From: Bryopsis sp. KO-2023
Taxonomy: Eukaryota > Chlorophyta > Ulvophyceae > Bryopsidales > Bryopsidaceae
NCBI GenBank assembly: GCA_030272585.1
Contig: BSYQ01000002.1
Location: 8,494,001-8,558,000 of the forward strand
Direction: 5' to 3'
DNA length: 64,000 nucleotides
Every line of letters begins with the position of its first letter. Position 1 is the first letter of the stretch. The translations under genes were made by a program, and so were the position numbers. Below, piece after piece: positions 1 through 64,000 of the stretch. Under the pieces are notes generated by a model that was not told the origin of the DNA, made no database searches, and saw only the letters and a program-made list of their open reading frames with translations.

Positions 1-982
1 CAAAACAAGCGAACGACAGGACTGAATGGCTACTGCTTATCGCCAGCGTTTCGTAGAGCGCATCCATCCTATTCAGTCGAAAATAGAACAGAAATCGCTC
101 TTCTTGCCTGACATTGCCGAAATTCTCGATTTCGATTCGCAAGAACTTGATGGAGTTTTCGACAAGGGAACACTCAACACGCAACGGCAACATGTGGCAA
201 CATGTGACAGTCGATTGATTGCCCAAATGAAAAAACTAGACCACAACCAAACAGCAATGTTCTTTTCACCAAGAGAGCCAACCCCTCCCATGTCCAATCA
301 AAAGCCAAGTTCCCTACAACCATGAAAGCCAAGATTTGCATTCCTCCTCTTTATCAGAGAAGCTCTCACAAAGCAAAGCAGTGGAATAAATATTTGGCAC
401 TGAAAACAGTGCTCATGCCAGCAGAAACCCTGGCCTTGCTTTTGCACCATGTTCGAGCAGAAGGGGTGCTGCATCCCATTTCCCCTGAAACGGACCACCT
501 GACCGATCCAGGAGGAAGGCGATCGTGGAGCGCGCGCGTGTCTGGAAATCTTGTTCCACGCAGTAACATTTTTGGCGGCGCGGGTGTTCCAATGGCTTAA
601 AAACGCCACCAACGATTGATCGTCTGCGTCGCCACGGCTCCCCCAAAACGTCGACGGAAGCAGTCATGCTCCAAAAACAAATCAACCTCCGTGCCCTAAC
701 CCCCATACACCCGCAATCAACTCCACGATCGGCCGACCCGATCTCTTCAAAAGCGGATATGGAAAACGGCATCCAGCCTCGCACAACAGATCAAAGAAGG
801 ATCTTGGGAGGGGGGATGTGCGAACAGGGTGCGAGTGCCGACCAGTTTTGCAGGCGTTTGAGTATTGCGGTTCGTTCCTCTGACTTTAGACATTCGTTCT
901 AGTGCTGTGATCATCATTCTATCAGTCCGTGCTAGAGGAAACGAAAGTGGGAATACAGGAGCGTCTTTCAAATACCCCCATT
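1..982. other. Left flank, single copy, no supported gene
   Basis: This stretch ends where block A begins and I see no second copy of it in the window. Open frames of 60-120 codons occur on both strands and overlap one another, with no recognisable domain and no convincing splice pattern. The frames at 26-325 and 322-600 have unremarkable composition and I do not recognise them. No tRNA, TIR or tandem repeat was seen. Confidence 0.5.
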
Positions 983-1002
983 ACAGTCTAGAACTACGTT
1001 GT
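983..1002 (+). repeat. Left 20-base terminal inverted repeat, copy 1
   Basis: The motif ACAGTCTAGAACTACGTTGT begins exactly where block A begins. The same 20 bases occur at 19978 and 15533 on this strand and inverted at 37919-37938. In each case the GTTGT side faces the recombinase gene, as expected for the two ends of one element. No target-site duplication is evident around it. Confidence 0.7.
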
Positions 1003-1137
1003 GGATTCGCTCATTAAATGGATGTAATGACGAATTCGGATCCGCCATTCACGCCCACGGATCCGGTTCCAAAACGATGGTACCGGCTCGTCTTGGGACA
1101 CCCGGTACCGGTCCCTTCGGATCAGGTACCAGGATTA

Positions 1138-1158
1138 GCGCCGCGCGAAGCGCGGCGC
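1138..1158. other. GC-rich perfect hairpin (also 20133-20153)
   Basis: A 9-base arm GCGCCGCGC and its perfect complement flank a GAA loop. It lies 155 bases inside the element's left end, after a run of GGATCC/GGTACC palindromes (about 1041-1130). It could be a recombinase-binding or transcription signal, but the function is unknown. Confidence 0.6.
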
Positions 1159-1170
1159 GAAATTTTTTGA

Positions 1171-1654
1171 GCCACATTAGTCATCATCACAAGTTTCTGT
1201 CGTGACAGACTGATTCGAAACCAACTTCTAACAGATTCTGGCGGCTATTCTTGCTTGGGCAAAGTCGACGGAGTTGATTCGGACGGTTTGCTGAAATCGT
1301 TAGACTATCGGGCGTCGCCAGACGTTAGACTGTTTCCCGATGGTTCGCAGGACAAAGTGGGTAACTTTTTCGTTGTGTGACGTCGTCGAGCTTGTTTCGA
1401 TCAATTTCCATGCTGCAGAACAACTTCGCTTGATCGGAACGTCCTCGACGACATCACACAACAGTATAGAAACGGAAAGTTAGTCTCGCAGTCACGCCCC
1501 CATCACGACAACGTCGTTACTTTGAGGCCGAATCTTCGAGACGTCGTTAAGGACGTCAATATCAATTTTCGCAGACAGTTGCAGAACTCTCTCGTTCGAA
1601 ATAAAGAAGCCGGCTTCGGTCGCCAAGAGAACGTGGGCAGTCTAGAAAGACTGT
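1171..1654 (+). other. Two adjacent open frames, possible 5' exons (also 20166-20649)
   Basis: Frame one is open from 1171 to a stop at 1378-1380 and frame two from 1381 to the stop ending 1654. Both read as ordinary mixed-composition protein without low complexity. Neither has an obvious ATG or a clear splice donor. They lie upstream of the first recombinase exon I can place (1959), so they could be 5' exons of that gene or a separate small gene. I do not recognise the proteins. The junction between the frames falls in the inverted repeat at 1372-1462, so an RNA fold there could matter. Confidence 0.25.
1372..1462. repeat. Imperfect inverted repeat with 33-base arms (also 20367-20457)
   Basis: Arms at 1372-1404 and 1430-1462 pair imperfectly; the outer GTTGTGTGA and inner TTGATC segments match best. 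The 25-base loop contains CTGCAG. It lies about 390 bases inside the left TIR, where a subterminal recombination or transcription signal could sit. Block A2 holds an identical copy. Confidence 0.7.
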
Positions 1655-2035
1655 AAAGAAAAAAATGAAACCGACTCAGAGTGTCCCACACTCCACAGAC
1701 TGCAGAGGAAAAAGCGGCTTGTGTCGTGAGAGAAGTGTGAGAAAGAAACGATGAATTCAGTTGCGGTTGCGTGACCATCACGACAGTGTCCTCATGTGAC
1801 GTCTCTTTTTCCGCTGTGTGGCGTTTTCGAGTACGTTTGCAGCGCATGATTATTATTTTTCTTAATTGACGAATAAGTTTTTAATTCTTCATTTCAGAGT
1901 TTCATTCTTTTTCATGCATTTTAATTGTCCTTTGTACTTCCTCTTTTTTTTCATGTAGTGCATGCATCAAGAGCAACAAAGATGCGATAGCATACCTGCA
2001 GCAACATCATCTTGAGCCCAAGGGTAAGAATTGTT

Positions 2036-2077
2036 GCGGTTTCCAGGATTCGAACCTGGTTAACAACCATTAACCGC
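2036..2077 (-). tRNA. Truncated tRNA-like element in an intron
   Basis: On the minus strand a T-arm with perfect 5-bp stem (CCAGG, loop TTCGAAT, CCTGG) is enclosed by an acceptor-like 6-bp stem (GCGGTT with AACCGC) with only about 11 bases between. A GTT triplet lies where an Asn anticodon would be. It sits in the 93-base intron between exons 1959-2023 and 2117-2359. No complete D-arm or anticodon arm can be drawn. It may be a decayed tRNA-Asn, a minihelix-like RNA or a SINE remnant. Confidence 0.35.
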
Positions 2078-3029
2078 GAAGCTATAATGAATTTTTTTAT
2101 TCACTCTTATTTTTAGATGTTCATCAATTCCTGACCAAACGTGGGTTGAAAAAAAACGGGGAGTACGGCTTGCAAATCAAAGTGAAAGGTAAAAAAAAAA
2201 AAATCACCTACCTAACCTTGCTGGCCAACGTGCATGCCGTCCACGGAGAGCCCTGGAGGTTTATCGAACCTCTTTTTGGCTCAACATGGGACTTGCCGCG
2301 TGTGGAGAAAAAACTGCGGGAAATTTGGGAATCTTCAGATTTACAATCCTTCATTGAAAGTAAGTAAAGATTTGATTTTCTTAATTTTAGAAGATAAAAC
2401 AGAATCTCAGAATATGTTTAATCCCCCCCCACACTTCTTTTTCCCTGTTTTAAACTGTAGAATAATCATATCATCCGGTTTTTTGTTTTGGAGTGGAAAA
2501 TAAAAATGCATTCTGAATTCCCCCTCCCCCCCTCCCAGTTTTTTTTCCTCCTCCCAAGGTTTCATCAATTTCCAATTCTCTTTTTGCATACATTGTACCT
2601 TTCTATGCAGAAATCGGTGCACCTAATGATGAAATCCCTGACGAACCAACAACCGAAGGAATTATGGAAGACGAAGGAGAGCTGGTTGAAGCATCGACGA
2701 TTCAGGAAATCTCTTCAAAGAAGGACGAGCCGAAGACGGTTGATGCACGTGGGGAAAAAGAGAAAAAAACAAAAAAACCAACCATGAATGTGAGAAAAAA
2801 ATTTGCAGACATGTGCAAGCGAGCCTTAGAATCGAGAGATATCACTAAATTTTTGATCGCGATTGGGCTGAGTGAATCGATTGTTAAAAAATATACGGGA
2901 CGGGATTTGGATACCGCTTGCGAAGGACCTTCAACAACCCAACGCACCCTTCTTCATATCGAGAACATGATGACAGAGCAATCCCGAGCTACGCGGTGCA
3001 CGGCGTATATGGATTTGAATGCATATATG

Positions 3030-3526
3030 GTAATTGTCAACCTTTTTTTAAGGGGGGGGGGAGTATATGCAATTCTGTTCATTGGTATTTGATTTTTTTT
3101 TTCGCATGTAGAAGGGAAAAAAAATATGTATTTATTTGATTCATTTTTCCTACTTTTTTTTTCTTCCTCTTTTCCCGTTTCTCCCGTTTTTCCTGTTTTT
3201 CCTGTTTTTCCGATCCCCCCTATTTTCCCATCTCCTTGTTCCCTACCTACCCTACCCTACCCTACCTTCTTTCTTTTATTTATTTTCTTCCTCTTCCCTG
3301 TTTTTAGATATTTTCTATAACTCACCTGCAATCGGGCTGGTTGGTTGGCTGGCTGGTTGGTTGGCTTGCTGGCTGGCTGGCTGGCTGGTTGGCGGGCTGG
3401 CGGGTTGGTCGGTTGGTTAGCTGGCTGACTTCCACAACAGTCTGTCTAAAACACACGCAAAAGGCTCAAAAATTCTGTTGTTTAAGAACAATAATGATAG
3501 TTATTGATTTATTGTTGTTAATGCAG
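3030..3526 (+). other. Intron with pyrimidine and GGCT/GGTT simple repeats (also 22025-22521)
   Basis: The intron separates exons ending GCATATATG and beginning TTATGG. It holds a CCCGTTTTTCCTG-like pyrimidine run (3165-3310), a four-fold CCCTA stretch near 3250 and a GGTT/GGCT tetranucleotide array (3337-3425). The open frames over the array only reflect its periodicity. Confidence 0.7.
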
Positions 3527-4040
3527 TTATGGTTGAGAGTTAAAGAAAATCGCGGCGATGAAGGGCCTTTCATGGTTGAAAATGGGATGGGATTAATGTA
3601 CATCTACGAATATGATAGTGGTGTAGTTCGTTTAGATGGCAATCAGCCATTCTTTCCAGAAACTTTTCAGGGGGGGGCATGGGAAAAGTACGAATTGGGT
3701 CACGATGCTCTTAACACACTTGAGGTGGGACGGATGGAAAAAATGATTTCCAATCTCACCTTTTTCCAAACCATGCAACATGATTTGTTGCAAACCCCGG
3801 TGGTGATGAAGTTTTCGACATACCCCTCGCTGGTGGCTTGCCTACGAGCGAAAGACAAACAAGCACCTGAGAAAAGAAAAAGGTAAGTAAGAAAAAAAAT
3901 AAATTAATTAAGGTACAAAAAAATAACATTTACACTGATGCTTAACGTTTTTTCTGGATATTTTCGAACTCGTGTCTTTGTTTTTCCTATAACAAATTTT
4001 ATTTCTATATATACTACTTTTCAATTTTATATATATATAG

Positions 4041-4138
4041 ATCTGTATATATAGCCTACAACACACTTTCGTGAACGGGCTGCACTCAGTCGTTTGGCCT
4101 TGTGTAAACTACTTTTCAATTCAATATCTGTATATATA
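4041..4138 (+). mobile_element. 72-base LINE 3'-tail insertion with target-site duplication (also 23036-23133)
   Basis: The 13-base ATCTGTATATATA flanks the insert at 4041-4053 and 4126-4138. The body 4054-4125 resembles the last part of the nearby LINE's 3' UTR (11100-11173): it starts GCCTA, shares CGTGAA and CGGGCTGCACTC, then TGTGTAAA and TTTCAAT. This is what an extremely 5'-truncated LINE copy, or a SINE using the LINE tail, leaves behind. It lies in the intron between exons 3527-3882 and 4367-4661. Confidence 0.7.
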
Positions 4139-6105
4139 CATACAAAAAAAAAAATCAGGAAAAAAGAATAAAAAATAGGTTGCACCAACACTCTCCTACT
4201 TTTTTTTCTCCTTCTTCTTCTTTTGAATAGGACAATATCAATCCACAGACATCCAACTGAAATATATAGAAAAAAATATTTTCGACAATATTATACTCAT
4301 GAAAACCTTGAAAATAAGAAACAAATGAATGGGATTAAATAAGAAATTCTTTTTTATTCTACTAAGGGATTTCAAAGATCGCCAGGAAACGGTTCCACTA
4401 GCACCAGGGATTGATTTGTTGATAAAAAAAAATCTTCAATCCCGCGAATGGCTCAGACTTGCTTGTACTTCACCTCACCGGGCACGTGTTCCTCTACGAT
4501 GCCGAGCGATGTCAATGTCCCAGACTTTTAGTGTCTCCAGATTTGGAGACGCTAAGATCTGGGACATAGCCGATCTCTTCCCATTGTCATACCCGGTGAA
4601 GGCAGGGCATCAAGACATAAGGGTGTTGTACTGCGTTCAACAGACCCATAAAACACGCTCCGTAAGAAAGAGAAAAATAGTATAAAATTCAACAATTAAA
4701 TTATTATTATTATTTAAATCAAGCACTCTCAACCAGCCTTGGTGCCAGTTTTTTTCCCCCTGTTGAGTGAAAACAACAGATTATTAAAAAAAACACATAT
4801 TTATTATCGTAGAGTTTGACGTTTACAGGATTCCCGACCTGCTGACTGGGCAGTCCTTCCGCGTCATCGTGATCCTCTTCAATGCCCAATTGGATCGATT
4901 GGACTGTGGCTAGCATTCCGGAATCTTGTGCTCCTTGAACCATTTCCCCCGCTCGACAAACACAAGCGGGAGTGGTGCGTCCTAATCAACAAATAATAGA
5001 TTAGCCGACATCAGCCCAAAACTTTGTTTCCACTATTCTCAACCACAACCAGAATATCTAGGTAGAAATATCCGTCTTTCTTTCTTCAGAAAAACTCCTA
5101 CCACAGAAATGACGTCCTATTTATGCACAATATTTCAAAATCAAATCCCACTCACTCAAAATATTTTGCTCTCATTCAGCCCCTTTTTTTTTTCAAATTC
5201 ACAATCTTTCTCCGCCCCCCCCCACCCCCCACTATCCATTATAAAAAAAACACACCCCAGTGAATTTCCAGACTAATAAGTAAGCCATCAATATTTTTCC
5301 TGTGTTTTTTTCTTTTCTTGACACATTTCTGGAAAGATTGTCAGCAAATTAGTGCTGCAAGTGGCCCCCGTATCAAAGAAACACATGGTATAGCGAATTT
5401 TAACTAATAATCAATCTTTTTCCTGTTATTTATCTATTTATATTTTTTTTGGACACATTTCTGGAGAGATTGTCAACAAATCAGTGCAGCAAGTCCCCCC
5501 TCCCCTTCTCCTCAAAATTTTTCTGTCACATATTGATACTTGCCACTTTTCTCACACACTCAATTTCCCAGAAGTATTACTCACAGAAAAAAAAATATAT
5601 ATATATATACTTAAAATGTTCCCCTTTTTTTCCAGAAGGGGGGTATCTTCATATCATCTCTTTTAGGCCCCCGACAGACCCCTTTTTGTATTCTGCCAAT
5701 GCTTGCGGGTGAATGAAGCCAAGACAAATCTGGAATTCTTTTGTTTTCACCTGAAGGTTAAAACACAATCAAAATCAGACGACGAACACAACAAACAGTA
5801 AAATTTTATCCCTTAAGAAAATAAAATAAAAAGAAGAGAAGATGCACGCGCCTTCGCACTCATGTAATATATATAAATATATAATAATATAATATATGGT
5901 TGCATATACTCTGCGTGCGCTTGCCCTCGGTCAAGCGCTTTTTCTGACGCTCTCGGCCGTACTACCGTGGCGCTTCCCAGTGTCGCCTCGCCGGGGCTCG
6001 TGCCTCTGCCCGGTGCTGGTCGCGCCGTCGTCGGCCGTGCGATTTTCCGTGCATTTCCGTGCATTCTTCCCTGTTCCTTGCGGGCCTCCGATTCCCCAGC
6101 TTGCT

Positions 6106-7470
6106 ATGTCGCCTAAACCCAAGACTACCCTTTACCCGCCCCCCGAGTGTGCCGCGCATTGGTGGGCTACGGACCCTGAGGCAGGGGATGGCTTGATCCA
6201 GAAATTGGAGGCGACCGTACTGCTCTCCTGCACCTCGTCGGAACTCCAGCTCCTCTGTCGCGAGGCGAAGTTGCGCTACCTCCAGACGAAGGCGGACAAC
6301 GTGAAGAACCTGTTAACGTTCTGCAAACTATATCGTGCCCAGCGGAACCCCAAGAAGAAACCCGGTGAAAAACGTACTGCCCCTCCTTCGCCCGTCCGCC
6401 CCGTTCCTGGATCTCGTGCTCCTCCGTCCCGCACCGTCAAGAAGTACGTCAAGATGTTTGACGATGCGAGACCCAGCCCAATTCCGGAGGAAGCCCCCTT
6501 CCCTCCCCCCACCCCTGGCTCAGCTTCCCCTCGCTCTTCATCCCCGTTGCCGCCCCCAACCCAACCTCCCCCCCAGTCTTCTCCCTCCCCTCTTCCCCCC
6601 TTTTCCCAGACTGACATCTCCCAGGAGGTTATTGGGGCCCTGGAATCCTTCCAGCTGTTTGTGGCTTCTGAAGAGGAGAAAACTGGCAGCCCCATCAAGG
6701 ACCCTGTTTTGCTGCAAGTGAAGGAGCAGATGGTGCGAGCCCATGCGCTGATGCAAGGCTGGCTGGCTGCCTCTCCCCCTCCTCCCCCTCCTCCCCCTCC
6801 CCCTCCCCCTCTGCCCACCGCAGAGATCAAACGCACTATGGCACAAGTGCTTAAGGAGGGTCTCCCCTCCTCGGCCCCTCCCCCCGCTGTTGCCCCCTGG
6901 AATGATTCCCTGACCAAAATCTACAACCCCGGTGACCCGAAATTCTCCAAGGTGTACATCCAGCCGCATTCTTTCGGCCTCCGGTTCCAGTCTATGTTAT
7001 CACCCCCCAGCCAGGTGATCCGAGTGAAGCGCACTGTTACCGGGGGATTCAAGGTCATGTGTTCTATGGGCCCTCTCCCTGACTTCATTGACATTGAGGG
7101 GTATGGCTCTTGGGCTGCCTGGCGGAAACCAGTTGCTGATACGATGGACATTGTGGTGGAACGAGTGGCTAAGGATGTTACTTCCGGGGAGTTGCGGCGG
7201 GACCTGTTGCCTGCTAACCCCATTTTGGAGCCCACAGATTGCATCTCCAATGTTCAGCGTCTCCATCGCAAGGCCCCTGGGAAGGTGGATCTTGAACCCT
7301 CCCTCTCGGTCCGGCTCACCCTACCCATCCCTTTGGCAGAGGCCATCCTGGCGCAAGGCTTCCTCTACTTCCAATTTGAACCCCACAAAGTGCGTTTGTA
7401 TGAACGCTCTTCCCGCTGCCACAACTGTGGGAAGACTGGACATCTCGCCTCAGCATGTTGGAGCCAATGA
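6106..7470 (+). CDS. LINE ORF1, CCHC zinc-knuckle RNA-binding protein, copy 1
   Basis: This is the nucleic-acid chaperone protein of the LINE. In this reading it has about 454 residues. The middle is proline- and serine-rich (a pure proline run near residues 223-237) and the C terminus carries CHNCGKTGHLASAC, a C-x2-C-x4-H-x4-C knuckle. The frame is open further upstream to an ATG at 5896. That ATG overlaps the target-site duplication, so part of it is host DNA, and I prefer the next Met at 6106 (starting MSPKPKTT). The stop overlaps the start of ORF2 (ATG 7455), so ORF2 probably depends on re-initiation or coupling. Confidence 0.8.
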   Translation: MSPKPKTTLYPPPECAAHWWATDPEAGDGLIQKLEATVLLSCTSSELQLLCREAKLRYLQTKADNVKNLLTFCKLYRAQRNPKKKPGEKRTAPPSPVRPVPGSRAPPSRTVKKYVKMFDDARPSPIPEEAPFPPPTPGSASPRSSSPLPPPTQPPPQSSPSPLPPFSQTDISQEVIGALESFQLFVASEEEKTGSPIKDPVLLQVKEQMVRAHALMQGWLAASPPPPPPPPPPPPLPTAEIKRTMAQVLKEGLPSSAPPPAVAPWNDSLTKIYNPGDPKFSKVYIQPHSFGLRFQSMLSPPSQVIRVKRTVTGGFKVMCSMGPLPDFIDIEGYGSWAAWRKPVADTMDIVVERVAKDVTSGELRRDLLPANPILEPTDCISNVQRLHRKAPGKVDLEPSLSVRLTLPIPLAEAILAQGFLYFQFEPHKVRLYERSSRCHNCGKTGHLASACWSQ

Positions 7471-10400
7471 AGGGGCTCCGTGTGGGCCAAATAAACATGG
7501 GCAGAAGGACAATTGCCCTGGACACTCTACAAGGAATTCTACAGAAATTTGCCTTTGAGGTGATCGTGATCCAAGAACCTACTTTTGATTTAGCGAAAGG
7601 GAAAAACCTAGTGCCGGGCTACACGACTTATACTAATCGGGGCTGGAATGTCACGCTGGTCCGGAATAATATTGAGGTGACTGAGGTCATGGATGCGGAA
7701 GACAACGTTCTTTCGGTCGTCCTTGCCCTCCCCTCTGCCAGGGTGGGGATCGTGAATGTTTATCTCAATCACTCGACGGGGACTGGGCTGGGGAATTGGC
7801 GCCTCCACCTTTCCACGCTCAAGCCCAGGGTGCCGTACCTTTTGACGGCTGGGGATGTCAATGGGAGGTCTGCTTGGTGGGGCGATCGGGCGACCCCCAC
7901 AAACTATGTTGGTGGTCTGGTGGAAGAGCTGATTCTGGATACTAATATGCATGTGTTGAACCACTCCGGGGCGTCCCCTACGTATTACTCTACTTGTGGC
8001 CACCCCCCCTCCTGGCTGGATCTCACCCTCTGCTCTGGGGCGCTCCTTCCTTTCGTGACCAACTGGGATTCCCATCCGGATCTTGAATGGCACTCAGACC
8101 ATCGTGGACTGGTGACGGAGCTGAACTTTTCTCCCCCTCGCGCCCAAGGATTCCCTATCAAGGATTTTGCTCGGACTGATTGGACTGCCATTCACGCTGT
8201 GATTGAGGCGGACACCGCTGGGTGGGTAAACCGATTTCGACGCTGCTCCTCCCCTTCTACTTTGGACTCCCTAACATCAGAGCTTACCCAGAGCTGGACA
8301 TCCACCTTCGCGGCCCACACCCCTATCAAGATGGTCCGCAATGACTGGGTCCCCTGGTGGTCCCCGGAGCTCCGTGGTGCCAAACGCCTGTGTGGCAGAT
8401 TGCAACGGCAATGGAAAGCCCACCCTACCCCCGCCAACCACAGCCTGTTCAAACAAGCTCGGACTCAATATCGCCGGGCCATTGATCAGGCCCGTACTGC
8501 ATCGTGGCTGAAGTTTTGTGAGGGTGTCACTCGGGAGAATATGTGGAAAAAACTGAGGCGTATTACGCGACCTAGACTGCCCGACATTCCCCGCCTGGAC
8601 CCCGAGGCTGGCTGGCCTCCTGACCGGGTGATGAAGGACAGTGATAAGGCCCACATTCTGGCAGAAGCCATGTTTCCCCCTTCCCTCCCTCCCTCCCCCA
8701 TTGATGAAGCTACCTTTTGTACCGAAGTGGCTGCCAAGCTCGGCACAGGGGCCAGTCCTGAGGCCTCCGTCTCTGAGGCTGATGTCTGGTATGCCATCCG
8801 TTTACTCAAGACTAAGAAAGCCCCTGGCATTGATGGCCTCCCAGCCGAATGGTTCAAGCACACGTCCAAGACGAGTATTCGGGTTTTGGCGGCTTTATTC
8901 ACGACGAGTCTCCAGCTTGGGTGGACCCCTACTGCTTTCAAGGTGGCCAGGGTCATCGCTATTCCTAAAACCCCCTCCCCCAGCCCGGACCCCAAAAAAT
9001 ATCGGCCCATTAGCCTTCTGCCAGTTATGGGCAAAATTCTGGAGAGCATTGTTAAGCGGCGCCTGATTCGGTTTTTGGAAACGAACAATAAATTGGCGGA
9101 GGCTCAGTTTGGCTTCCGCAAGGGCCGGACTACGGGCGGGGCTTTGTGGAAGATTACCTGTGACCTTTCCCACCATCAGAAGCGTGGCAATCGTTCGATT
9201 CTGGCTTCCCTTGACATCTCCAAAGCTTATGACCTAATCTGGCACCCCGGTCTACTTCATAAGATGATTCAGAAAGGTATCCCCTTGGAGCTGGTGCGGT
9301 GGGTGGCGAGTTTTGTGTCCAAGCGGCGCATGGTGGTGAAAGTGCGCAATGGCCAAGCGACTCGTAACCTGGACTTCGGGCTGCCGCAAGGTTCCCCACT
9401 ATCCCCCATCCTGTTCCTCATCTATATCGATGACCTCCTCGATACCCTCAGCCACAGCTGCCCCCTCCTCCGCCTCCAAGCCTTCGCCGATGATCTACTC
9501 CTCTGGACCAGTGGACCTGAGGCCCCAGCCCTTCATGCTCGGCTTAATGACGCCCTTGCCCTGGTGGGACACTGGAGTTCGCAATGGAAGGTGACTTTCA
9601 ACCCTTCCAAATGCTCAGTTTTGGAAGTTTCGCGGAAGCATTCGAAGCCCCCCATCGTCGTTCTTCTACATGGACAACGTCTCCCCGAGGTCTCCACTCT
9701 GAGGTACCTTGGTGTTGTTTTCAACTCCAAGCTCACATGGTCTGACCACGTGAGTGCCCAAGTCCAGAAAGGGAAAGTCTGGCTCGGCACCATCCGCAAG
9801 CTGATTCGTCATTCGTTCGGTACCCATCCCCTCGTCTTGGATCGGCTGGTGAGGCTCTGTCTCCTCCCAAAAATTTTTTACGCTGCTGAAATCTGGGTGG
9901 GCGTTACGGCAATCAAATCCGGGTGCGGGCAATTGGATGCGCTTTTGCGGATGGCGGTGATTCTTAAGGATGGCCTCTTCTCTTCTACTTCGGTGGATGC
10001 GGCCTTGGTCTGGGGTGGTCTCCCTCCCAGTGAATTCTACATTAAACTAGTGGCCAGCCTGAACTACATTCGCTTGCGCAGCCGCGGTCACAATCTATTG
10101 GACGACTTCCCACCCCCTCGGAATCACCGTTTTCCGGGCCCTTTGGAGATCCTCCGAGGCCAGGTCAGGAAGTGGACCCGCACGGAGGGGATGGCAGATT
10201 TATTGGTGGAGCTAGATGGGTTGGCTGGCCAGCCCCGGCAACCGGGAGTCCGGAGCACTAAAGCGGTTGGGAAGGCGATTGCGTTACTATTAAGGGATTT
10301 CTACACTAATGGATGGGCCCGCCAATGGCAATTTTCTGAGAAGGGTCGCCTCCTTTACGAACTGCTGCCCCAACCCCAGTTGGATTATGATTCTTCCTGG

Positions 10401-10697
10401 AGGGAATCCCTCTCCCGCACTACGATCGCCCAAACTGGCCGGTTTGCCATTGGGCATGGTGATATCCCTGTCCACCTCCACCAAATCTTTGCCTCTTCCC
10501 CGGATTGCTGGTTTTGTGCTGCCCCGGGAACGCGCCACCACCTCTTGTGGGACTGTGCCGCCCTCCACTCTGTCCGAGTCCATTGCTGCCCCGACCCGGC
10601 GTCTGAATGGGATCTAGAGCTCTTGCGAGGCCCAGCGGGGGTCTCCCTGCTTGCTCAGTTCTGTGCTTCTATGTACCGCAAAAAGGGGCAGCTCTAG
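7455..10697 (+). CDS. LINE ORF2, AP endonuclease and reverse transcriptase, copy 1
   Basis: This 1080-residue polyprotein carries out target-primed reverse transcription. The N-terminal APE-type endonuclease shows QINMGR, VIQEP (catalytic Glu near residue 41), DVNGRSAWWGD (near 136) and SDHRGL (near 214). The reverse transcriptase follows with YRPISLLPV (near 515), DISKAYD, GLPQGSPLSP (near 642) and the catalytic FADDLLLW (near 675). A C-terminal zinc-binding motif, CWFC followed by HHLLWDC, lies near 1017. I see no RNase H domain. No stop or frameshift interrupts it, so it may be active. The domain order fits a Jockey/I-like APE lineage, but the clade would need a tree. Confidence 0.95.
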   Translation: MLEPMKGLRVGQINMGRRTIALDTLQGILQKFAFEVIVIQEPTFDLAKGKNLVPGYTTYTNRGWNVTLVRNNIEVTEVMDAEDNVLSVVLALPSARVGIVNVYLNHSTGTGLGNWRLHLSTLKPRVPYLLTAGDVNGRSAWWGDRATPTNYVGGLVEELILDTNMHVLNHSGASPTYYSTCGHPPSWLDLTLCSGALLPFVTNWDSHPDLEWHSDHRGLVTELNFSPPRAQGFPIKDFARTDWTAIHAVIEADTAGWVNRFRRCSSPSTLDSLTSELTQSWTSTFAAHTPIKMVRNDWVPWWSPELRGAKRLCGRLQRQWKAHPTPANHSLFKQARTQYRRAIDQARTASWLKFCEGVTRENMWKKLRRITRPRLPDIPRLDPEAGWPPDRVMKDSDKAHILAEAMFPPSLPPSPIDEATFCTEVAAKLGTGASPEASVSEADVWYAIRLLKTKKAPGIDGLPAEWFKHTSKTSIRVLAALFTTSLQLGWTPTAFKVARVIAIPKTPSPSPDPKKYRPISLLPVMGKILESIVKRRLIRFLETNNKLAEAQFGFRKGRTTGGALWKITCDLSHHQKRGNRSILASLDISKAYDLIWHPGLLHKMIQKGIPLELVRWVASFVSKRRMVVKVRNGQATRNLDFGLPQGSPLSPILFLIYIDDLLDTLSHSCPLLRLQAFADDLLLWTSGPEAPALHARLNDALALVGHWSSQWKVTFNPSKCSVLEVSRKHSKPPIVVLLHGQRLPEVSTLRYLGVVFNSKLTWSDHVSAQVQKGKVWLGTIRKLIRHSFGTHPLVLDRLVRLCLLPKIFYAAEIWVGVTAIKSGCGQLDALLRMAVILKDGLFSSTSVDAALVWGGLPPSEFYIKLVASLNYIRLRSRGHNLLDDFPPPRNHRFPGPLEILRGQVRKWTRTEGMADLLVELDGLAGQPRQPGVRSTKAVGKAIALLLRDFYTNGWARQWQFSEKGRLLYELLPQPQLDYDSSWRESLSRTTIAQTGRFAIGHGDIPVHLHQIFASSPDCWFCAAPGTRHHLLWDCAALHSVRVHCCPDPASEWDLELLRGPAGVSLLAQFCASMYRKKGQL

Positions 10698-11173
10698 CTT
10701 TGTTGGGGCTGGTGGGATCTCTCAAGGTCCCTCCCTTGGTTTTTGGGTTTTGTTGATGTTTTGTTTTGGTTTCTGCCTATACCCCCTTTCTTGACCAGCA
10801 CTATGCTGGTGGGGTCTTTTCTCTCCCCCCTTGGTTTCGGGGGTTTTTTCGCTTCGGACTATCTCTGGGTTTATTTTTATTTTGCTCGCTCTCTGGATTC
10901 ATAAATGCTCTACACGGGTCAGTTCGAATTTTCGGTAGATAATTTGTTAGTCTGGACATTTCTCTAGCACTTTGGTGGGACAGTGGGTTTTTCCCTTTTT
11001 ACAGGCTAGCCACAGACCGGGTTTTCTATACGCAATAATCCGTCAAGTGGGTTGTATCGGGACATGGAACAGTATTCGGCACCTATTTCTGAGTCAGCCT
11101 ATAACACTTTTTCGTGAAACGGGCTGCACTCGGCAATCTCATTTGCCGTGTGTAAAAAATTTCAATATCAAAA
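10698..11173 (+). other. LINE 3' UTR (also 29693-30168)
   Basis: Non-coding G/T-rich sequence follows ORF2 and ends in an AAT-rich tail at the target duplication. The 3' end from about 11098 is shared with the short insertion at 4054-4125, so it probably holds the structure recognised by the LINE reverse transcriptase. Confidence 0.7.
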
Positions 11174-11800
11174 ATAATAATATAATATATATTATTCATC
11201 TATGTAATTTTTCTGACACAATTTTCTTGTTTTTTTTTTTTACTTAGGTATAATATAAAACTTTTCCCCACCCTGACCGGAAACACCCTCGGTTCGACAA
11301 CATCATATGATCAAGTTAACAAAAACCTACAAGCAACCGGAACACACGCCGGTCCTACCAACCACGATGATAGGAAAACTGGTGCAATGCTTGCAAGGTG
11401 ATATATTTCAAAAAAAAAAAAAAGGGAAGTGATACAAACATTTTTCACGATTCGATTTAATTTTTTTCTATTGCTCTTCTTACCTTTTCCAGATTGCACG
11501 GGGTGTCGATGCCGGAGCTTCAAAGCCTTGGCTTTTGGACGGAGGGGAAGAAGGGGGCCAGGGTATGTCACGAGGCGTACGGTCGATTCCAGTTGGCGGA
11601 TACGGTGGCTCGCCTCGCCGGGTTCCTCGACGGGGATGAAGGATACTTCATTGAGCGGGCAGCCTTGGACCCCCTCCAATCTTCTGATCCCCTTATCCAT
11701 GCAATGGCGCACGCCCTCTTCCCGGAACTCGACGATCCAGGCTACGAACGCCGCGTGTATGAGGTGAAAAAAGAAAAAAAAAACAAAGTTAAAACAAAAT

Positions 11801-11831
<31 letters not shown>

Positions 11832-12989
11832 AACCCTTTTACTTTGTAGAAAGGGGACGATAGCGCAGCGAGAGGAGCGTTGGAGGCACTACGTTACATC
11901 AGGGTGGTATTTTGGCAAGACTTGCCGAGCATTCATGACCTCTTTCCCGAGCTTCCAATATTCTCTTCGACGAATTTTCACATGGAGGCATTCCTGATCT
12001 GGAAAGAGACGCAAAAAAAACATATTCGAAGGCTCCACGATATAAACAAGATTAAAACACAAGGGAAAGACCTTACGGCAAACGATTTGGGGGTTCTCCA
12101 CAGAATCTCAGAAATCGAAACAAAAGTGGAAACAGGGCTAAGCGACATATACGAAAAACTCACAGAACTTACATCACAAAATGAAGAACGGCTCCGAGAA
12201 AAGGAGGCAATGCCAAGCCAGGTTGCGGGCTGCAACCATTCACAATTTCAGGCTACCAATGAAGATGCCCCAGAGCCTCCACAAAATGATGTCCTAGATC
12301 GACCTCGCAAACTGCAAAAAAGGCCCACAGAATATCCGTACAAACAACTTCGAGGACTCGCAGGTAAGAATATTTTTCCTGAACTGTGGGTGTAGGTGAA
12401 GCAAAATATTAGTCTGAAAATGCAAAAAATATTCTTCCTGAACTGTGGGTATAGGATAAGCGATATATAAGTCTGAAAATATAAAATCATCTATTTCTGT
12501 TATTTTATAGGTTATGACGACGTGAGGACTATATGGAAAGAGTGGTTTGAAGAGGGAGCAAACCTTGGTGGCGGATGCACAGGGCCTCCTCTTCAAATTG
12601 CCGAGAAGCAACGAGCTGATGGCGACTTTGGGTTCCCTATGAAAGGAGGTGTCAAGAAGGCTGTCCAAGATAGGGCTATCCTTGTGACCTTTGTCAAGAA
12701 ATGTGCAGACAAGATTTCAGGTCGGTCAGATTCCAAATTAAAAAAAAAAAAAAAAAAAATTAACTTGCATTTCAATCCAGTTTTGTTATTATGAGCATAT
12801 ATAATTGAAACATCTGACCAACAGATGTTGTCTATATTTTATTTTATTCTACAGTCTAGGGAATTCAAACATTTCCATGTGGCTGCGGGAACATCCTGTG
12901 GATGATATATATATACATGTATATATATTTTTAATTTCAGTGATTATTTCGCATTTTCTCTTGACGGGGGTATTCACAAAACATCTGTT

Positions 12990-13062
12990 GCTCCCTCTGA
13001 GAGTTGAACTCAGGACCTCCCGCTTACAGAACGGGTGCTCTAACCAACTGAGCTAAAGGAGT
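12990..13062 (-). tRNA. tRNA-Thr(TGT)-like gene in an intron
   Basis: On the minus strand all four arms can be drawn: D-stem GCTC/GAGC, anticodon stem CCCGT/GCGGG with loop TCTGTAA (TGT at 34-36), and T-arm CTGAG-TTCAACT-CTCAG. The acceptor stem has an A1-C72 mismatch and a G-U pair. Position 33 is C rather than the near-universal T, so the gene may be decaying or mis-assigned. A TTTT run follows shortly after the 3' end. It lies antisense in the 683-base intron 12721-13403 of the recombinase gene. Confidence 0.65.
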
Positions 13063-13637
13063 TTCGCTGAAATCCGTCTTCATTGTTTCGTCTTTATCTT
13101 TTAACGGGAAGGGGAGGGCAGCTCTGGAACATTACGTAGCACCAGAATTTTTTTCCTCATCTGAGTTTCCGATGCCGGGTGCAATCAGGCCGCAGGAACA
13201 TCCATGGACGACATATTTTCATCAGTATTTTTGCATTTTCTATTTAGGGGGGGGCCTGAAACATAATATACCATGTGCAGCCGAAAAGGATTTTTTTATG
13301 AGGTCTGAGAATGCTTATTAAATGCTTACCTTCATGCGGACCCCCACTGTTTATTTCTCAACGGAGAAGCGTCTCGTTTTGAATCTGTTTTTTTTGCTTG
13401 CAGAAGTCGAGCGAGTTCCCTACAACACAGGAGTTGAACAAGCTCTTACACGGGTGGAAACCTACAGACTTCGACTTGGGAGAGCAAAAAAAGAAACACA
13501 AAAAGGGAAAAAAATTGGTTTAAAATTCGACGAAAAAATTTCTCTACGAGGGCTTAGGGATGAGGTGAATGATGTTTCCAAAGGGAGGGTTGATGTACCT
13601 TACCTTAGGCCAAGCTCCCCCGTGACGGTCTCCACCG

Positions 13638-13720
13638 ACGCTCCGAAGGTTGCTCCGAACGATGCTCCGAAGGTTGCTCCGAACGATGCCCCGAACGATG
13701 CTCCGAACGATGCTCCGAAC
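13638..13720 (+). repeat. Coding minisatellite (Asp-Ala-Pro repeats)
   Basis: Units of 12 bases (GCTCCGAACGAT and GCTCCGAAGGTT) repeat about seven times inside exon 13404-13858. They encode alternating DAPN and APKV units as a linker just upstream of the Ulp1-like domain. An identical array lies at 32633-32715. Such arrays vary in copy number, so their identity between the copies supports very recent duplication. Confidence 0.85.
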
Positions 13721-14170
13721 ACCACAAACACCACACTTCAGCCACGGAGAGAAAGGAATCGCAGTTTGGGAATTCTTCGGTCAATTAACTCTCCCTTGAC
13801 AACGGACACATTGGCAACCACCCAGGGTATGCTCAATGATGTCGTCATTGATTTCGGGGTAAGTCGTGTAAGTTTGAGGGTGGCGATAATCTGGAAATCC
13901 TTAAACAAATACACGGAAAAAGTGTGACAATGCATGAATGAAGTGAATACACATATACATCAAGCTTGAACACATGCCTCGCCTTTTTGTTTTTTGCAGT
14001 TGGCTCGTTTGAAGGGAGATAGGGTGGCGGTGTTGGGATGCTTGGCAGCTACCGTGGCACTCATGGAGGGCAACCCCAGTGGGCTGCGTGGGTGGGCTGC
14101 CCGGGCACGCTTGTCCTCGGCTCGGCTTGTTTTTCTTCCACTGAACCACAATAATCATTGGTTCGTGAAT

Positions 14171-14310
14171 TTCTGTGGATTTTCAGTGCCTGCCGAAAGG
14201 GCCATTAAGAGAAAAATAAAATCAGGATTTCTGTGGATTTTCAGTGCCTGCAACGAAAGGGCCATTAAGAGAAAAATAAAATCAGGATTTCTGTGGATTT
14301 TCAATGCCTC
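14171..14310 (+). repeat. Intronic tandem repeat, ~58-60 base unit (also 33166-33305)
   Basis: Two full units and part of a third, each starting TTCTGTGGATTTTCA, lie in the intron between exon 14000-14160 and the exon starting 14487. Units contain GAAAGGGCCATTAAGAG. The frame stays open through them, producing a spurious C-terminal extension if the intron is not removed. Confidence 0.85.
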
Positions 14311-15172
14311 TATTCGAATGACCCGTCATCACAAGAACTCAAGACTGTACAATAACTATACAAAAAAGAAACAAGAACCCACAATTTTTGTCTTGCATAA
14401 AATTATTGATATTAAAACCACCCCCGGAGTTCAATCAAATGAACGAATGATTAAATTTCGTTCAGCGCCGTTCGTTATATCTACAGGATGCTCATTGTGA
14501 ACTTTCGGTACGGATCCGCGCCGGGACCAGGGTCCGATCCGGGCGGGGGGAGCGTACGGCAGCATGCATAGTACGGCGCATCCCCCCCCTCCTTGTTTCG
14601 CCAACGCTCACGCGGCGGAACCACCCCACCCCAACGCACGACCCCCCCTTTCGGCACCCCCCCTTGCCCTTGGCGCTACCCCCGCGCGCGCTGCTGACGC
14701 CCCGTGCCTCACCTCATGGCTTCCGCCGCTGATCTGCCTGGTCGAAGACACACTCTGCACGCTTCGCCTCTTTTCGAAAAGAATAAGGCGCCGACGAAAT
14801 AGGATTGACGGACGACGGCCTGTCCCGTCACCCGAACAAGGTAGTAGTCTAAGGTAACAAGGTAACACGAAAAAAGAGTGGCGGAGAGAGGTGGGCGAGC
14901 ACCAGCCCAAAAGAAAAATAAAATAAATTCTATGTATAAAAAGCTCTTCTGGTTGCAACATCCAGCCCCCCATGTATTGTGAATTCCTTTTTTTGAACAT
15001 TTTTTTCTTATGGCCAGGATTCTAGACTGTTCAAAGGAACTTGAAAAAAAGGAAATGATTTTATTTTTTCGCGGCCAAGTTTTGGGTGGAGGGCTTCATC
15101 CCTCCCTGAACTCCTGGCTCTGGCAGTTTGGGGCCTCTTTTGAAAAAATGCAACCTTGTGAAATGAATTTCG

Positions 15173-15323
15173 TTTGATGACTACAAGATCACGTTACCTT
15201 CAGGAGGACCCAGTGCCCTTGTCCTGAGCATTGAGACAAGTGCCAACATTGTACTTCCAAGAGGATTTTATGAGAGGGTGAACGGTCCCATTGGAGGCTC
15301 TCGAGACTCAGAGTGGATACCTG
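15173..15323 (+). pseudogene. Possible aspartyl-protease-like exon, copy 1
   Basis: The frame reads FDDYKITLPSGG, then LVLSIETSANIVLPRGFYER, and ends at a GTGAG donor. This resembles the second active-site region of pepsin-like (A1) proteases, where a DTGTS motif is followed by a hydrophobic stretch and LP. Here the catalytic Asp-Thr-Gly is replaced by ETS, so it would be inactive. An in-frame stop lies just upstream and no acceptor is visible. It lies outside the terminal inverted repeat, so it is probably flanking host DNA. The family assignment is tentative. Confidence 0.3.
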
Positions 15324-15524
15324 GTGAGATCAGCTGGAGGTTGTGGTAGGCTTCCAGGACTTTCAATCAATAAATCAATCAGTAATGTAGTCAGATCTCT
15401 TGTTAGCAGAAGGCTATCGCCTGAGCAGTTGGTGTAAGATGAGGGTGGTGTTGGTGTGAAGCATTGCAACGATAAGAAGTGAGAAGAACTACTTACGATT
15501 ACTTTCGATTACTTCTGATGGGTG

Positions 15525-15557
15525 TTAGGACAACAGTCTAGAACTACGTTGTCCTAA
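15525..15557 (+). repeat. Palindromic end site containing the 20-base TIR, B1
   Basis: The TIR ACAGTCTAGAACTACGTTGT (15533-15552) is embedded in perfect 10-base arms TTAGGACAAC and GTTGTCCTAA around a 13-base core, AGTCTAGAACTAC. Two inverted arms around a short asymmetric core is the usual layout of a tyrosine recombinase crossover site. At the A-block ends only the inner half of the palindrome is present. Confidence 0.65.
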
Positions 15558-15617
15558 ACAAAAGGGTGGCTTGATTTTTCTAGTTTCTTCTTCTTTCTTT
15601 CTTTCATTCTTTTAAAG

Positions 15618-18600
15618 AATCGTCAGGACATCGTGGAAACTGCTGTATGAAATCGCTGCACGCTCTGATTCCATCTTAGAGCATGCTGAATCTCTTGAGA
15701 GCCTGCGAATGTCGATGGAGGATACTCTTGAGGAAATCAGAGGGCTTCGGCATGGTATGGATATGGTGAATTCGGGCCTGTGGGTCCAGGCCCTGAATGG
15801 CCGAAGAAATTTGTTCAAGGAGGCTGTGGAAATGCTCCAAGTAGGTTAACGGTGGATCTACAAATAATGGTCACCTGCAAACGCTCATTTTTGTCTATTT
15901 AGAAACCATAATTGGAAGGAAGTGTTCTTCAATGTCTTGCAAAATATGGCTTTCTGGTTGTATCGGCCCAGATTGATGCAAGCATCACGCTGGTCCGCTC
16001 CTTTGTTTATTATCTTCTTTTTGCATCGATTATAGGTGATGGAAGCCGTTGTGCATTCCCAAGAGGCGTTGCAATTGTTGGATTTGGGAAGGGCGCTGCA
16101 GCACCGATCAAGACCTGTCCAGATTGCTCTGTGTGGGGCATCTCCCCATCGGCTTGGCAAACGGGATGTCTTCCATCACAGAACCAATGATGGGGGATAT
16201 TGTGGAGCAGATGCGCTGGAAGCAAACGGCCTCTGTGGTGCATTTGGCAGTGATGAATGCACTGGAGCGCTCTGATAAGCAGAATCAGAATGCAGCATGG
16301 GGGAAGGGGGGAGGTGGGGGTTGTCTTTCGCCCTTTGATGGGAATGTTCCAGGGCCATCAACGCACCAAAAATTTCCCAATGCTGTTTCGATAGTTTGAG
16401 AGCAACACCAACATTCGTATCGACGGAGAACATACACCCAGGAATATTCTTGTGTTGCTTCAAGTTTTAGACATCTATTGATAGATTTGCAGCAAAAAAA
16501 AAAATGATGGCCCTATTTTTCCCCATCAAAGACAATATGATACGAAGTGCCCAGCAATCGGAGTCTGTCTATTGACTAAGAAACGGTTGGTCTCAGGTTT
16601 AAGAGAGCGACTGCCATCTCCGTCAGCATCCGACCTGGTTCCGGGGAGGATCTCCAAATATATCTTCGCTGCTTTCGCTGTTGGGGCCTTGGCAAAACTG
16701 GCATGTTATCTGGTGAGAGCAGATTGAATGGCAACATCTGTCCTCGTAGAATGCTGTCTTTTATTGGAGTGCTTCTCTTGACACTGGCAAGCATCTTGAA
16801 GTTCGGTTGTCCTCCAGGATTCCTCAATCAAATCAGAGCTTCTGGGATCAACCAGTTAAAATCAGCACTCCGTTCTGTGATGGAAATTCTGTTGCCTCTG
16901 ATGGTGCGTGCTTCGGTGTCCGATGGCCAGGCAACCATTTGCAGACGCAATCTTTGGGGGATCAATGGAGAGCCTTCGTGGGAGAGCGTTTTCTGAAGCC
17001 GGTGGGTGCATGTTTGGCCGTCAAGGAGGCCTGATGCAAGCATTTCGTATGCATGAAATTTTTACTTTACGTGGAATGTTTTTCCTTCTTTCGTGGGGGG
17101 TGGAAGGGAGGGAGTGGAACTTTTCTTTTTTTCTCTATTTCTAGACAACTGGTGGTTGCTCTCGTCATTAGGGAGCTGTGGTTGCAGAACAGATCTGCTT
17201 AACCAATGTGGTGCGACAGCGAGTCGTCCGAGAGAAGCAATATGAACCCAAGGAAATGTGGCTAATTGACACCATCGCCCAGCTTCGTGTTGAGAGGAAT
17301 TTGCTCGTGATATACTGTCATCAATGAAATGGCTGTGGATATCCTCCAAGTTTTGGTGGAGACCATGCACAATCGATGGGCCAAGATGATGATGATTGTG
17401 ACTGGGAGGTAGGTATCTTGTTCCATCGAACAACAAAAAACAAAAAGTTCTACAGGGAGGGAAGGGGGGGGGGGGTTGCATAGACGTAGTTTTGGTGCTG
17501 TCCCGTGGTGGTGATTTCGAAAGGTAGCGAAATTGCATGTGATTTCAATGGTGGAGTGTTTCCATCAGGCCCAATGCAAGGCCCATCTGAAAGCTGCACA
17601 AGACCAAAACGTGGCCCAAGATTTCGGGGCCCTGGACTCCGGTAGATTTTGGAGCGAAATGTTAATCCAGAGTGGATAGACTGACGTCCAACAAAACCGG
17701 AAGCTGGAGTGGGGAATCCAATGGTGGTCAACAGATCCCCCGGATCAGGTGAGTGCTGCCACTTAAAATTTTATACATGCTTGAAAACTTCCATGGAATT
17801 GGATGAAAGATTCAACGCTGAAGCCACCAAAAATGTGTCTGTCCGGTAGGTGGACCCGAAATGCAACCAACGTTTGGCATCGATACATCGCAATATTTTA
17901 GTCCGCACTTCTCAAGAGAAACTTGATAAGGGATCCACAGGCTTTTGTGCTGGATATCTGTCCAGAAGGTTGCCACAGTTTGTTGATGGAGGGGTCCACA
18001 TCATCCAAAAATTGATACAACGCTCTGGAGCCTTACTTCGGCAACATGACCTATGCGCCGCACGCTGCCGGCATCCTTTTTCCGGAGATATACCTGGAAG
18101 AAATAAATCACGTTACGACAGGTCTGTTAGCCCCTCAGTGTCGAACGAATCTTCCAGTTGAGGGACAGGGGAAACGATGTTTTTCACAATATTGGATTGC
18201 TCAGGCCGAAGTACATCTCACCGACCCAGTGAGAAAATTCCTCAATCCAACGCACGCATCGACCCTCCTTTTCCTTTTTTGTTCAAGGTTCCAAGGGCAC
18301 TTGAAGCAGGATTTGAGGTCCCTTATAAAAGAGTCTATTCACCGTTGTATGGGGAGTTCATGCTGAGCATCAAGCTTGGAAGCAGCTGCATCGTCAGTTT
18401 CCCACAATACTACGTCAAAGATGGAAGGCCTCAGCAGCCAAGAAGCTCTGGATGCGTTACAAAGGGAAAAAAACCCGCCCAGCCATGATCGTGGGACAAT
18501 GGCCCTGGATGTTGTTTCCTTTTCTCGTCTCTTTGCCCTGTTTTTTTTAATCTGTTCTTTATCTTTCTCCACTTCGAAAAGACCGCACTGATGTTAGGTG

Positions 18601-19170
18601 TGGTCTGTTTTTTGTTTTTTTTAACAGGTGCGAGTCGCGATCAAGCAAACGCCCCAGGCAAAGAAAGGGCAGCGAAAGACCAGCATGTCCTTCATTTCCC
18701 GTACTTATGAAGCTCTGGAATGGGGGATCCAGGTGAGCGGATGCATCTCTTTCTCTATCTCTGAGATGTCCTTCATGTCGTGAGTTTCTTTGGATGGCTT
18801 CCCCCCACTAAAAAAAATAAAGAAAATGTTTCGCTTCGCCTCGTGCGACCCGTCTGCTGTATCAAATGAGCAATCCCACCGATTTGTTTTTTCTTTTTTC
18901 TTGGTGTCATTTTTTTGCCATGCGCAGCAATGGCTGGATCAGCACACGTTCGCATGCATCCCATAAAATACGGAGGAGGGCGCGAAACTCGTGTTGAATT
19001 CCTGGATGGGGCTGAACCACACTGTGGACAATAGCCAGCTCAACTTCAGGCACATGGAGAATGGGCCGTTGAGCTGGGTGATTTCGGATATCAAACGAGG
19101 GTGCCCGTTGCCCACTGGTGACAATGAGAAGAAAGGGGTCGAGCTGGATTGCTTCGAGTGCGATATTTGA
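15618..19170 (+). pseudogene. Degenerate multi-exon gene of block B, copy 1
   Basis: Several exon-like frames run from the TIR toward the protease exons. One ends at a GTAGGT donor (15618-15840) and joins 16036 onward in phase. A coding-like frame then continues only after removing one base from the CCCC at about 16147. Further pieces lie near 17160-17410, at 17535-17748 (in-frame TAG, good GTGAGT donor), 17900-18200 (in-frame TAA), 18629-18731, and 18928-19170 (TAA near codon 13). The frameshift and stops mark a pseudogene. I recognise no family. The gene is convergent with the recombinase-protease gene and may have been a second element-encoded protein. Confidence 0.45.
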
Positions 19171-19977
19171 TTCATGCTCAAGACAGATGTCAGGCATACA
19201 GGTCAGGCATACATCTAATTTTATACACATGTTTGATTTGATCATCAAACTGCGCCCTGATGCATTGCCTTATGAAAACAGCCCGACTCTTGTGGGTTCG
19301 CTCTCAAATCAGGCACCTGTTTTTACAAACATATTCCCAAGCTTGCTTTTCTAGAAACATTTCATACCAAGGCAGTCAGCATCTTGATGATATCCATGTT
19401 TGTGGGACCTGCCAGGCTTGTGACCATGTGAACCAATCTTGCGCTAAGGAATGGTTGGCTCTCCCCGTATGCTGCGACCTGATGTTCAGTCTCATTCAGT
19501 TGGAACTGCCATATTCAGTTGGAACTGCCATGGCCCTCTAAAGGTAAGAAGCTTTTACATACGATATTACATTTCAGTAGGTTCTTGAACTACATTCGCC
19601 AACATCTCTCTCTTCAACCGCCCCCTTTCTTCGAGCACATCTTCCAGTGGGCATGGAATCAAATATTTATCCACCAGAATTCGTTCCGCGAAAATCAAGA
19701 CGTACACCCCACAGCTGATAGTATCGGCCTAGACAAGAAAAACAATTACTCTTACGTTATTTTAGAATGTTAATGATAAGGATTGTTTTGCCTTTTTCTA
19801 GATCAGAGTGGGCAAATCACCTGGACCCGAGCCTGGTCCACAGCCACGACGGACCAATTCCCCTCCGAAGCGAGCGAACCCACCATCCGGCCCAAGCGGA
19901 CTGCTTTGTCAAAGAGCAAGGGGGGCGTGATGGCGAGGGAGTCGATGACCAGAAGTTGCCGATTGGAAGGTGAGAGA

Positions 19978-19997
19978 ACAGTCTAGAACTACGTTGT
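19978..19997 (+). repeat. Left 20-base terminal inverted repeat, copy 2
   Basis: Identical to 983-1002. Here the outside neighbour is block B1's proximal end (GGTGAGAGA) rather than the left-flank sequence, so this junction was made by rearrangement and is not an insertion site. Confidence 0.7.
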
Positions 19998-20953
19998 GGA
20001 TTCGCTCATTAAATGGATGTAATGACGAATTCGGATCCGCCATTCACGCCCACGGATCCGGTTCCAAAACGATGGTACCGGCTCGTCTTGGGACACCCGG
20101 TACCGGTCCCTTCGGATCAGGTACCAGGATTAGCGCCGCGCGAAGCGCGGCGCGAAATTTTTTGAGCCACATTAGTCATCATCACAAGTTTCTGTCGTGA
20201 CAGACTGATTCGAAACCAACTTCTAACAGATTCTGGCGGCTATTCTTGCTTGGGCAAAGTCGACGGAGTTGATTCGGACGGTTTGCTGAAATCGTTAGAC
20301 TATCGGGCGTCGCCAGACGTTAGACTGTTTCCCGATGGTTCGCAGGACAAAGTGGGTAACTTTTTCGTTGTGTGACGTCGTCGAGCTTGTTTCGATCAAT
20401 TTCCATGCTGCAGAACAACTTCGCTTGATCGGAACGTCCTCGACGACATCACACAACAGTATAGAAACGGAAAGTTAGTCTCGCAGTCACGCCCCCATCA
20501 CGACAACGTCGTTACTTTGAGGCCGAATCTTCGAGACGTCGTTAAGGACGTCAATATCAATTTTCGCAGACAGTTGCAGAACTCTCTCGTTCGAAATAAA
20601 GAAGCCGGCTTCGGTCGCCAAGAGAACGTGGGCAGTCTAGAAAGACTGTAAAGAAAAAAATGAAACCGACTCAGAGTGTCCCACACTCCACAGACTGCAG
20701 AGGAAAAAGCGGCTTGTGTCGTGAGAGAAGTGTGAGAAAGAAACGATGAATTCAGTTGCGGTTGCGTGACCATCACGACAGTGTCCTCATGTGACGTCTC
20801 TTTTTCCGCTGTGTGGCGTTTTCGAGTACGTTTGCAGCGCATGATTATTATTTTTCTTAATTGACGAATAAGTTTTTAATTCTTCATTTCAGAGTTTCAT
20901 TCTTTTTCATGCATTTTAATTGTCCTTTGTACTTCCTCTTTTTTTTCATGTAG

Positions 20954-23900
20954 TGCATGCATCAAGAGCAACAAAGATGCGATAGCATACCTGCAGCAAC
21001 ATCATCTTGAGCCCAAGGGTAAGAATTGTTGCGGTTTCCAGGATTCGAACCTGGTTAACAACCATTAACCGCGAAGCTATAATGAATTTTTTTATTCACT
21101 CTTATTTTTAGATGTTCATCAATTCCTGACCAAACGTGGGTTGAAAAAAAACGGGGAGTACGGCTTGCAAATCAAAGTGAAAGGTAAAAAAAAAAAAATC
21201 ACCTACCTAACCTTGCTGGCCAACGTGCATGCCGTCCACGGAGAGCCCTGGAGGTTTATCGAACCTCTTTTTGGCTCAACATGGGACTTGCCGCGTGTGG
21301 AGAAAAAACTGCGGGAAATTTGGGAATCTTCAGATTTACAATCCTTCATTGAAAGTAAGTAAAGATTTGATTTTCTTAATTTTAGAAGATAAAACAGAAT
21401 CTCAGAATATGTTTAATCCCCCCCCACACTTCTTTTTCCCTGTTTTAAACTGTAGAATAATCATATCATCCGGTTTTTTGTTTTGGAGTGGAAAATAAAA
21501 ATGCATTCTGAATTCCCCCTCCCCCCCTCCCAGTTTTTTTTCCTCCTCCCAAGGTTTCATCAATTTCCAATTCTCTTTTTGCATACATTGTACCTTTCTA
21601 TGCAGAAATCGGTGCACCTAATGATGAAATCCCTGACGAACCAACAACCGAAGGAATTATGGAAGACGAAGGAGAGCTGGTTGAAGCATCGACGATTCAG
21701 GAAATCTCTTCAAAGAAGGACGAGCCGAAGACGGTTGATGCACGTGGGGAAAAAGAGAAAAAAACAAAAAAACCAACCATGAATGTGAGAAAAAAATTTG
21801 CAGACATGTGCAAGCGAGCCTTAGAATCGAGAGATATCACTAAATTTTTGATCGCGATTGGGCTGAGTGAATCGATTGTTAAAAAATATACGGGACGGGA
21901 TTTGGATACCGCTTGCGAAGGACCTTCAACAACCCAACGCACCCTTCTTCATATCGAGAACATGATGACAGAGCAATCCCGAGCTACGCGGTGCACGGCG
22001 TATATGGATTTGAATGCATATATGGTAATTGTCAACCTTTTTTTAAGGGGGGGGGGAGTATATGCAATTCTGTTCATTGGTATTTGATTTTTTTTTTCGC
22101 ATGTAGAAGGGAAAAAAAATATGTATTTATTTGATTCATTTTTCCTACTTTTTTTTTCTTCCTCTTTTCCCGTTTCTCCCGTTTTTCCTGTTTTTCCTGT
22201 TTTTCCGATCCCCCCTATTTTCCCATCTCCTTGTTCCCTACCTACCCTACCCTACCCTACCTTCTTTCTTTTATTTATTTTCTTCCTCTTCCCTGTTTTT
22301 AGATATTTTCTATAACTCACCTGCAATCGGGCTGGTTGGTTGGCTGGCTGGTTGGTTGGCTTGCTGGCTGGCTGGCTGGCTGGTTGGCGGGCTGGCGGGT
22401 TGGTCGGTTGGTTAGCTGGCTGACTTCCACAACAGTCTGTCTAAAACACACGCAAAAGGCTCAAAAATTCTGTTGTTTAAGAACAATAATGATAGTTATT
22501 GATTTATTGTTGTTAATGCAGTTATGGTTGAGAGTTAAAGAAAATCGCGGCGATGAAGGGCCTTTCATGGTTGAAAATGGGATGGGATTAATGTACATCT
22601 ACGAATATGATAGTGGTGTAGTTCGTTTAGATGGCAATCAGCCATTCTTTCCAGAAACTTTTCAGGGGGGGGCATGGGAAAAGTACGAATTGGGTCACGA
22701 TGCTCTTAACACACTTGAGGTGGGACGGATGGAAAAAATGATTTCCAATCTCACCTTTTTCCAAACCATGCAACATGATTTGTTGCAAACCCCGGTGGTG
22801 ATGAAGTTTTCGACATACCCCTCGCTGGTGGCTTGCCTACGAGCGAAAGACAAACAAGCACCTGAGAAAAGAAAAAGGTAAGTAAGAAAAAAAATAAATT
22901 AATTAAGGTACAAAAAAATAACATTTACACTGATGCTTAACGTTTTTTCTGGATATTTTCGAACTCGTGTCTTTGTTTTTCCTATAACAAATTTTATTTC
23001 TATATATACTACTTTTCAATTTTATATATATATAGATCTGTATATATAGCCTACAACACACTTTCGTGAACGGGCTGCACTCAGCCGTTTGGCCTTGTGT
23101 AAACTACTTTTCAATTCAATATCTGTATATATACATACAAAAAAAAAAATCAGGAAAAAAGAATAAAAAATAGGTTGCACCAACACTCTCCTACTTTTTT
23201 TTCTCCTTCTTCTTCTTTTGAATAGGACAATATCAATCCACAGACATCCAACTGAAATATATAGAAAAAAATATTTTCGACAATATTATACTCATGAAAA
23301 CCTTGAAAATAAGAAACAAATGAATGGGATTAAATAAGAAATTCTTTTTTATTCTACTAAGGGATTTCAAAGATCGCCAGGAAACGGTTCCACTAGCACC
23401 AGGGATTGATTTGTTGATAAAAAAAAATCTTCAATCCCGCGAATGGCTCAGACTTGCTTGTACTTCACCTCACCGGGCACGTGTTCCTCTACGATGCCGA
23501 GCGATGTCAATGTCCCAGACTTTTAGTGTCTCCAGATTTGGAGACGCTAAGATCTGGGACATAGCCGATCTCTTCCCATTGTCATACCCGGTGAAGGCAG
23601 GGCATCAAGACATAAGGGTGTTGTACTGCGTTCAACAGACCCATAAAACACGCTCCGTAAGAAAGAGAAAAATAGTATAAAATTCAACAATTAAATTATT
23701 ATTATTATTTAAATCAAGCACTCTCAACCAGCCTTGGTGCCAGTTTTTTTCCCCCTGTTGAGTGAAAACAACAGATTATTAAAAAAAACACATATTTATT
23801 ATCGTAGAGTTTGACGTTTACAGGATTCCCGACCTGCTGACTGGGCAGTCCTTCCGCGTCATCGTGATCCTCTTCAATGCCCAATTGGATCGATTGGACT

Positions 23901-26900
23901 GTGGCTAGCATTCCGGAATCTTGTGCTCCTTGAACCATTTCCCCCGCTCGACAAACACAAGCGGGAGTGGTGCGTCCTAATCAACAAATAATAGATTAGC
24001 CGACATCAGCCCAAAACTTTGTTTCCACTATTCTCAACCACAACCAGAATATCTAGGTAGAAATATCCGTCTTTCTTTCTTCAGAAAAACTCCTACCACA
24101 GAAATGACGTCCTATTTATGCACAATATTTCAAAATCAAATCCCACTCACTCAAAATATTTTGCTCTCATTCAGCCCCTTTTTTTTTTCAAATTCACAAT
24201 CTTTCTCCGCCCCCCCCCACCCCCCACTATCCATTATAAAAAAAACACACCCCAGTGAATTTCCAGACTAATAAGTAAGCCATCAATATTTTTCCTGTGT
24301 TTTTTTCTTTTCTTGACACATTTCTGGAAAGATTGTCAGCAAATTAGTGCTGCAAGTGGCCCCCGTATCAAAGAAACACATGGTATAGCGAATTTTAACT
24401 AATAATCAATCTTTTTCCTGTTATTTATCTATTTATATTTTTTTTGGACACATTTCTGGAAAGATTGTCAACAAATCAGTGCAGCAAGTCCCCCCTCCCC
24501 TTCTCCTCAAAATTTTTCTGTCACATATTGATACTTGCCACTTTTCTCACACACTCAATTTCCCAGAAGTATTACTCACAGAAAAAAAAATATATATATA
24601 TATACTTAAAATGTTCCCCTTTTTTTCCAGAAGGGGGGTATCTTCATATCATCTCTTTTAGGCCCCCGACAGACCCCTTTTTGTATTCTGCCAATGCTTG
24701 CGGGTGAATGAAGCCAAGACAAATCTGGAATTCTTTTGTTTTCACCTGAAGGTTAAAACACAATCAAAATCAGACGACGAACACAACAAACAGTAAAATT
24801 TTATCCCTTAAGAAAATAAAATAAAAAGAAGAGAAGATGCACGCGCCTTCGCACTCATGTAATATATATAAATATATAATAATATAATATATGGTTGCAT
24901 ATACTCTGCGTGCGCTTGCCCTCGGTCAAGCGCTTTTTCTGACGCTCTCGGCCGTACTACCGTGGCGCTTCCCAGTGTCGCCTCGCCGGGGCTCGTGCCT
25001 CTGCCCGGTGCTGGTCGCGCCGTCGTCGGCCGTGCGATTTTCCGTGCATTTCCGTGCATTCTTCCCTGTTCCTTGCGGGCCTCCGATTCCCCAGCTTGCT
25101 ATGTCGCCTAAACCCAAGACTACCCTTTACCCGCCCCCCGAGTGTGCCGCGCATTGGTGGGCTACGGACCCTGAGGCAGGGGATGGCTTGATCCAGAAAT
25201 TGGAGGCGACCGTACTGCTCTCCTGCACCTCGTCGGAACTCCAGCTCCTCTGTCGCGAGGCGAAGTTGCGCTACCTCCAGACGAAGGCGGACAACGTGAA
25301 GAACCTGTTAACGTTCTGCAAACTATATCGTGCCCAGCGGAACCCCAAGAAGAAACCCGGTGAAAAACGTACTGCCCCTCCTTCGCCCGTCCGCCCCGTT
25401 CCTGGATCTCGTGCTCCTCCGTCCCGCACCGTCAAGAAGTACGTCAAGATGTTTGACGATGCGAGACCCAGCCCAATTCCGGAGGAAGCCCCCTTCCCTC
25501 CCCCCACCCCTGGCTCAGCTTCCCCTCGCTCTTCATCCCCGTTGCCGCCCCCAACCCAACCTCCCCCCCAGTCTTCTCCCTCCCCTCTTCCCCCCTTTTC
25601 CCAGACTGACATCTCCCAGGAGGTTATTGGGGCCCTGGAATCCTTCCAGCTGTTTGTGGCTTCTGAAGAGGAGAAAACTGGCAGCCCCATCAAGGACCCT
25701 GTTTTGCTGCAAGTGAAGGAGCAGATGGTGCGAGCCCATGCGCTGATGCAAGGCTGGCTGGCTGCCTCTCCCCCTCCTCCCCCTCCTCCCCCTCCCCCTC
25801 CCCCTCTGCCCACCGCAGAGATCAAACGCACTATGGCACAAGTGCTTAAGGAGGGTCTCCCCTCCTCGGCCCCTCCCCCCGCTGTTGCCCCCTGGAATGA
25901 TTCCCTGACCAAAATCTACAACCCCGGTGACCCGAAATTCTCCAAGGTGTACATCCAGCCGCATTCTTTCGGCCTCCGGTTCCAGTCTATGTTATCACCC
26001 CCCAGCCAGGTGATCCGAGTGAAGCGCACTGTTACCGGGGGATTCAAGGTCATGTGTTCTATGGGCCCTCTCCCTGACTTCATTGACATTGAGGGGTATG
26101 GCTCTTGGGCTGCCTGGCGGAAACCAGTTGCTGATACGATGGACATTGTGGTGGAACGAGTGGCTAAGGATGTTACTTCCGGGGAGTTGCGGCGGGACCT
26201 GTTGCCTGCTAACCCCATTTTGGAGCCCACAGATTGCATCTCCAATGTTCAGCGTCTCCATCGCAAGGCCCCTGGGAAGGTGGATCTTGAACCCTCCCTC
26301 TCGGTCCGGCTCACCCTACCCATCCCTTTGGCAGAGGCCATCCTGGCGCAAGGCTTCCTCTACTTCCAATTTGAACCCCACAAAGTGCGTTTGTATGAAC
26401 GCTCTTCCCGCTGCCACAACTGTGGGAAGACTGGACATCTCGCCTCAGCATGTTGGAGCCAATGAAGGGGCTCCGTGTGGGCCAAATAAACATGGGCAGA
26501 AGGACAATTGCCCTGGACACTCTACAAGGAATTCTACAGAAATTTGCCTTTGAGGTGATCGTGATCCAAGAACCTACTTTTGATTTAGCGAAAGGGAAAA
26601 ACCTAGTGCCGGGCTACACGACTTATACTAATCGGGGCTGGAATGTCACGCTGGTCCGGAATAATATTGAGGTGACTGAGGTCATGGATGCGGAAGACAA
26701 CGTTCTTTCGGTCGTCCTTGCCCTCCCCTCTGCCAGGGTGGGGATCGTGAATGTTTATCTCAATCACTCGACGGGGACTGGGCTGGGGAATTGGCGCCTC
26801 CACCTTTCCACGCTCAAGCCCAGGGTGCCGTACCTTTTGACGGCTGGGGATGTCAATGGGAGGTCTGCTTGGTGGGGCGATCGGGCGACCCCCACAAACT

Positions 26901-29900
26901 ATGTTGGTGGTCTGGTGGAAGAGCTGATTCTGGATACTAATATGCATGTGTTGAACCACTCCGGGGCGTCCCCTACGTATTACTCTACTTGTGGCCACCC
27001 CCCCTCCTGGCTGGATCTCACCCTCTGCTCTGGGGCGCTCCTTCCTTTCGTGACCAACTGGGATTCCCATCCGGATCTTGAATGGCACTCAGACCATCGT
27101 GGACTGGTGACGGAGCTGAACTTTTCTCCCCCTCGCGCCCAAGGATTCCCTATCAAGGATTTTGCTCGGACTGATTGGACTGCCATTCACGCTGTGATTG
27201 AGGCGGACACCGCTGGGTGGGTAAACCGATTTCGACGCTGCTCCTCCCCTTCTACTTTGGACTCCCTAACATCAGAGCTTACCCAGAGCTGGACATCCAC
27301 CTTCGCGGCCCACACCCCTATCAAGATGGTCCGCAATGACTGGGTCCCCTGGTGGTCCCCGGAGCTCCGTGGTGCCAAACGCCTGTGTGGCAGATTGCAA
27401 CGGCAATGGAAAGCCCACCCTACCCCCGCCAACCACAGCCTGTTCAAACAAGCTCGGACTCAATATCGCCGGGCCATTGATCAGGCCCGTACTGCATCGT
27501 GGCTGAAGTTTTGTGAGGGTGTCACTCGGGAGAATATGTGGAAAAAACTGAGGCGTATTACGCGACCTAGACTGCCCGACATTCCCCGCCTGGACCCCGA
27601 GGCTGGCTGGCCTCCTGACCGGGTGATGAAGGACAGTGATAAGGCCCACATTCTGGCAGAAGCCATGTTTCCCCCTTCCCTCCCTCCCTCCCCCATTGAT
27701 GAAGCTACCTTTTGTACCGAAGTGGCTGCCAAGCTCGGCACAGGGGCCAGTCCTGAGGCCTCCGTCTCTGAGGCTGATGTCTGGTATGCCATCCGTTTAC
27801 TCAAGACTAAGAAAGCCCCTGGCATTGATGGCCTCCCAGCCGAATGGTTCAAGCACACGTCCAAGACGAGTATTCGGGTTTTGGCGGCTTTATTCACGAC
27901 GAGTCTCCAGCTTGGGTGGACCCCTACTGCTTTCAAGGTGGCCAGGGTCATCGCTATTCCTAAAACCCCCTCCCCCAGCCCGGACCCCAAAAAATATCGG
28001 CCCATTAGCCTTCTGCCAGTTATGGGCAAAATTCTGGAGAGCATTGTTAAGCGGCGCCTGATTCGGTTTTTGGAAACGAACAATAAATTGGCGGAGGCTC
28101 AGTTTGGCTTCCGCAAGGGCCGGACTACGGGCGGGGCTTTGTGGAAGATTACCTGTGACCTTTCCCACCATCAGAAGCGTGGCAATCGTTCGATTCTGGC
28201 TTCCCTTGACATCTCCAAAGCTTATGACCTAATCTGGCACCCCGGTCTACTTCATAAGATGATTCAGAAAGGTATCCCCTTGGAGCTGGTGCGGTGGGTG
28301 GCGAGTTTTGTGTCCAAGCGGCGCATGGTGGTGAAAGTGCGCAATGGCCAAGCGACTCGTAACCTGGACTTCGGGCTGCCGCAAGGTTCCCCACTATCCC
28401 CCATCCTGTTCCTCATCTATATCGATGACCTCCTCGATACCCTCAGCCACAGCTGCCCCCTCCTCCGCCTCCAAGCCTTCGCCGATGATCTACTCCTCTG
28501 GACCAGTGGACCTGAGGCCCCAGCCCTTCATGCTCGGCTTAATGACGCCCTTGCCCTGGTGGGACACTGGAGTTCGCAATGGAAGGTGACTTTCAACCCT
28601 TCCAAATGCTCAGTTTTGGAAGTTTCGCGGAAGCATTCGAAGCCCCCCATCGTCGTTCTTCTACATGGACAACGTCTCCCCGAGGTCTCCACTCTGAGGT
28701 ACCTTGGTGTTGTTTTCAACTCCAAGCTCACATGGTCTGACCACGTGAGTGCCCAAGTCCAGAAAGGGAAAGTCTGGCTCGGCACCATCCGCAAGCTGAT
28801 TCGTCATTCGTTCGGTACCCATCCCCTCGTCTTGGATCGGCTGGTGAGGCTCTGTCTCCTCCCAAAAATTTTTTACGCTGCTGAAATCTGGGTGGGCGTT
28901 ACGGCAATCAAATCCGGGTGCGGGCAATTGGATGCGCTTTTGCGGATGGCGGTGATTCTTAAGGATGGCCTCTTCTCTTCTACTTCGGTGGATGCGGCCT
29001 TGGTCTGGGGTGGTCTCCCTCCCAGTGAATTCTACATTAAACTAGTGGCCAGCCTGAACTACATTCGCTTGCGCAGCCGCGGTCACAATCTATTGGACGA
29101 CTTCCCACCCCCTCGGAATCACCGTTTTCCGGGCCCTTTGGAGATCCTCCGAGGCCAGGTCAGGAAGTGGACCCGCACGGAGGGGATGGCAGATTTATTG
29201 GTGGAGCTAGATGGGTTGGCTGGCCAGCCCCGGCAACCGGGAGTCCGGAGCACTAAAGCGGTTGGGAAGGCGATTGCGTTACTATTAAGGGATTTCTACA
29301 CTAATGGATGGGCCCGCCAATGGCAATTTTCTGAGAAGGGTCGCCTCCTTTACGAACTGCTGCCCCAACCCCAGTTGGATTATGATTCTTCCTGGAGGGA
29401 ATCCCTCTCCCGCACTACGATCGCCCAAACTGGCCGGTTTGCCATTGGGCATGGTGATATCCCTGTCCACCTCCACCAAATCTTTGCCTCTTCCCCGGAT
29501 TGCTGGTTTTGTGCTGCCCCGGGAACGCGCCACCACCTCTTGTGGGACTGTGCCGCCCTCCACTCTGTCCGAGTCCATTGCTGCCCCGACCCGGCGTCTG
29601 AATGGGATCTAGAGCTCTTGCGAGGCCCAGCGGGGGTCTCCCTGCTTGCTCAGTTCTGTGCTTCTATGTACCGCAAAAAGGGGCAGCTCTAGCTTTGTTG
29701 GGGCTGGTGGGATCTCTCAAGGTCCCTCCCTTGGTTTTTGGGTTTTGTTGATGTTTTGTTTTGGTTTCTGCCTATACCCCCTTTCTTGACCAGCACTATG
29801 CTGGTGGGGTCTTTTCTCTCCCCCCTTGGTTTCGGGGGTTTTTTCGCTTCGGACTATCTCTGGGTTTATTTTTATTTTGCTCGCTCTCTGGATTCATAAA

Positions 29901-30795
29901 TGCTCTACACGGGTCAGTTCGAATTTTCGGTAGATAATTTGTTAGTCTGGACATTTCTCTAGCACTTTGGTGGGACAGTGGGTTTTTCCCTTTTTACAGG
30001 CTAGCCACAGACCGGGTTTTCTATACGCAATAATCCGTCAAGTGGGTTGTATCGGGACATGGAACAGTATTCGGCACCTATTTCTGAGTCAGCCTATAAC
30101 ACTTTTTCGTGAAACGGGCTGCACTCGGCAATCTCATTTGCCGTGTGTAAAAAATTTCAATATCAAAAATAATAATATAATATATATTATTCATCTATGT
30201 AATTTTTCTGACACAATTTTCTTGTTTTTTTTTTTTACTTAGGTATAATATAAAACTTTTCCCCACCCTGACCGGAAACACCCTCGGTTCGACAACATCA
30301 TATGATCAAGTTAACAAAAACCTACAAGCAACCGGAACACACGCCGGTCCTACCAACCACGATGATAGGAAAACTGGTGCAATGCTTGCAAGGTGATATA
30401 TTTCAAAAAAAAAAAAAAGGGAAGTGATACAAACATTTTTCACGATTCGATTTAATTTTTTTCTATTGCTCTTCTTACCTTTTCCAGATTGCACGGGGTG
30501 TCGATGCCGGAGCTTCAAAGCCTTGGCTTTTGGACGGAGGGGAAGAAGGGGGCCAGGGTATGTCACGAGGCGTACGGTCGATTCCAGTTGGCGGATACGG
30601 TGGCTCGCCTCGCCGGGTTCCTCGACGGGGATGAAGGATACTTCATTGAGCGGGCAGCCTTGGACCCCCTCCAATCTTCTGATCCCCTTATCCATGCAAT
30701 GGCGCACGCCCTCTTCCCGGAACTCGACGATCCAGGCTACGAACGCCGCGTGTATGAGGTGAAAAAAGAAAAAAAAAACAAAGTTAAAACAAAAT

Positions 30796-30826
<31 letters not shown>

Positions 30827-33800
30827 AACCCTTTTACTTTGTAGAAAGGGGACGATAGCGCAGCGAGAGGAGCGTTGGAGGCACTACGTTACATCAGGGT
30901 GGTATTTTGGCAAGACTTGCCGAGCATTCATGACCTCTTTCCCGAGCTTCCAATATTCTCTTCGACGAATTTTCACATGGAGGCATTCCTGATCTGGAAA
31001 GAGACGCAAAAAAAACATATTCGAAGGCTCCACGATATAAACAAGATTAAAACACAAGGGAAAGACCTTACGGCAAACGATTTGGGGGTTCTCCACAGAA
31101 TCTCAGAAATCGAAACAAAAGTGGAAACAGGGCTAAGCGACATATACGAAAAACTCACAGAACTTACATCACAAAATGAAGAACGGCTCCGAGAAAAGGA
31201 GGCAATGCCAAGCCAGGTTGCGGGCTGCAACCATTCACAATTTCAGGCTACCAATGAAGATGCCCCAGAGCCTCCACAAAATGATGTCCTAGATCGACCT
31301 CGCAAACTGCAAAAAAGGCCCACAGAATATCCGTACAAACAACTTCGAGGACTCGCAGGTAAGAATATTTTTCCTGAACTGTGGGTGTAGGTGAAGCAAA
31401 ATATTAGTCTGAAAATGCAAAAAATATTCTTCCTGAACTGTGGGTATAGGATAAGCGATATATAAGTCTGAAAATATAAAATCATCTATTTCTGTTATTT
31501 TATAGGTTATGACGACGTGAGGACTATATGGAAAGAGTGGTTTGAAGAGGGAGCAAACCTTGGTGGCGGATGCACAGGGCCTCCTCTTCAAATTGCCGAG
31601 AAGCAACGAGCTGATGGCGACTTTGGGTTCCCTATGAAAGGAGGTGTCAAGAAGGCTGTCCAAGATAGGGCTATCCTTGTGACCTTTGTCAAGAAATGTG
31701 CAGACAAGATTTCAGGTCGGTCAGATTCCAAATTAAAAAAAAAAAAAAAAAAAATTAACTTGCATTTCAATCCAGTTTTGTTATTATGAGCATATATAAT
31801 TGAAACATCTGACCAACAGATGTTGTCTATATTTTATTTTATTCTACAGTCTAGGGAATTCAAACATTTCCATGTGGCTGCGGGAACATCCTGTGGATGA
31901 TATATATATACATGTATATATATTTTTAATTTCAGTGATTATTTCGCATTTTCTCTTGACGGGGGTATTCACAAAACATCTGTTGCTCCCTCTGAGAGTT
32001 GAACTCAGGACCTCCCGCTTACAGAACGGGTGCTCTAACCAACTGAGCTAAAGGAGTTTCGCTGAAATCCGTCTTCATTGTTTCGTCTTTATCTTTTAAC
32101 GGGAAGGGGAGGGCAGCTCTGGAACATTACGTAGCACCAGAATTTTTTTCCTCATCTGAGTTTCCGATGCCGGGTGCAATCAGGCCGCAGGAACATCCAT
32201 GGACGACATATTTTCATCAGTATTTTTGCATTTTCTATTTAGGGGGGGGCCTGAAACATAATATACCATGTGCAGCCGAAAAGGATTTTTTTATGAGGTC
32301 TGAGAATGCTTATTAAATGCTTACCTTCATGCGGACCCCCACTGTTTATTTCTCAACGGAGAAGCGTCTCGTTTTGAATCTGTTTTTTTTGCTTGCAGAA
32401 GTCGAGCGAGTTCCCTACAACACAGGAGTTGAACAAGCTCTTACACGGGTGGAAACCTACAGACTTCGACTTGGGAGAGCAAAAAAAGAAACACAAAAAG
32501 GGAAAAAAATTGGTTTAAAATTCGACGAAAAAATTTCTCTACGAGGGCTTAGGGATGAGGTGAATGATGTTTCCAAAGGGAGGGTTGATGTACCTTACCT
32601 TAGGCCAAGCTCCCCCGTGACGGTCTCCACCGACGCTCCGAAGGTTGCTCCGAACGATGCTCCGAAGGTTGCTCCGAACGATGCCCCGAACGATGCTCCG
32701 AACGATGCTCCGAACACCACAAACACCACACTTCAGCCACGGAGAGAAAGGAATCGCAGTTTGGGAATTCTTCGGTCAATTAACTCTCCCTTGACAACGG
32801 ACACATTGGCAACCACCCAGGGTATGCTCAATGATGTCGTCATTGATTTCGGGGTAAGTCGTGTAAGTTTGAGGGTGGCGATAATCTGGAAATCCTTAAA
32901 CAAATACACGGAAAAAGTGTGACAATGCATGAATGAAGTGAATACACATATACATCAAGCTTGAACACATGCCTCGCCTTTTTGTTTTTTGCAGTTGGCT
33001 CGTTTGAAGGGAGATAGGGTGGCGGTGTTGGGATGCTTGGCAGCTACCGTGGCACTCATGGAGGGCAACCCCAGTGGGCTGCGTGGGTGGGCTGCCCGGG
33101 CACGCTTGTCCTCGGCTCGGCTTGTTTTTCTTCCACTGAACCACAATAATCATTGGTTCGTGAATTTCTGTGGATTTTCAGTGCCTGCCGAAAGGGCCAT
33201 TAAGAGAAAAATAAAATCAGGATTTCTGTGGATTTTCAGTGCCTGCAACGAAAGGGCCATTAAGAGAAAAATAAAATCAGGATTTCTGTGGATTTTCAAT
33301 GCCTCTATTCGAATGACCCGTCATCACAAGAACTCAAGACTGTACAATAACTATACAAAAAAGAAACAAGAACCCACAATTTTTGTCTTGCATAAAATTA
33401 TTGATATTAAAACCACCCCCGGAGTTCAATCAAATGAACGAATGATTAAATTTCGTTCAGCGCCGTTCGTTATATCTACAGGATGCTCATTGTTCTCTCA
33501 CCTTCCAATCGGCAACTTCTGGTCATCGACTCCCTCGCCATCACGCCCCCCTTGCTCTTTGACAAAGCAGTCCGCTTGGGCCGGATGGTGGGTTCGCTCG
33601 CTTCGGAGGGGAATTGGTCCGTCGTGGCTGTGGACCAGGCTCGGGTCCAGGTGATTTGCCCACTCTGATCTAGAAAAAGGCAAAACAATCCTTATCATTA
33701 ACATTCTAAAATAACGTAAGAGTAATTGTTTTTCTTGTCTAGGCCGATACTATCAGCTGTGGGGTGTACGTCTTGATTTTCGCGGAACGAATTCTGGTGG

Positions 33801-33904
33801 ATAAATATTTGATTCCATGCCCACTGGAAGATGTGCTCGAAGAAAGGGGGCGGTTGAAGAGAGAGATGTTGGCGAATGTAGTTCAAGAACCTACTGAAAT
33901 GTAA
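20954..33904 (+). CDS. Crypton/Ndc10-type tyrosine recombinase, GCR1_C-like domain and Ulp1 protease fusion
   Basis: Fourteen in-phase exons: 20954-21018, 21112-21354, 21606-22024, 22522-22877, 23362-23656, 23824-23969, 30243-30392, 30488-30758, 30845-31358, 31506-31715, 32399-32853, 32995-33155, 33482-33650, 33743-33904 (TAA). They give about 1200 residues plus an unplaced 5' end. Recombinase motifs in order are SRFGDAKIWDIADLF (Arg), THKTR (Lys), LPRHRDPLQCPIG, TNHDDRKTGAMLA (HxxR), LQSLGFW (Trp), CHEAYGRF (likely Tyr), then ARLAGF and ALFPEL. GCR1_C-like: VRTIWKEWFEEG (near 825). Ulp1/C48: LNDVVIDFG, FLPLNHNNHW (His), LLVIDSLA (Asp), RVQ (Gln), ADTISCGVYVLIF (Cys). It would cut or process a SUMO-like or its own substrate and recombine DNA in the nucleus. 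The 33493/33494 block border lies inside exon 13, yet reading is seamless. Confidence 0.75.
21031..21072 (-). tRNA. Truncated tRNA-like element in an intron, copy 2
   Basis: Identical to 2036-2077: a perfect T-arm inside a 6-bp acceptor-like stem, lacking room for full D and anticodon arms. It lies antisense in the first mapped intron of the recombinase gene. Confidence 0.35.
23036..23133 (+). mobile_element. 72-base LINE 3'-tail insertion, copy 2
   Basis: The block A2 copy of 4041-4138 has the same 13-base target duplication. It carries one of the two base differences noticed between the A blocks (C at 23085 where copy 1 has T at 4090). The LINE 3' UTR has a G run-in at that place, so it does not polarise the change. 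Confidence 0.7.
25101..26465 (+). CDS. LINE ORF1, CCHC zinc-knuckle protein, copy 2
   Basis: The translation equals that of 6106-7470: a proline-rich middle and a C-terminal C-x2-C-x4-H-x4-C knuckle. The frame extends upstream to an ATG at 24891 that overlaps the target-site duplication, so 25101 is the preferred start. The stop overlaps the ORF2 start at 26450. Confidence 0.8.
   Translation: MSPKPKTTLYPPPECAAHWWATDPEAGDGLIQKLEATVLLSCTSSELQLLCREAKLRYLQTKADNVKNLLTFCKLYRAQRNPKKKPGEKRTAPPSPVRPVPGSRAPPSRTVKKYVKMFDDARPSPIPEEAPFPPPTPGSASPRSSSPLPPPTQPPPQSSPSPLPPFSQTDISQEVIGALESFQLFVASEEEKTGSPIKDPVLLQVKEQMVRAHALMQGWLAASPPPPPPPPPPPPLPTAEIKRTMAQVLKEGLPSSAPPPAVAPWNDSLTKIYNPGDPKFSKVYIQPHSFGLRFQSMLSPPSQVIRVKRTVTGGFKVMCSMGPLPDFIDIEGYGSWAAWRKPVADTMDIVVERVAKDVTSGELRRDLLPANPILEPTDCISNVQRLHRKAPGKVDLEPSLSVRLTLPIPLAEAILAQGFLYFQFEPHKVRLYERSSRCHNCGKTGHLASACWSQ
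26450..29692 (+). CDS. LINE ORF2, AP endonuclease and reverse transcriptase, copy 2
   Basis: The 1080-residue translation is the same as copy 1 at 7455-10697, with APE endonuclease (DVNGRSAWWGD, SDHRGL), reverse transcriptase (YRPISLLPV, GLPQGSPLSP, FADDLLLW) and the C-terminal CWFC/HHLLWDC zinc motif. No interruption is present. It is transcribed in the same direction as the host recombinase gene, so an unspliced host transcript would also carry it. Confidence 0.95.
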   Translation: MLEPMKGLRVGQINMGRRTIALDTLQGILQKFAFEVIVIQEPTFDLAKGKNLVPGYTTYTNRGWNVTLVRNNIEVTEVMDAEDNVLSVVLALPSARVGIVNVYLNHSTGTGLGNWRLHLSTLKPRVPYLLTAGDVNGRSAWWGDRATPTNYVGGLVEELILDTNMHVLNHSGASPTYYSTCGHPPSWLDLTLCSGALLPFVTNWDSHPDLEWHSDHRGLVTELNFSPPRAQGFPIKDFARTDWTAIHAVIEADTAGWVNRFRRCSSPSTLDSLTSELTQSWTSTFAAHTPIKMVRNDWVPWWSPELRGAKRLCGRLQRQWKAHPTPANHSLFKQARTQYRRAIDQARTASWLKFCEGVTRENMWKKLRRITRPRLPDIPRLDPEAGWPPDRVMKDSDKAHILAEAMFPPSLPPSPIDEATFCTEVAAKLGTGASPEASVSEADVWYAIRLLKTKKAPGIDGLPAEWFKHTSKTSIRVLAALFTTSLQLGWTPTAFKVARVIAIPKTPSPSPDPKKYRPISLLPVMGKILESIVKRRLIRFLETNNKLAEAQFGFRKGRTTGGALWKITCDLSHHQKRGNRSILASLDISKAYDLIWHPGLLHKMIQKGIPLELVRWVASFVSKRRMVVKVRNGQATRNLDFGLPQGSPLSPILFLIYIDDLLDTLSHSCPLLRLQAFADDLLLWTSGPEAPALHARLNDALALVGHWSSQWKVTFNPSKCSVLEVSRKHSKPPIVVLLHGQRLPEVSTLRYLGVVFNSKLTWSDHVSAQVQKGKVWLGTIRKLIRHSFGTHPLVLDRLVRLCLLPKIFYAAEIWVGVTAIKSGCGQLDALLRMAVILKDGLFSSTSVDAALVWGGLPPSEFYIKLVASLNYIRLRSRGHNLLDDFPPPRNHRFPGPLEILRGQVRKWTRTEGMADLLVELDGLAGQPRQPGVRSTKAVGKAIALLLRDFYTNGWARQWQFSEKGRLLYELLPQPQLDYDSSWRESLSRTTIAQTGRFAIGHGDIPVHLHQIFASSPDCWFCAAPGTRHHLLWDCAALHSVRVHCCPDPASEWDLELLRGPAGVSLLAQFCASMYRKKGQL
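31985..32057 (-). tRNA. tRNA-Thr(TGT)-like gene in an intron, copy 2
   Basis: Identical to 12990-13062: full cloverleaf on the minus strand with TGT anticodon, C33 and an A1-C72 mismatch. It is antisense within intron 31716-32398 of the recombinase-protease gene. Confidence 0.65.
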
Positions 33905-34300
33905 TATCGTATGTAAAAGCTTCTTACCTTTAGAGGGCCATGGCAGTTCCAACTGAATATGGCAGTTCCAACTGAATGAGACTGAACATCAGGTCGCAGC
34001 ATACGGGGAGAGCCAACCATTCCTTAGCGCAAGATTGGTTCACATGGTCACAAGCCTGGCAGGTCCCACAAACATGGATATCATCAAGATGCTGACTGCC
34101 TTGGTATGAAATGTTTCTAGAAAAGCAAGCTTGGGAATATGTTTGTAAAAACAGGTGCCTGATTTGAGAGCGAACCCACAAGAGTCGGGCTGTTTTCATA
34201 AGGCAATGCATCAGGGCGCAGTTTGATGATCAAATCAAACATGTGTATAAAATTAGATGTATGCCTGACCTGTATGCCTGACATCTGTCTTGAGCATGAA

Positions 34301-37300
34301 TCAAATATCGCACTCGAAGCAATCCAGCTCGACCCCTTTCTTCTCATTGTCACCAGTGGGCAACGGGCACCCTCGTTTGATATCCGAAATCACCCAGCTC
34401 AACGGCCCATTCTCCATGTGCCTGAAGTTGAGCTGGCTATTGTCCACAGTGTGGTTCAGCCCCATCCAGGAATTCAACACGAGTTTCGCGCCCTCCTCCG
34501 TATTTTATGGGATGCATGCGAACGTGTGCTGATCCAGCCATTGCTGCGCATGGCAAAAAAATGACACCAAGAAAAAAGAAAAAACAAATCGGTGGGATTG
34601 CTCATTTGATACAGCAGACGGGTCGCACGAGGCGAAGCGAAACATTTTCTTTATTTTTTTTAGTGGGGGGAAGCCATCCAAAGAAACTCACGACATGAAG
34701 GACATCTCAGAGATAGAGAAAGAGATGCATCCGCTCACCTGGATCCCCCATTCCAGAGCTTCATAAGTACGGGAAATGAAGGACATGCTGGTCTTTCGCT
34801 GCCCTTTCTTTGCCTGGGGCGTTTGCTTGATCGCGACTCGCACCTGTTAAAAAAAACAAAAAACAGACCACACCTAACATCAGTGCGGTCTTTTCGAAGT
34901 GGAGAAAGATAAAGAACAGATTAAAAAAAACAGGGCAAAGAGACGAGAAAAGGAAACAACATCCAGGGCCATTGTCCCACGATCATGGCTGGGCGGGTTT
35001 TTTTCCCTTTGTAACGCATCCAGAGCTTCTTGGCTGCTGAGGCCTTCCATCTTTGACGTAGTATTGTGGGAAACTGACGATGCAGCTGCTTCCAAGCTTG
35101 ATGCTCAGCATGAACTCCCCATACAACGGTGAATAGACTCTTTTATAAGGGACCTCAAATCCTGCTTCAAGTGCCCTTGGAACCTTGAACAAAAAAGGAA
35201 AAGGAGGGTCGATGCGTGCGTTGGATTGAGGAATTTTCTCACTGGGTCGGTGAGATGTACTTCGGCCTGAGCAATCCAATATTGTGAAAAACATCGTTTC
35301 CCCTGTCCCTCAACTGGAAGATTCGTTCGACACTGAGGGGCTAACAGACCTGTCGTAACGTGATTTATTTCTTCCAGGTATATCTCCGGAAAAAGGATGC
35401 CGGCAGCGTGCGGCGCATAGGTCATGTTGCCGAAGTAAGGCTCCAGAGCGTTGTATCAATTTTTGGATGATGTGGACCCCTCCATCAACAAACTGTGGCA
35501 ACCTTCTGGACAGATATCCAGCACAAAAGCCTGTGGATCCCTTATCAAGTTTCTCTTGAGAAGTGCGGACTAAAATATTGCGATGTATCGATGCCAAACG
35601 TTGGTTGCATTTCGGGTCCACCTACCGGACAGACACATTTTTGGTGGCTTCAGCGTTGAATCTTTCATCCAATTCCATGGAAGTTTTCAAGCATGTATAA
35701 AATTTTAAGTGGCAGCACTCACCTGATCCGGGGGATCTGTTGACCACCATTGGATTCCCCACTCCAGCTTCCGGTTTTGTTGGACGTCAGTCTATCCACT
35801 CTGGATTAACATTTCGCTCCAAAATCTACCGGAGTCCAGGGCCCCGAAATCTTGGGCCACGTTTTGGTCTTGTGCAGCTTTCAGATGGGCCTTGCATTGG
35901 GCCTGATGGAAACACTCCACCATTGAAATCACATGCAATTTCGCTACCTTTCGAAATCACCACCACGGGACAGCACCAAAACTACGTCTATGCAACCCCC
36001 CCCCCCCTTCCCTCCCTGTAGAACTTTTTGTTTTTTGTTGTTCGATGGAACAAGATACCTACCTCCCAGTCACAATCATCATCATCTTGGCCCATCGATT
36101 GTGCATGGTCTCCACCAAAACTTGGAGGATATCCACAGCCATTTCATTGATGACAGTATATCACGAGCAAATTCCTCTCAACACGAAGCTGGGCGATGGT
36201 GTCAATTAGCCACATTTCCTTGGGTTCATATTGCTTCTCTCGGACGACTCGCTGTCGCACCACATTGGTTAAGCAGATCTGTTCTGCAACCACAGCTCCC
36301 TAATGACGAGAGCAACCACCAGTTGTCTAGAAATAGAGAAAAAAAGAAAAGTTCCACTCCCTCCCTTCCACCCCCCACGAAAGAAGGAAAAACATTCCAC
36401 GTAAAGTAAAAATTTCATGCATACGAAATGCTTGCATCAGGCCTCCTTGACGGCCAAACATGCACCCACCGGCTTCAGAAAACGCTCTCCCACGAAGGCT
36501 CTCCATTGATCCCCCAAAGATTGCGTCTGCAAATGGTTGCCTGGCCATCGGACACCGAAGCACGCACCATCAGAGGCAACAGAATTTCCATCACAGAACG
36601 GAGTGCTGATTTTAACTGGTTGATCCCAGAAGCTCTGATTTGATTGAGGAATCCTGGAGGACAACCGAACTTCAAGATGCTTGCCAGTGTCAAGAGAAGC
36701 ACTCCAATAAAAGACAGCATTCTACGAGGACAGATGTTGCCATTCAATCTGCTCTCACCAGATAACATGCCAGTTTTGCCAAGGCCCCAACAGCGAAAGC
36801 AGCGAAGATATATTTGGAGATCCTCCCCGGAACCAGGTCGGATGCTGACGGAGATGGCAGTCGCTCTCTTAAACCTGAGACCAACCGTTTCTTAGTCAAT
36901 AGACAGACTCCGATTGCTGGGCACTTCGTATCATATTGTCTTTGATGGGGAAAAATAGGGCCATCATTTTTTTTTTTGCTGCAAATCTATCAATAGATGT
37001 CTAAAACTTGAAGCAACACAAGAATATTCCTGGGTGTATGTTCTCCGTCGATACGAATGTTGGTGTTGCTCTCAAACTATCGAAACAGCATTGGGAAATT
37101 TTTGGTGCGTTGATGGCCCTGGAACATTCCCATCAAAGGGCGAAAGACAACCCCCACCTCCCCCCTTCCCCCATGCTGCATTCTGATTCTGCTTATCAGA
37201 GCGCTCCAGTGCATTCATCACTGCCAAATGCACCACAGAGGCCGTTTGCTTCCAGCGCATCTGCTCCACAATATCCCCCATCATTGGTTCTGTGATGGAA

Positions 37301-37853
37301 GACATCCCGTTTGCCAAGCCGATGGGGAGATGCCCCACACAGAGCAATCTGGACAGGTCTTGATCGGTGCTGCAGCGCCCTTCCCAAATCCAACAATTGC
37401 AACGCCTCTTGGGAATGCACAACGGCTTCCATCACCTATAATCGATGCAAAAAGAAGATAATAAACAAAGGAGCGGACCAGCGTGATGCTTGCATCAATC
37501 TGGGCCGATACAACCAGAAAGCCATATTTTGCAAGACATTGAAGAACACTTCCTTCCAATTATGGTTTCTAAATAGACAAAAATGAGCGTTTGCAGGTGA
37601 CCATTATTTGTAGATCCACCGTTAACCTACTTGGAGCATTTCCACAGCCTCCTTGAACAAATTTCTTCGGCCATTCAGGGCCTGGACCCACAGGCCCGAA
37701 TTCACCATATCCATACCATGCCGAAGCCCTCTGATTTCCTCAAGAGTATCCTCCATCGACATTCGCAGGCTCTCAAGAGATTCAGCATGCTCTAAGATGG
37801 AATCAGAGCGTGCAGCGATTTCATACAGCAGTTTCCACGATGTCCTGACGATT
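34301..37853 (-). pseudogene. Degenerate multi-exon gene of block B, copy 2
   Basis: Mirror copy of 15618-19170 on the minus strand. The shifted CCCC run (here GGGG near 37324) and the in-frame stops are the same as in B1, so the damage predates the duplication. The gene converges on the protease stop at 33904. No family recognised. Confidence 0.45.
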
Positions 37854-37913
37854 CTTTAAAAGAATGAAAGAAAGAAAGAAGAAGAAACTAGAAAAATCAA
37901 GCCACCCTTTTGT

Positions 37914-37946
37914 TTAGGACAACGTAGTTCTAGACTGTTGTCCTAA
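37914..37946 (-). repeat. Right terminal inverted repeat within palindromic end site, B2
   Basis: The TIR lies inverted at 37919-37938 and is flanked by TTAGGACAAC and GTTGTCCTAA arms, the same 33-base site as 15525-15557. It is the presumed right end of the element that begins at 19978. The sequence after it (TGTCCTAACACC) does not repeat the left-flank bases before 983, so no target duplication can be claimed. Confidence 0.65.
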
Positions 37947-38147
37947 CACCCATCAGAAGTAATCGAAAGTAATCGTAAGTAGTTCTTCTCACTTCTTATC
38001 GTTGCAATGCTTCACACCAACACCACCCTCATCTTACACCAACTGCTCAGGCGATAGCCTTCTGCTAACAAGAGATCTGACTACATTACTGATTGATTTA
38101 TTGATTGAAAGTCCTGGAAGCCTACCACAACCTCCAGCTGATCTCAC

Positions 38148-38298
38148 CAGGTATCCACTCTGAGTCTCGAGAGCCTCCAATGGGACCGTTCACCCTCTCA
38201 TAAAATCCTCTTGGAAGTACAATGTTGGCACTTGTCTCAATGCTCAGGACAAGGGCACTGGGTCCTCCTGAAGGTAACGTGATCTTGTAGTCATCAAA
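38148..38298 (-). pseudogene. Possible aspartyl-protease-like exon, copy 2
   Basis: Mirror copy of 15173-15323, outside the element's right terminal repeat. The active-site motif reads ETS in place of DTG, and the donor GTGAG is kept. As flanking DNA it may be the remains of the host gene next to the original insertion. The family assignment is tentative. Confidence 0.3.
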
Positions 38299-39047
38299 CG
38301 AAATTCATTTCACAAGGTTGCATTTTTTCAAAAGAGGCCCCAAACTGCCAGAGCCAGGAGTTCAGGGAGGGATGAAGCCCTCCACCCAAAACTTGGCCGC
38401 GAAAAAATAAAATCATTTCCTTTTTTTCAAGTTCCTTTGAACAGTCTAGAATCCTGGCCATAAGAAAAAAATGTTCAAAAAAAGGAATTCACAATACATG
38501 GGGGGCTGGATGTTGCAACCAGAAGAGCTTTTTATACATAGAATTTATTTTATTTTTCTTTTGGGCTGGTGCTCGCCCACCTCTCTCCGCCACTCTTTTT
38601 TCGTGTTACCTTGTTACCTTAGACTACTACCTTGTTCGGGTGACGGGACAGGCCGTCGTCCGTCAATCCTATTTCGTCGGCGCCTTATTCTTTTCGAAAA
38701 GAGGCGAAGCGTGCAGAGTGTGTCTTCGACCAGGCAGATCAGCGGCGGAAGCCATGAGGTGAGGCACGGGGCGTCAGCAGCGCGCGCGGGGGTAGCGCCA
38801 AGGGCAAGGGGGGGTGCCGAAAGGGGGGGTCGTGCGTTGGGGTGGGGTGGTTCCGCCGCGTGAGCGTTGGCGAAACAAGGAGGGGGGGGATGCGCCGTAC
38901 TATGCATGCTGCCGTACGCTCCCCCCGCCCGGATCGGACCCTGGTCCCGGCGCGGATCCGTACCGAAAGTTCACTACACAAAATAAGGTTCGTTTCTACG
39001 GAGTAACAGGTTCTCTTGGGTTAACCCTGGAATGAAGCGTCGTTTTC

Positions 39048-39300
39048 CGTAGGCATTGGCTTGTGCATTGGTGTTCAATTCCGAGCTTGCACACTTCCAT
39101 CAATCGAGGAGAAAAGCCATCTTTTTTTGCAACAAATTGAAACTCTTTGCCATGCAATCAAAGGGCACCCTTTGTACAAACTCCTTTCTTGTTGCCCATA
39201 TTTCTGCAAGACTGATTGCATATCCACTGACGACACATGCGGCTGTCTATATCCTCGCGTCCCTCCCCAACTTTAAAAACAGAAGTTCAGAACCTAAACC
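39048..39300 (+). repeat. Diverged dispersed repeat (partner near 48320-48560)
   Basis: Both places share GCTTGCACACTTCCATC, then an aligned stretch with GGCTATCTAT/GGCTGTCTAT and AAACCAAAGCAT in the same order and spacing. Identity is patchy, so this is an old duplication or an unclassified repeat family. No coding sense is supported. A C-run and low-complexity A-rich sequence follow up to 39627. Confidence 0.5.
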
Positions 39301-40089
39301 AAAGCATCAGTCCTCGGTCATCCTTCGGTGCATTGCATCAATCCTCAGGGCTGCACACCATCACACAAATACATTCAATCACTCGACAGGATCAACAATC
39401 CACCTCCACACACCCCCCCCCCCCCCAAGAAAAAAGCACCTTACGATGATGAACTCTTAACTAGATCGCATCAATGAAGCATCAAGCAAGTTTTGAAGGA
39501 ACGAACCAACTTGAAGGAGAAAAAAAAAGAAAATCCCACCACCAGTGTAAAAACTATCGAGCGACTTTTTGGGTCTTTTTTACACCCACCAGCGAACTGT
39601 ATTTGTTCAATTTTGCATGAGTAATCGCAGGGTTGCAAAATACGCGTATAAAACTCTACTTTAATACGTTGATGCGCGTATTATTCATCAAACGTATAAT
39701 ACGGATAAAATACGCGAATTTTATCACGTGGGTCCCTGAGATCAAGACGAAGTGACCCCAAACAGAAGAGAAACGTCCAAACAAAGCAAGAAAAACCTCG
39801 GACTCTTGTCAAGTGTCGCCCTCAGTGACCAAAACCTCGTACAAGTGTCTCCCTGAGCAAGTTGTGTCAGTCGTCCTCAAGAGGCTGAGATGGCGTCAGG
39901 ACGACCCAAGGTTGTAAGGGTGAAAGAGGGAACTGAAAGTCAGAACGGATGGAAATATTTACGTAAATTATATGTCTGTCCATAACATCAACAAGCAAAA
40001 TGTGGTGAAAAAAGGAATCACAACAAGACCTAGTTGTTCATTCGGATTTCCTTTTATTCAACCTTTATATATATATTATAAAGGCTGAC

Positions 40090-40570
40090 GTGCGCAACAG
40101 AGATAGGACTTTACGGTTACGGTCACCGTAACCGGACCGTAACCACCGTAACCGGACCGTAACCGGAGTACAATTTTCGTCAGAAAATCGTACTTTTACG
40201 GCCGTAACCGTAGCACCGTACCACTCCGTACCGCTCCGTACCGGACCGTAACGACCGTAACGGCCGTAACAACCGTAAACCGTAGAAAGTGACCCCCGCA
40301 GGGTCCCGCGATTCCAAAGGAACCCAGGGGGATTCGAACCCGCGACCCTACTGACTGCAGCCTAACGCTTTAGCACTGAACCACGCTACTTCACGGTGAT
40401 TTAGGGCCTACCGTAGTTATACCGTACCTGTTCCGTACCGTAAAAACAACATATTACTCCGGTTACGGTACGGAGTTACGGCCGTAGTACGGTGACCGTA
40501 ACCCGACCGTAACCGGACCGGACCGGAGTCGGACCAAAAATTTGGCCCAAGTCCTATCTCTGGTGCGCAA
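40090..40570. mobile_element. hAT-type MITE with 8-base target duplication
   Basis: The element (40098-40562, 465 bases) begins CAGAGATAGGACTT and ends with its perfect complement. It is flanked by direct repeats GTGCGCAA at 40090-40097 and 40563-40570. The interior is built from many copies of CCGTAACCGGA-like units in both orientations, around a tRNA-like segment. An 8-base duplication with CAG-starting TIRs identifies the hAT superfamily. There is no transposase, so it depends on one elsewhere. Confidence 0.9.
40320..40392 (-). tRNA. tRNA-like segment inside the MITE (Cys-GCA-like, degenerate)
   Basis: The minus strand has a box A-like TAGCGTGGTTCAGTG, a GCA triplet in a CTGCAGT loop, and a box B-like GGTTCGAATCC with a 4-of-5 pair T-stem. 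The acceptor and anticodon stems do not pair well, so it is a pseudo-tRNA or a SINE head trapped in the MITE. It could act as an internal pol III promoter. Confidence 0.4.
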
Positions 40571-41454
40571 GCACATCGAGGTCCTTGCTGGCCAAAAGTT
40601 TCGGTGCTTGGGAGCCAGATAGGCTTGAGTGGTGTGATGATGAAGTTATGTGGACAGAAGTTGCAAGCTGTGGGGGAGATCAGGGTGGTGCTAGTGCTTG
40701 TGGTGGTGTTGTCGGTGAAGATGAGTGAAATTGGGATTTCACTGATGATCAAGTTAATCATATGTTATGAAAGAATGCTGAGAATGTGGAATTATCTCTT
40801 TTTTTCTTCGCTTATTTTTCGCATATTTTTAACGTATTAAATGTCCTCAACGTATAATACTCGTATAATATTAACGACGTATTAAAGTATAATACGTTTT
40901 CGGCAACCCTGCTCTGAACGCCTTCCTGAAGCTCTTTCGAGCGTGGAGGCGTACTATCCCGTCTGTTACAGCCGTATCCGTGACAAGTGACGAGTGCGTT
41001 TCTCTCTTCTTTGATTTTCTTGTCAAAGAAAATAGGGAGGGGCTTCCGCAGACACCCTTGATGGGGGACATTAAACTCAACCCCTCTTCCTCACATTAGT
41101 GAATTCATTACATGCGACGTTTCATGATTCACAAAATTCAGTCTCTAGGAAATGATTGCCAAGCAGATCCACTGCTGCCCTGTGGAATCATGGCTCGGCA
41201 AAGGTATGCTATTCAATCAATGATTGATATCTTGCCTAACAAAGAAAGGACGACCCGTCAAATTCATTGAACACAAAGCTTCGCTATAGTCACAAGAACC
41301 GAACACCCCTCTCTTTCTTGTGGAGAGAACCTGTGACAATACCAACACCTCATATATATATAGTCCACAGCAAACAAAAAGTCTTTGAGCAAGTTTGAAT
41401 AGAAACACGTCAGACTCCAACAGGTGCCACTTCAACCTACACAGACACGGACGA

Positions 41455-41982
41455 CTCAGCGGCCACCCCCTCCTCCTCCTCCTCCACCTCCGCCGCCGCC
41501 GCCGCTGCCGCCGCCACCACCACCGCCGCCTCCTCCTCCTCCCCCGCCTCCGCCACCACCACCACCTCCACCGCCGCCGCCGCCACCGTAGCAGCCTTGA
41601 TGGCACTTACAGCGGCAGGCCCATTCGTCCCAAAATGCCCAGTGGCAGCACTGTTGGTTCTTCCAGCCACAATCTGCACACAACCAGCCCAGAGCTCTTT
41701 TTCAGACACAGGGTATCCTCACAAAACAAAATTCCATCAACTGCAGCGGACACAATTCCTAGCTTGCTGTTTCACTCACTTCTCCAACCACAACCAGCCA
41801 AATGACGCCCAGAAGACAGAGAAGCTTCGACATCTGCAACATAACCCAATCAATATACAAATTAGGTTCTTCACCCAGAAAACCTGTAAGGGGGAAGCTT
41901 GATCGACAAGAAGCCCACCCGTTTCACCCATTGCGGCGGTGGCCACAAGGGCGACCAACAAGATAGCAACAAAGGTACGCAT
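41455..41982 (-). CDS. Small secreted Cys/Gly-rich peptide, two exons
   Basis: Exon 1 starts at ATG 41982 with a clear signal peptide, MRTFVAILLVALVATAAMGE. Exon 2 (41673 down to TGA 41455-41457) reads DCGWKNQQCCHWAFWDEW, then ACRCKCHQGCY, then about 30 glycines with one serine. Joining GAAACG-G at a GTGGGC donor to the GTGCAG acceptor gives the right phase and removes the sequence soon after the signal cleavage site. A second donor after CTTACAG is out of phase with the Cys frame. Six or more cysteines suggest a disulphide-bonded extracellular peptide; the glycine tail resembles wall, mucilage or antimicrobial proteins. The GGN tract is also a trinucleotide repeat. Confidence 0.5.
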
Positions 41983-42705
41983 TCTTAATTGAGATCGAGA
42001 GTATTCTGGAAGAGTGCTTCTCTTTGTTGGGGAAACGGTTGGGCTTCGCCGTTTTGTACCCCACAAGACGCTACACGTGTGCTGTTGAGTGGTGGGGAGG
42101 GCTTTTCATTACTAACGGTGACGCTCGAGTGTCAGAATTGGGAGGGTGACTTTCTATGCGGCACACCAAATGGCAACTGATCCTTGGTGCTCCATCGGAT
42201 CCCCAAAGCTTGCTTCGACCCACAGTTACAGATCGATTTCAAATCAAATCATGATCAGATCGATTTTATGAAAAGAAATTCTGTTGGAGGCTCCAACTTG
42301 AAACCTTGCAGGCTAAGGGTTTTTCTTTGTATGCCCCTGATGCTATAGGCTCTGGCCTGGCATGTCTTGTAATATTTTAGGTTGTTTGAAGGCGAACAAA
42401 AAAAACACAGATAAACAACCCATAAGCAACCTATAAATTGATTCGGATTTCAGTAATCAGAAAGATTGCATCAAACTGTGTGTGTTCGGAGCCTACATCC
42501 AGAAGCAAATAAACTCTACCTTCGTTAGGTGTCCTGGGTATGACGTTTAAACCGCCTGTGGTGGATCGGGGTTTGTCGTTGGGAGGTCTGTAGTTCGAAT
42601 TGTGGTTGGTGCGGGCACGTGCGGGGGGGTCTTTAAGTATCAGAGACGTATCAGAGACACTCCTTGTAATAGGCAGTCGAGCGGGACCAGGCTCATGAGT
42701 GTAAA

Positions 42706-42777
42706 AAGATGATTGATTGGTGGAGAAGACGTCTGCCTCCGAAGCAGAGGATTGTAGGTTCGAGTCCTGCCGTGGAC
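42706..42777 (+). tRNA. tRNA-Arg(CCG)-like, 5' half degenerate
   Basis: The anticodon arm is perfect (TCTGC, loop CTCCGAA, GCAGA; anticodon CCG), and the T-arm pairs (GTAGG-TTCGAGT-CCTGC with one G-U). The 5' acceptor strand and D-arm cannot be drawn against the 3' CGTGGAC, so it is a pseudogene or tRNA-derived repeat head. Single-copy, apparently non-coding sequence surrounds it (42000-43050). Confidence 0.5.
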
Positions 42778-43059
42778 GGCACTTCTCGTAGTTTGGATAG
42801 GGGTCAGTGCTGTTCTTAAACAATTGTATGTATTTATTCAACTCAGTTTATTAAAATCTTTTTTAGTTCTATTCAACATTGATTTTCAGTTTTCTATTTG
42901 TTTTTCAAGAAATTTGACACCCCTTTTCCATTGTCTTCTTTCTTTTTCTTTTTTTTCACACTCTTATATCAAGCACCATCTGCCTGATTGTGGAAACTTC
43001 CTCCTTGAATTCTTAACCCCGAATTATAGCATGTGTGGGGTGCGGGAAACCATCCAGCC

Positions 43060-43150
43060 AACCAGCATTTTCATTTACATGTGGTGAAAGCCAGCCAGCC
43101 AGCCAACCTTTTCATGTGGTCAAAATAGACCAGCCAACCAGCACTTCCAT
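43060..43150 (+). repeat. AGCC-rich repeats and direct copies of a CATGTGGT motif
   Basis: CCAGCCAACCAGCA followed by a TTTTCAT...ATGTGGT segment recurs three times. The tetranucleotide core is the complement of the GGCT/GGTT array in the block A intron, but I see no other similarity between the places. Confidence 0.55.
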
Positions 43151-43819
43151 ATGTGGTGAAAATGTCGATGGAGGCCATGTCTGACCCCCTCCCCCCTGTT
43201 CTAGAGATGGTAGGGGTGCATTGGATTGATGTATATGCATCAGGCAAGCACTTGAAATTGGAACCAAAATTCAACTCGCACCTGAATGGAAAAATTGCTT
43301 GTGCAAAAATATCTCTTGTTCCTATTATACCCTTTTTCTTTATTAAAACAAGAAACCCCCTTGCGAACTGACCATTGCGCCCTGCTGCTGAATTGCTGTC
43401 ATTGTGAAATCGAAAAGAAAAGACCCTAGGAAATTGGAGATGAACTAGTATGGTTGATTGACCCTACCAATCATCCCACCATGAATTCTACCTCCCAAGA
43501 AACCAGCATTCGTGTGGAGGAAAATCGATTTTTTTTATTGGAACACCTCAGTTCCCCCCCCCCTTTTCTTTTCCAAATCATTAAATTTGCACCTGCTTTC
43601 CCAATCAATATCAATTTCGATACAGGTGGATTTAAATTTTGTTTTCAAATTGTGGAAACTCATGTAGGGAAGACCAGGACTTCATTTCTGAGTTTTTAAA
43701 AATGGAAATAGATTGCCAAAGAAAAGGAAAAAAGTTTCCATGCATTGGGCAGCAACAGAAGCCTTGTCTCGAAAGGAATCCAAGAATGTAAGAAGAACCA
43801 AAGGGCTTGCTAAGTCAGG

Positions 43820-45080
43820 GTGGCGGCTCTCCTGGATTTGCAGGAAACTATACCTGAGCTTAGCACAACAACTCATCCAGGCAATGATGTGGAATATATG
43901 TGCGTTTCTTGAAAATAACTGATGGCAGTTTAAAATTTAAATTGTTAGGTTTTTTTCGCAGTCTTTCGCTGCACGCTTCTGGTAGACCTCAGCCATGGAT
44001 CAACAGATCTGCTGGGCCCTGAATGATGTCTCCTCCAAAAAGCATGAGTTGGAGTGCTTCTTGTGGGGTCTTGAGTGCGATACAGTTGACTCAAAATTGT
44101 CCTTTGCAACGACGATACCCATAAAATTCATAATGTCGGGGACAACAACGAACCAAAAAAAGAAATTATGTCAAGAAAGCCCCCACTAACCCACCCACAT
44201 GCATGCAGATTGGGTTTCCACTCTTGTAAAAATTGATCGATGAATGTGACTCAGAAACAACAATGATTGTCCATGGAAGGTATCATGACAGAATCCCTCG
44301 CACTAATGAATGAAGCCCCCTTAAAAAAAGAGAAAAAAAACCCCACAAAACAGCGTCAAGGTGGTGTATTGAAATAACAAAAGAAGTATTGTTCATTCTC
44401 ACTCAGGCCATCCATCTGTTGCATGATGTTCAGGTGCCCAGGACAGCACTAACTACTCTTGCAGAAACTGCAAAGGACAAGAAACAGGAAAGGTTCACAT
44501 AGCTGGGACGACCAAAAAGGGTCATAAAGGGGTTGGAGGGGGATTCGAACCCCCGATTTTCGCGATAATGGGACACTCCCCTCCAATGCGATGTCTTGAC
44601 CAAGCTAGACCACCCGACCCGATCACTTCAAGTTCCCAAAAGAATAAATCCCTAACTAAGAATAGAAAAAAAAAGCACGTTCACCCTGGCCAGCAGCAGT
44701 AAATTTGATTTCTGAAGAAGGGAAAAAGAGTTGTGGTTGGCTGTCCCTATCATCAGAAAACTACCTAACTTAACATCAAGTGAATCAAAAATAGAGGGGA
44801 AAAAAAAATCATGTCGCTTTCCCTTATCAGGGTATGTTCAGTCTGGCTCAGCTAGGGGCCGTTTTTTTCGAGCATCAATGAGTTGTGGTGGCTGTTTTTT
44901 TCTTAAAACATTGGTTTATTTCTTCAACAATTTCTTTGCCGCCATCCTCTTTTCGACTGCCAGACTATCTTTTCAAAAACAAAGTGGGATGCAAAAAAGA
45001 ACAACTGGCGGGTGGTCCTCCACTCACCGAAACTCATTCACTTATTGTAATTATGATAAAAAGTGATATAATGAAATTAC
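43820..45080 (+). repeat. Old duplicate of the region upstream of the ankyrin exons (49850-50440)
   Basis: GGCTCTCCTGGATT and the following ~110 bases match 49853-49945. Later TCCCTTATCAGGGTATGTTCAG and TATCTTTTCAAAAACAAA match 50255-50420 in the same order. Many substitutions and indels make it clearly older than the 805-base duplication at 50232/52321. No ankyrin exon follows here. Open frames within it are not supported. Confidence 0.6.
44530..44619 (-). tRNA. tRNA-Pro(TGG) with an anticodon-loop intron
   Basis: The minus strand gives acceptor GGTCGGG/TCCAACC with one mismatch, D-stem GTCT/AGAC, and a perfect T-arm GGGGG-TTCGAAT-CCCCC. The anticodon stem (TCGC/GCGA) encloses an extended loop ATTGGA plus about 17 extra bases, placed as a canonical intron after position 37. 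TGG at the anticodon and the TGGTCTAG D-arm start fit proline. Reading one base later would give Ser(GGA), but there is no long variable arm. Confidence 0.75.
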
Positions 45081-45129
45081 CTAAGCTGGGGGCAGACGTT
45101 TTTGAGAATGGGTGTTTTATTTTTTAAAG

Positions 45130-46300
45130 AAGAATAGATGAGGCATGGAATAAACAGGGAAGCCATAGATTAAACTAATCATGCGGAAATCATTTATCCT
45201 CGTTAGAAAACAGGGCTAAGAAGAGAAAAATGGATTTCAGTCGATTTTTTTTGTTTTTGTTCTTAATCTCTCTTAGTAGCTTGCCAAATATTGATCGAAA
45301 AATTTGCTCTGAAAGGGAAACCTTCCAAAAACGGTTCTTTTCCTTTCGTTTTCGGATTTGGTATGTTTCTTTCGGAGTGCAGTCCTGGTGTCTTAAATAA
45401 AGATCTTCATTTTGTAATGAAGAATTCGGCTTTGTCCTTGGGCCATCTTAGAATCTTTTTAGCGAATGAAATCGTCATATTGGTAAGCGCCTTCCCCAAT
45501 TGGTTTTTTTGTTCTCTGGCATTCAAACAAAAGCCAGCCCCTGTGTTTTGGAGCAGCGTCACGGATCTGGAGTAAACCTAGAAAAAAAAAGGAAAAAAAG
45601 ACCCTCCACACTACCAGCGTCAGGGATGTCTCTGGGTAGACTGCCAAACGCAACAGATGCCCTCAGATCAATTGGCACCCCGATTGTCGTGAGAAACGTT
45701 TGCTTTCTCTGTTGGTGCGCTCTTTGCGTCCCCTCTTTCACCAATACCAATGAGTCGCGGACAGATTTGGGTCTGTATGAACATTTCTGTAAAACAAAAC
45801 ACCATTGGACCAATAAGGACTTAAGATCAGGCTCGCCATTCATGAAGCTTGCTCCTGCCATAGAGCTCTTTTCATTTTGGGGCGCGATCGCCTGGCTGGT
45901 CGTTGAAGACGTCACAGAGACATCTGCTATGCAGAAGAAGCAGCATTCAATTTGATGTCAACTCTCATCACAAAAAAAACAACACAGAATGATCCCCCAC
46001 CAGCCTCGTCCACGCGCGATTGTGTTGCAGCGCGTATTTTAGTTTGCGCAATGAAAACTCCCTCCTCTGATCTTTGGCGATGCGCTCACGACATTTTCTT
46101 CTTCCAGCGAACACCCCAGCCGAGAGTTTGGATCGGTTGTTTGTGAGAACTCCAGTGCCCCGCATTCCTCACTGACATTTAGTCTCGGTGCAAGGGTGTC
46201 AGTCGTCCCCCACCTCACTCTTTGGTGGCATTGGTCACCACCACGCGTGAGCATCGCGAGGACAGCGATTAGGATTGACAGCTGGTTTGGATCGGGGACG
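45130..46300. other. No supported gene
   Basis: Overlapping frames occur on both strands. The best is on the minus strand near 45780-45620, a ~50-codon frame with an acceptor-like TTTTACAG before it and a GTAGTG donor after it, but I recognise nothing in it and cannot link it to other exons. No repeats or RNA genes were seen. Confidence 0.4.
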
Positions 46301-46310
46301 TCTTCGAAGA

Positions 46311-46730
46311 CGTCGGAGAGCCGCTCGATGCGCGCACCGCTCGAGTTTCTGGCGATTGGGTGAATCATCCTTTTGGGGGGGGGGGGGTACTTGAGTGCGA
46401 CATCGCTAAATGTTATCGTTCGCCCGCTGGTCAAGGGGATCTGCTAGAGGATCCCTGCCACCAGGTCCCGGGTTCGAACCTTCACTCTCGAACTGACAGG
46501 GATGATCAGATGCGCCAGGGAGGTCGTAGCCGCCGGTGCTGAAACCGCCGGCGGGGTTTTTGTTTTTGTTTTCGATTTTCGATTTTACTTTTTACCTTTT
46601 GTGGGAGGGATTTTCATGCATGTTGGGGAAAAACTGCTGTTGTTTTCGGTGGCCTTGTGTTCGTGCTTGTTTTGTTGAATCTTGGATGTTCATGGCTCTG
46701 TTAGAAGTTGCACTAACCCACTTGGTTTCC
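46311..46730 (+). repeat. tRNA-headed repeat, left copy of an inverted pair
   Basis: This is the complement of 56386-56787 along its whole length with scattered differences. It contains a tRNA-Ser(GCT)-like segment (46412-46491), a CCGCCGG...CCGGCGG hairpin (46530-46552), a GTTTT-rich run and a CATGCATGTTGGG segment. The shape suggests a SINE or a small segmental duplication. Confidence 0.7.
46412..46491 (+). tRNA. tRNA-Ser(GCT)-like head of the repeat, left copy
   Basis: Box A-like CGCCCGCTGGTCAAGG, an anticodon arm GGATC-TGCTAGAG-GATCC with GCT, and box B-like GGTTCGAACC are visible. The T-stem 3' side and acceptor do not pair, so it is not a functional tRNA. Confidence 0.45.
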
Positions 46731-46979
46731 CTATGGCTCAATAACCATCTCAGATTTGAGGTTTGAGATGAGGAAAATCTTCCTTTTAATGTAAGAATTG
46801 AACCATTCTTACAGTGTTGTTTGCAATTTGAAACAAAAACAAAAAAGAGAATCATCAGGATGCCAAAAAACCCAACAAAAACGTCCTTCATTGAACTAAA
46901 AAAATGATGGAAGGAAAAATTAAAACATTAACCAAGTGGGAGAAAAAAATCAGCCTCCTTGAAAAAGAACCAAAGAGCC

Positions 46980-47531
46980 ATTTTATTCAGACGATATATA
47001 TTTGTTTTTTGTGCTTCTCCGTCTCGATCATTGCGTCCACCTCCACTTCGCACAGTGAGAGGTATCCGCTGGGGCTTACGCTTGTGATGGTCACAAAACC
47101 ACCCCACCAAACAAACAAGCGGGATTCGACACGGAAAATGGATTGTCACCAACAGATATCACCAGATTGAAAGAAAGGTTCGGATAGGAGTGTCGGCTGC
47201 TTATCGCAACCCTGGAAACGTCGTATTCATCCAGCAAATCGACCGACCACCAAGGGTTGACGGTTTCGAGGGTATGTTGGCGGCATTTCCCCTCCCAACG
47301 TGGGTTTTCATCTCCATCAACAGCCTTTCCAGGGGAGTGCTCCCTCTGGGATGGTCTTGTTTGTAGACACCGGACTGCGTAGTAGGCTTTCCTCGTGAAA
47401 CCAGCTTTTCGGTTCGGGTTTTTTTTCTGCTGTGCTGGTGGCAGGGATTCCACACCGAATCCTGTACCTGGCGCGAGAACAGGAATGGACGTTTTTGCTG
47501 TAATCCAGTCACACAGAACCTTGATCTCCAA
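46980..47531 (-). pseudogene. Fucolectin/F5-8-type-C-like lectin gene, frameshifted
   Basis: Minus-strand frame 47531-47091 contains GKAVDGDENPRW, CRQHTLETVNPWWSVDLLDE and YDVSRVAISSR, the hallmark order of fucolectin-type sugar-binding domains (AVDG, CxHT, NPWWxVDL, V.I..R). The expected C-terminal strand, VTITSVSPSGYLSLCEVEVD, lies directly after but in another frame (from about 47100 down to 46995). This implies a one-base shift in a G/T run or an unrecognised intron. No signal peptide is seen at the start. A functional copy would bind fucose-like sugars outside the cell. Family confidence is good; whether the gene is intact is not. Confidence 0.6.
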
Positions 47532-47599
47532 CGAGCGCCATGTCTGGGCAGACCATTTATCATAAGCATCTTCAAGCCGTTTCTGATATCACTTTAGTT

Positions 47600-49130
47600 T
47601 CTATCGATTCCAGTGACTTTTTCTTTTGAGGTTTCAGATGAGAGAATCCCCTGACACTACCGAACTGAAGCAATGTCTACAGCGAAAACAATATGTGTTT
47701 CCCCACTCTGAGAAGAGATAGAAGCAGAGTGAGTCCTCAGGTAACATGTAATCATTGTTGTTGTTGTTCCCCACTCTGAGTTTAAATTCCTTTCCAACAG
47801 GACAACTATAGTCGGCTAATTGCTCCCATGTCGAAGCAAGGGGCTATTCTGCTGGAGCCATGAAAGCCCCCTCTCGAAACAATCTCCAGAGAATTTATCA
47901 CGTGGGCATGACGCCAGTGATTTCACACTTGCTTCTCAGTAAACTGCATCAAGGTTGGTGTGTAAAGACTGGGAGCCCATACCTCTACGGATTTCGCGAA
48001 AGAAAAAATGTAATCATGATTTGATTTGAATAAAAAAAAAGGTGAGCATCAATTGGTGGACCCGACGTCGCAACCCCTTGAGAGTGACTTTTTTTCCGCA
48101 CAAATCTGAGGAATCTACAGCTGATGGAACGAACCGATTTTTTTCCCAAGATTGTAGTCACCACCACTTTATAAATAATTGATTTGCTGAGAGGGGGCCA
48201 GAAAACAGTTTTTGTGCAAGACATGATCATCTTGCCGAACCCCGAAAGGGCAATTTCACGTGAGACCGTAGGATGTAGGATGTAAATTGAATTGGCATTG
48301 GTTTTCATTGTTATAGTCATTTTCAAGCTTGCACACTTCCATCTATCCAGGAGAGGAGCAGTATATTTTGGAACCAATATAAAACTCACTTCTGTATGAG
48401 TCTTCCCTCATTGTTCAGACTTTCAAAGTACAATCACAGGACACCCATCAGATTGTCCGAATCCACATTTCCAGTTGCTCATACATATATATGTAAGACT
48501 ACTTTCATGTGGCTATCTATTCCCTCCCAGCCCACCCCAACATTGTCAGGAAACATTTTGAAGGGCAAACCAAAGCATACAGTTTGAACAACTTCAGCTT
48601 TGTACCAATTCTTGGGCCTGCACACAACAAAGCAAATATGTTTGTCCGAACGTATGCTTTTCATGCAAGAACCACAGAATACAACCCGTGATTGGTTGGA
48701 CTCCCGAAAATTGCATCGAAGTTCGTTGCAAAACTGCACACAGAACGGGATGCTTGTCCATGTAAGATGTATGCGTCCATGAGAGATTCCAAACGCCTGT
48801 GTGAGCCACTCTTCCTGGAGAGGAAGGGCATCACAGAGCGCAGCAAATGAAACGAAAACAAAACGCATGCACACATCGGTTGACTCCTTGCTGGAGAACC
48901 CAACCGTAACCGTTGCGTCTTCACCACCATGCCAACGAGTTCATTCCTGTGGAAGGACCCCTCTGATGTCGGTTTGGAGATCGAGATTACAAGGGAAACA
49001 TCAGGTCGTACCAGCCGGGGTGCCACCCAGTCTGGATCAGAGCGAGTGTTTTCTTGTAGTCAAAGAGTTTGAAAGAAAGACTGCAGATGCTGGGGCTGCT
49101 TCTGCAGGGATGGTGCTCTTTGTTGTGTGA
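47600..49130. other. No supported gene; one old repeat
   Basis: Bases 48320-48560 are the partner of the diverged repeat at 39048-39300. The rest has overlapping frames on both strands without recognisable domains or consistent splice sites. Confidence 0.4.
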
Positions 49131-49156
49131 AATTTCATTTTCAAAAAAAAAAATGT

Positions 49157-49227
49157 GTGGAGAGGGGGATTCGAACCCCCGCCGAATGGCAATTCTAGTC
49201 GCGACGATCCATCCACTCTACGGACCC
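49157..49227 (-). tRNA. tRNA-like gene, isotype unclear, with pol III terminator
   Basis: The minus strand has box A-like GTAGAGTGGATGG, a perfect T-arm GGGGG-TTCGAAT-CCCCC and a run of eleven T right after the 3' end, a strong pol III terminator. The middle contains CTAGAAT (AGA, Ser-like), but its stem is weak. The acceptor pairs only if the RNA starts at GTGGATG, which would leave no D-arm. It is a pseudo-tRNA or an unusual RNA. Confidence 0.4.
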
Positions 49228-50231
49228 GGTCAGAATCTGTTCTCCGCGATCTATTCCAAAACCAATTCTATATGTAACGTGCACGCCAGGGGATTCTTTT
49301 TTTTTTCCTCGATTCCCTTTTTGACGTTCGTTTCCGTCTTCACCGGAGTCGAAGCGGGCGTGGACGACCAAACCGTGAAAAGTCCCGCCAAGCCCGTCGA
49401 CGGCGGTGGTGGCGGAGTCGCGCTCGGTTAGGCTCTTCTTGTATGTCTTGGTGCGGTACGTCAGGGTTCTGTTTCTTCTCGGCATGCCTCTCGCGGTGTT
49501 TGTTGTGGCAGGTTCGCAGTTTGGGTCGACGACACGAAAAAAAACGGCTCCAAAAAGACGAAAGAAGGTTCGAAAGGTGTGTTCGCAACGAAAAACAAGG
49601 CGCCTAAAAACACGTGACACGATCCAGGAACCCATTTCATCCCAAAGAAAAGAATCGAAAAAAGATGTTTTTGTAAAACCTTGCAGGAGATTAGTCACCC
49701 CTGGCCTGCCTCCGCAATAAATAAAAAAAGAAAATCAATGCAGTTCCTGTTGTCAAGTCCTCAAAAAAGAAAAGAAAAAATAAAGAGAAAATTAGAGAAG
49801 AGACTTCGATTTTATCGACCCCTTGGTTAGGCTGGTGAATGGAATCGTTGGGGCTCCTCTCCTGGATTCCCACGAATGTGCACCTCAGCTTAACACGACA
49901 ACTCTAGGTAATGATGTGGATTGTATTTCTTTCTTGAAAAGCACCTACATCAAACACAGCTGAGGGAAGATTTAAGTTCACGATTGTATGGCTGCCAATT
50001 TAATGTTTGTTTTTTGTCCTTGCAAAAAAGATTGACCCCCTTCTGAATATCCTGTTTTTGTTTTTTTTCACACTCTCATATTCAGACACCGCCAGCGGCG
50101 TTAGGGTAGGCCTCAGCAGTGGATTAAAAGTTGGGGCAGATCAGCAGCAGCAAGTTTGATTTCTAGAAAAAGGAATTGTAGTTGTCTGGACCCATTATCG
50201 TAAAACTGTTTAACTAAACATTAACTGCAGA

Positions 50232-51036
50232 AAAAAAGTTTCTTTCGCCTTTCCTTATCAGGGTCTGTTCAGTTTGGTTCAGCATGGGGCCGTGTTTTTT
50301 CGATCATCAAGGATGTCACTTTTTCTCTCTACAGTTTTTGTTTTGTTTTGTTTTGTTGTCAACAATTTTTTCCAGCCACTTTATGAGCAGCAAGACTATC
50401 TTTCAAGAAACAAACTGGGATGGGAAAAAGAACAAATGGTGAGTGGTGTTTCTAAGAGGTATTCCTATTGTTATAATAATGTGATGAAATGACCTGAGCT
50501 TTCTTTTTTTTCTATGGATAAGGGTCTACTATCGATTTGAGCTATCCTAACCCCCTCCTTAGCGAGTTGGCACCCCTTTTAAGATGTCACCCATCGGTCA
50601 TTTGGGATTATGATTGTTTTATTGGAGAACTTGTTATTTTTTTTTTCTCAAAAATGCCTGTTGGCTTTCTGAAAATTAGGCTCTCTCTTGAGGTTGAGAA
50701 GAAAAGGAAGTTGATATTGTACCTTTGTCGTGCGTGTTCAGGAGCCAATGTTGATTTGAGCAATGAGAATAAAGTAACTCCGATGCATTGGGCATGTATG
50801 AATGACCACTCCGAAGTGGTGAAGGAATTGTTGGACGCTGGTAAGCTTCAGCTTGGTTTTCTTACTTTCGTACCAAAGATGGCAAAGAACAGTGGCACCT
50901 CCATTTGCTAAATCGAAGTGCTTGTTGTTTTCACAATGATAATTTTTTTGAGTAGGGTCGAACTATTCTTGTTTCTTTTTCTATCTTTTGAAATTCCATG
51001 ATGAAAATAGTTGGGCGAGGTAAAAATAAATATATA
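50232..51036 (+). repeat. 805-base segment with ankyrin exon, copy 1
   Basis: Near-identical to 52321-53126, with at most a one-base length difference. Copy 1 ends exactly where the 74-base TIR of the recombinase cassette starts. Copy 2 instead continues into further ankyrin exons and is therefore the original. The 425 bases between the cassette and copy 2 are single copy. Confidence 0.9.
50742..50840 (+). pseudogene. Isolated ankyrin exon, copy 1
   Basis: This 99-base exon encodes one 33-residue ankyrin repeat with TPMHWACMND and EVVKELLDAG, bounded by TTCAG and GTAAGC. It is the same as 52832-52930, but the next ankyrin exons are missing because the recombinase cassette follows. It is probably a dead fragment. 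Confidence 0.7.
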
Positions 51037-51895
51037 TTATCCATTCTTTTGACAATAACCCACCCAAATCTGTGGTTTATAACAAATCACAGCTTTTTAA
51101 TATTAAATGCGAGCGGTGGAATTGGGCCTCAGATCAACGGATCTTTCGGTGGTGCGACGCTGTTTATGTTTGGCCATGGATTTTGTATTCTTTGCACGTG
51201 CAGACTCAGCTTTTGAACTTCATCGGACAGAGGTGATGGTGGACTGGGAACGTACTCTCCTGATTGTGACAGAACACCGTCACAAGGGAAAAGCGGTTGC
51301 GGAACAACGGACGCGCACAAGGGAATACAATGCTGCAGGCTTCACGAATTTACTTAAGTTGGTTGAACGGTGGCTGGCTCTTCATCGCTCGGCGTGGGAA
51401 AAGGCGGATGCTCCGGTCGCGGCGGAATTATGGCGGCTGCCACGGGAAGGTCGCATTGTGGCCATGACTGTGAGTACATGGTTTTCGGCGTTGTTGACTG
51501 AACATCCCACGTTGTCGCCTCCTGGGACTTGGCGCCATCACAATCTGCGCGCGGGCGGGGCCACAGCCTGTTTTTCGCTCAATATTCCTTTGGAAAGGAT
51601 TGCTTGGTGGGGCGGATGGTCCCAAAAATCCCAGGCGATCCAAAAGTACATTGCGCTGGAACATCGGGCGACTCCAGCAGATTTTCATTTATTTGGGTGG
51701 TTGAGCCAGCAGCCCACACTTTTGCAAGAACGATTTGGAAACATATTTGAACCTACCCCAGCCACCCCTGATGATCCTCAGGCTGGCTTGGATAGTCCCC
51801 AATCTGGAGAGGAGGAGTTGGGCATTTAATATTAAAAAGCTGTGATTTGTTATAAACCACAGATTTGGGTGGGTTATTGTCAAAAGAATGGATAA
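51037..51895 (+). mobile_element. 859-base tyrosine recombinase cassette with perfect 74-base TIRs
   Basis: TIRs at 51037-51110 and 51822-51895 are perfect complements, starting TTATCCATTC at the outside and ending TTAATATTAAATGC inside. Between them is one intron-free recombinase frame that uses an ATG in the left TIR and a TAA in the right TIR. No convincing target-site duplication is visible. It may be a minimal YR transposon, or a recombinase fragment captured inside a fold-back element. Confidence 0.8.
51107..51829 (+). CDS. Tyrosine recombinase catalytic domain
   Basis: The 240-residue protein shows the full catalytic set: Arg31 in FFARADSAFEL, Lys60 in TEHRHKGK, His145 and Arg148 in RHHNLRAGGATA, Trp171 in WWGGWSQ and Tyr181 in IQKYI. 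The frame starts just before the Arg box, so the N-terminal core-binding domain of normal recombinases is absent. Its HxxR region resembles DIRS/Ngaro or phage-type enzymes more than the Crypton-type enzymes elsewhere in the window. A TAA directly precedes the ATG, so this start is firm. It lacks introns, unlike its neighbours. Without a DNA-arm domain it may need a partner protein or be inactive. The C-terminal ~50 residues are Pro/Asp/Glu-rich. Confidence 0.85.
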   Translation: MRAVELGLRSTDLSVVRRCLCLAMDFVFFARADSAFELHRTEVMVDWERTLLIVTEHRHKGKAVAEQRTRTREYNAAGFTNLLKLVERWLALHRSAWEKADAPVAAELWRLPREGRIVAMTVSTWFSALLTEHPTLSPPGTWRHHNLRAGGATACFSLNIPLERIAWWGGWSQKSQAIQKYIALEHRATPADFHLFGWLSQQPTLLQERFGNIFEPTPATPDDPQAGLDSPQSGEEELGI

Positions 51896-52320
51896 ACCTG
51901 ATTTATAGTATATAAAGCCGTTTATGAATGATGAAGACAAGACTGGGTGGGATCTGGGAATCCGATAGGATGAGTGTAAAGGAATGGCACTCTAGTATTT
52001 AGAGAAGGACTGGAGTGCATAGGGCATCTAATTTTGCCCTCCCTTCCCTCCCTTGGTATTGATGCGGTTTTTTGTGCTTGTTTGCAGTTCTGTTTGTGGT
52101 CTTGGTTTTGGCAGTAGGTCATCCACAGAAGGATGTCCAGAAAAATTAATCTCTTCGGGGTTACAGGGGTTTTTGGCTAGGGGTTATTTTTTTAGGTATT
52201 ATACATATTATTATATAGTTCAGAGTATTAAGGAGTAAGTGATTAGGATTTGGGGACCTCATGGTACATTCGGGATAGAGAGGATTTGTTCGAAAGAAAC
52301 TTGTGTCGCGGAACAAGGGC

Positions 52321-53126
52321 AAAAAAAGTTTCTTTCGCCTTTCCTTATCAGGGTCTGTTCAGTTTGGTTCAGCATGGGGCCGTGTTTTTTCGATCATCAA
52401 GGATGTCACTTTTTCTCTCTACAGTTTTTGTTTTGTTTTGTTTTGTTGTCAACAATTTTTTCCAGCCACTTTATGAGCAGCAAGACTATCTTTCAAGAAA
52501 CAAACTGGGATGGGAAAAAGAACAAATGGTGAGTGGTGTTTCTAAGAGGTATTCCTATTGTTATAATAATGTGATGAAATGACCTGAGCTTTCTTTTTTT
52601 TCTATGGATAAGGGTCTACTATCGATTTGAGCTATCCTAACCCCCTCCTTAGCGAGTTGGCACCCCTTTTAAGATGTCACCCATCGGTCATTTGGGATTA
52701 TGATTGTTTTATTGGAGAACTTGTTATTTTTTTTTTCTCAAAAATGCCTGTTGGCTTTCTGAAAATTAGGCTCTCTCTTGAGGTTGAGAAGAAAAGGAAG
52801 TTGATATTGTACCTTTGTCGTGCGTGTTCAGGAGCCAATGTTGATTTGAGCAATGAGAATAAAGTAACTCCGATGCATTGGGCATGTATGAATGACCACT
52901 CCGAAGTGGTGAAGGAATTGTTGGACGCTGGTAAGCTTCAGCTTGGTTTTCTTACTTTCGTACCAAAGATGGCAAAGAACAGTGGCACCTCCATTTGCTA
53001 AATCGAAGTGCTTGTTGTTTTCACAATGATAATTTTTTTGAGTAGGGTCGAACTATTCTTGTTTCTTTTTCTATCTTTTGAAATTCCATGATGAAAATAG
53101 TTGGGCGAGGTAAAAATAAATATATA
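52321..53126 (+). repeat. 805-base segment with ankyrin exon, copy 2
   Basis: Original copy of 50232-51036. It joins directly to the later ankyrin exons. The start lies at an A-run (seven A) and the end at TATATA, both places prone to breakage or slippage. Confidence 0.9.
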
Positions 53127-53831
53127 AAACTCTCTTTTACAAAGTTTTTCTTCTAAAAACGGTTGGAACCCGAGACAATTTGATTTATCTTTACGCTATC
53201 GATTTTTTAAGGGAACGAAGGACTTTTTTTCGTTTGTTGAAGTGATAAAATTAAAAATTTAATTTTTCAGGGGCCAATGTCGATGCTCAAAATAGCATGG
53301 GGAACACGGCGCTACATGTGGCATCCATGCATGGCCGCCTTGACACAGCCAGGGAATTGATCAACCATGGTAGCTCCTCTCAGATTTATGAAGCTTTTTT
53401 CATCTGTTCTTTATCCCATGAGGACAGAACAAATTCAAGTCATGCACAAATCTGGCTGCTCATTATTTCTTGTAGAAATGCTTATTGGCTGGAAAAACGA
53501 TCCCCTTAAAACACAAGATATGCTTGTGCCTTGAATTTTTCTCAGTGCTTTTCTTTACTCTTTTCTTCACTAGAAATAATCTAGCACTCTGTCAAAGAAA
53601 CATCACTCAAATTTGATCGATATCGAAAATGTGAGATCCTTGTGACAAGAAAAAGCTCGTACTGGCATCTATTTTTCGATAAAGAACAGTTTTGTGGGTT
53701 CACATTTTTTCGCAGATGCAAGGAAAGACATTCGCAATAACAATGGGAAAACTGCTGCCGAGGTTATTTGTGAATACAATGTGAACAGTGCGCACAAAAA
53801 AGAGATAGAAGACCTTCTCAAAAAAGATTGA
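52832..53831 (+). CDS. Ankyrin-repeat protein, three 3' exons
   Basis: Exons 52832-52930, 53271-53369 and 53716-53831 (TGA) splice in the same phase. The first two are exactly 99 bases, one 33-residue ankyrin repeat each: GANVDLSNENKVTPMHWA and GANVDAQNSMGNTALHVA, both ending in ELL/ELI and a Gly or His-Gly turn. The third holds a partial repeat (DIRNNNGKTAAEV) and a Lys-rich tail ending LLKKD. Such proteins bind partners as scaffolds. One-repeat-per-exon structure makes repeat number easy to change. The 5' exons are not identified; earlier sequence at 52330-52800 is T-rich and probably intronic. Confidence 0.7.
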
Positions 53832-55075
53832 AGCGACGAGTGAATTTCGACTGCCCCCTGTTCCTCTGTTGCTTGACTCCGTGTAGCAGAAGCTTTTTTC
53901 TTATCTATGTGATATTGTGTTTCTCTCTTATCAAGGGACCTATTCCAGTCCTATCTTGTTCCGTTGATTTTTTGTTTTTCAACAAAAGTCCCAGTTTTGA
54001 ATTTAGTTCTCCTCTTTTGCTTTTTGTCTCTTTTTTTCTCTTTGAGCGGGGTTGTTTTTGTGCAAATACGTACAGCAAAAGTTACATACTTCTATTTGGG
54101 AAAGAGTGAGAAGAACATTTCCTGTCTTTTTAAGAATCCTGCCATGAGATCACGTTGGGTGGATTTTATTGATTCGATTTTTCATCTGGGACAAGTTACT
54201 GCTTGCACCAGCTCTATTTCGTGGAATCAATGAGCTTTCAAATATGCAGTATTTTTTCTACGCAAATTTGAAGGGATGGGATTGCAGATACTTTGATCAA
54301 AAAAAGAAAGAAAAACCCTGGCAGAGATGTAGTAGTTGTAACATCGAGACACTTTTTGATTGAAGAAAAATTTACGAATTGGCAAAGCTGCGAAGTTTTT
54401 CGCAAAGTGAAGTCCAAGAAGCGCATTCGATACCAATTGGCGCCAACGGCACGTTGCTTTTTGTTTTTATATATCGATATTTTGATCAGGGTACCCTCTC
54501 GAAGAATACGTCCAGCCAGGATCACTCTCTTCTCTGTATCGATAAATTTCTTCAAGAAATTGGCCTTGCGCCGCCATGAACGCGAGCATAATTGTTGTAA
54601 ACATTGTTGGTCTGGAACCAAGCCCCATTCTGCCTAGCGAGAGAATAGAATTGAACGTACAAAAAATACTTCAAGGACTAGAAAATAACTGCAAAGTAAC
54701 CTGACAGGGGCTGGGTTGCTTTGCAGCCTTAGAAGACCTTTTTTTGTAAGCAGAAAAAACGAAAGCCCAGCTCTCTGTAATCGTATTTTCTGTGTGACCT
54801 TCTCACCTGCAAGGGGAAAAATACAAAGAAATACAAACAGTCAACGATGACATCCCAACAGAAAGCATTACTTCAATCGAATCGTCGAAAGGCTTTTCCT
54901 GAGAGGGCAAGATTCCCGACCTATTCGTCGATCAGCCCGGAAACGAGTGGAGCAACGCCTTGATCGGGGAAGGGAAAAAAATACCAAGCAAAATGAGTTA
55001 GGATATTGCCTTCAACCTGAGATTCGCAAGCTATGCGATTCAGGTAGAAAAGACAAGCACTATTTCGTTGGCAGT
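53832..55075. other. No supported gene
   Basis: A minus-strand frame around 54580-54430 has sensible composition (ILREGTLIKIS) after an acceptor-like site, but I could not extend it. Plus-strand frames here are mostly T-rich. No repeats or RNA genes seen. Confidence 0.35.
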
Positions 55076-55079
55076 GATT

Positions 55080-55206
55080 TGTTTCGGTTAATTGGTACCG
55101 ATGAACTCTTGTTGCAGACTTGTTTCAGTTTATTAGTACCGATGAACTCTTGTTGCAGACTTGAAGGCCTTCTCAGAGATCAATCAATCAATCAATCAAT
55201 CAATCA
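55080..55206 (+). repeat. Tandem 41-base duplication followed by an ATCA tetranucleotide run
   Basis: GTACCGATGAACTCTTGTTG recurs at about 55097 and 55137 within two ~41-base units, then a six- to seven-fold ATCA array at 55180-55206. Confidence 0.8.
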
Positions 55207-55399
55207 ATGATTACATGTTGCTGCTCAGGGATAAGAAAAAAAGATCTGAAAAGTCTTCGCCCTCTTTTCTTTCCACTGTTCGCCTCTCTCATTCCACTGA
55301 GGTTTTCTCGAACATAAGTTTAGCGGTATAGGGAAAAAGCTGTGACAGTTGCCACACTTTTGTTTTATTCTTTGTAAATGTCTCTCAGCAGTTTTGTTG

Positions 55400-55588
55400 C
55401 TTGTGGACATAGGCGCAACCAGGATTTCGGGGGAGGGGGGCCGAGATATTTTTTTGGGGGGCCACTTTTAATCTTTTTGCCGGTGCAGTAGAAAATCTGC
55501 TGAATAGGAATTTTTTTTTTCCTTGCTAGCTTTCTTTGGGGGACCAGAAAGATTTTTAAGGGGGCCTGGTCGCGCCTATGCTTGTGGA
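55400..55588. mobile_element. 173-base MITE with 8-base target duplication
   Basis: Direct repeats CTTGTGGA (55400-55407 and 55581-55588) flank an element starting CATAGGCGCAACCAGG and ending with its complement bar one base. Inside are G-rich and C-rich stretches in mirror order. The 8-base duplication points to hAT-type transposition. No coding capacity. Confidence 0.85.
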
Positions 55589-55589
55589 G

Positions 55590-56385
55590 GACTTAGTCCG
55601 CATAACGAGAAGATTTCGTTTCCTGTTGCTTCGTTTCCTGGAAGTTTCTGGTCACAACTCCACCTCTAATCAATCGCGACTGCTCTTGCTTTTAAGTAGT
55701 CTTTTCTCAGTTTCAAACCTGAAAGGCCACTTTTGCTCACGATAAGCATGTTTTGTTTTCTGGCCATGGTTGTTAATGTGTCGGTGCGGAAACAACAAAC
55801 AAACAAACAAACATCAAATTACAAAAATTTCGGTGCAGAAACAAAAGAATAAAAGAAAGATTACTGAGGCGTCATGTAGAAAGGTATTTAAACATAATAG
55901 AATGAGAGGTCGCTTCGATTGTTTGTCGATAGTGGATTCGTGCCAGACTCTGGAACAATGTCCTGCACCAATTCTTTCTCGTCGGGAAAACTATAGATTT
56001 CTAGTTTAAAAGCCAAAAACAATATCCAAAACTGATCTCTACCGAACGATCCGAATTAGGTGATTTAGCAACCGCCAAAAAAACATGCAATAGGCTCCAC
56101 AAATAATTTAGAAAAATCACCCTAATCTGATATGGTTTACAGCAACTGCCTTTGTTGGTTTCCTGTGCACCACAAGATGGAGGTCAAAAATCTATCCTCA
56201 GAAAAAGAAGTCCTTTATTAACTTGCAACATTCAAAAAATATCCCTTTCTGAGATGAAGTCAGAATCCGAACATGTCTATATACAGACAATGGGCTTGGT
56301 AGACTTCTGGTTGGATCTGCACCCACAGTCTGACTGATCCTGAAGAATGGGCCGATGGGATGGCGGTGGGTTTTTTCGCTTTTGT
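55590..56385. other. No supported gene
   Basis: AT-rich sequence with short A-runs and CAAA repeats near 55796-55812. No exon, RNA gene or TIR was seen. Confidence 0.45.
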
Positions 56386-56787
56386 TGGGAAACACAGTGG
56401 GTTGGTGCAACTTCTAACAGAACCACGAACGTTCAGGATCCAACGAAACATGCACACACACAAGGGCACCGAAAACAACAGCAGTTTTTTTCCCAACATG
56501 CATGAAAATCCCCCCCAAAAAACGAAAAGTAAAATCGAAAACGAACACAAAAACAAAACCCCGCCGGCGGTTTCAGCACCGGCGGCTACGACCTCTCTGG
56601 CGCATGACAATTCGAGAGTGAAGGTTCGAACCCGGGACCTGGTGTCCAGGGATCCTCTAGCAGATCCCCTTGACCAGCGGGCGAACGATGACAAGCAGCG
56701 ATGTCGCACTCAAGTACCCCCCCAAGGATGATTCATCCAACCGCCACAAACTCGAGCGGTGCGCGCGTCGAGCGGCTCTCCGACGGT
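56386..56787 (-). repeat. tRNA-headed repeat, right copy of the inverted pair
   Basis: Inverted partner of 46311-46730, about 10 kb away. It keeps the tRNA-Ser-like head (56611-56692), the CCGGCGG hairpin and the CATGCATG segment. The head here has a variable-arm-like CTGG-ACA-CCAG hairpin that is partly lost in the left copy. Confidence 0.7.
56611..56692 (-). tRNA. tRNA-Ser(GCT)-like head of the repeat, right copy
   Basis: Box A, anticodon arm with GCT, a long variable arm (CTGGACACCAG) and box B GGTTCGAACC occur in the order of a class II tRNA-Ser. The T-stem and acceptor do not pair, so it is a tRNA-derived repeat and not a working tRNA. Confidence 0.5.
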
Positions 56788-56789
56788 TT

Positions 56790-59525
56790 TGGTAGCCAGC
56801 AGGAGGATCCCACAGTACAGGCCGCACAAAAACGTGATATTGACAGCACATGCCTTTTTTCCAGGCCGCTCAAAGGGCCTACCCACAGAGGGAGAAGTAG
56901 TGTTAGTGTTTCCTGCGAGGGGATCGAAGAATGCTGGAAACGAAGTGGTGTACACGAAGTTCTTATCAAGGGCTGGGAAGAGCTGGGAGGTTTTGCCAGA
57001 AAAACACGATTTGCTGAGATGAAGCTTTGCTTTTTTTGAATCCACTCGTTCCTTCTCGCCATCCTTCGCGATTTCTGGGAGCCGTTTCTCGACATCGTTC
57101 ACACCTCTGATGTGCTTTTTTGGAGGGTATGTGGTCTTGGCTGGACTTTCGAGCGTTTTTCGTATGTGCTGCAGTCGTCCCAGTGGGAATTCTGCAGAAT
57201 AAATCCCTCTCAACGAAGCGATTTTCTGACTGAAGTTCCTGAAGTGGGCCGAAGTCCTCTGGTAAAACTGAAACCCGTGGACCTGGCTCGTGTGGTGTCG
57301 ACTGTCTGTCCCCAGGTGAGTGATTCGAGTTTCCTGCACTCTTTTCTTTTTTTTGAACGCCTCTTTTTTATGTTCCTCACTTCGATTGACCGCTCTTTCT
57401 GACGACTTTTGAAAAAATTGTTCCCACCCTCCACTGTTCTTCTTTGATTTGCTACTGGGGGAGCTGGGGGTTAATTTCGGTGTTGGACAGATTTGGACAG
57501 GTATATTCAAATGAGAATCCGTGTTGGTGTGCTACTCTGTGGACTAATTTTATCCTGATGAGTGCAAAAGTCGTAGGGAGCTACAGTGTTCTTAGCTTTA
57601 CTTTCCGGGGTAGCAAAAAGAAAAAGGTCTCAAGCAGTTTTTCTACAAAACAAAGGCGCCTGTCAATTCTCTGAATTGACTTCAAAGCTTTTTTTTTTGG
57701 TTTCACAATGGGGCTTGCCACAACGTCAAGAATGATTATTCTTTCTTCACACGTGTGAAGCCTCGACAATCGAGTATTTAAGTCTTTTTGGATATCCAAT
57801 TTTCCATCTGATGTTTTTTTCAGGGGAAATCGATCCACAATCAAGCTGGCCTTGGTGCATCCAGAGTTGGGGACCTCACAGGCATCAAGGTAATAAAACT
57901 GGTCGACACATGTTTTGTCTATCTTGTCGGATTTGGGATATTAAGTTCTTTTTTCTTGCGACTGCAGGTGCTCGCAGACCTTGGATTTGATGTGAACTGT
58001 TGTCCCCCTTCAAGTTGCTCTCAGAAATCCCTCTCTGCCCGAAGCAACAAAGAAAGAGTTCAGAGGGCTCCTTCCTCGATAAGGTTTGTGTTGTCACCAA
58101 TAAAAAGCAGTATATTGCGTAAAAAAAAATATGCTGCTTCTTATGGCCCCCATCTGTTACATAGAAACCTCTGAAGCATGGCCTCTGACATCCCAAACTC
58201 TCCAAACAAGAGACGTTGTAACTAGGAATCCAGAGTTCCAGCAATCAAAAACTCAGACTGACCTTGGGGTGTGAACAAGCTAATGCAGAATTTATGCCTT
58301 TAGTGCTCCGATAATTCGGTGCGATGCAGAATTTGGATCTGACACAAAGTGCAATAATCAAATTAAAAAAAAATAAAAAAATAATAATAATACTCCTATG
58401 AGTTTTGAGGATGAGATGAGATGAGATGAAATCCTAGCCCATTGTCGCATTTTTCTCTCAACTGCTCTCAGCAACCCCTCTCAAAAGACGTTTTCATTTT
58501 TTTTTCCTCTCATTCGGTACTCTGTTGTGTACTTTTTTGCTTATAATGCTGTCAGTATTTTTTTAGATGTTCTTGACGACTGGAGTTTTTTCCAGGAAAG
58601 AGCCATCAGTTATTTTTTTTTCTATGATCAACTATTTTTATATAAGTATATATTATTCGCTTATGTAATTCTGAGATTTCCAGAGAAATGTAGTGGCTAG
58701 TGCAGGCTTTAGTCAATCCAAAGGAAGGGTTACACCGCCTGTAGGGATTCTTAAACACAGAATCCCGTTGGGGAAATCTTTTTTGACTAGCCCCAAACAT
58801 GGCTTCAAGAAACCATCCTGCAACATGCCATCATCATGTCTGCACTCGTATCTTTTCTTCATCCCTTGTTTCTCTTGTGGATCAGAAAGCACCAATGGCA
58901 AACTGAGGATCTGGAGTTCGACCACCCCTCCTGTTGCTGGGCTCATAGTAAATGAATTTCTCGAAAGAAAAATGATGATCAAACCATCATATTGTCAATG
59001 AGAATGCCCCCATTCCCCCCAAAAAAGAAACATTTTTCCTGGAACCCTGGCACCAGAAGTAGCAAAAAAAAAATAAAAAAAAAATAGAAAAAGTAACCCT
59101 CATAGCGTGGACTGCTGCAAGAACGAGTCACAGATATCCAGAATATAACGGGGGGTCTGACAACGCCCTGGCAACGCCTTGGCAACGCTCTGACAACGTG
59201 ACCCGATTACTACAGCGCGCGATGTGACACCGTCGCACTGGGACGCTCGAACATCGTACGGGATGGGACCCCAGAAAATCATCACACTCGTCCCATTGCG
59301 GCGTCGTGTCGGTCGAAACCAGGCGGACTTGCGACACGACGTCCTAAACCCCCAAAATGGATGATGGGACTCTGCAGATTTTCGAGTCAGATGCGTGCGA
59401 TGGGACTTGGGATTATGATGAACCAGAAAGTGACAGTGGGAGTGTTTGTGGTGGTGATGGTGGTGAAATTGGAAATGGTGTGTCTTGTGTCTAAGAAAAT
59501 CTTCCCACAGATTATAATTCACAGA
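56790..59525. other. No confidently supported gene
   Basis: A 266-codon minus-strand frame spans 57510-56710 but runs through the tRNA-headed repeat and has no recognisable domain, so I do not call it. On the plus strand, 57100-57315 with a GTGAGT donor, 57822-57889 and 57966-58080 behave like exons (the last contains VLADLGFDV), but no family is firm. Bases 59155-59200 hold three GCAACG-type repeats. Confidence 0.35.
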
Positions 59526-59528
59526 TTC

Positions 59529-59896
59529 ACTGGTTACACATTTTGAAACAACTGAAAATTCCACTGAAAAAAAATCTGTCCGGATTCCATGCCCTTTCGA
59601 AAGTTTTTCCCGCCTGGAATCTTGCAACTTCCAGCCAGAATTCTCCTATTAAAAAAAAAAAAAAACTGTATTGTATTGAGGAAGTTTTTGCTTTGTGAAG
59701 ATTTAGAAATTCTCCCCACTGGTTACACATTTCGAAACAACTGAAAATTCCACTGGAAAAAAATCTGTCTGGATTCCATGCGCTTTCGAAAGTTTTCCCC
59801 GCCTGGAATCTTGCAACTTCCAGCCAGAATTCTCCTATAAAAAACAACAAAAAAAACTGTATTATATGGAGGAAGCTTTTGCTTTGTAAAAATTCG
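59529..59896 (+). repeat. Tandem duplication, ~190-base unit
   Basis: ACTGGTTACACATTT starts units at about 59529 and 59718. Each contains TGGAATCTTGCAACTTCCAG and ends near GCTTTGT. The units differ by scattered bases and A-run length. Frames inside are shadows of the duplication. Confidence 0.85.
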
Positions 59897-60061
59897 TAAA
59901 GGGGGCCAGAATTCTGTGACATCACCTGACACTCCCAAAAAAGGAGAGAAAGAACATGATGCCAATGCTCACACCATATACACAATTCTCACACCACACA
60001 TTGAGATAACAGATTTTGGAATGGTCGTGAATCGAACACAACACAATACCATACATTCCAG

Positions 60062-63000
60062 GTGCACCATGGCCCAAACTGAAAAAATTGGCGAATGAAA
60101 GAGATTGGAGAAAAATAGGAGTTTTTTGGGGCATCAACAATCTTACTGAGGATCCACACGATGAAGCGGGCTGTGTGACGACAACACAATCCAGGGAGGA
60201 ATTGTGTAGAAAGCTAGTGTCTTGGGCAGAAAATACGGCGTGCAACTACACGCGGCGCCAGCAGAAATATTTGGTACAAACAGTCTGAAAAATATATATT
60301 TAATATTCCTCCGAACAAATATATAGTTCTGACTTTGCTTTTCCTTTTCAATAGAATAAAACTTTGTATATTATATTCCCCCAAAAAAGAAATACTTCCA
60401 CTATATAATTACTACCAATTTTACTGCATCTGTTTTAATGGTTTTCAAGAGAGAATAGAAAAATTGCAAAAATATTTCGTTTTCGCTTAAAAAAATTCAG
60501 TCCACTGAGTTTGCTCAGCAAGATTTGGTGCACTTTTTTAGATGTTTCCGTCGCTTTTATGTAGAAATTAGTTTCCTTTACCTCACCATACGTTCTGTTG
60601 TAGGCCTGGATGCGTGAAGCCCACCCAGAGGGGGACTCTGGAAATCTCTTGGTGAAACCTGGTTGGGTTATCGAGTTTTTAAATCACATCGATGATGCCA
60701 AAAGGCGTGAGGTCAAGAACACCCACGAGGTCGCACGTAGGCAGCCGAAAAATTCATACCGCACATATACTAGCATGTAAACGCACAAAATTTCTCGACA
60801 AAAACGTTTATAAGTTATATTATCGAATTCTGTTTTTTTTAAAGAGAAGTCATGGCGACCAGAAATACTAAATATTCACAGGCAAAATTCTTATCAATGA
60901 GAAAATTTGATCGACGTGTGTTTTTCCAAAACAGAAAAAACTGAGCCGGATCTAAGAGATTTATTGAGACGTCTTGCGTTCGATGATGATTATGTTCAAG
61001 AAATTTTGGATGGGAAAAAGAAGGTGGACAGATTGAAGCCTGATTTTACACCAAAGCGTGACGATATCCCATTGATTGACCACCTGATTTTTCGGGGGTT
61101 GATCACTCCCTCCACGCATGCGAAATTGGAAGTTCTGGTGGGCACCAAGGAGCACCGTAACTTGCAGCCGGCACAAGGTCCTGGAATCGACAAAATACAC
61201 ACGGTAGAAGGTCACGAAATCTCAAAGAAGGATTTTGACGGCTACGTACAAGCCCTTGGTGCCCTACAGGACTTCCACTGCATGTTATTTAATAAAAATA
61301 TAAAAGACAATTTATTGTCTAATCCTGTTTTCCGCTCGTGGAGGGACGAATGGAGATTAGGCGTAGCAAAAAGGCTTTCGGAGTAAGAAAATCTGATGCT
61401 CTCTTCACCATCCATAGGTTTTTTTTTTGCTATAAATGCAATTCTGCTGCAAATTTTACAGATTAGGAAGTATAACAAAATTTTTGTGAAAATGTATTAG
61501 AAAATGCAACCCACTAACGTGGCTGCAGATTTTCTGGTTTGCTACTTTAATGCAATTCTGCTGGAAATTTTACAGATTAGGAAGCATAGTAAATTTTTTT
61601 GTGAAAATGTCTTAGGAAATGCAGCCCACTAACGTAGCTGCAGATTTTCTGGTTTGCTACTTTAATGCAATTCTGCTGGAAATTTTATTGATAAGGAAGT
61701 ATAACAAAATTTTCTACCCATTAATTTGGCTGCCCCAGTTATATATTCTGAAATTCTTGCGCTTTAGGAAATATATCGATAGGCAGCAAGGCGGCTTGGG
61801 CGATGCGTTTACGGAACAAGACAAGGATGCGATACAAAACTCTTTTATGGAGAATGGAAACAATAATTCTCTCCAACTGCGGTGAGTTTTTATTTATCAC
61901 TTACTATTGATTCTTTGTTTTTTCCTTTTCGACCGAAAACGCTCCGTTTATTCTTGATAGGTGTATCTTCTTGATGTCGTGTGCGACACTCGCACGCGGC
62001 GACGACATCCGTATGATCCAGTTCGCGGACTTCTCCACCGAAGTCCACCACGACTACACACCACGAGCGATGGTTGTTTTCTCGATAACAAAGCATAAGG
62101 TAAAAGAATAAAGAACCAAAGCATGATAAAAACAAGACAAAGAATTATTTATTATCATTCGTTATTTTATTTTATTTCTTACAAACATGTTTTTTCCAGG
62201 GAAAAAAACATACCGACGGGCACAAGGACCATTTGGCCCTTGGTGTTCATCGGGATGTCTTTGTGTGTGGGTTGACTTCGTTGGCGCTGCTTATGGTTTG
62301 GAGAGAACACGGCCTTCAGCTCCCGGGACCGGATGTTTTTGCTCCCGATCGAAGTTGGTATCACGAGCAGGTTTTTCAGGGTGCTCAACCGTCCCGTGAA
62401 ATGGAGTATAATACGCACCTGGAGGGAATGAAGAAAGCGTTAGCAACTGCGGGGGTGACGACCTCGCACCCAACGCATTGCCCCCGAATCTCGGGGGCGA
62501 ATGAATTGAGGCGAGCCGGGTGGGTTTTTCAACCTTTCACAATGAAAATTTTTTCACGAGCATTTTTTGCTGTTGTTCAAGTGTTGGATGCCTTTTTCGG
62601 GAAAATTAAACACACTCTGGAAAATTAAACACACTCTGGAAAATTACACACACTCAGGAAAATTACACACACTCAGGAAAATTACACACTCAGGAAAATT
62701 TTACACACTCAGGAAAATTTTACACACTCAGGAAAATTTTACATACCCAGAAAAATTTTAGAGTTGCACACAAACCTCTTTCGACAAGGGGAGCTCACCA
62801 AAATCCTTGCGGATGAAGCCATTGCACGACCTCGTAGTCTGCCGCTCCCCTCTGATCTGAATGTCATCGTCTTCACCTGTCACGTTCGACAAAATGAAGA
62901 CAAAAAAAATTCAGAGTGGTTGAATCATGACCAACAAAAGTTCTGCCGTTTTAGAGCAAGCAACGGAGTGGTCCGCAGCATGCTGATGCACACGAGGAAA

Positions 63001-63865
63001 GATGATGAAATCTCTTACCTTCACACCCCACCCCCAAAGGGGTTGTTTACCATGGTACGCACACACGAACACCGGAACTTGAACCCAGAATGAGGCCAAA
63101 TCCATCCTGTTTTTTCCTTGTCTCACACGAATGCACAAATTTTCACAGGCGGGGTTTCGAAACAATCATCACGACTTGTATCGTCTAGACATCAATCCGG
63201 AAGTCCACTTTCCGGAGATGACTGATGCGATATTCCCGCACCTGGAGACACAATTGGCCACAAAAAAAAGGGTAAGTCACATGACATCAAATGCTTGCAC
63301 AACGGTATAACGAAAACTGACCGGTGGAATTTTTCTATCACAGCAAAACCGATCATATGCGACAGCATTCAAGGATGTCTCTGGAGAAAAATACCTCGAG
63401 GCAAAGCTCTTTCTGCGGAGGGTCTTTTGGGCCGCGCTGCCACTTCTTCACGATCGGTACCCCGCCCATCAATTATTTCAGATTCCAGAATTGAGAATGT
63501 TTCAAAACACCTTTCTTCAGTGGAAAACAATGCAGCTGACTTACTTGAGGCAGATGCAAGATGAGAGTCCCTCCACCATCGATGAGAAGGCTGCCCAAGC
63601 ATATCAGGTTGCTCTCGCTGCTTTGTCAACACCAACCGAGATGACAGCTCCTTCGGCCCTTCAGACGAGAACGATGGCAGTTTCTGGCTCAGAATCTGCA
63701 TTACTGGAAGTCCAAAGCATTCCCACAGCTCCACCATCCACCCCATCAGCTGCCCAGGGATCGTTCCTTTGCAGATCGAGCACAACAAGTAATACATATG
63801 GCAGAGCTTTGAAGAAAACAAACAAGCAAGAAAGCAGCAAAATCTTAAAGCATGCAAACCGCTGA
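60062..63865 (+). CDS. Second Crypton/Ndc10-type tyrosine recombinase gene, runs toward the right edge
   Basis: In-phase exons: 60062-60273, 60604-60736, 60935-61382, 61768-61881, 61961-62099, 62200-62519, 62955-63054, 63149-63271 and 63343 onward (stop at 63865 unless spliced). The N-terminal part (KYLAWMREAHPEGDSGN; SEKYIDRQQGGL) matches the order seen in block A. Catalytic motifs are SCATLARGDDIRMIQFADF (Arg), TKHKGKKH (Lys), THCPRISGANELRRAG (HxxR) and DEISYLHTPP (likely Tyr), then FTMAGF, AIFPHLE and FLRRVFWAALPLLHDRYPAH. The LGxW motif is not obvious, so the Trp may be replaced or one exon boundary is wrong. It is a diverged relative of the block A recombinase. A further exon-like segment at 63892-63970 suggests the gene continues past the window, where a GCR1_C or Ulp1 part could lie. 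Confidence 0.65.
61437..61735 (+). repeat. Intronic tandem repeat, ~114-base unit
   Basis: GCAATTCTGCTG begins units at about 61437, 61551 and 61667. Each runs through ATTTTACAGATTAGGAAG and TGCAGATTTTCTGGTTTGC, with the third unit partial. The array fills most of the intron between exons 60935-61382 and 61768-61881. Confidence 0.85.
62612..62760 (+). repeat. Intronic minisatellite, 17-21 base unit
   Basis: About nine copies of an ACACACTCAGGAAAATT-like unit lie in the intron between exons 62200-62519 and 62955-63054. Units end in TTTTACACA, so several potential CAG acceptors occur. Confidence 0.85.
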
Positions 63866-64000
63866 CAGCAAACATGTTTACCACTTTCCCAATAATTTCT
63901 AGGCGTGCACGAGGCTCCTCAAGTTCCCAGATTGGCCGAGCGACAGCTCCACCCAGCTGCACACACAGGTAATGCCTTCAGCATCGCAAATGATTTGTTT

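Follow-up and report, generated by a model that had tools for sequence, protein, structure and literature searches.

The window, a stretch of 64,000 nucleotides from Bryopsis sp. KO-2023, very probably contains a Crypton-type DNA transposon, closest to CryptonF with a C48 extension. As predicted from the sequence, one gene of this element encodes an N-terminal region, an NDC10-type tyrosine recombinase (YR), a GCR1_C-like segment and a C48 (Ulp1-type) cysteine protease. This reading draws on the open frame and its domain matches, on the catalytic residues, on dN/dS values below 1 in each part, on two ends without terminal inverted repeats and on the same order of modules in two other families. 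The features are collected in the table.

Table. Features of the element, its fused gene and the adjoining tandem copy (window positions)
Feature	Position	Strand	Remarks
Complete element, copy 2	19978..38974	+	collinear with G000:C4:2328829-2342589(-)
Exon 1	20954..21018	+	without start codon; upstream exon unsettled
Exon 2	21112..21354	+	
Exon 3	21606..22024	+	
Exon 4	22522..22877	+	one-base length difference in C4 copy
Exon 5	23362..23656	+	YR, first catalytic Arg R419
Exon 6	23824..23969	+	YR
LINE (endonuclease and RVT_1)	24893..30167 (ends approximate)	+	within the exon 6-exon 7 intron; missing from C4 copy
Exon 7	30243..30392	+	YR, H547-x-x-R550
Exon 8	30488..30758	+	YR, W573 and Y587
Exon 9	30845..31358	+	end of NDC10_II and linker; NDC10_II E 2.5e-6 for the exon alone
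Exon 10	31506..31715	+	GCR1_C-like segment, weak, E 0.076
Exon 11	32399..32853	+	linker with repeats; frame open in C2 and C4
Exon 12	32995..33155	+	C48, H1094
Exon 13	33482..33650	+	C48, D1111 and Q1151
Internal point, exon 13 of copy 2	33491..33493	.	corresponds to copy 1 inversion breakpoint
Exon 14	33743..33904	+	C48, C1157, stop codon
3' part of element	33905..38974	.	no conserved reading frame stands out
Copy 1, left part A	983..14498	+	same as 19978-33493 except 2 of 13,516 bases, both intronic (99.985%)
Copy 1, right part B, inverted	14497..19980	-	100% identical to reverse complement of 33491-38974
Junction J1	14496..14498	.	common TGT (ACA on opposite strand), internal site / element right end
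Junction J2	19978..19980	.	common ACA, internal site / element left end

The gene was rebuilt between 20954 and 33904, the same outer bounds as in a preliminary description of this DNA, from 14 exons that were selected manually and with knowledge of the frame. All acceptors (14 of 14) are AG and all donors (13 of 13) are GT, and the joined exons form a single frame of 1204 residues that ends in TAA and has no internal stop; stops number 46 and 61 in the remaining two forward frames. The earlier proposal that fourteen exons join in phase into one predicted protein was thereby borne out. Exon 1 contains no ATG; the 5' end is provisional, and 1204 residues represent a minimum. The sole start candidate under the donor patterns tried, an ATG at 20335 with the donor GTGTGA, is weak and was set aside as unconvincing; it occurs in the C4 copy as well.

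The Pfam profile search of the joined protein that had been suggested in the preliminary description placed two domains above their cut-offs, the recombinase-like NDC10_II (E 4.6e-15) and Peptidase_C48 (E 2e-6; 28.2 bits for the full protein and 33.6 bits for the domain, with a cut-off of 20.7). The complete YR active site and the Ulp1-like catalytic set described earlier were both located. The R-H-R-Y residues of the former are R419, H547-x-x-R550 and Y587, together with W573, and those of the latter are H1094, D1111, Q1151 and C1157, in order. In the C48 catalytic motif, H, D, Q and C follow one another in this order, with Q six residues before C. The listed YR and C48 positions are those we take to be catalytic, and the assignment agrees with the alignment of a second family, C15. 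The third component of the claim was sustained only in part: a GCR1_C-like segment was located in exon 10, but its profile match in the window copy (E 0.076; 13.7 bits) is below the cut-off of 23 bits. A Crypton-type recombinase with a C-terminal Ulp1/C48 protease is well supported, and its order of modules is repeated in two further families of the same genome. The NDC10_II profile, covered by the window protein at 61-316 of its 317 positions, is also the point of likeness to yeast Cbf2/Ndc10, which is not known to have a C48 domain. According to the available part of PMC3212892, the recombinase catalytic site is not retained in Cbf2.

Selection on the frame was assessed from two complete-length copies, that of the window (C2) and that on C4. 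The dN/dS value was 0.17 in the coding frame; the remaining forward frames gave 1.41 and 1.22. At codon positions 1, 2 and 3, substitutions numbered 22, 21 and 71. The dN/dS difference and the third-position excess argue that the frame is more than chance. Every part of the protein gave a value below 1, including the YR part (0.18) and the C48 part (0.12; 8 synonymous and 3 nonsynonymous differences). In the C4 copy, the one-base length difference in exon 4 shifts the frame. The linker exon 11 is the least constrained part and under weak constraint only (dN/dS 0.49; 6 synonymous and 9 nonsynonymous differences). Its initial alignment contained many small gaps due to the gap costs of the program, and realignment at a higher gap cost, in which 18 of 151 codons were dropped, changed the value from 0.47 to 0.49.

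The linker bears on an improbable alternative, in which the element carries two adjacent genes, one for YR and GCR1_C and a separate one for C48, as in some CryptonS elements. Such a layout would be compatible with the relaxed constraint in exon 11 (0.47-0.49) and has a precedent: in the available part of PMC3212892, some CryptonS elements encode a C48 peptidase as an additional protein and lack GCR1_C. These are, like the window element, Cryptons with a C48 peptidase; unlike them, the window element has a GCR1_C-like segment and its peptidase lies in the same frame. Against the two-gene layout, exons 10 to 12 contain neither a stop codon nor a frame break, the length differences between the two copies in exon 11 (48 and 6 bases) are multiples of three, and the exons past the GCR1_C-like segment are also joined in phase in the two other families.

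The limits of the element were set by the C4 copy. The main pieces of the two copies are 89-95% identical and both ends are common, with flanks that do not match; without the LINE, the element is ∼13.7 kb long. The unit common to C2 and C4 includes the C48 exons. This contradicts the exceedingly improbable notion that a host Ulp1 gene adjoins the Crypton by accident, as does the same order of modules in C15 and in the third family, C10/C1, even though C48 loci with no recombinase in the examined flanks (C7:1632412, C6:2100471 and C12:42812 among them) do occur in the genome. Recombinase genes with no protease in the examined flanks occur as well.

No terminal inverted repeats were detected: the ends, ACAGTCTAGAAC... 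and ...CGAAAGTTCAC, differ on direct reading, and a comparison of the 200 bp at either end gave inverted matches of 9 bases at most (E 0.17), away from the ends. A possible terminal direct repeat is no longer than 2-3 bp (AC in C2, TTC in C4), the ends being uncertain by ∼3 bp; the yardstick for CryptonF was 4-6 bp, and oomycete and diatom Cryptons have terminal direct repeats of 5-6 bp in the available part of PMC3212892. The implied joined ends contain a 5-bp inverted repeat, AGTTC-N8-GAACT, whose spacing agrees with the 6-8 bp given for spacers of YR sites; by a hand estimate ∼1.5% of random junctions would have such a repeat, and it was given little weight. In the 3' part, ORFs of at least 55 residues, taken from either strand, were checked against C4. 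A second gene was rejected there, many ORFs having pN/pS near or above 1, frame-shifting gaps or stops. Some ORFs showed a low pN/pS (0.23-0.3) with few differences. A decayed or short gene may lie in this part.

The C15 family is 30% identical to the window protein, and its seven exons form one frame with matches to NDC10_II (4.4e-11) and C48 (9.6e-26). Its GCR1_C match is borderline: with a cut-off of 23 bits, the segment by itself scores 23.6 bits and the joined protein 18.6 bits. The C15 protease has Asn at the position of the catalytic Asp, and therefore not every copy can be active. In the C10/C1 family, GCR1_C-like and C48 exons were read by eye in matching phase, and none of the copies examined contains the recombinase together with the exon for the C48 Cys. 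The first intron past the GCR1_C-like segment leaves one codon base in each of the three families. A tree of six C48 sequences, drawn to see if the Crypton C48 domains go back to a single capture, had no branch at the support mark; the best (84/90) joined C15 and the C6 protease.

Relatives beyond these families were sought among 8000 scored candidates in each of two protein searches. The single-sequence search gave none at E 0.01, and the search with a two-row alignment gave one match, P0001, to the C48 part only. The C48 match of P0001 is above the cut-off and its SWIM match is not significant (E 0.42); by eye it looks Mutator-like. The near lack of relatives, the mere 30% identity to another family of the same genome and the short or absent direct repeats would suit a recombinase-bearing element outside CryptonF, in a clade of its own. 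We consider this rather improbable. In the available part of PMC3212892, CryptonF is linked to Cbf2 and Gcr1 through NDC10_II and GCR1_C; NDC10_II is above its cut-off here, GCR1_C being so only in the C15 segment.

A further copy of the element (copy 1, 983-19980) lies head to tail with copy 2 (19978-38974), and its right part is inverted. The inversion spans the stretch from the element end to a point inside a protease exon; both junctions share ACA and are reciprocal, with zero bases lost. Copy 1 has kept the recombinase exons and lost D, Q and C of the protease. The preferred reading is that the same recombinase produced this array by acting on joined element ends and on a second site inside exon 13. 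Less likely, though by no means remote, is that the arrangement A, inverted B, A, B does not exist on one chromosome and stems from misassembly or from two molecular forms mixed together. The identity of the copies (99.985% and 100%) is what such an artefact would give, but the reciprocal junctions coincide with ends set independently by the C4 copy and probably require real molecules. A very doubtful extension is that the recombinase joins its own element ends to the site in its own protease exon and so flips the 3' part, by which the element would itself turn the fused C48 module on or off; a copy would then switch from recombinase plus protease to recombinase with a broken protease. The protease exon of the C10 family is also interrupted after TTGT. 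A mechanism common to that family was rejected, the sequence past its break starting with TGATAAGG, by eye an LTR-type insertion.

CryptonF elements were treated in a 2011 paper, the authors of which we take to be Kojima and Jurka. In the available part of that paper (PMC3212892), CryptonF elements are described with YR and GCR1_C; in CryptonF-2_PS of Phytophthora sojae and its relatives, a C48 peptidase is encoded as well. At the level of the element, this contradicts the preliminary statement that no well-described element combines all three. The likeness, YR, GCR1_C (here GCR1_C-like) and C48, is likewise at the element level and taken from the description. Unlike the oomycete CryptonF elements described there, the window element has a gene of at least 14 exons, a length of ∼13.7 kb without the LINE and direct repeats of at most 3 bp. 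PMC3212892, in its available part, is the only source in which a Crypton with C48 was found described. The window element is a well-supported new example, not a new kind. Ginger1 and Mutator transposases likewise combine a transposon enzyme with a Ulp1 domain (PMC2836005, available part); these are DDE transposases, whereas the window protein is a tyrosine recombinase.

In the proposed mechanism, the recombinase would excise the element as a circle and insert it elsewhere, the GCR1_C-like segment would bind DNA, and the protease may act at the recombination site, where it would free host proteins, or else the recombinase, of SUMO, NEDD8 or a similar tag. Ulp1-type proteases are found in several unrelated transposons. 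The diverged fused families, beside recombinase genes of the same genome with no protease in the examined flanks, offer an internal comparison for any role of the protease in transposition, and the near-identical array makes the recombination junctions directly testable.

Fourteen exons with GT/AG borders, rebuilt independently of the earlier exon list, join into a single frame of 1204 residues that ends in TAA. Since the exons were picked manually with the frame in view, their agreement in phase is by itself weak evidence. The reading frame is supported by comparison with a second copy of the gene on contig C4 of the same genome (2328829-2342589, minus strand), where 22, 21 and 71 substitutions fall at codon positions 1, 2 and 3 and dN/dS is 0.17, versus 1.41 and 1.22 in the other two forward frames. 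The reverse-strand frames gave 0.28, 1.3 and 1.94, the frame with 0.28 sharing its third positions with the gene. The frame stays intact through gaps of 48 and 6 bases in exon 11 (a net 42) and a 3-base length difference in exon 14; the C48 part carries 8 synonymous and 3 nonsynonymous differences. A 1-base length difference in exon 4 breaks the frame of the C4 copy. Counting against the gene model, exon 1 contains no ATG, and the upstream search returned a single weak start candidate.

In the joined protein, NDC10_II (residues 438-696, E 4.6e-15) and Peptidase_C48 (residues 1066-1171, E 2e-6) exceed their Pfam cut-offs, but the GCR1_C segment proposed in the preliminary description does not (13.7 bits, cut-off 23). 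The predicted catalytic residues of both the recombinase (R419, H547, R550, W573, Y587) and the protease (H1094, D1111, Q1151, C1157) are present. Among PDB sequences, the protease domain matched 6gzu, a "conserved membrane protein", most closely (E 0.00016), with SENP5 (E 0.0013) and, from yeast, Ulp1 (E 0.012) among the other matches. No significant match was found there for the recombinase region, its top one being yeast CBF3 subunit A (E 0.28). Frame, dN/dS and catalytic residues thus bear out the original observation of one in-phase, 14-exon protein with tyrosine recombinase and Ulp1 catalytic sets, and on DNA evidence the predicted recombinase-protease fusion is well supported.

The combination of tyrosine recombinase, GCR1_C and C48 had been thought undescribed. 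A paper of 2011 by Kojima and Jurka bears on this point. That paper (PMC3212892) reports that CryptonF elements encode a tyrosine recombinase and GCR1_C and that CryptonF-2_PS of Phytophthora sojae and its relatives also encode a C48 peptidase; some CryptonS have C48 as a separate protein. Since all three are listed there in CryptonF, the combination is already in print at the level of the element, and the claim of novelty is not supported. Ulp1 domains are also reported in Ginger1 and Mutator transposases by PMC2836005, which suggests a role of the domain in transposition or DNA repair.

Coordinates of features in the window
Feature	Position	Location or content	Basis
Array copy 1	983-19980		
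Element (array copy 2)	19978-38974	gene in left part	collinearity with C4 copy
Recombinase-protease gene	20954-33904	copy 2	
LINE (non-LTR retrotransposon)	24893-30167	exon 6/7 intron; ORFs for an endonuclease and a reverse transcriptase	
tRNA-Thr (TGT), minus strand	12989-13062 and 31984-32057	exon 10/11 intron, both copies	ARAGORN
Repeat with insert	50231-53126	806-bp perfect direct repeat on both sides of 1284-bp insert	
Unit opening the insert	51037-51895	74-bp perfect inverted ends	
Tyrosine recombinase ORF	51107-51829	inside that unit	Phage_integrase E 0.0044, under cut-off
NDC10_II-type recombinase gene	window 60600-64000 into L017 1-1440		Pfam weak, E 0.036

The C4 copy is collinear with copy 2 and has identical end points, and the fetched flanks of the two do not match, which together define the element. 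The LINE is found in both array copies and is missing from the C4 copy. No conserved frame stands out in the ~5 kb 3' part of the element, and the nearby flank left of copy 1 belongs to another repeat. The terminal right 33 bp of the element also occur in isolation on contig C14 (1831271-1831303; L039 1501-1533), with no further significant element match in the 3 kb searched.

The array consists of two head-to-tail copies, the right part of copy 1 being inverted. By self-comparison, 983-14498 equals 19978-33493 apart from 2 differences in 13,516 bases, and 14497-19980, once reverse-complemented, is 100% identical to 33491-38974. Both differences are intronic, so that the recombinase exons are identical. 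The breakpoints lie at the joined element ends and ~10 bases into exon 13; ACA is common to both new junctions, and zero bases were lost. In copy 1 the protease frame runs past H and through MLIV into 23 unrelated residues and a stop, and therefore lacks D, Q and C. The inversion would be best explained by the recombinase acting on a secondary site; less probably, the array is an assembly error.

Elsewhere in the window, the 806-bp repeat contains an ORF that appears ankyrin-like by eye. The recombinase gene extending into L017, the stretch continuing the window's right end, has a final exon that appears GCR1_C-like by eye.

Family searches of the genome gave at least 9 C48 matches in at least 8 places, at least 14 for NDC10_II in at least 11 places and at least 7 for GCR1_C. 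These counts are lower bounds, since the C48 matches did not include the exons of the window itself, probably because single exons are too short. On C15, 7 exons form a single frame that runs from the recombinase's first Arg through the C48 domain and on to a stop; the joined protein (NDC10_II 4.4e-11, C48 9.6e-26) is 30% identical to that of the window and has Asn at the catalytic Asp position, and its GCR1_C scores 23.6 bits as a segment alone (cut-off 23) and 18.6 in the joined protein. A third family is represented on C10 by a recombinase, then a GCR1_C-like exon, then the first exon of the C48 domain before an interruption, and on C1 by a partner that has the C48 Cys exon and lacks the recombinase part; neither copy examined is complete. 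In all three families (by eye in C10/C1), the first intron past the GCR1_C-like segment leaves one codon base, and the next exon is in phase.

No recombinase was found in the flanks searched at the other five C48 places, C6:2100471 (~5 kb upstream), C12:42812 (4 kb) and C7:1632412, C7:5145786 and C13:2296065 (1.5 kb each). Conversely, with window and C15 sequences as queries, which a distant C48 could escape, no C48 was found within ~3 kb downstream of the C12 and C3 recombinase genes, in the 10 kb of L017 downstream of the gene at 60.6 kb, or in 1.5 kb flanks of those at C4:4768510, C6:466510, C11, C1:3167742 and C6:405538. C3:6600334 and C4:4768510 have equal scores (NDC10_II E 3.1e-10 and GCR1_C E 4.2e-11 each).

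What merits follow-up is that one genome carries diverged recombinase-protease families together with a self-inverted array.
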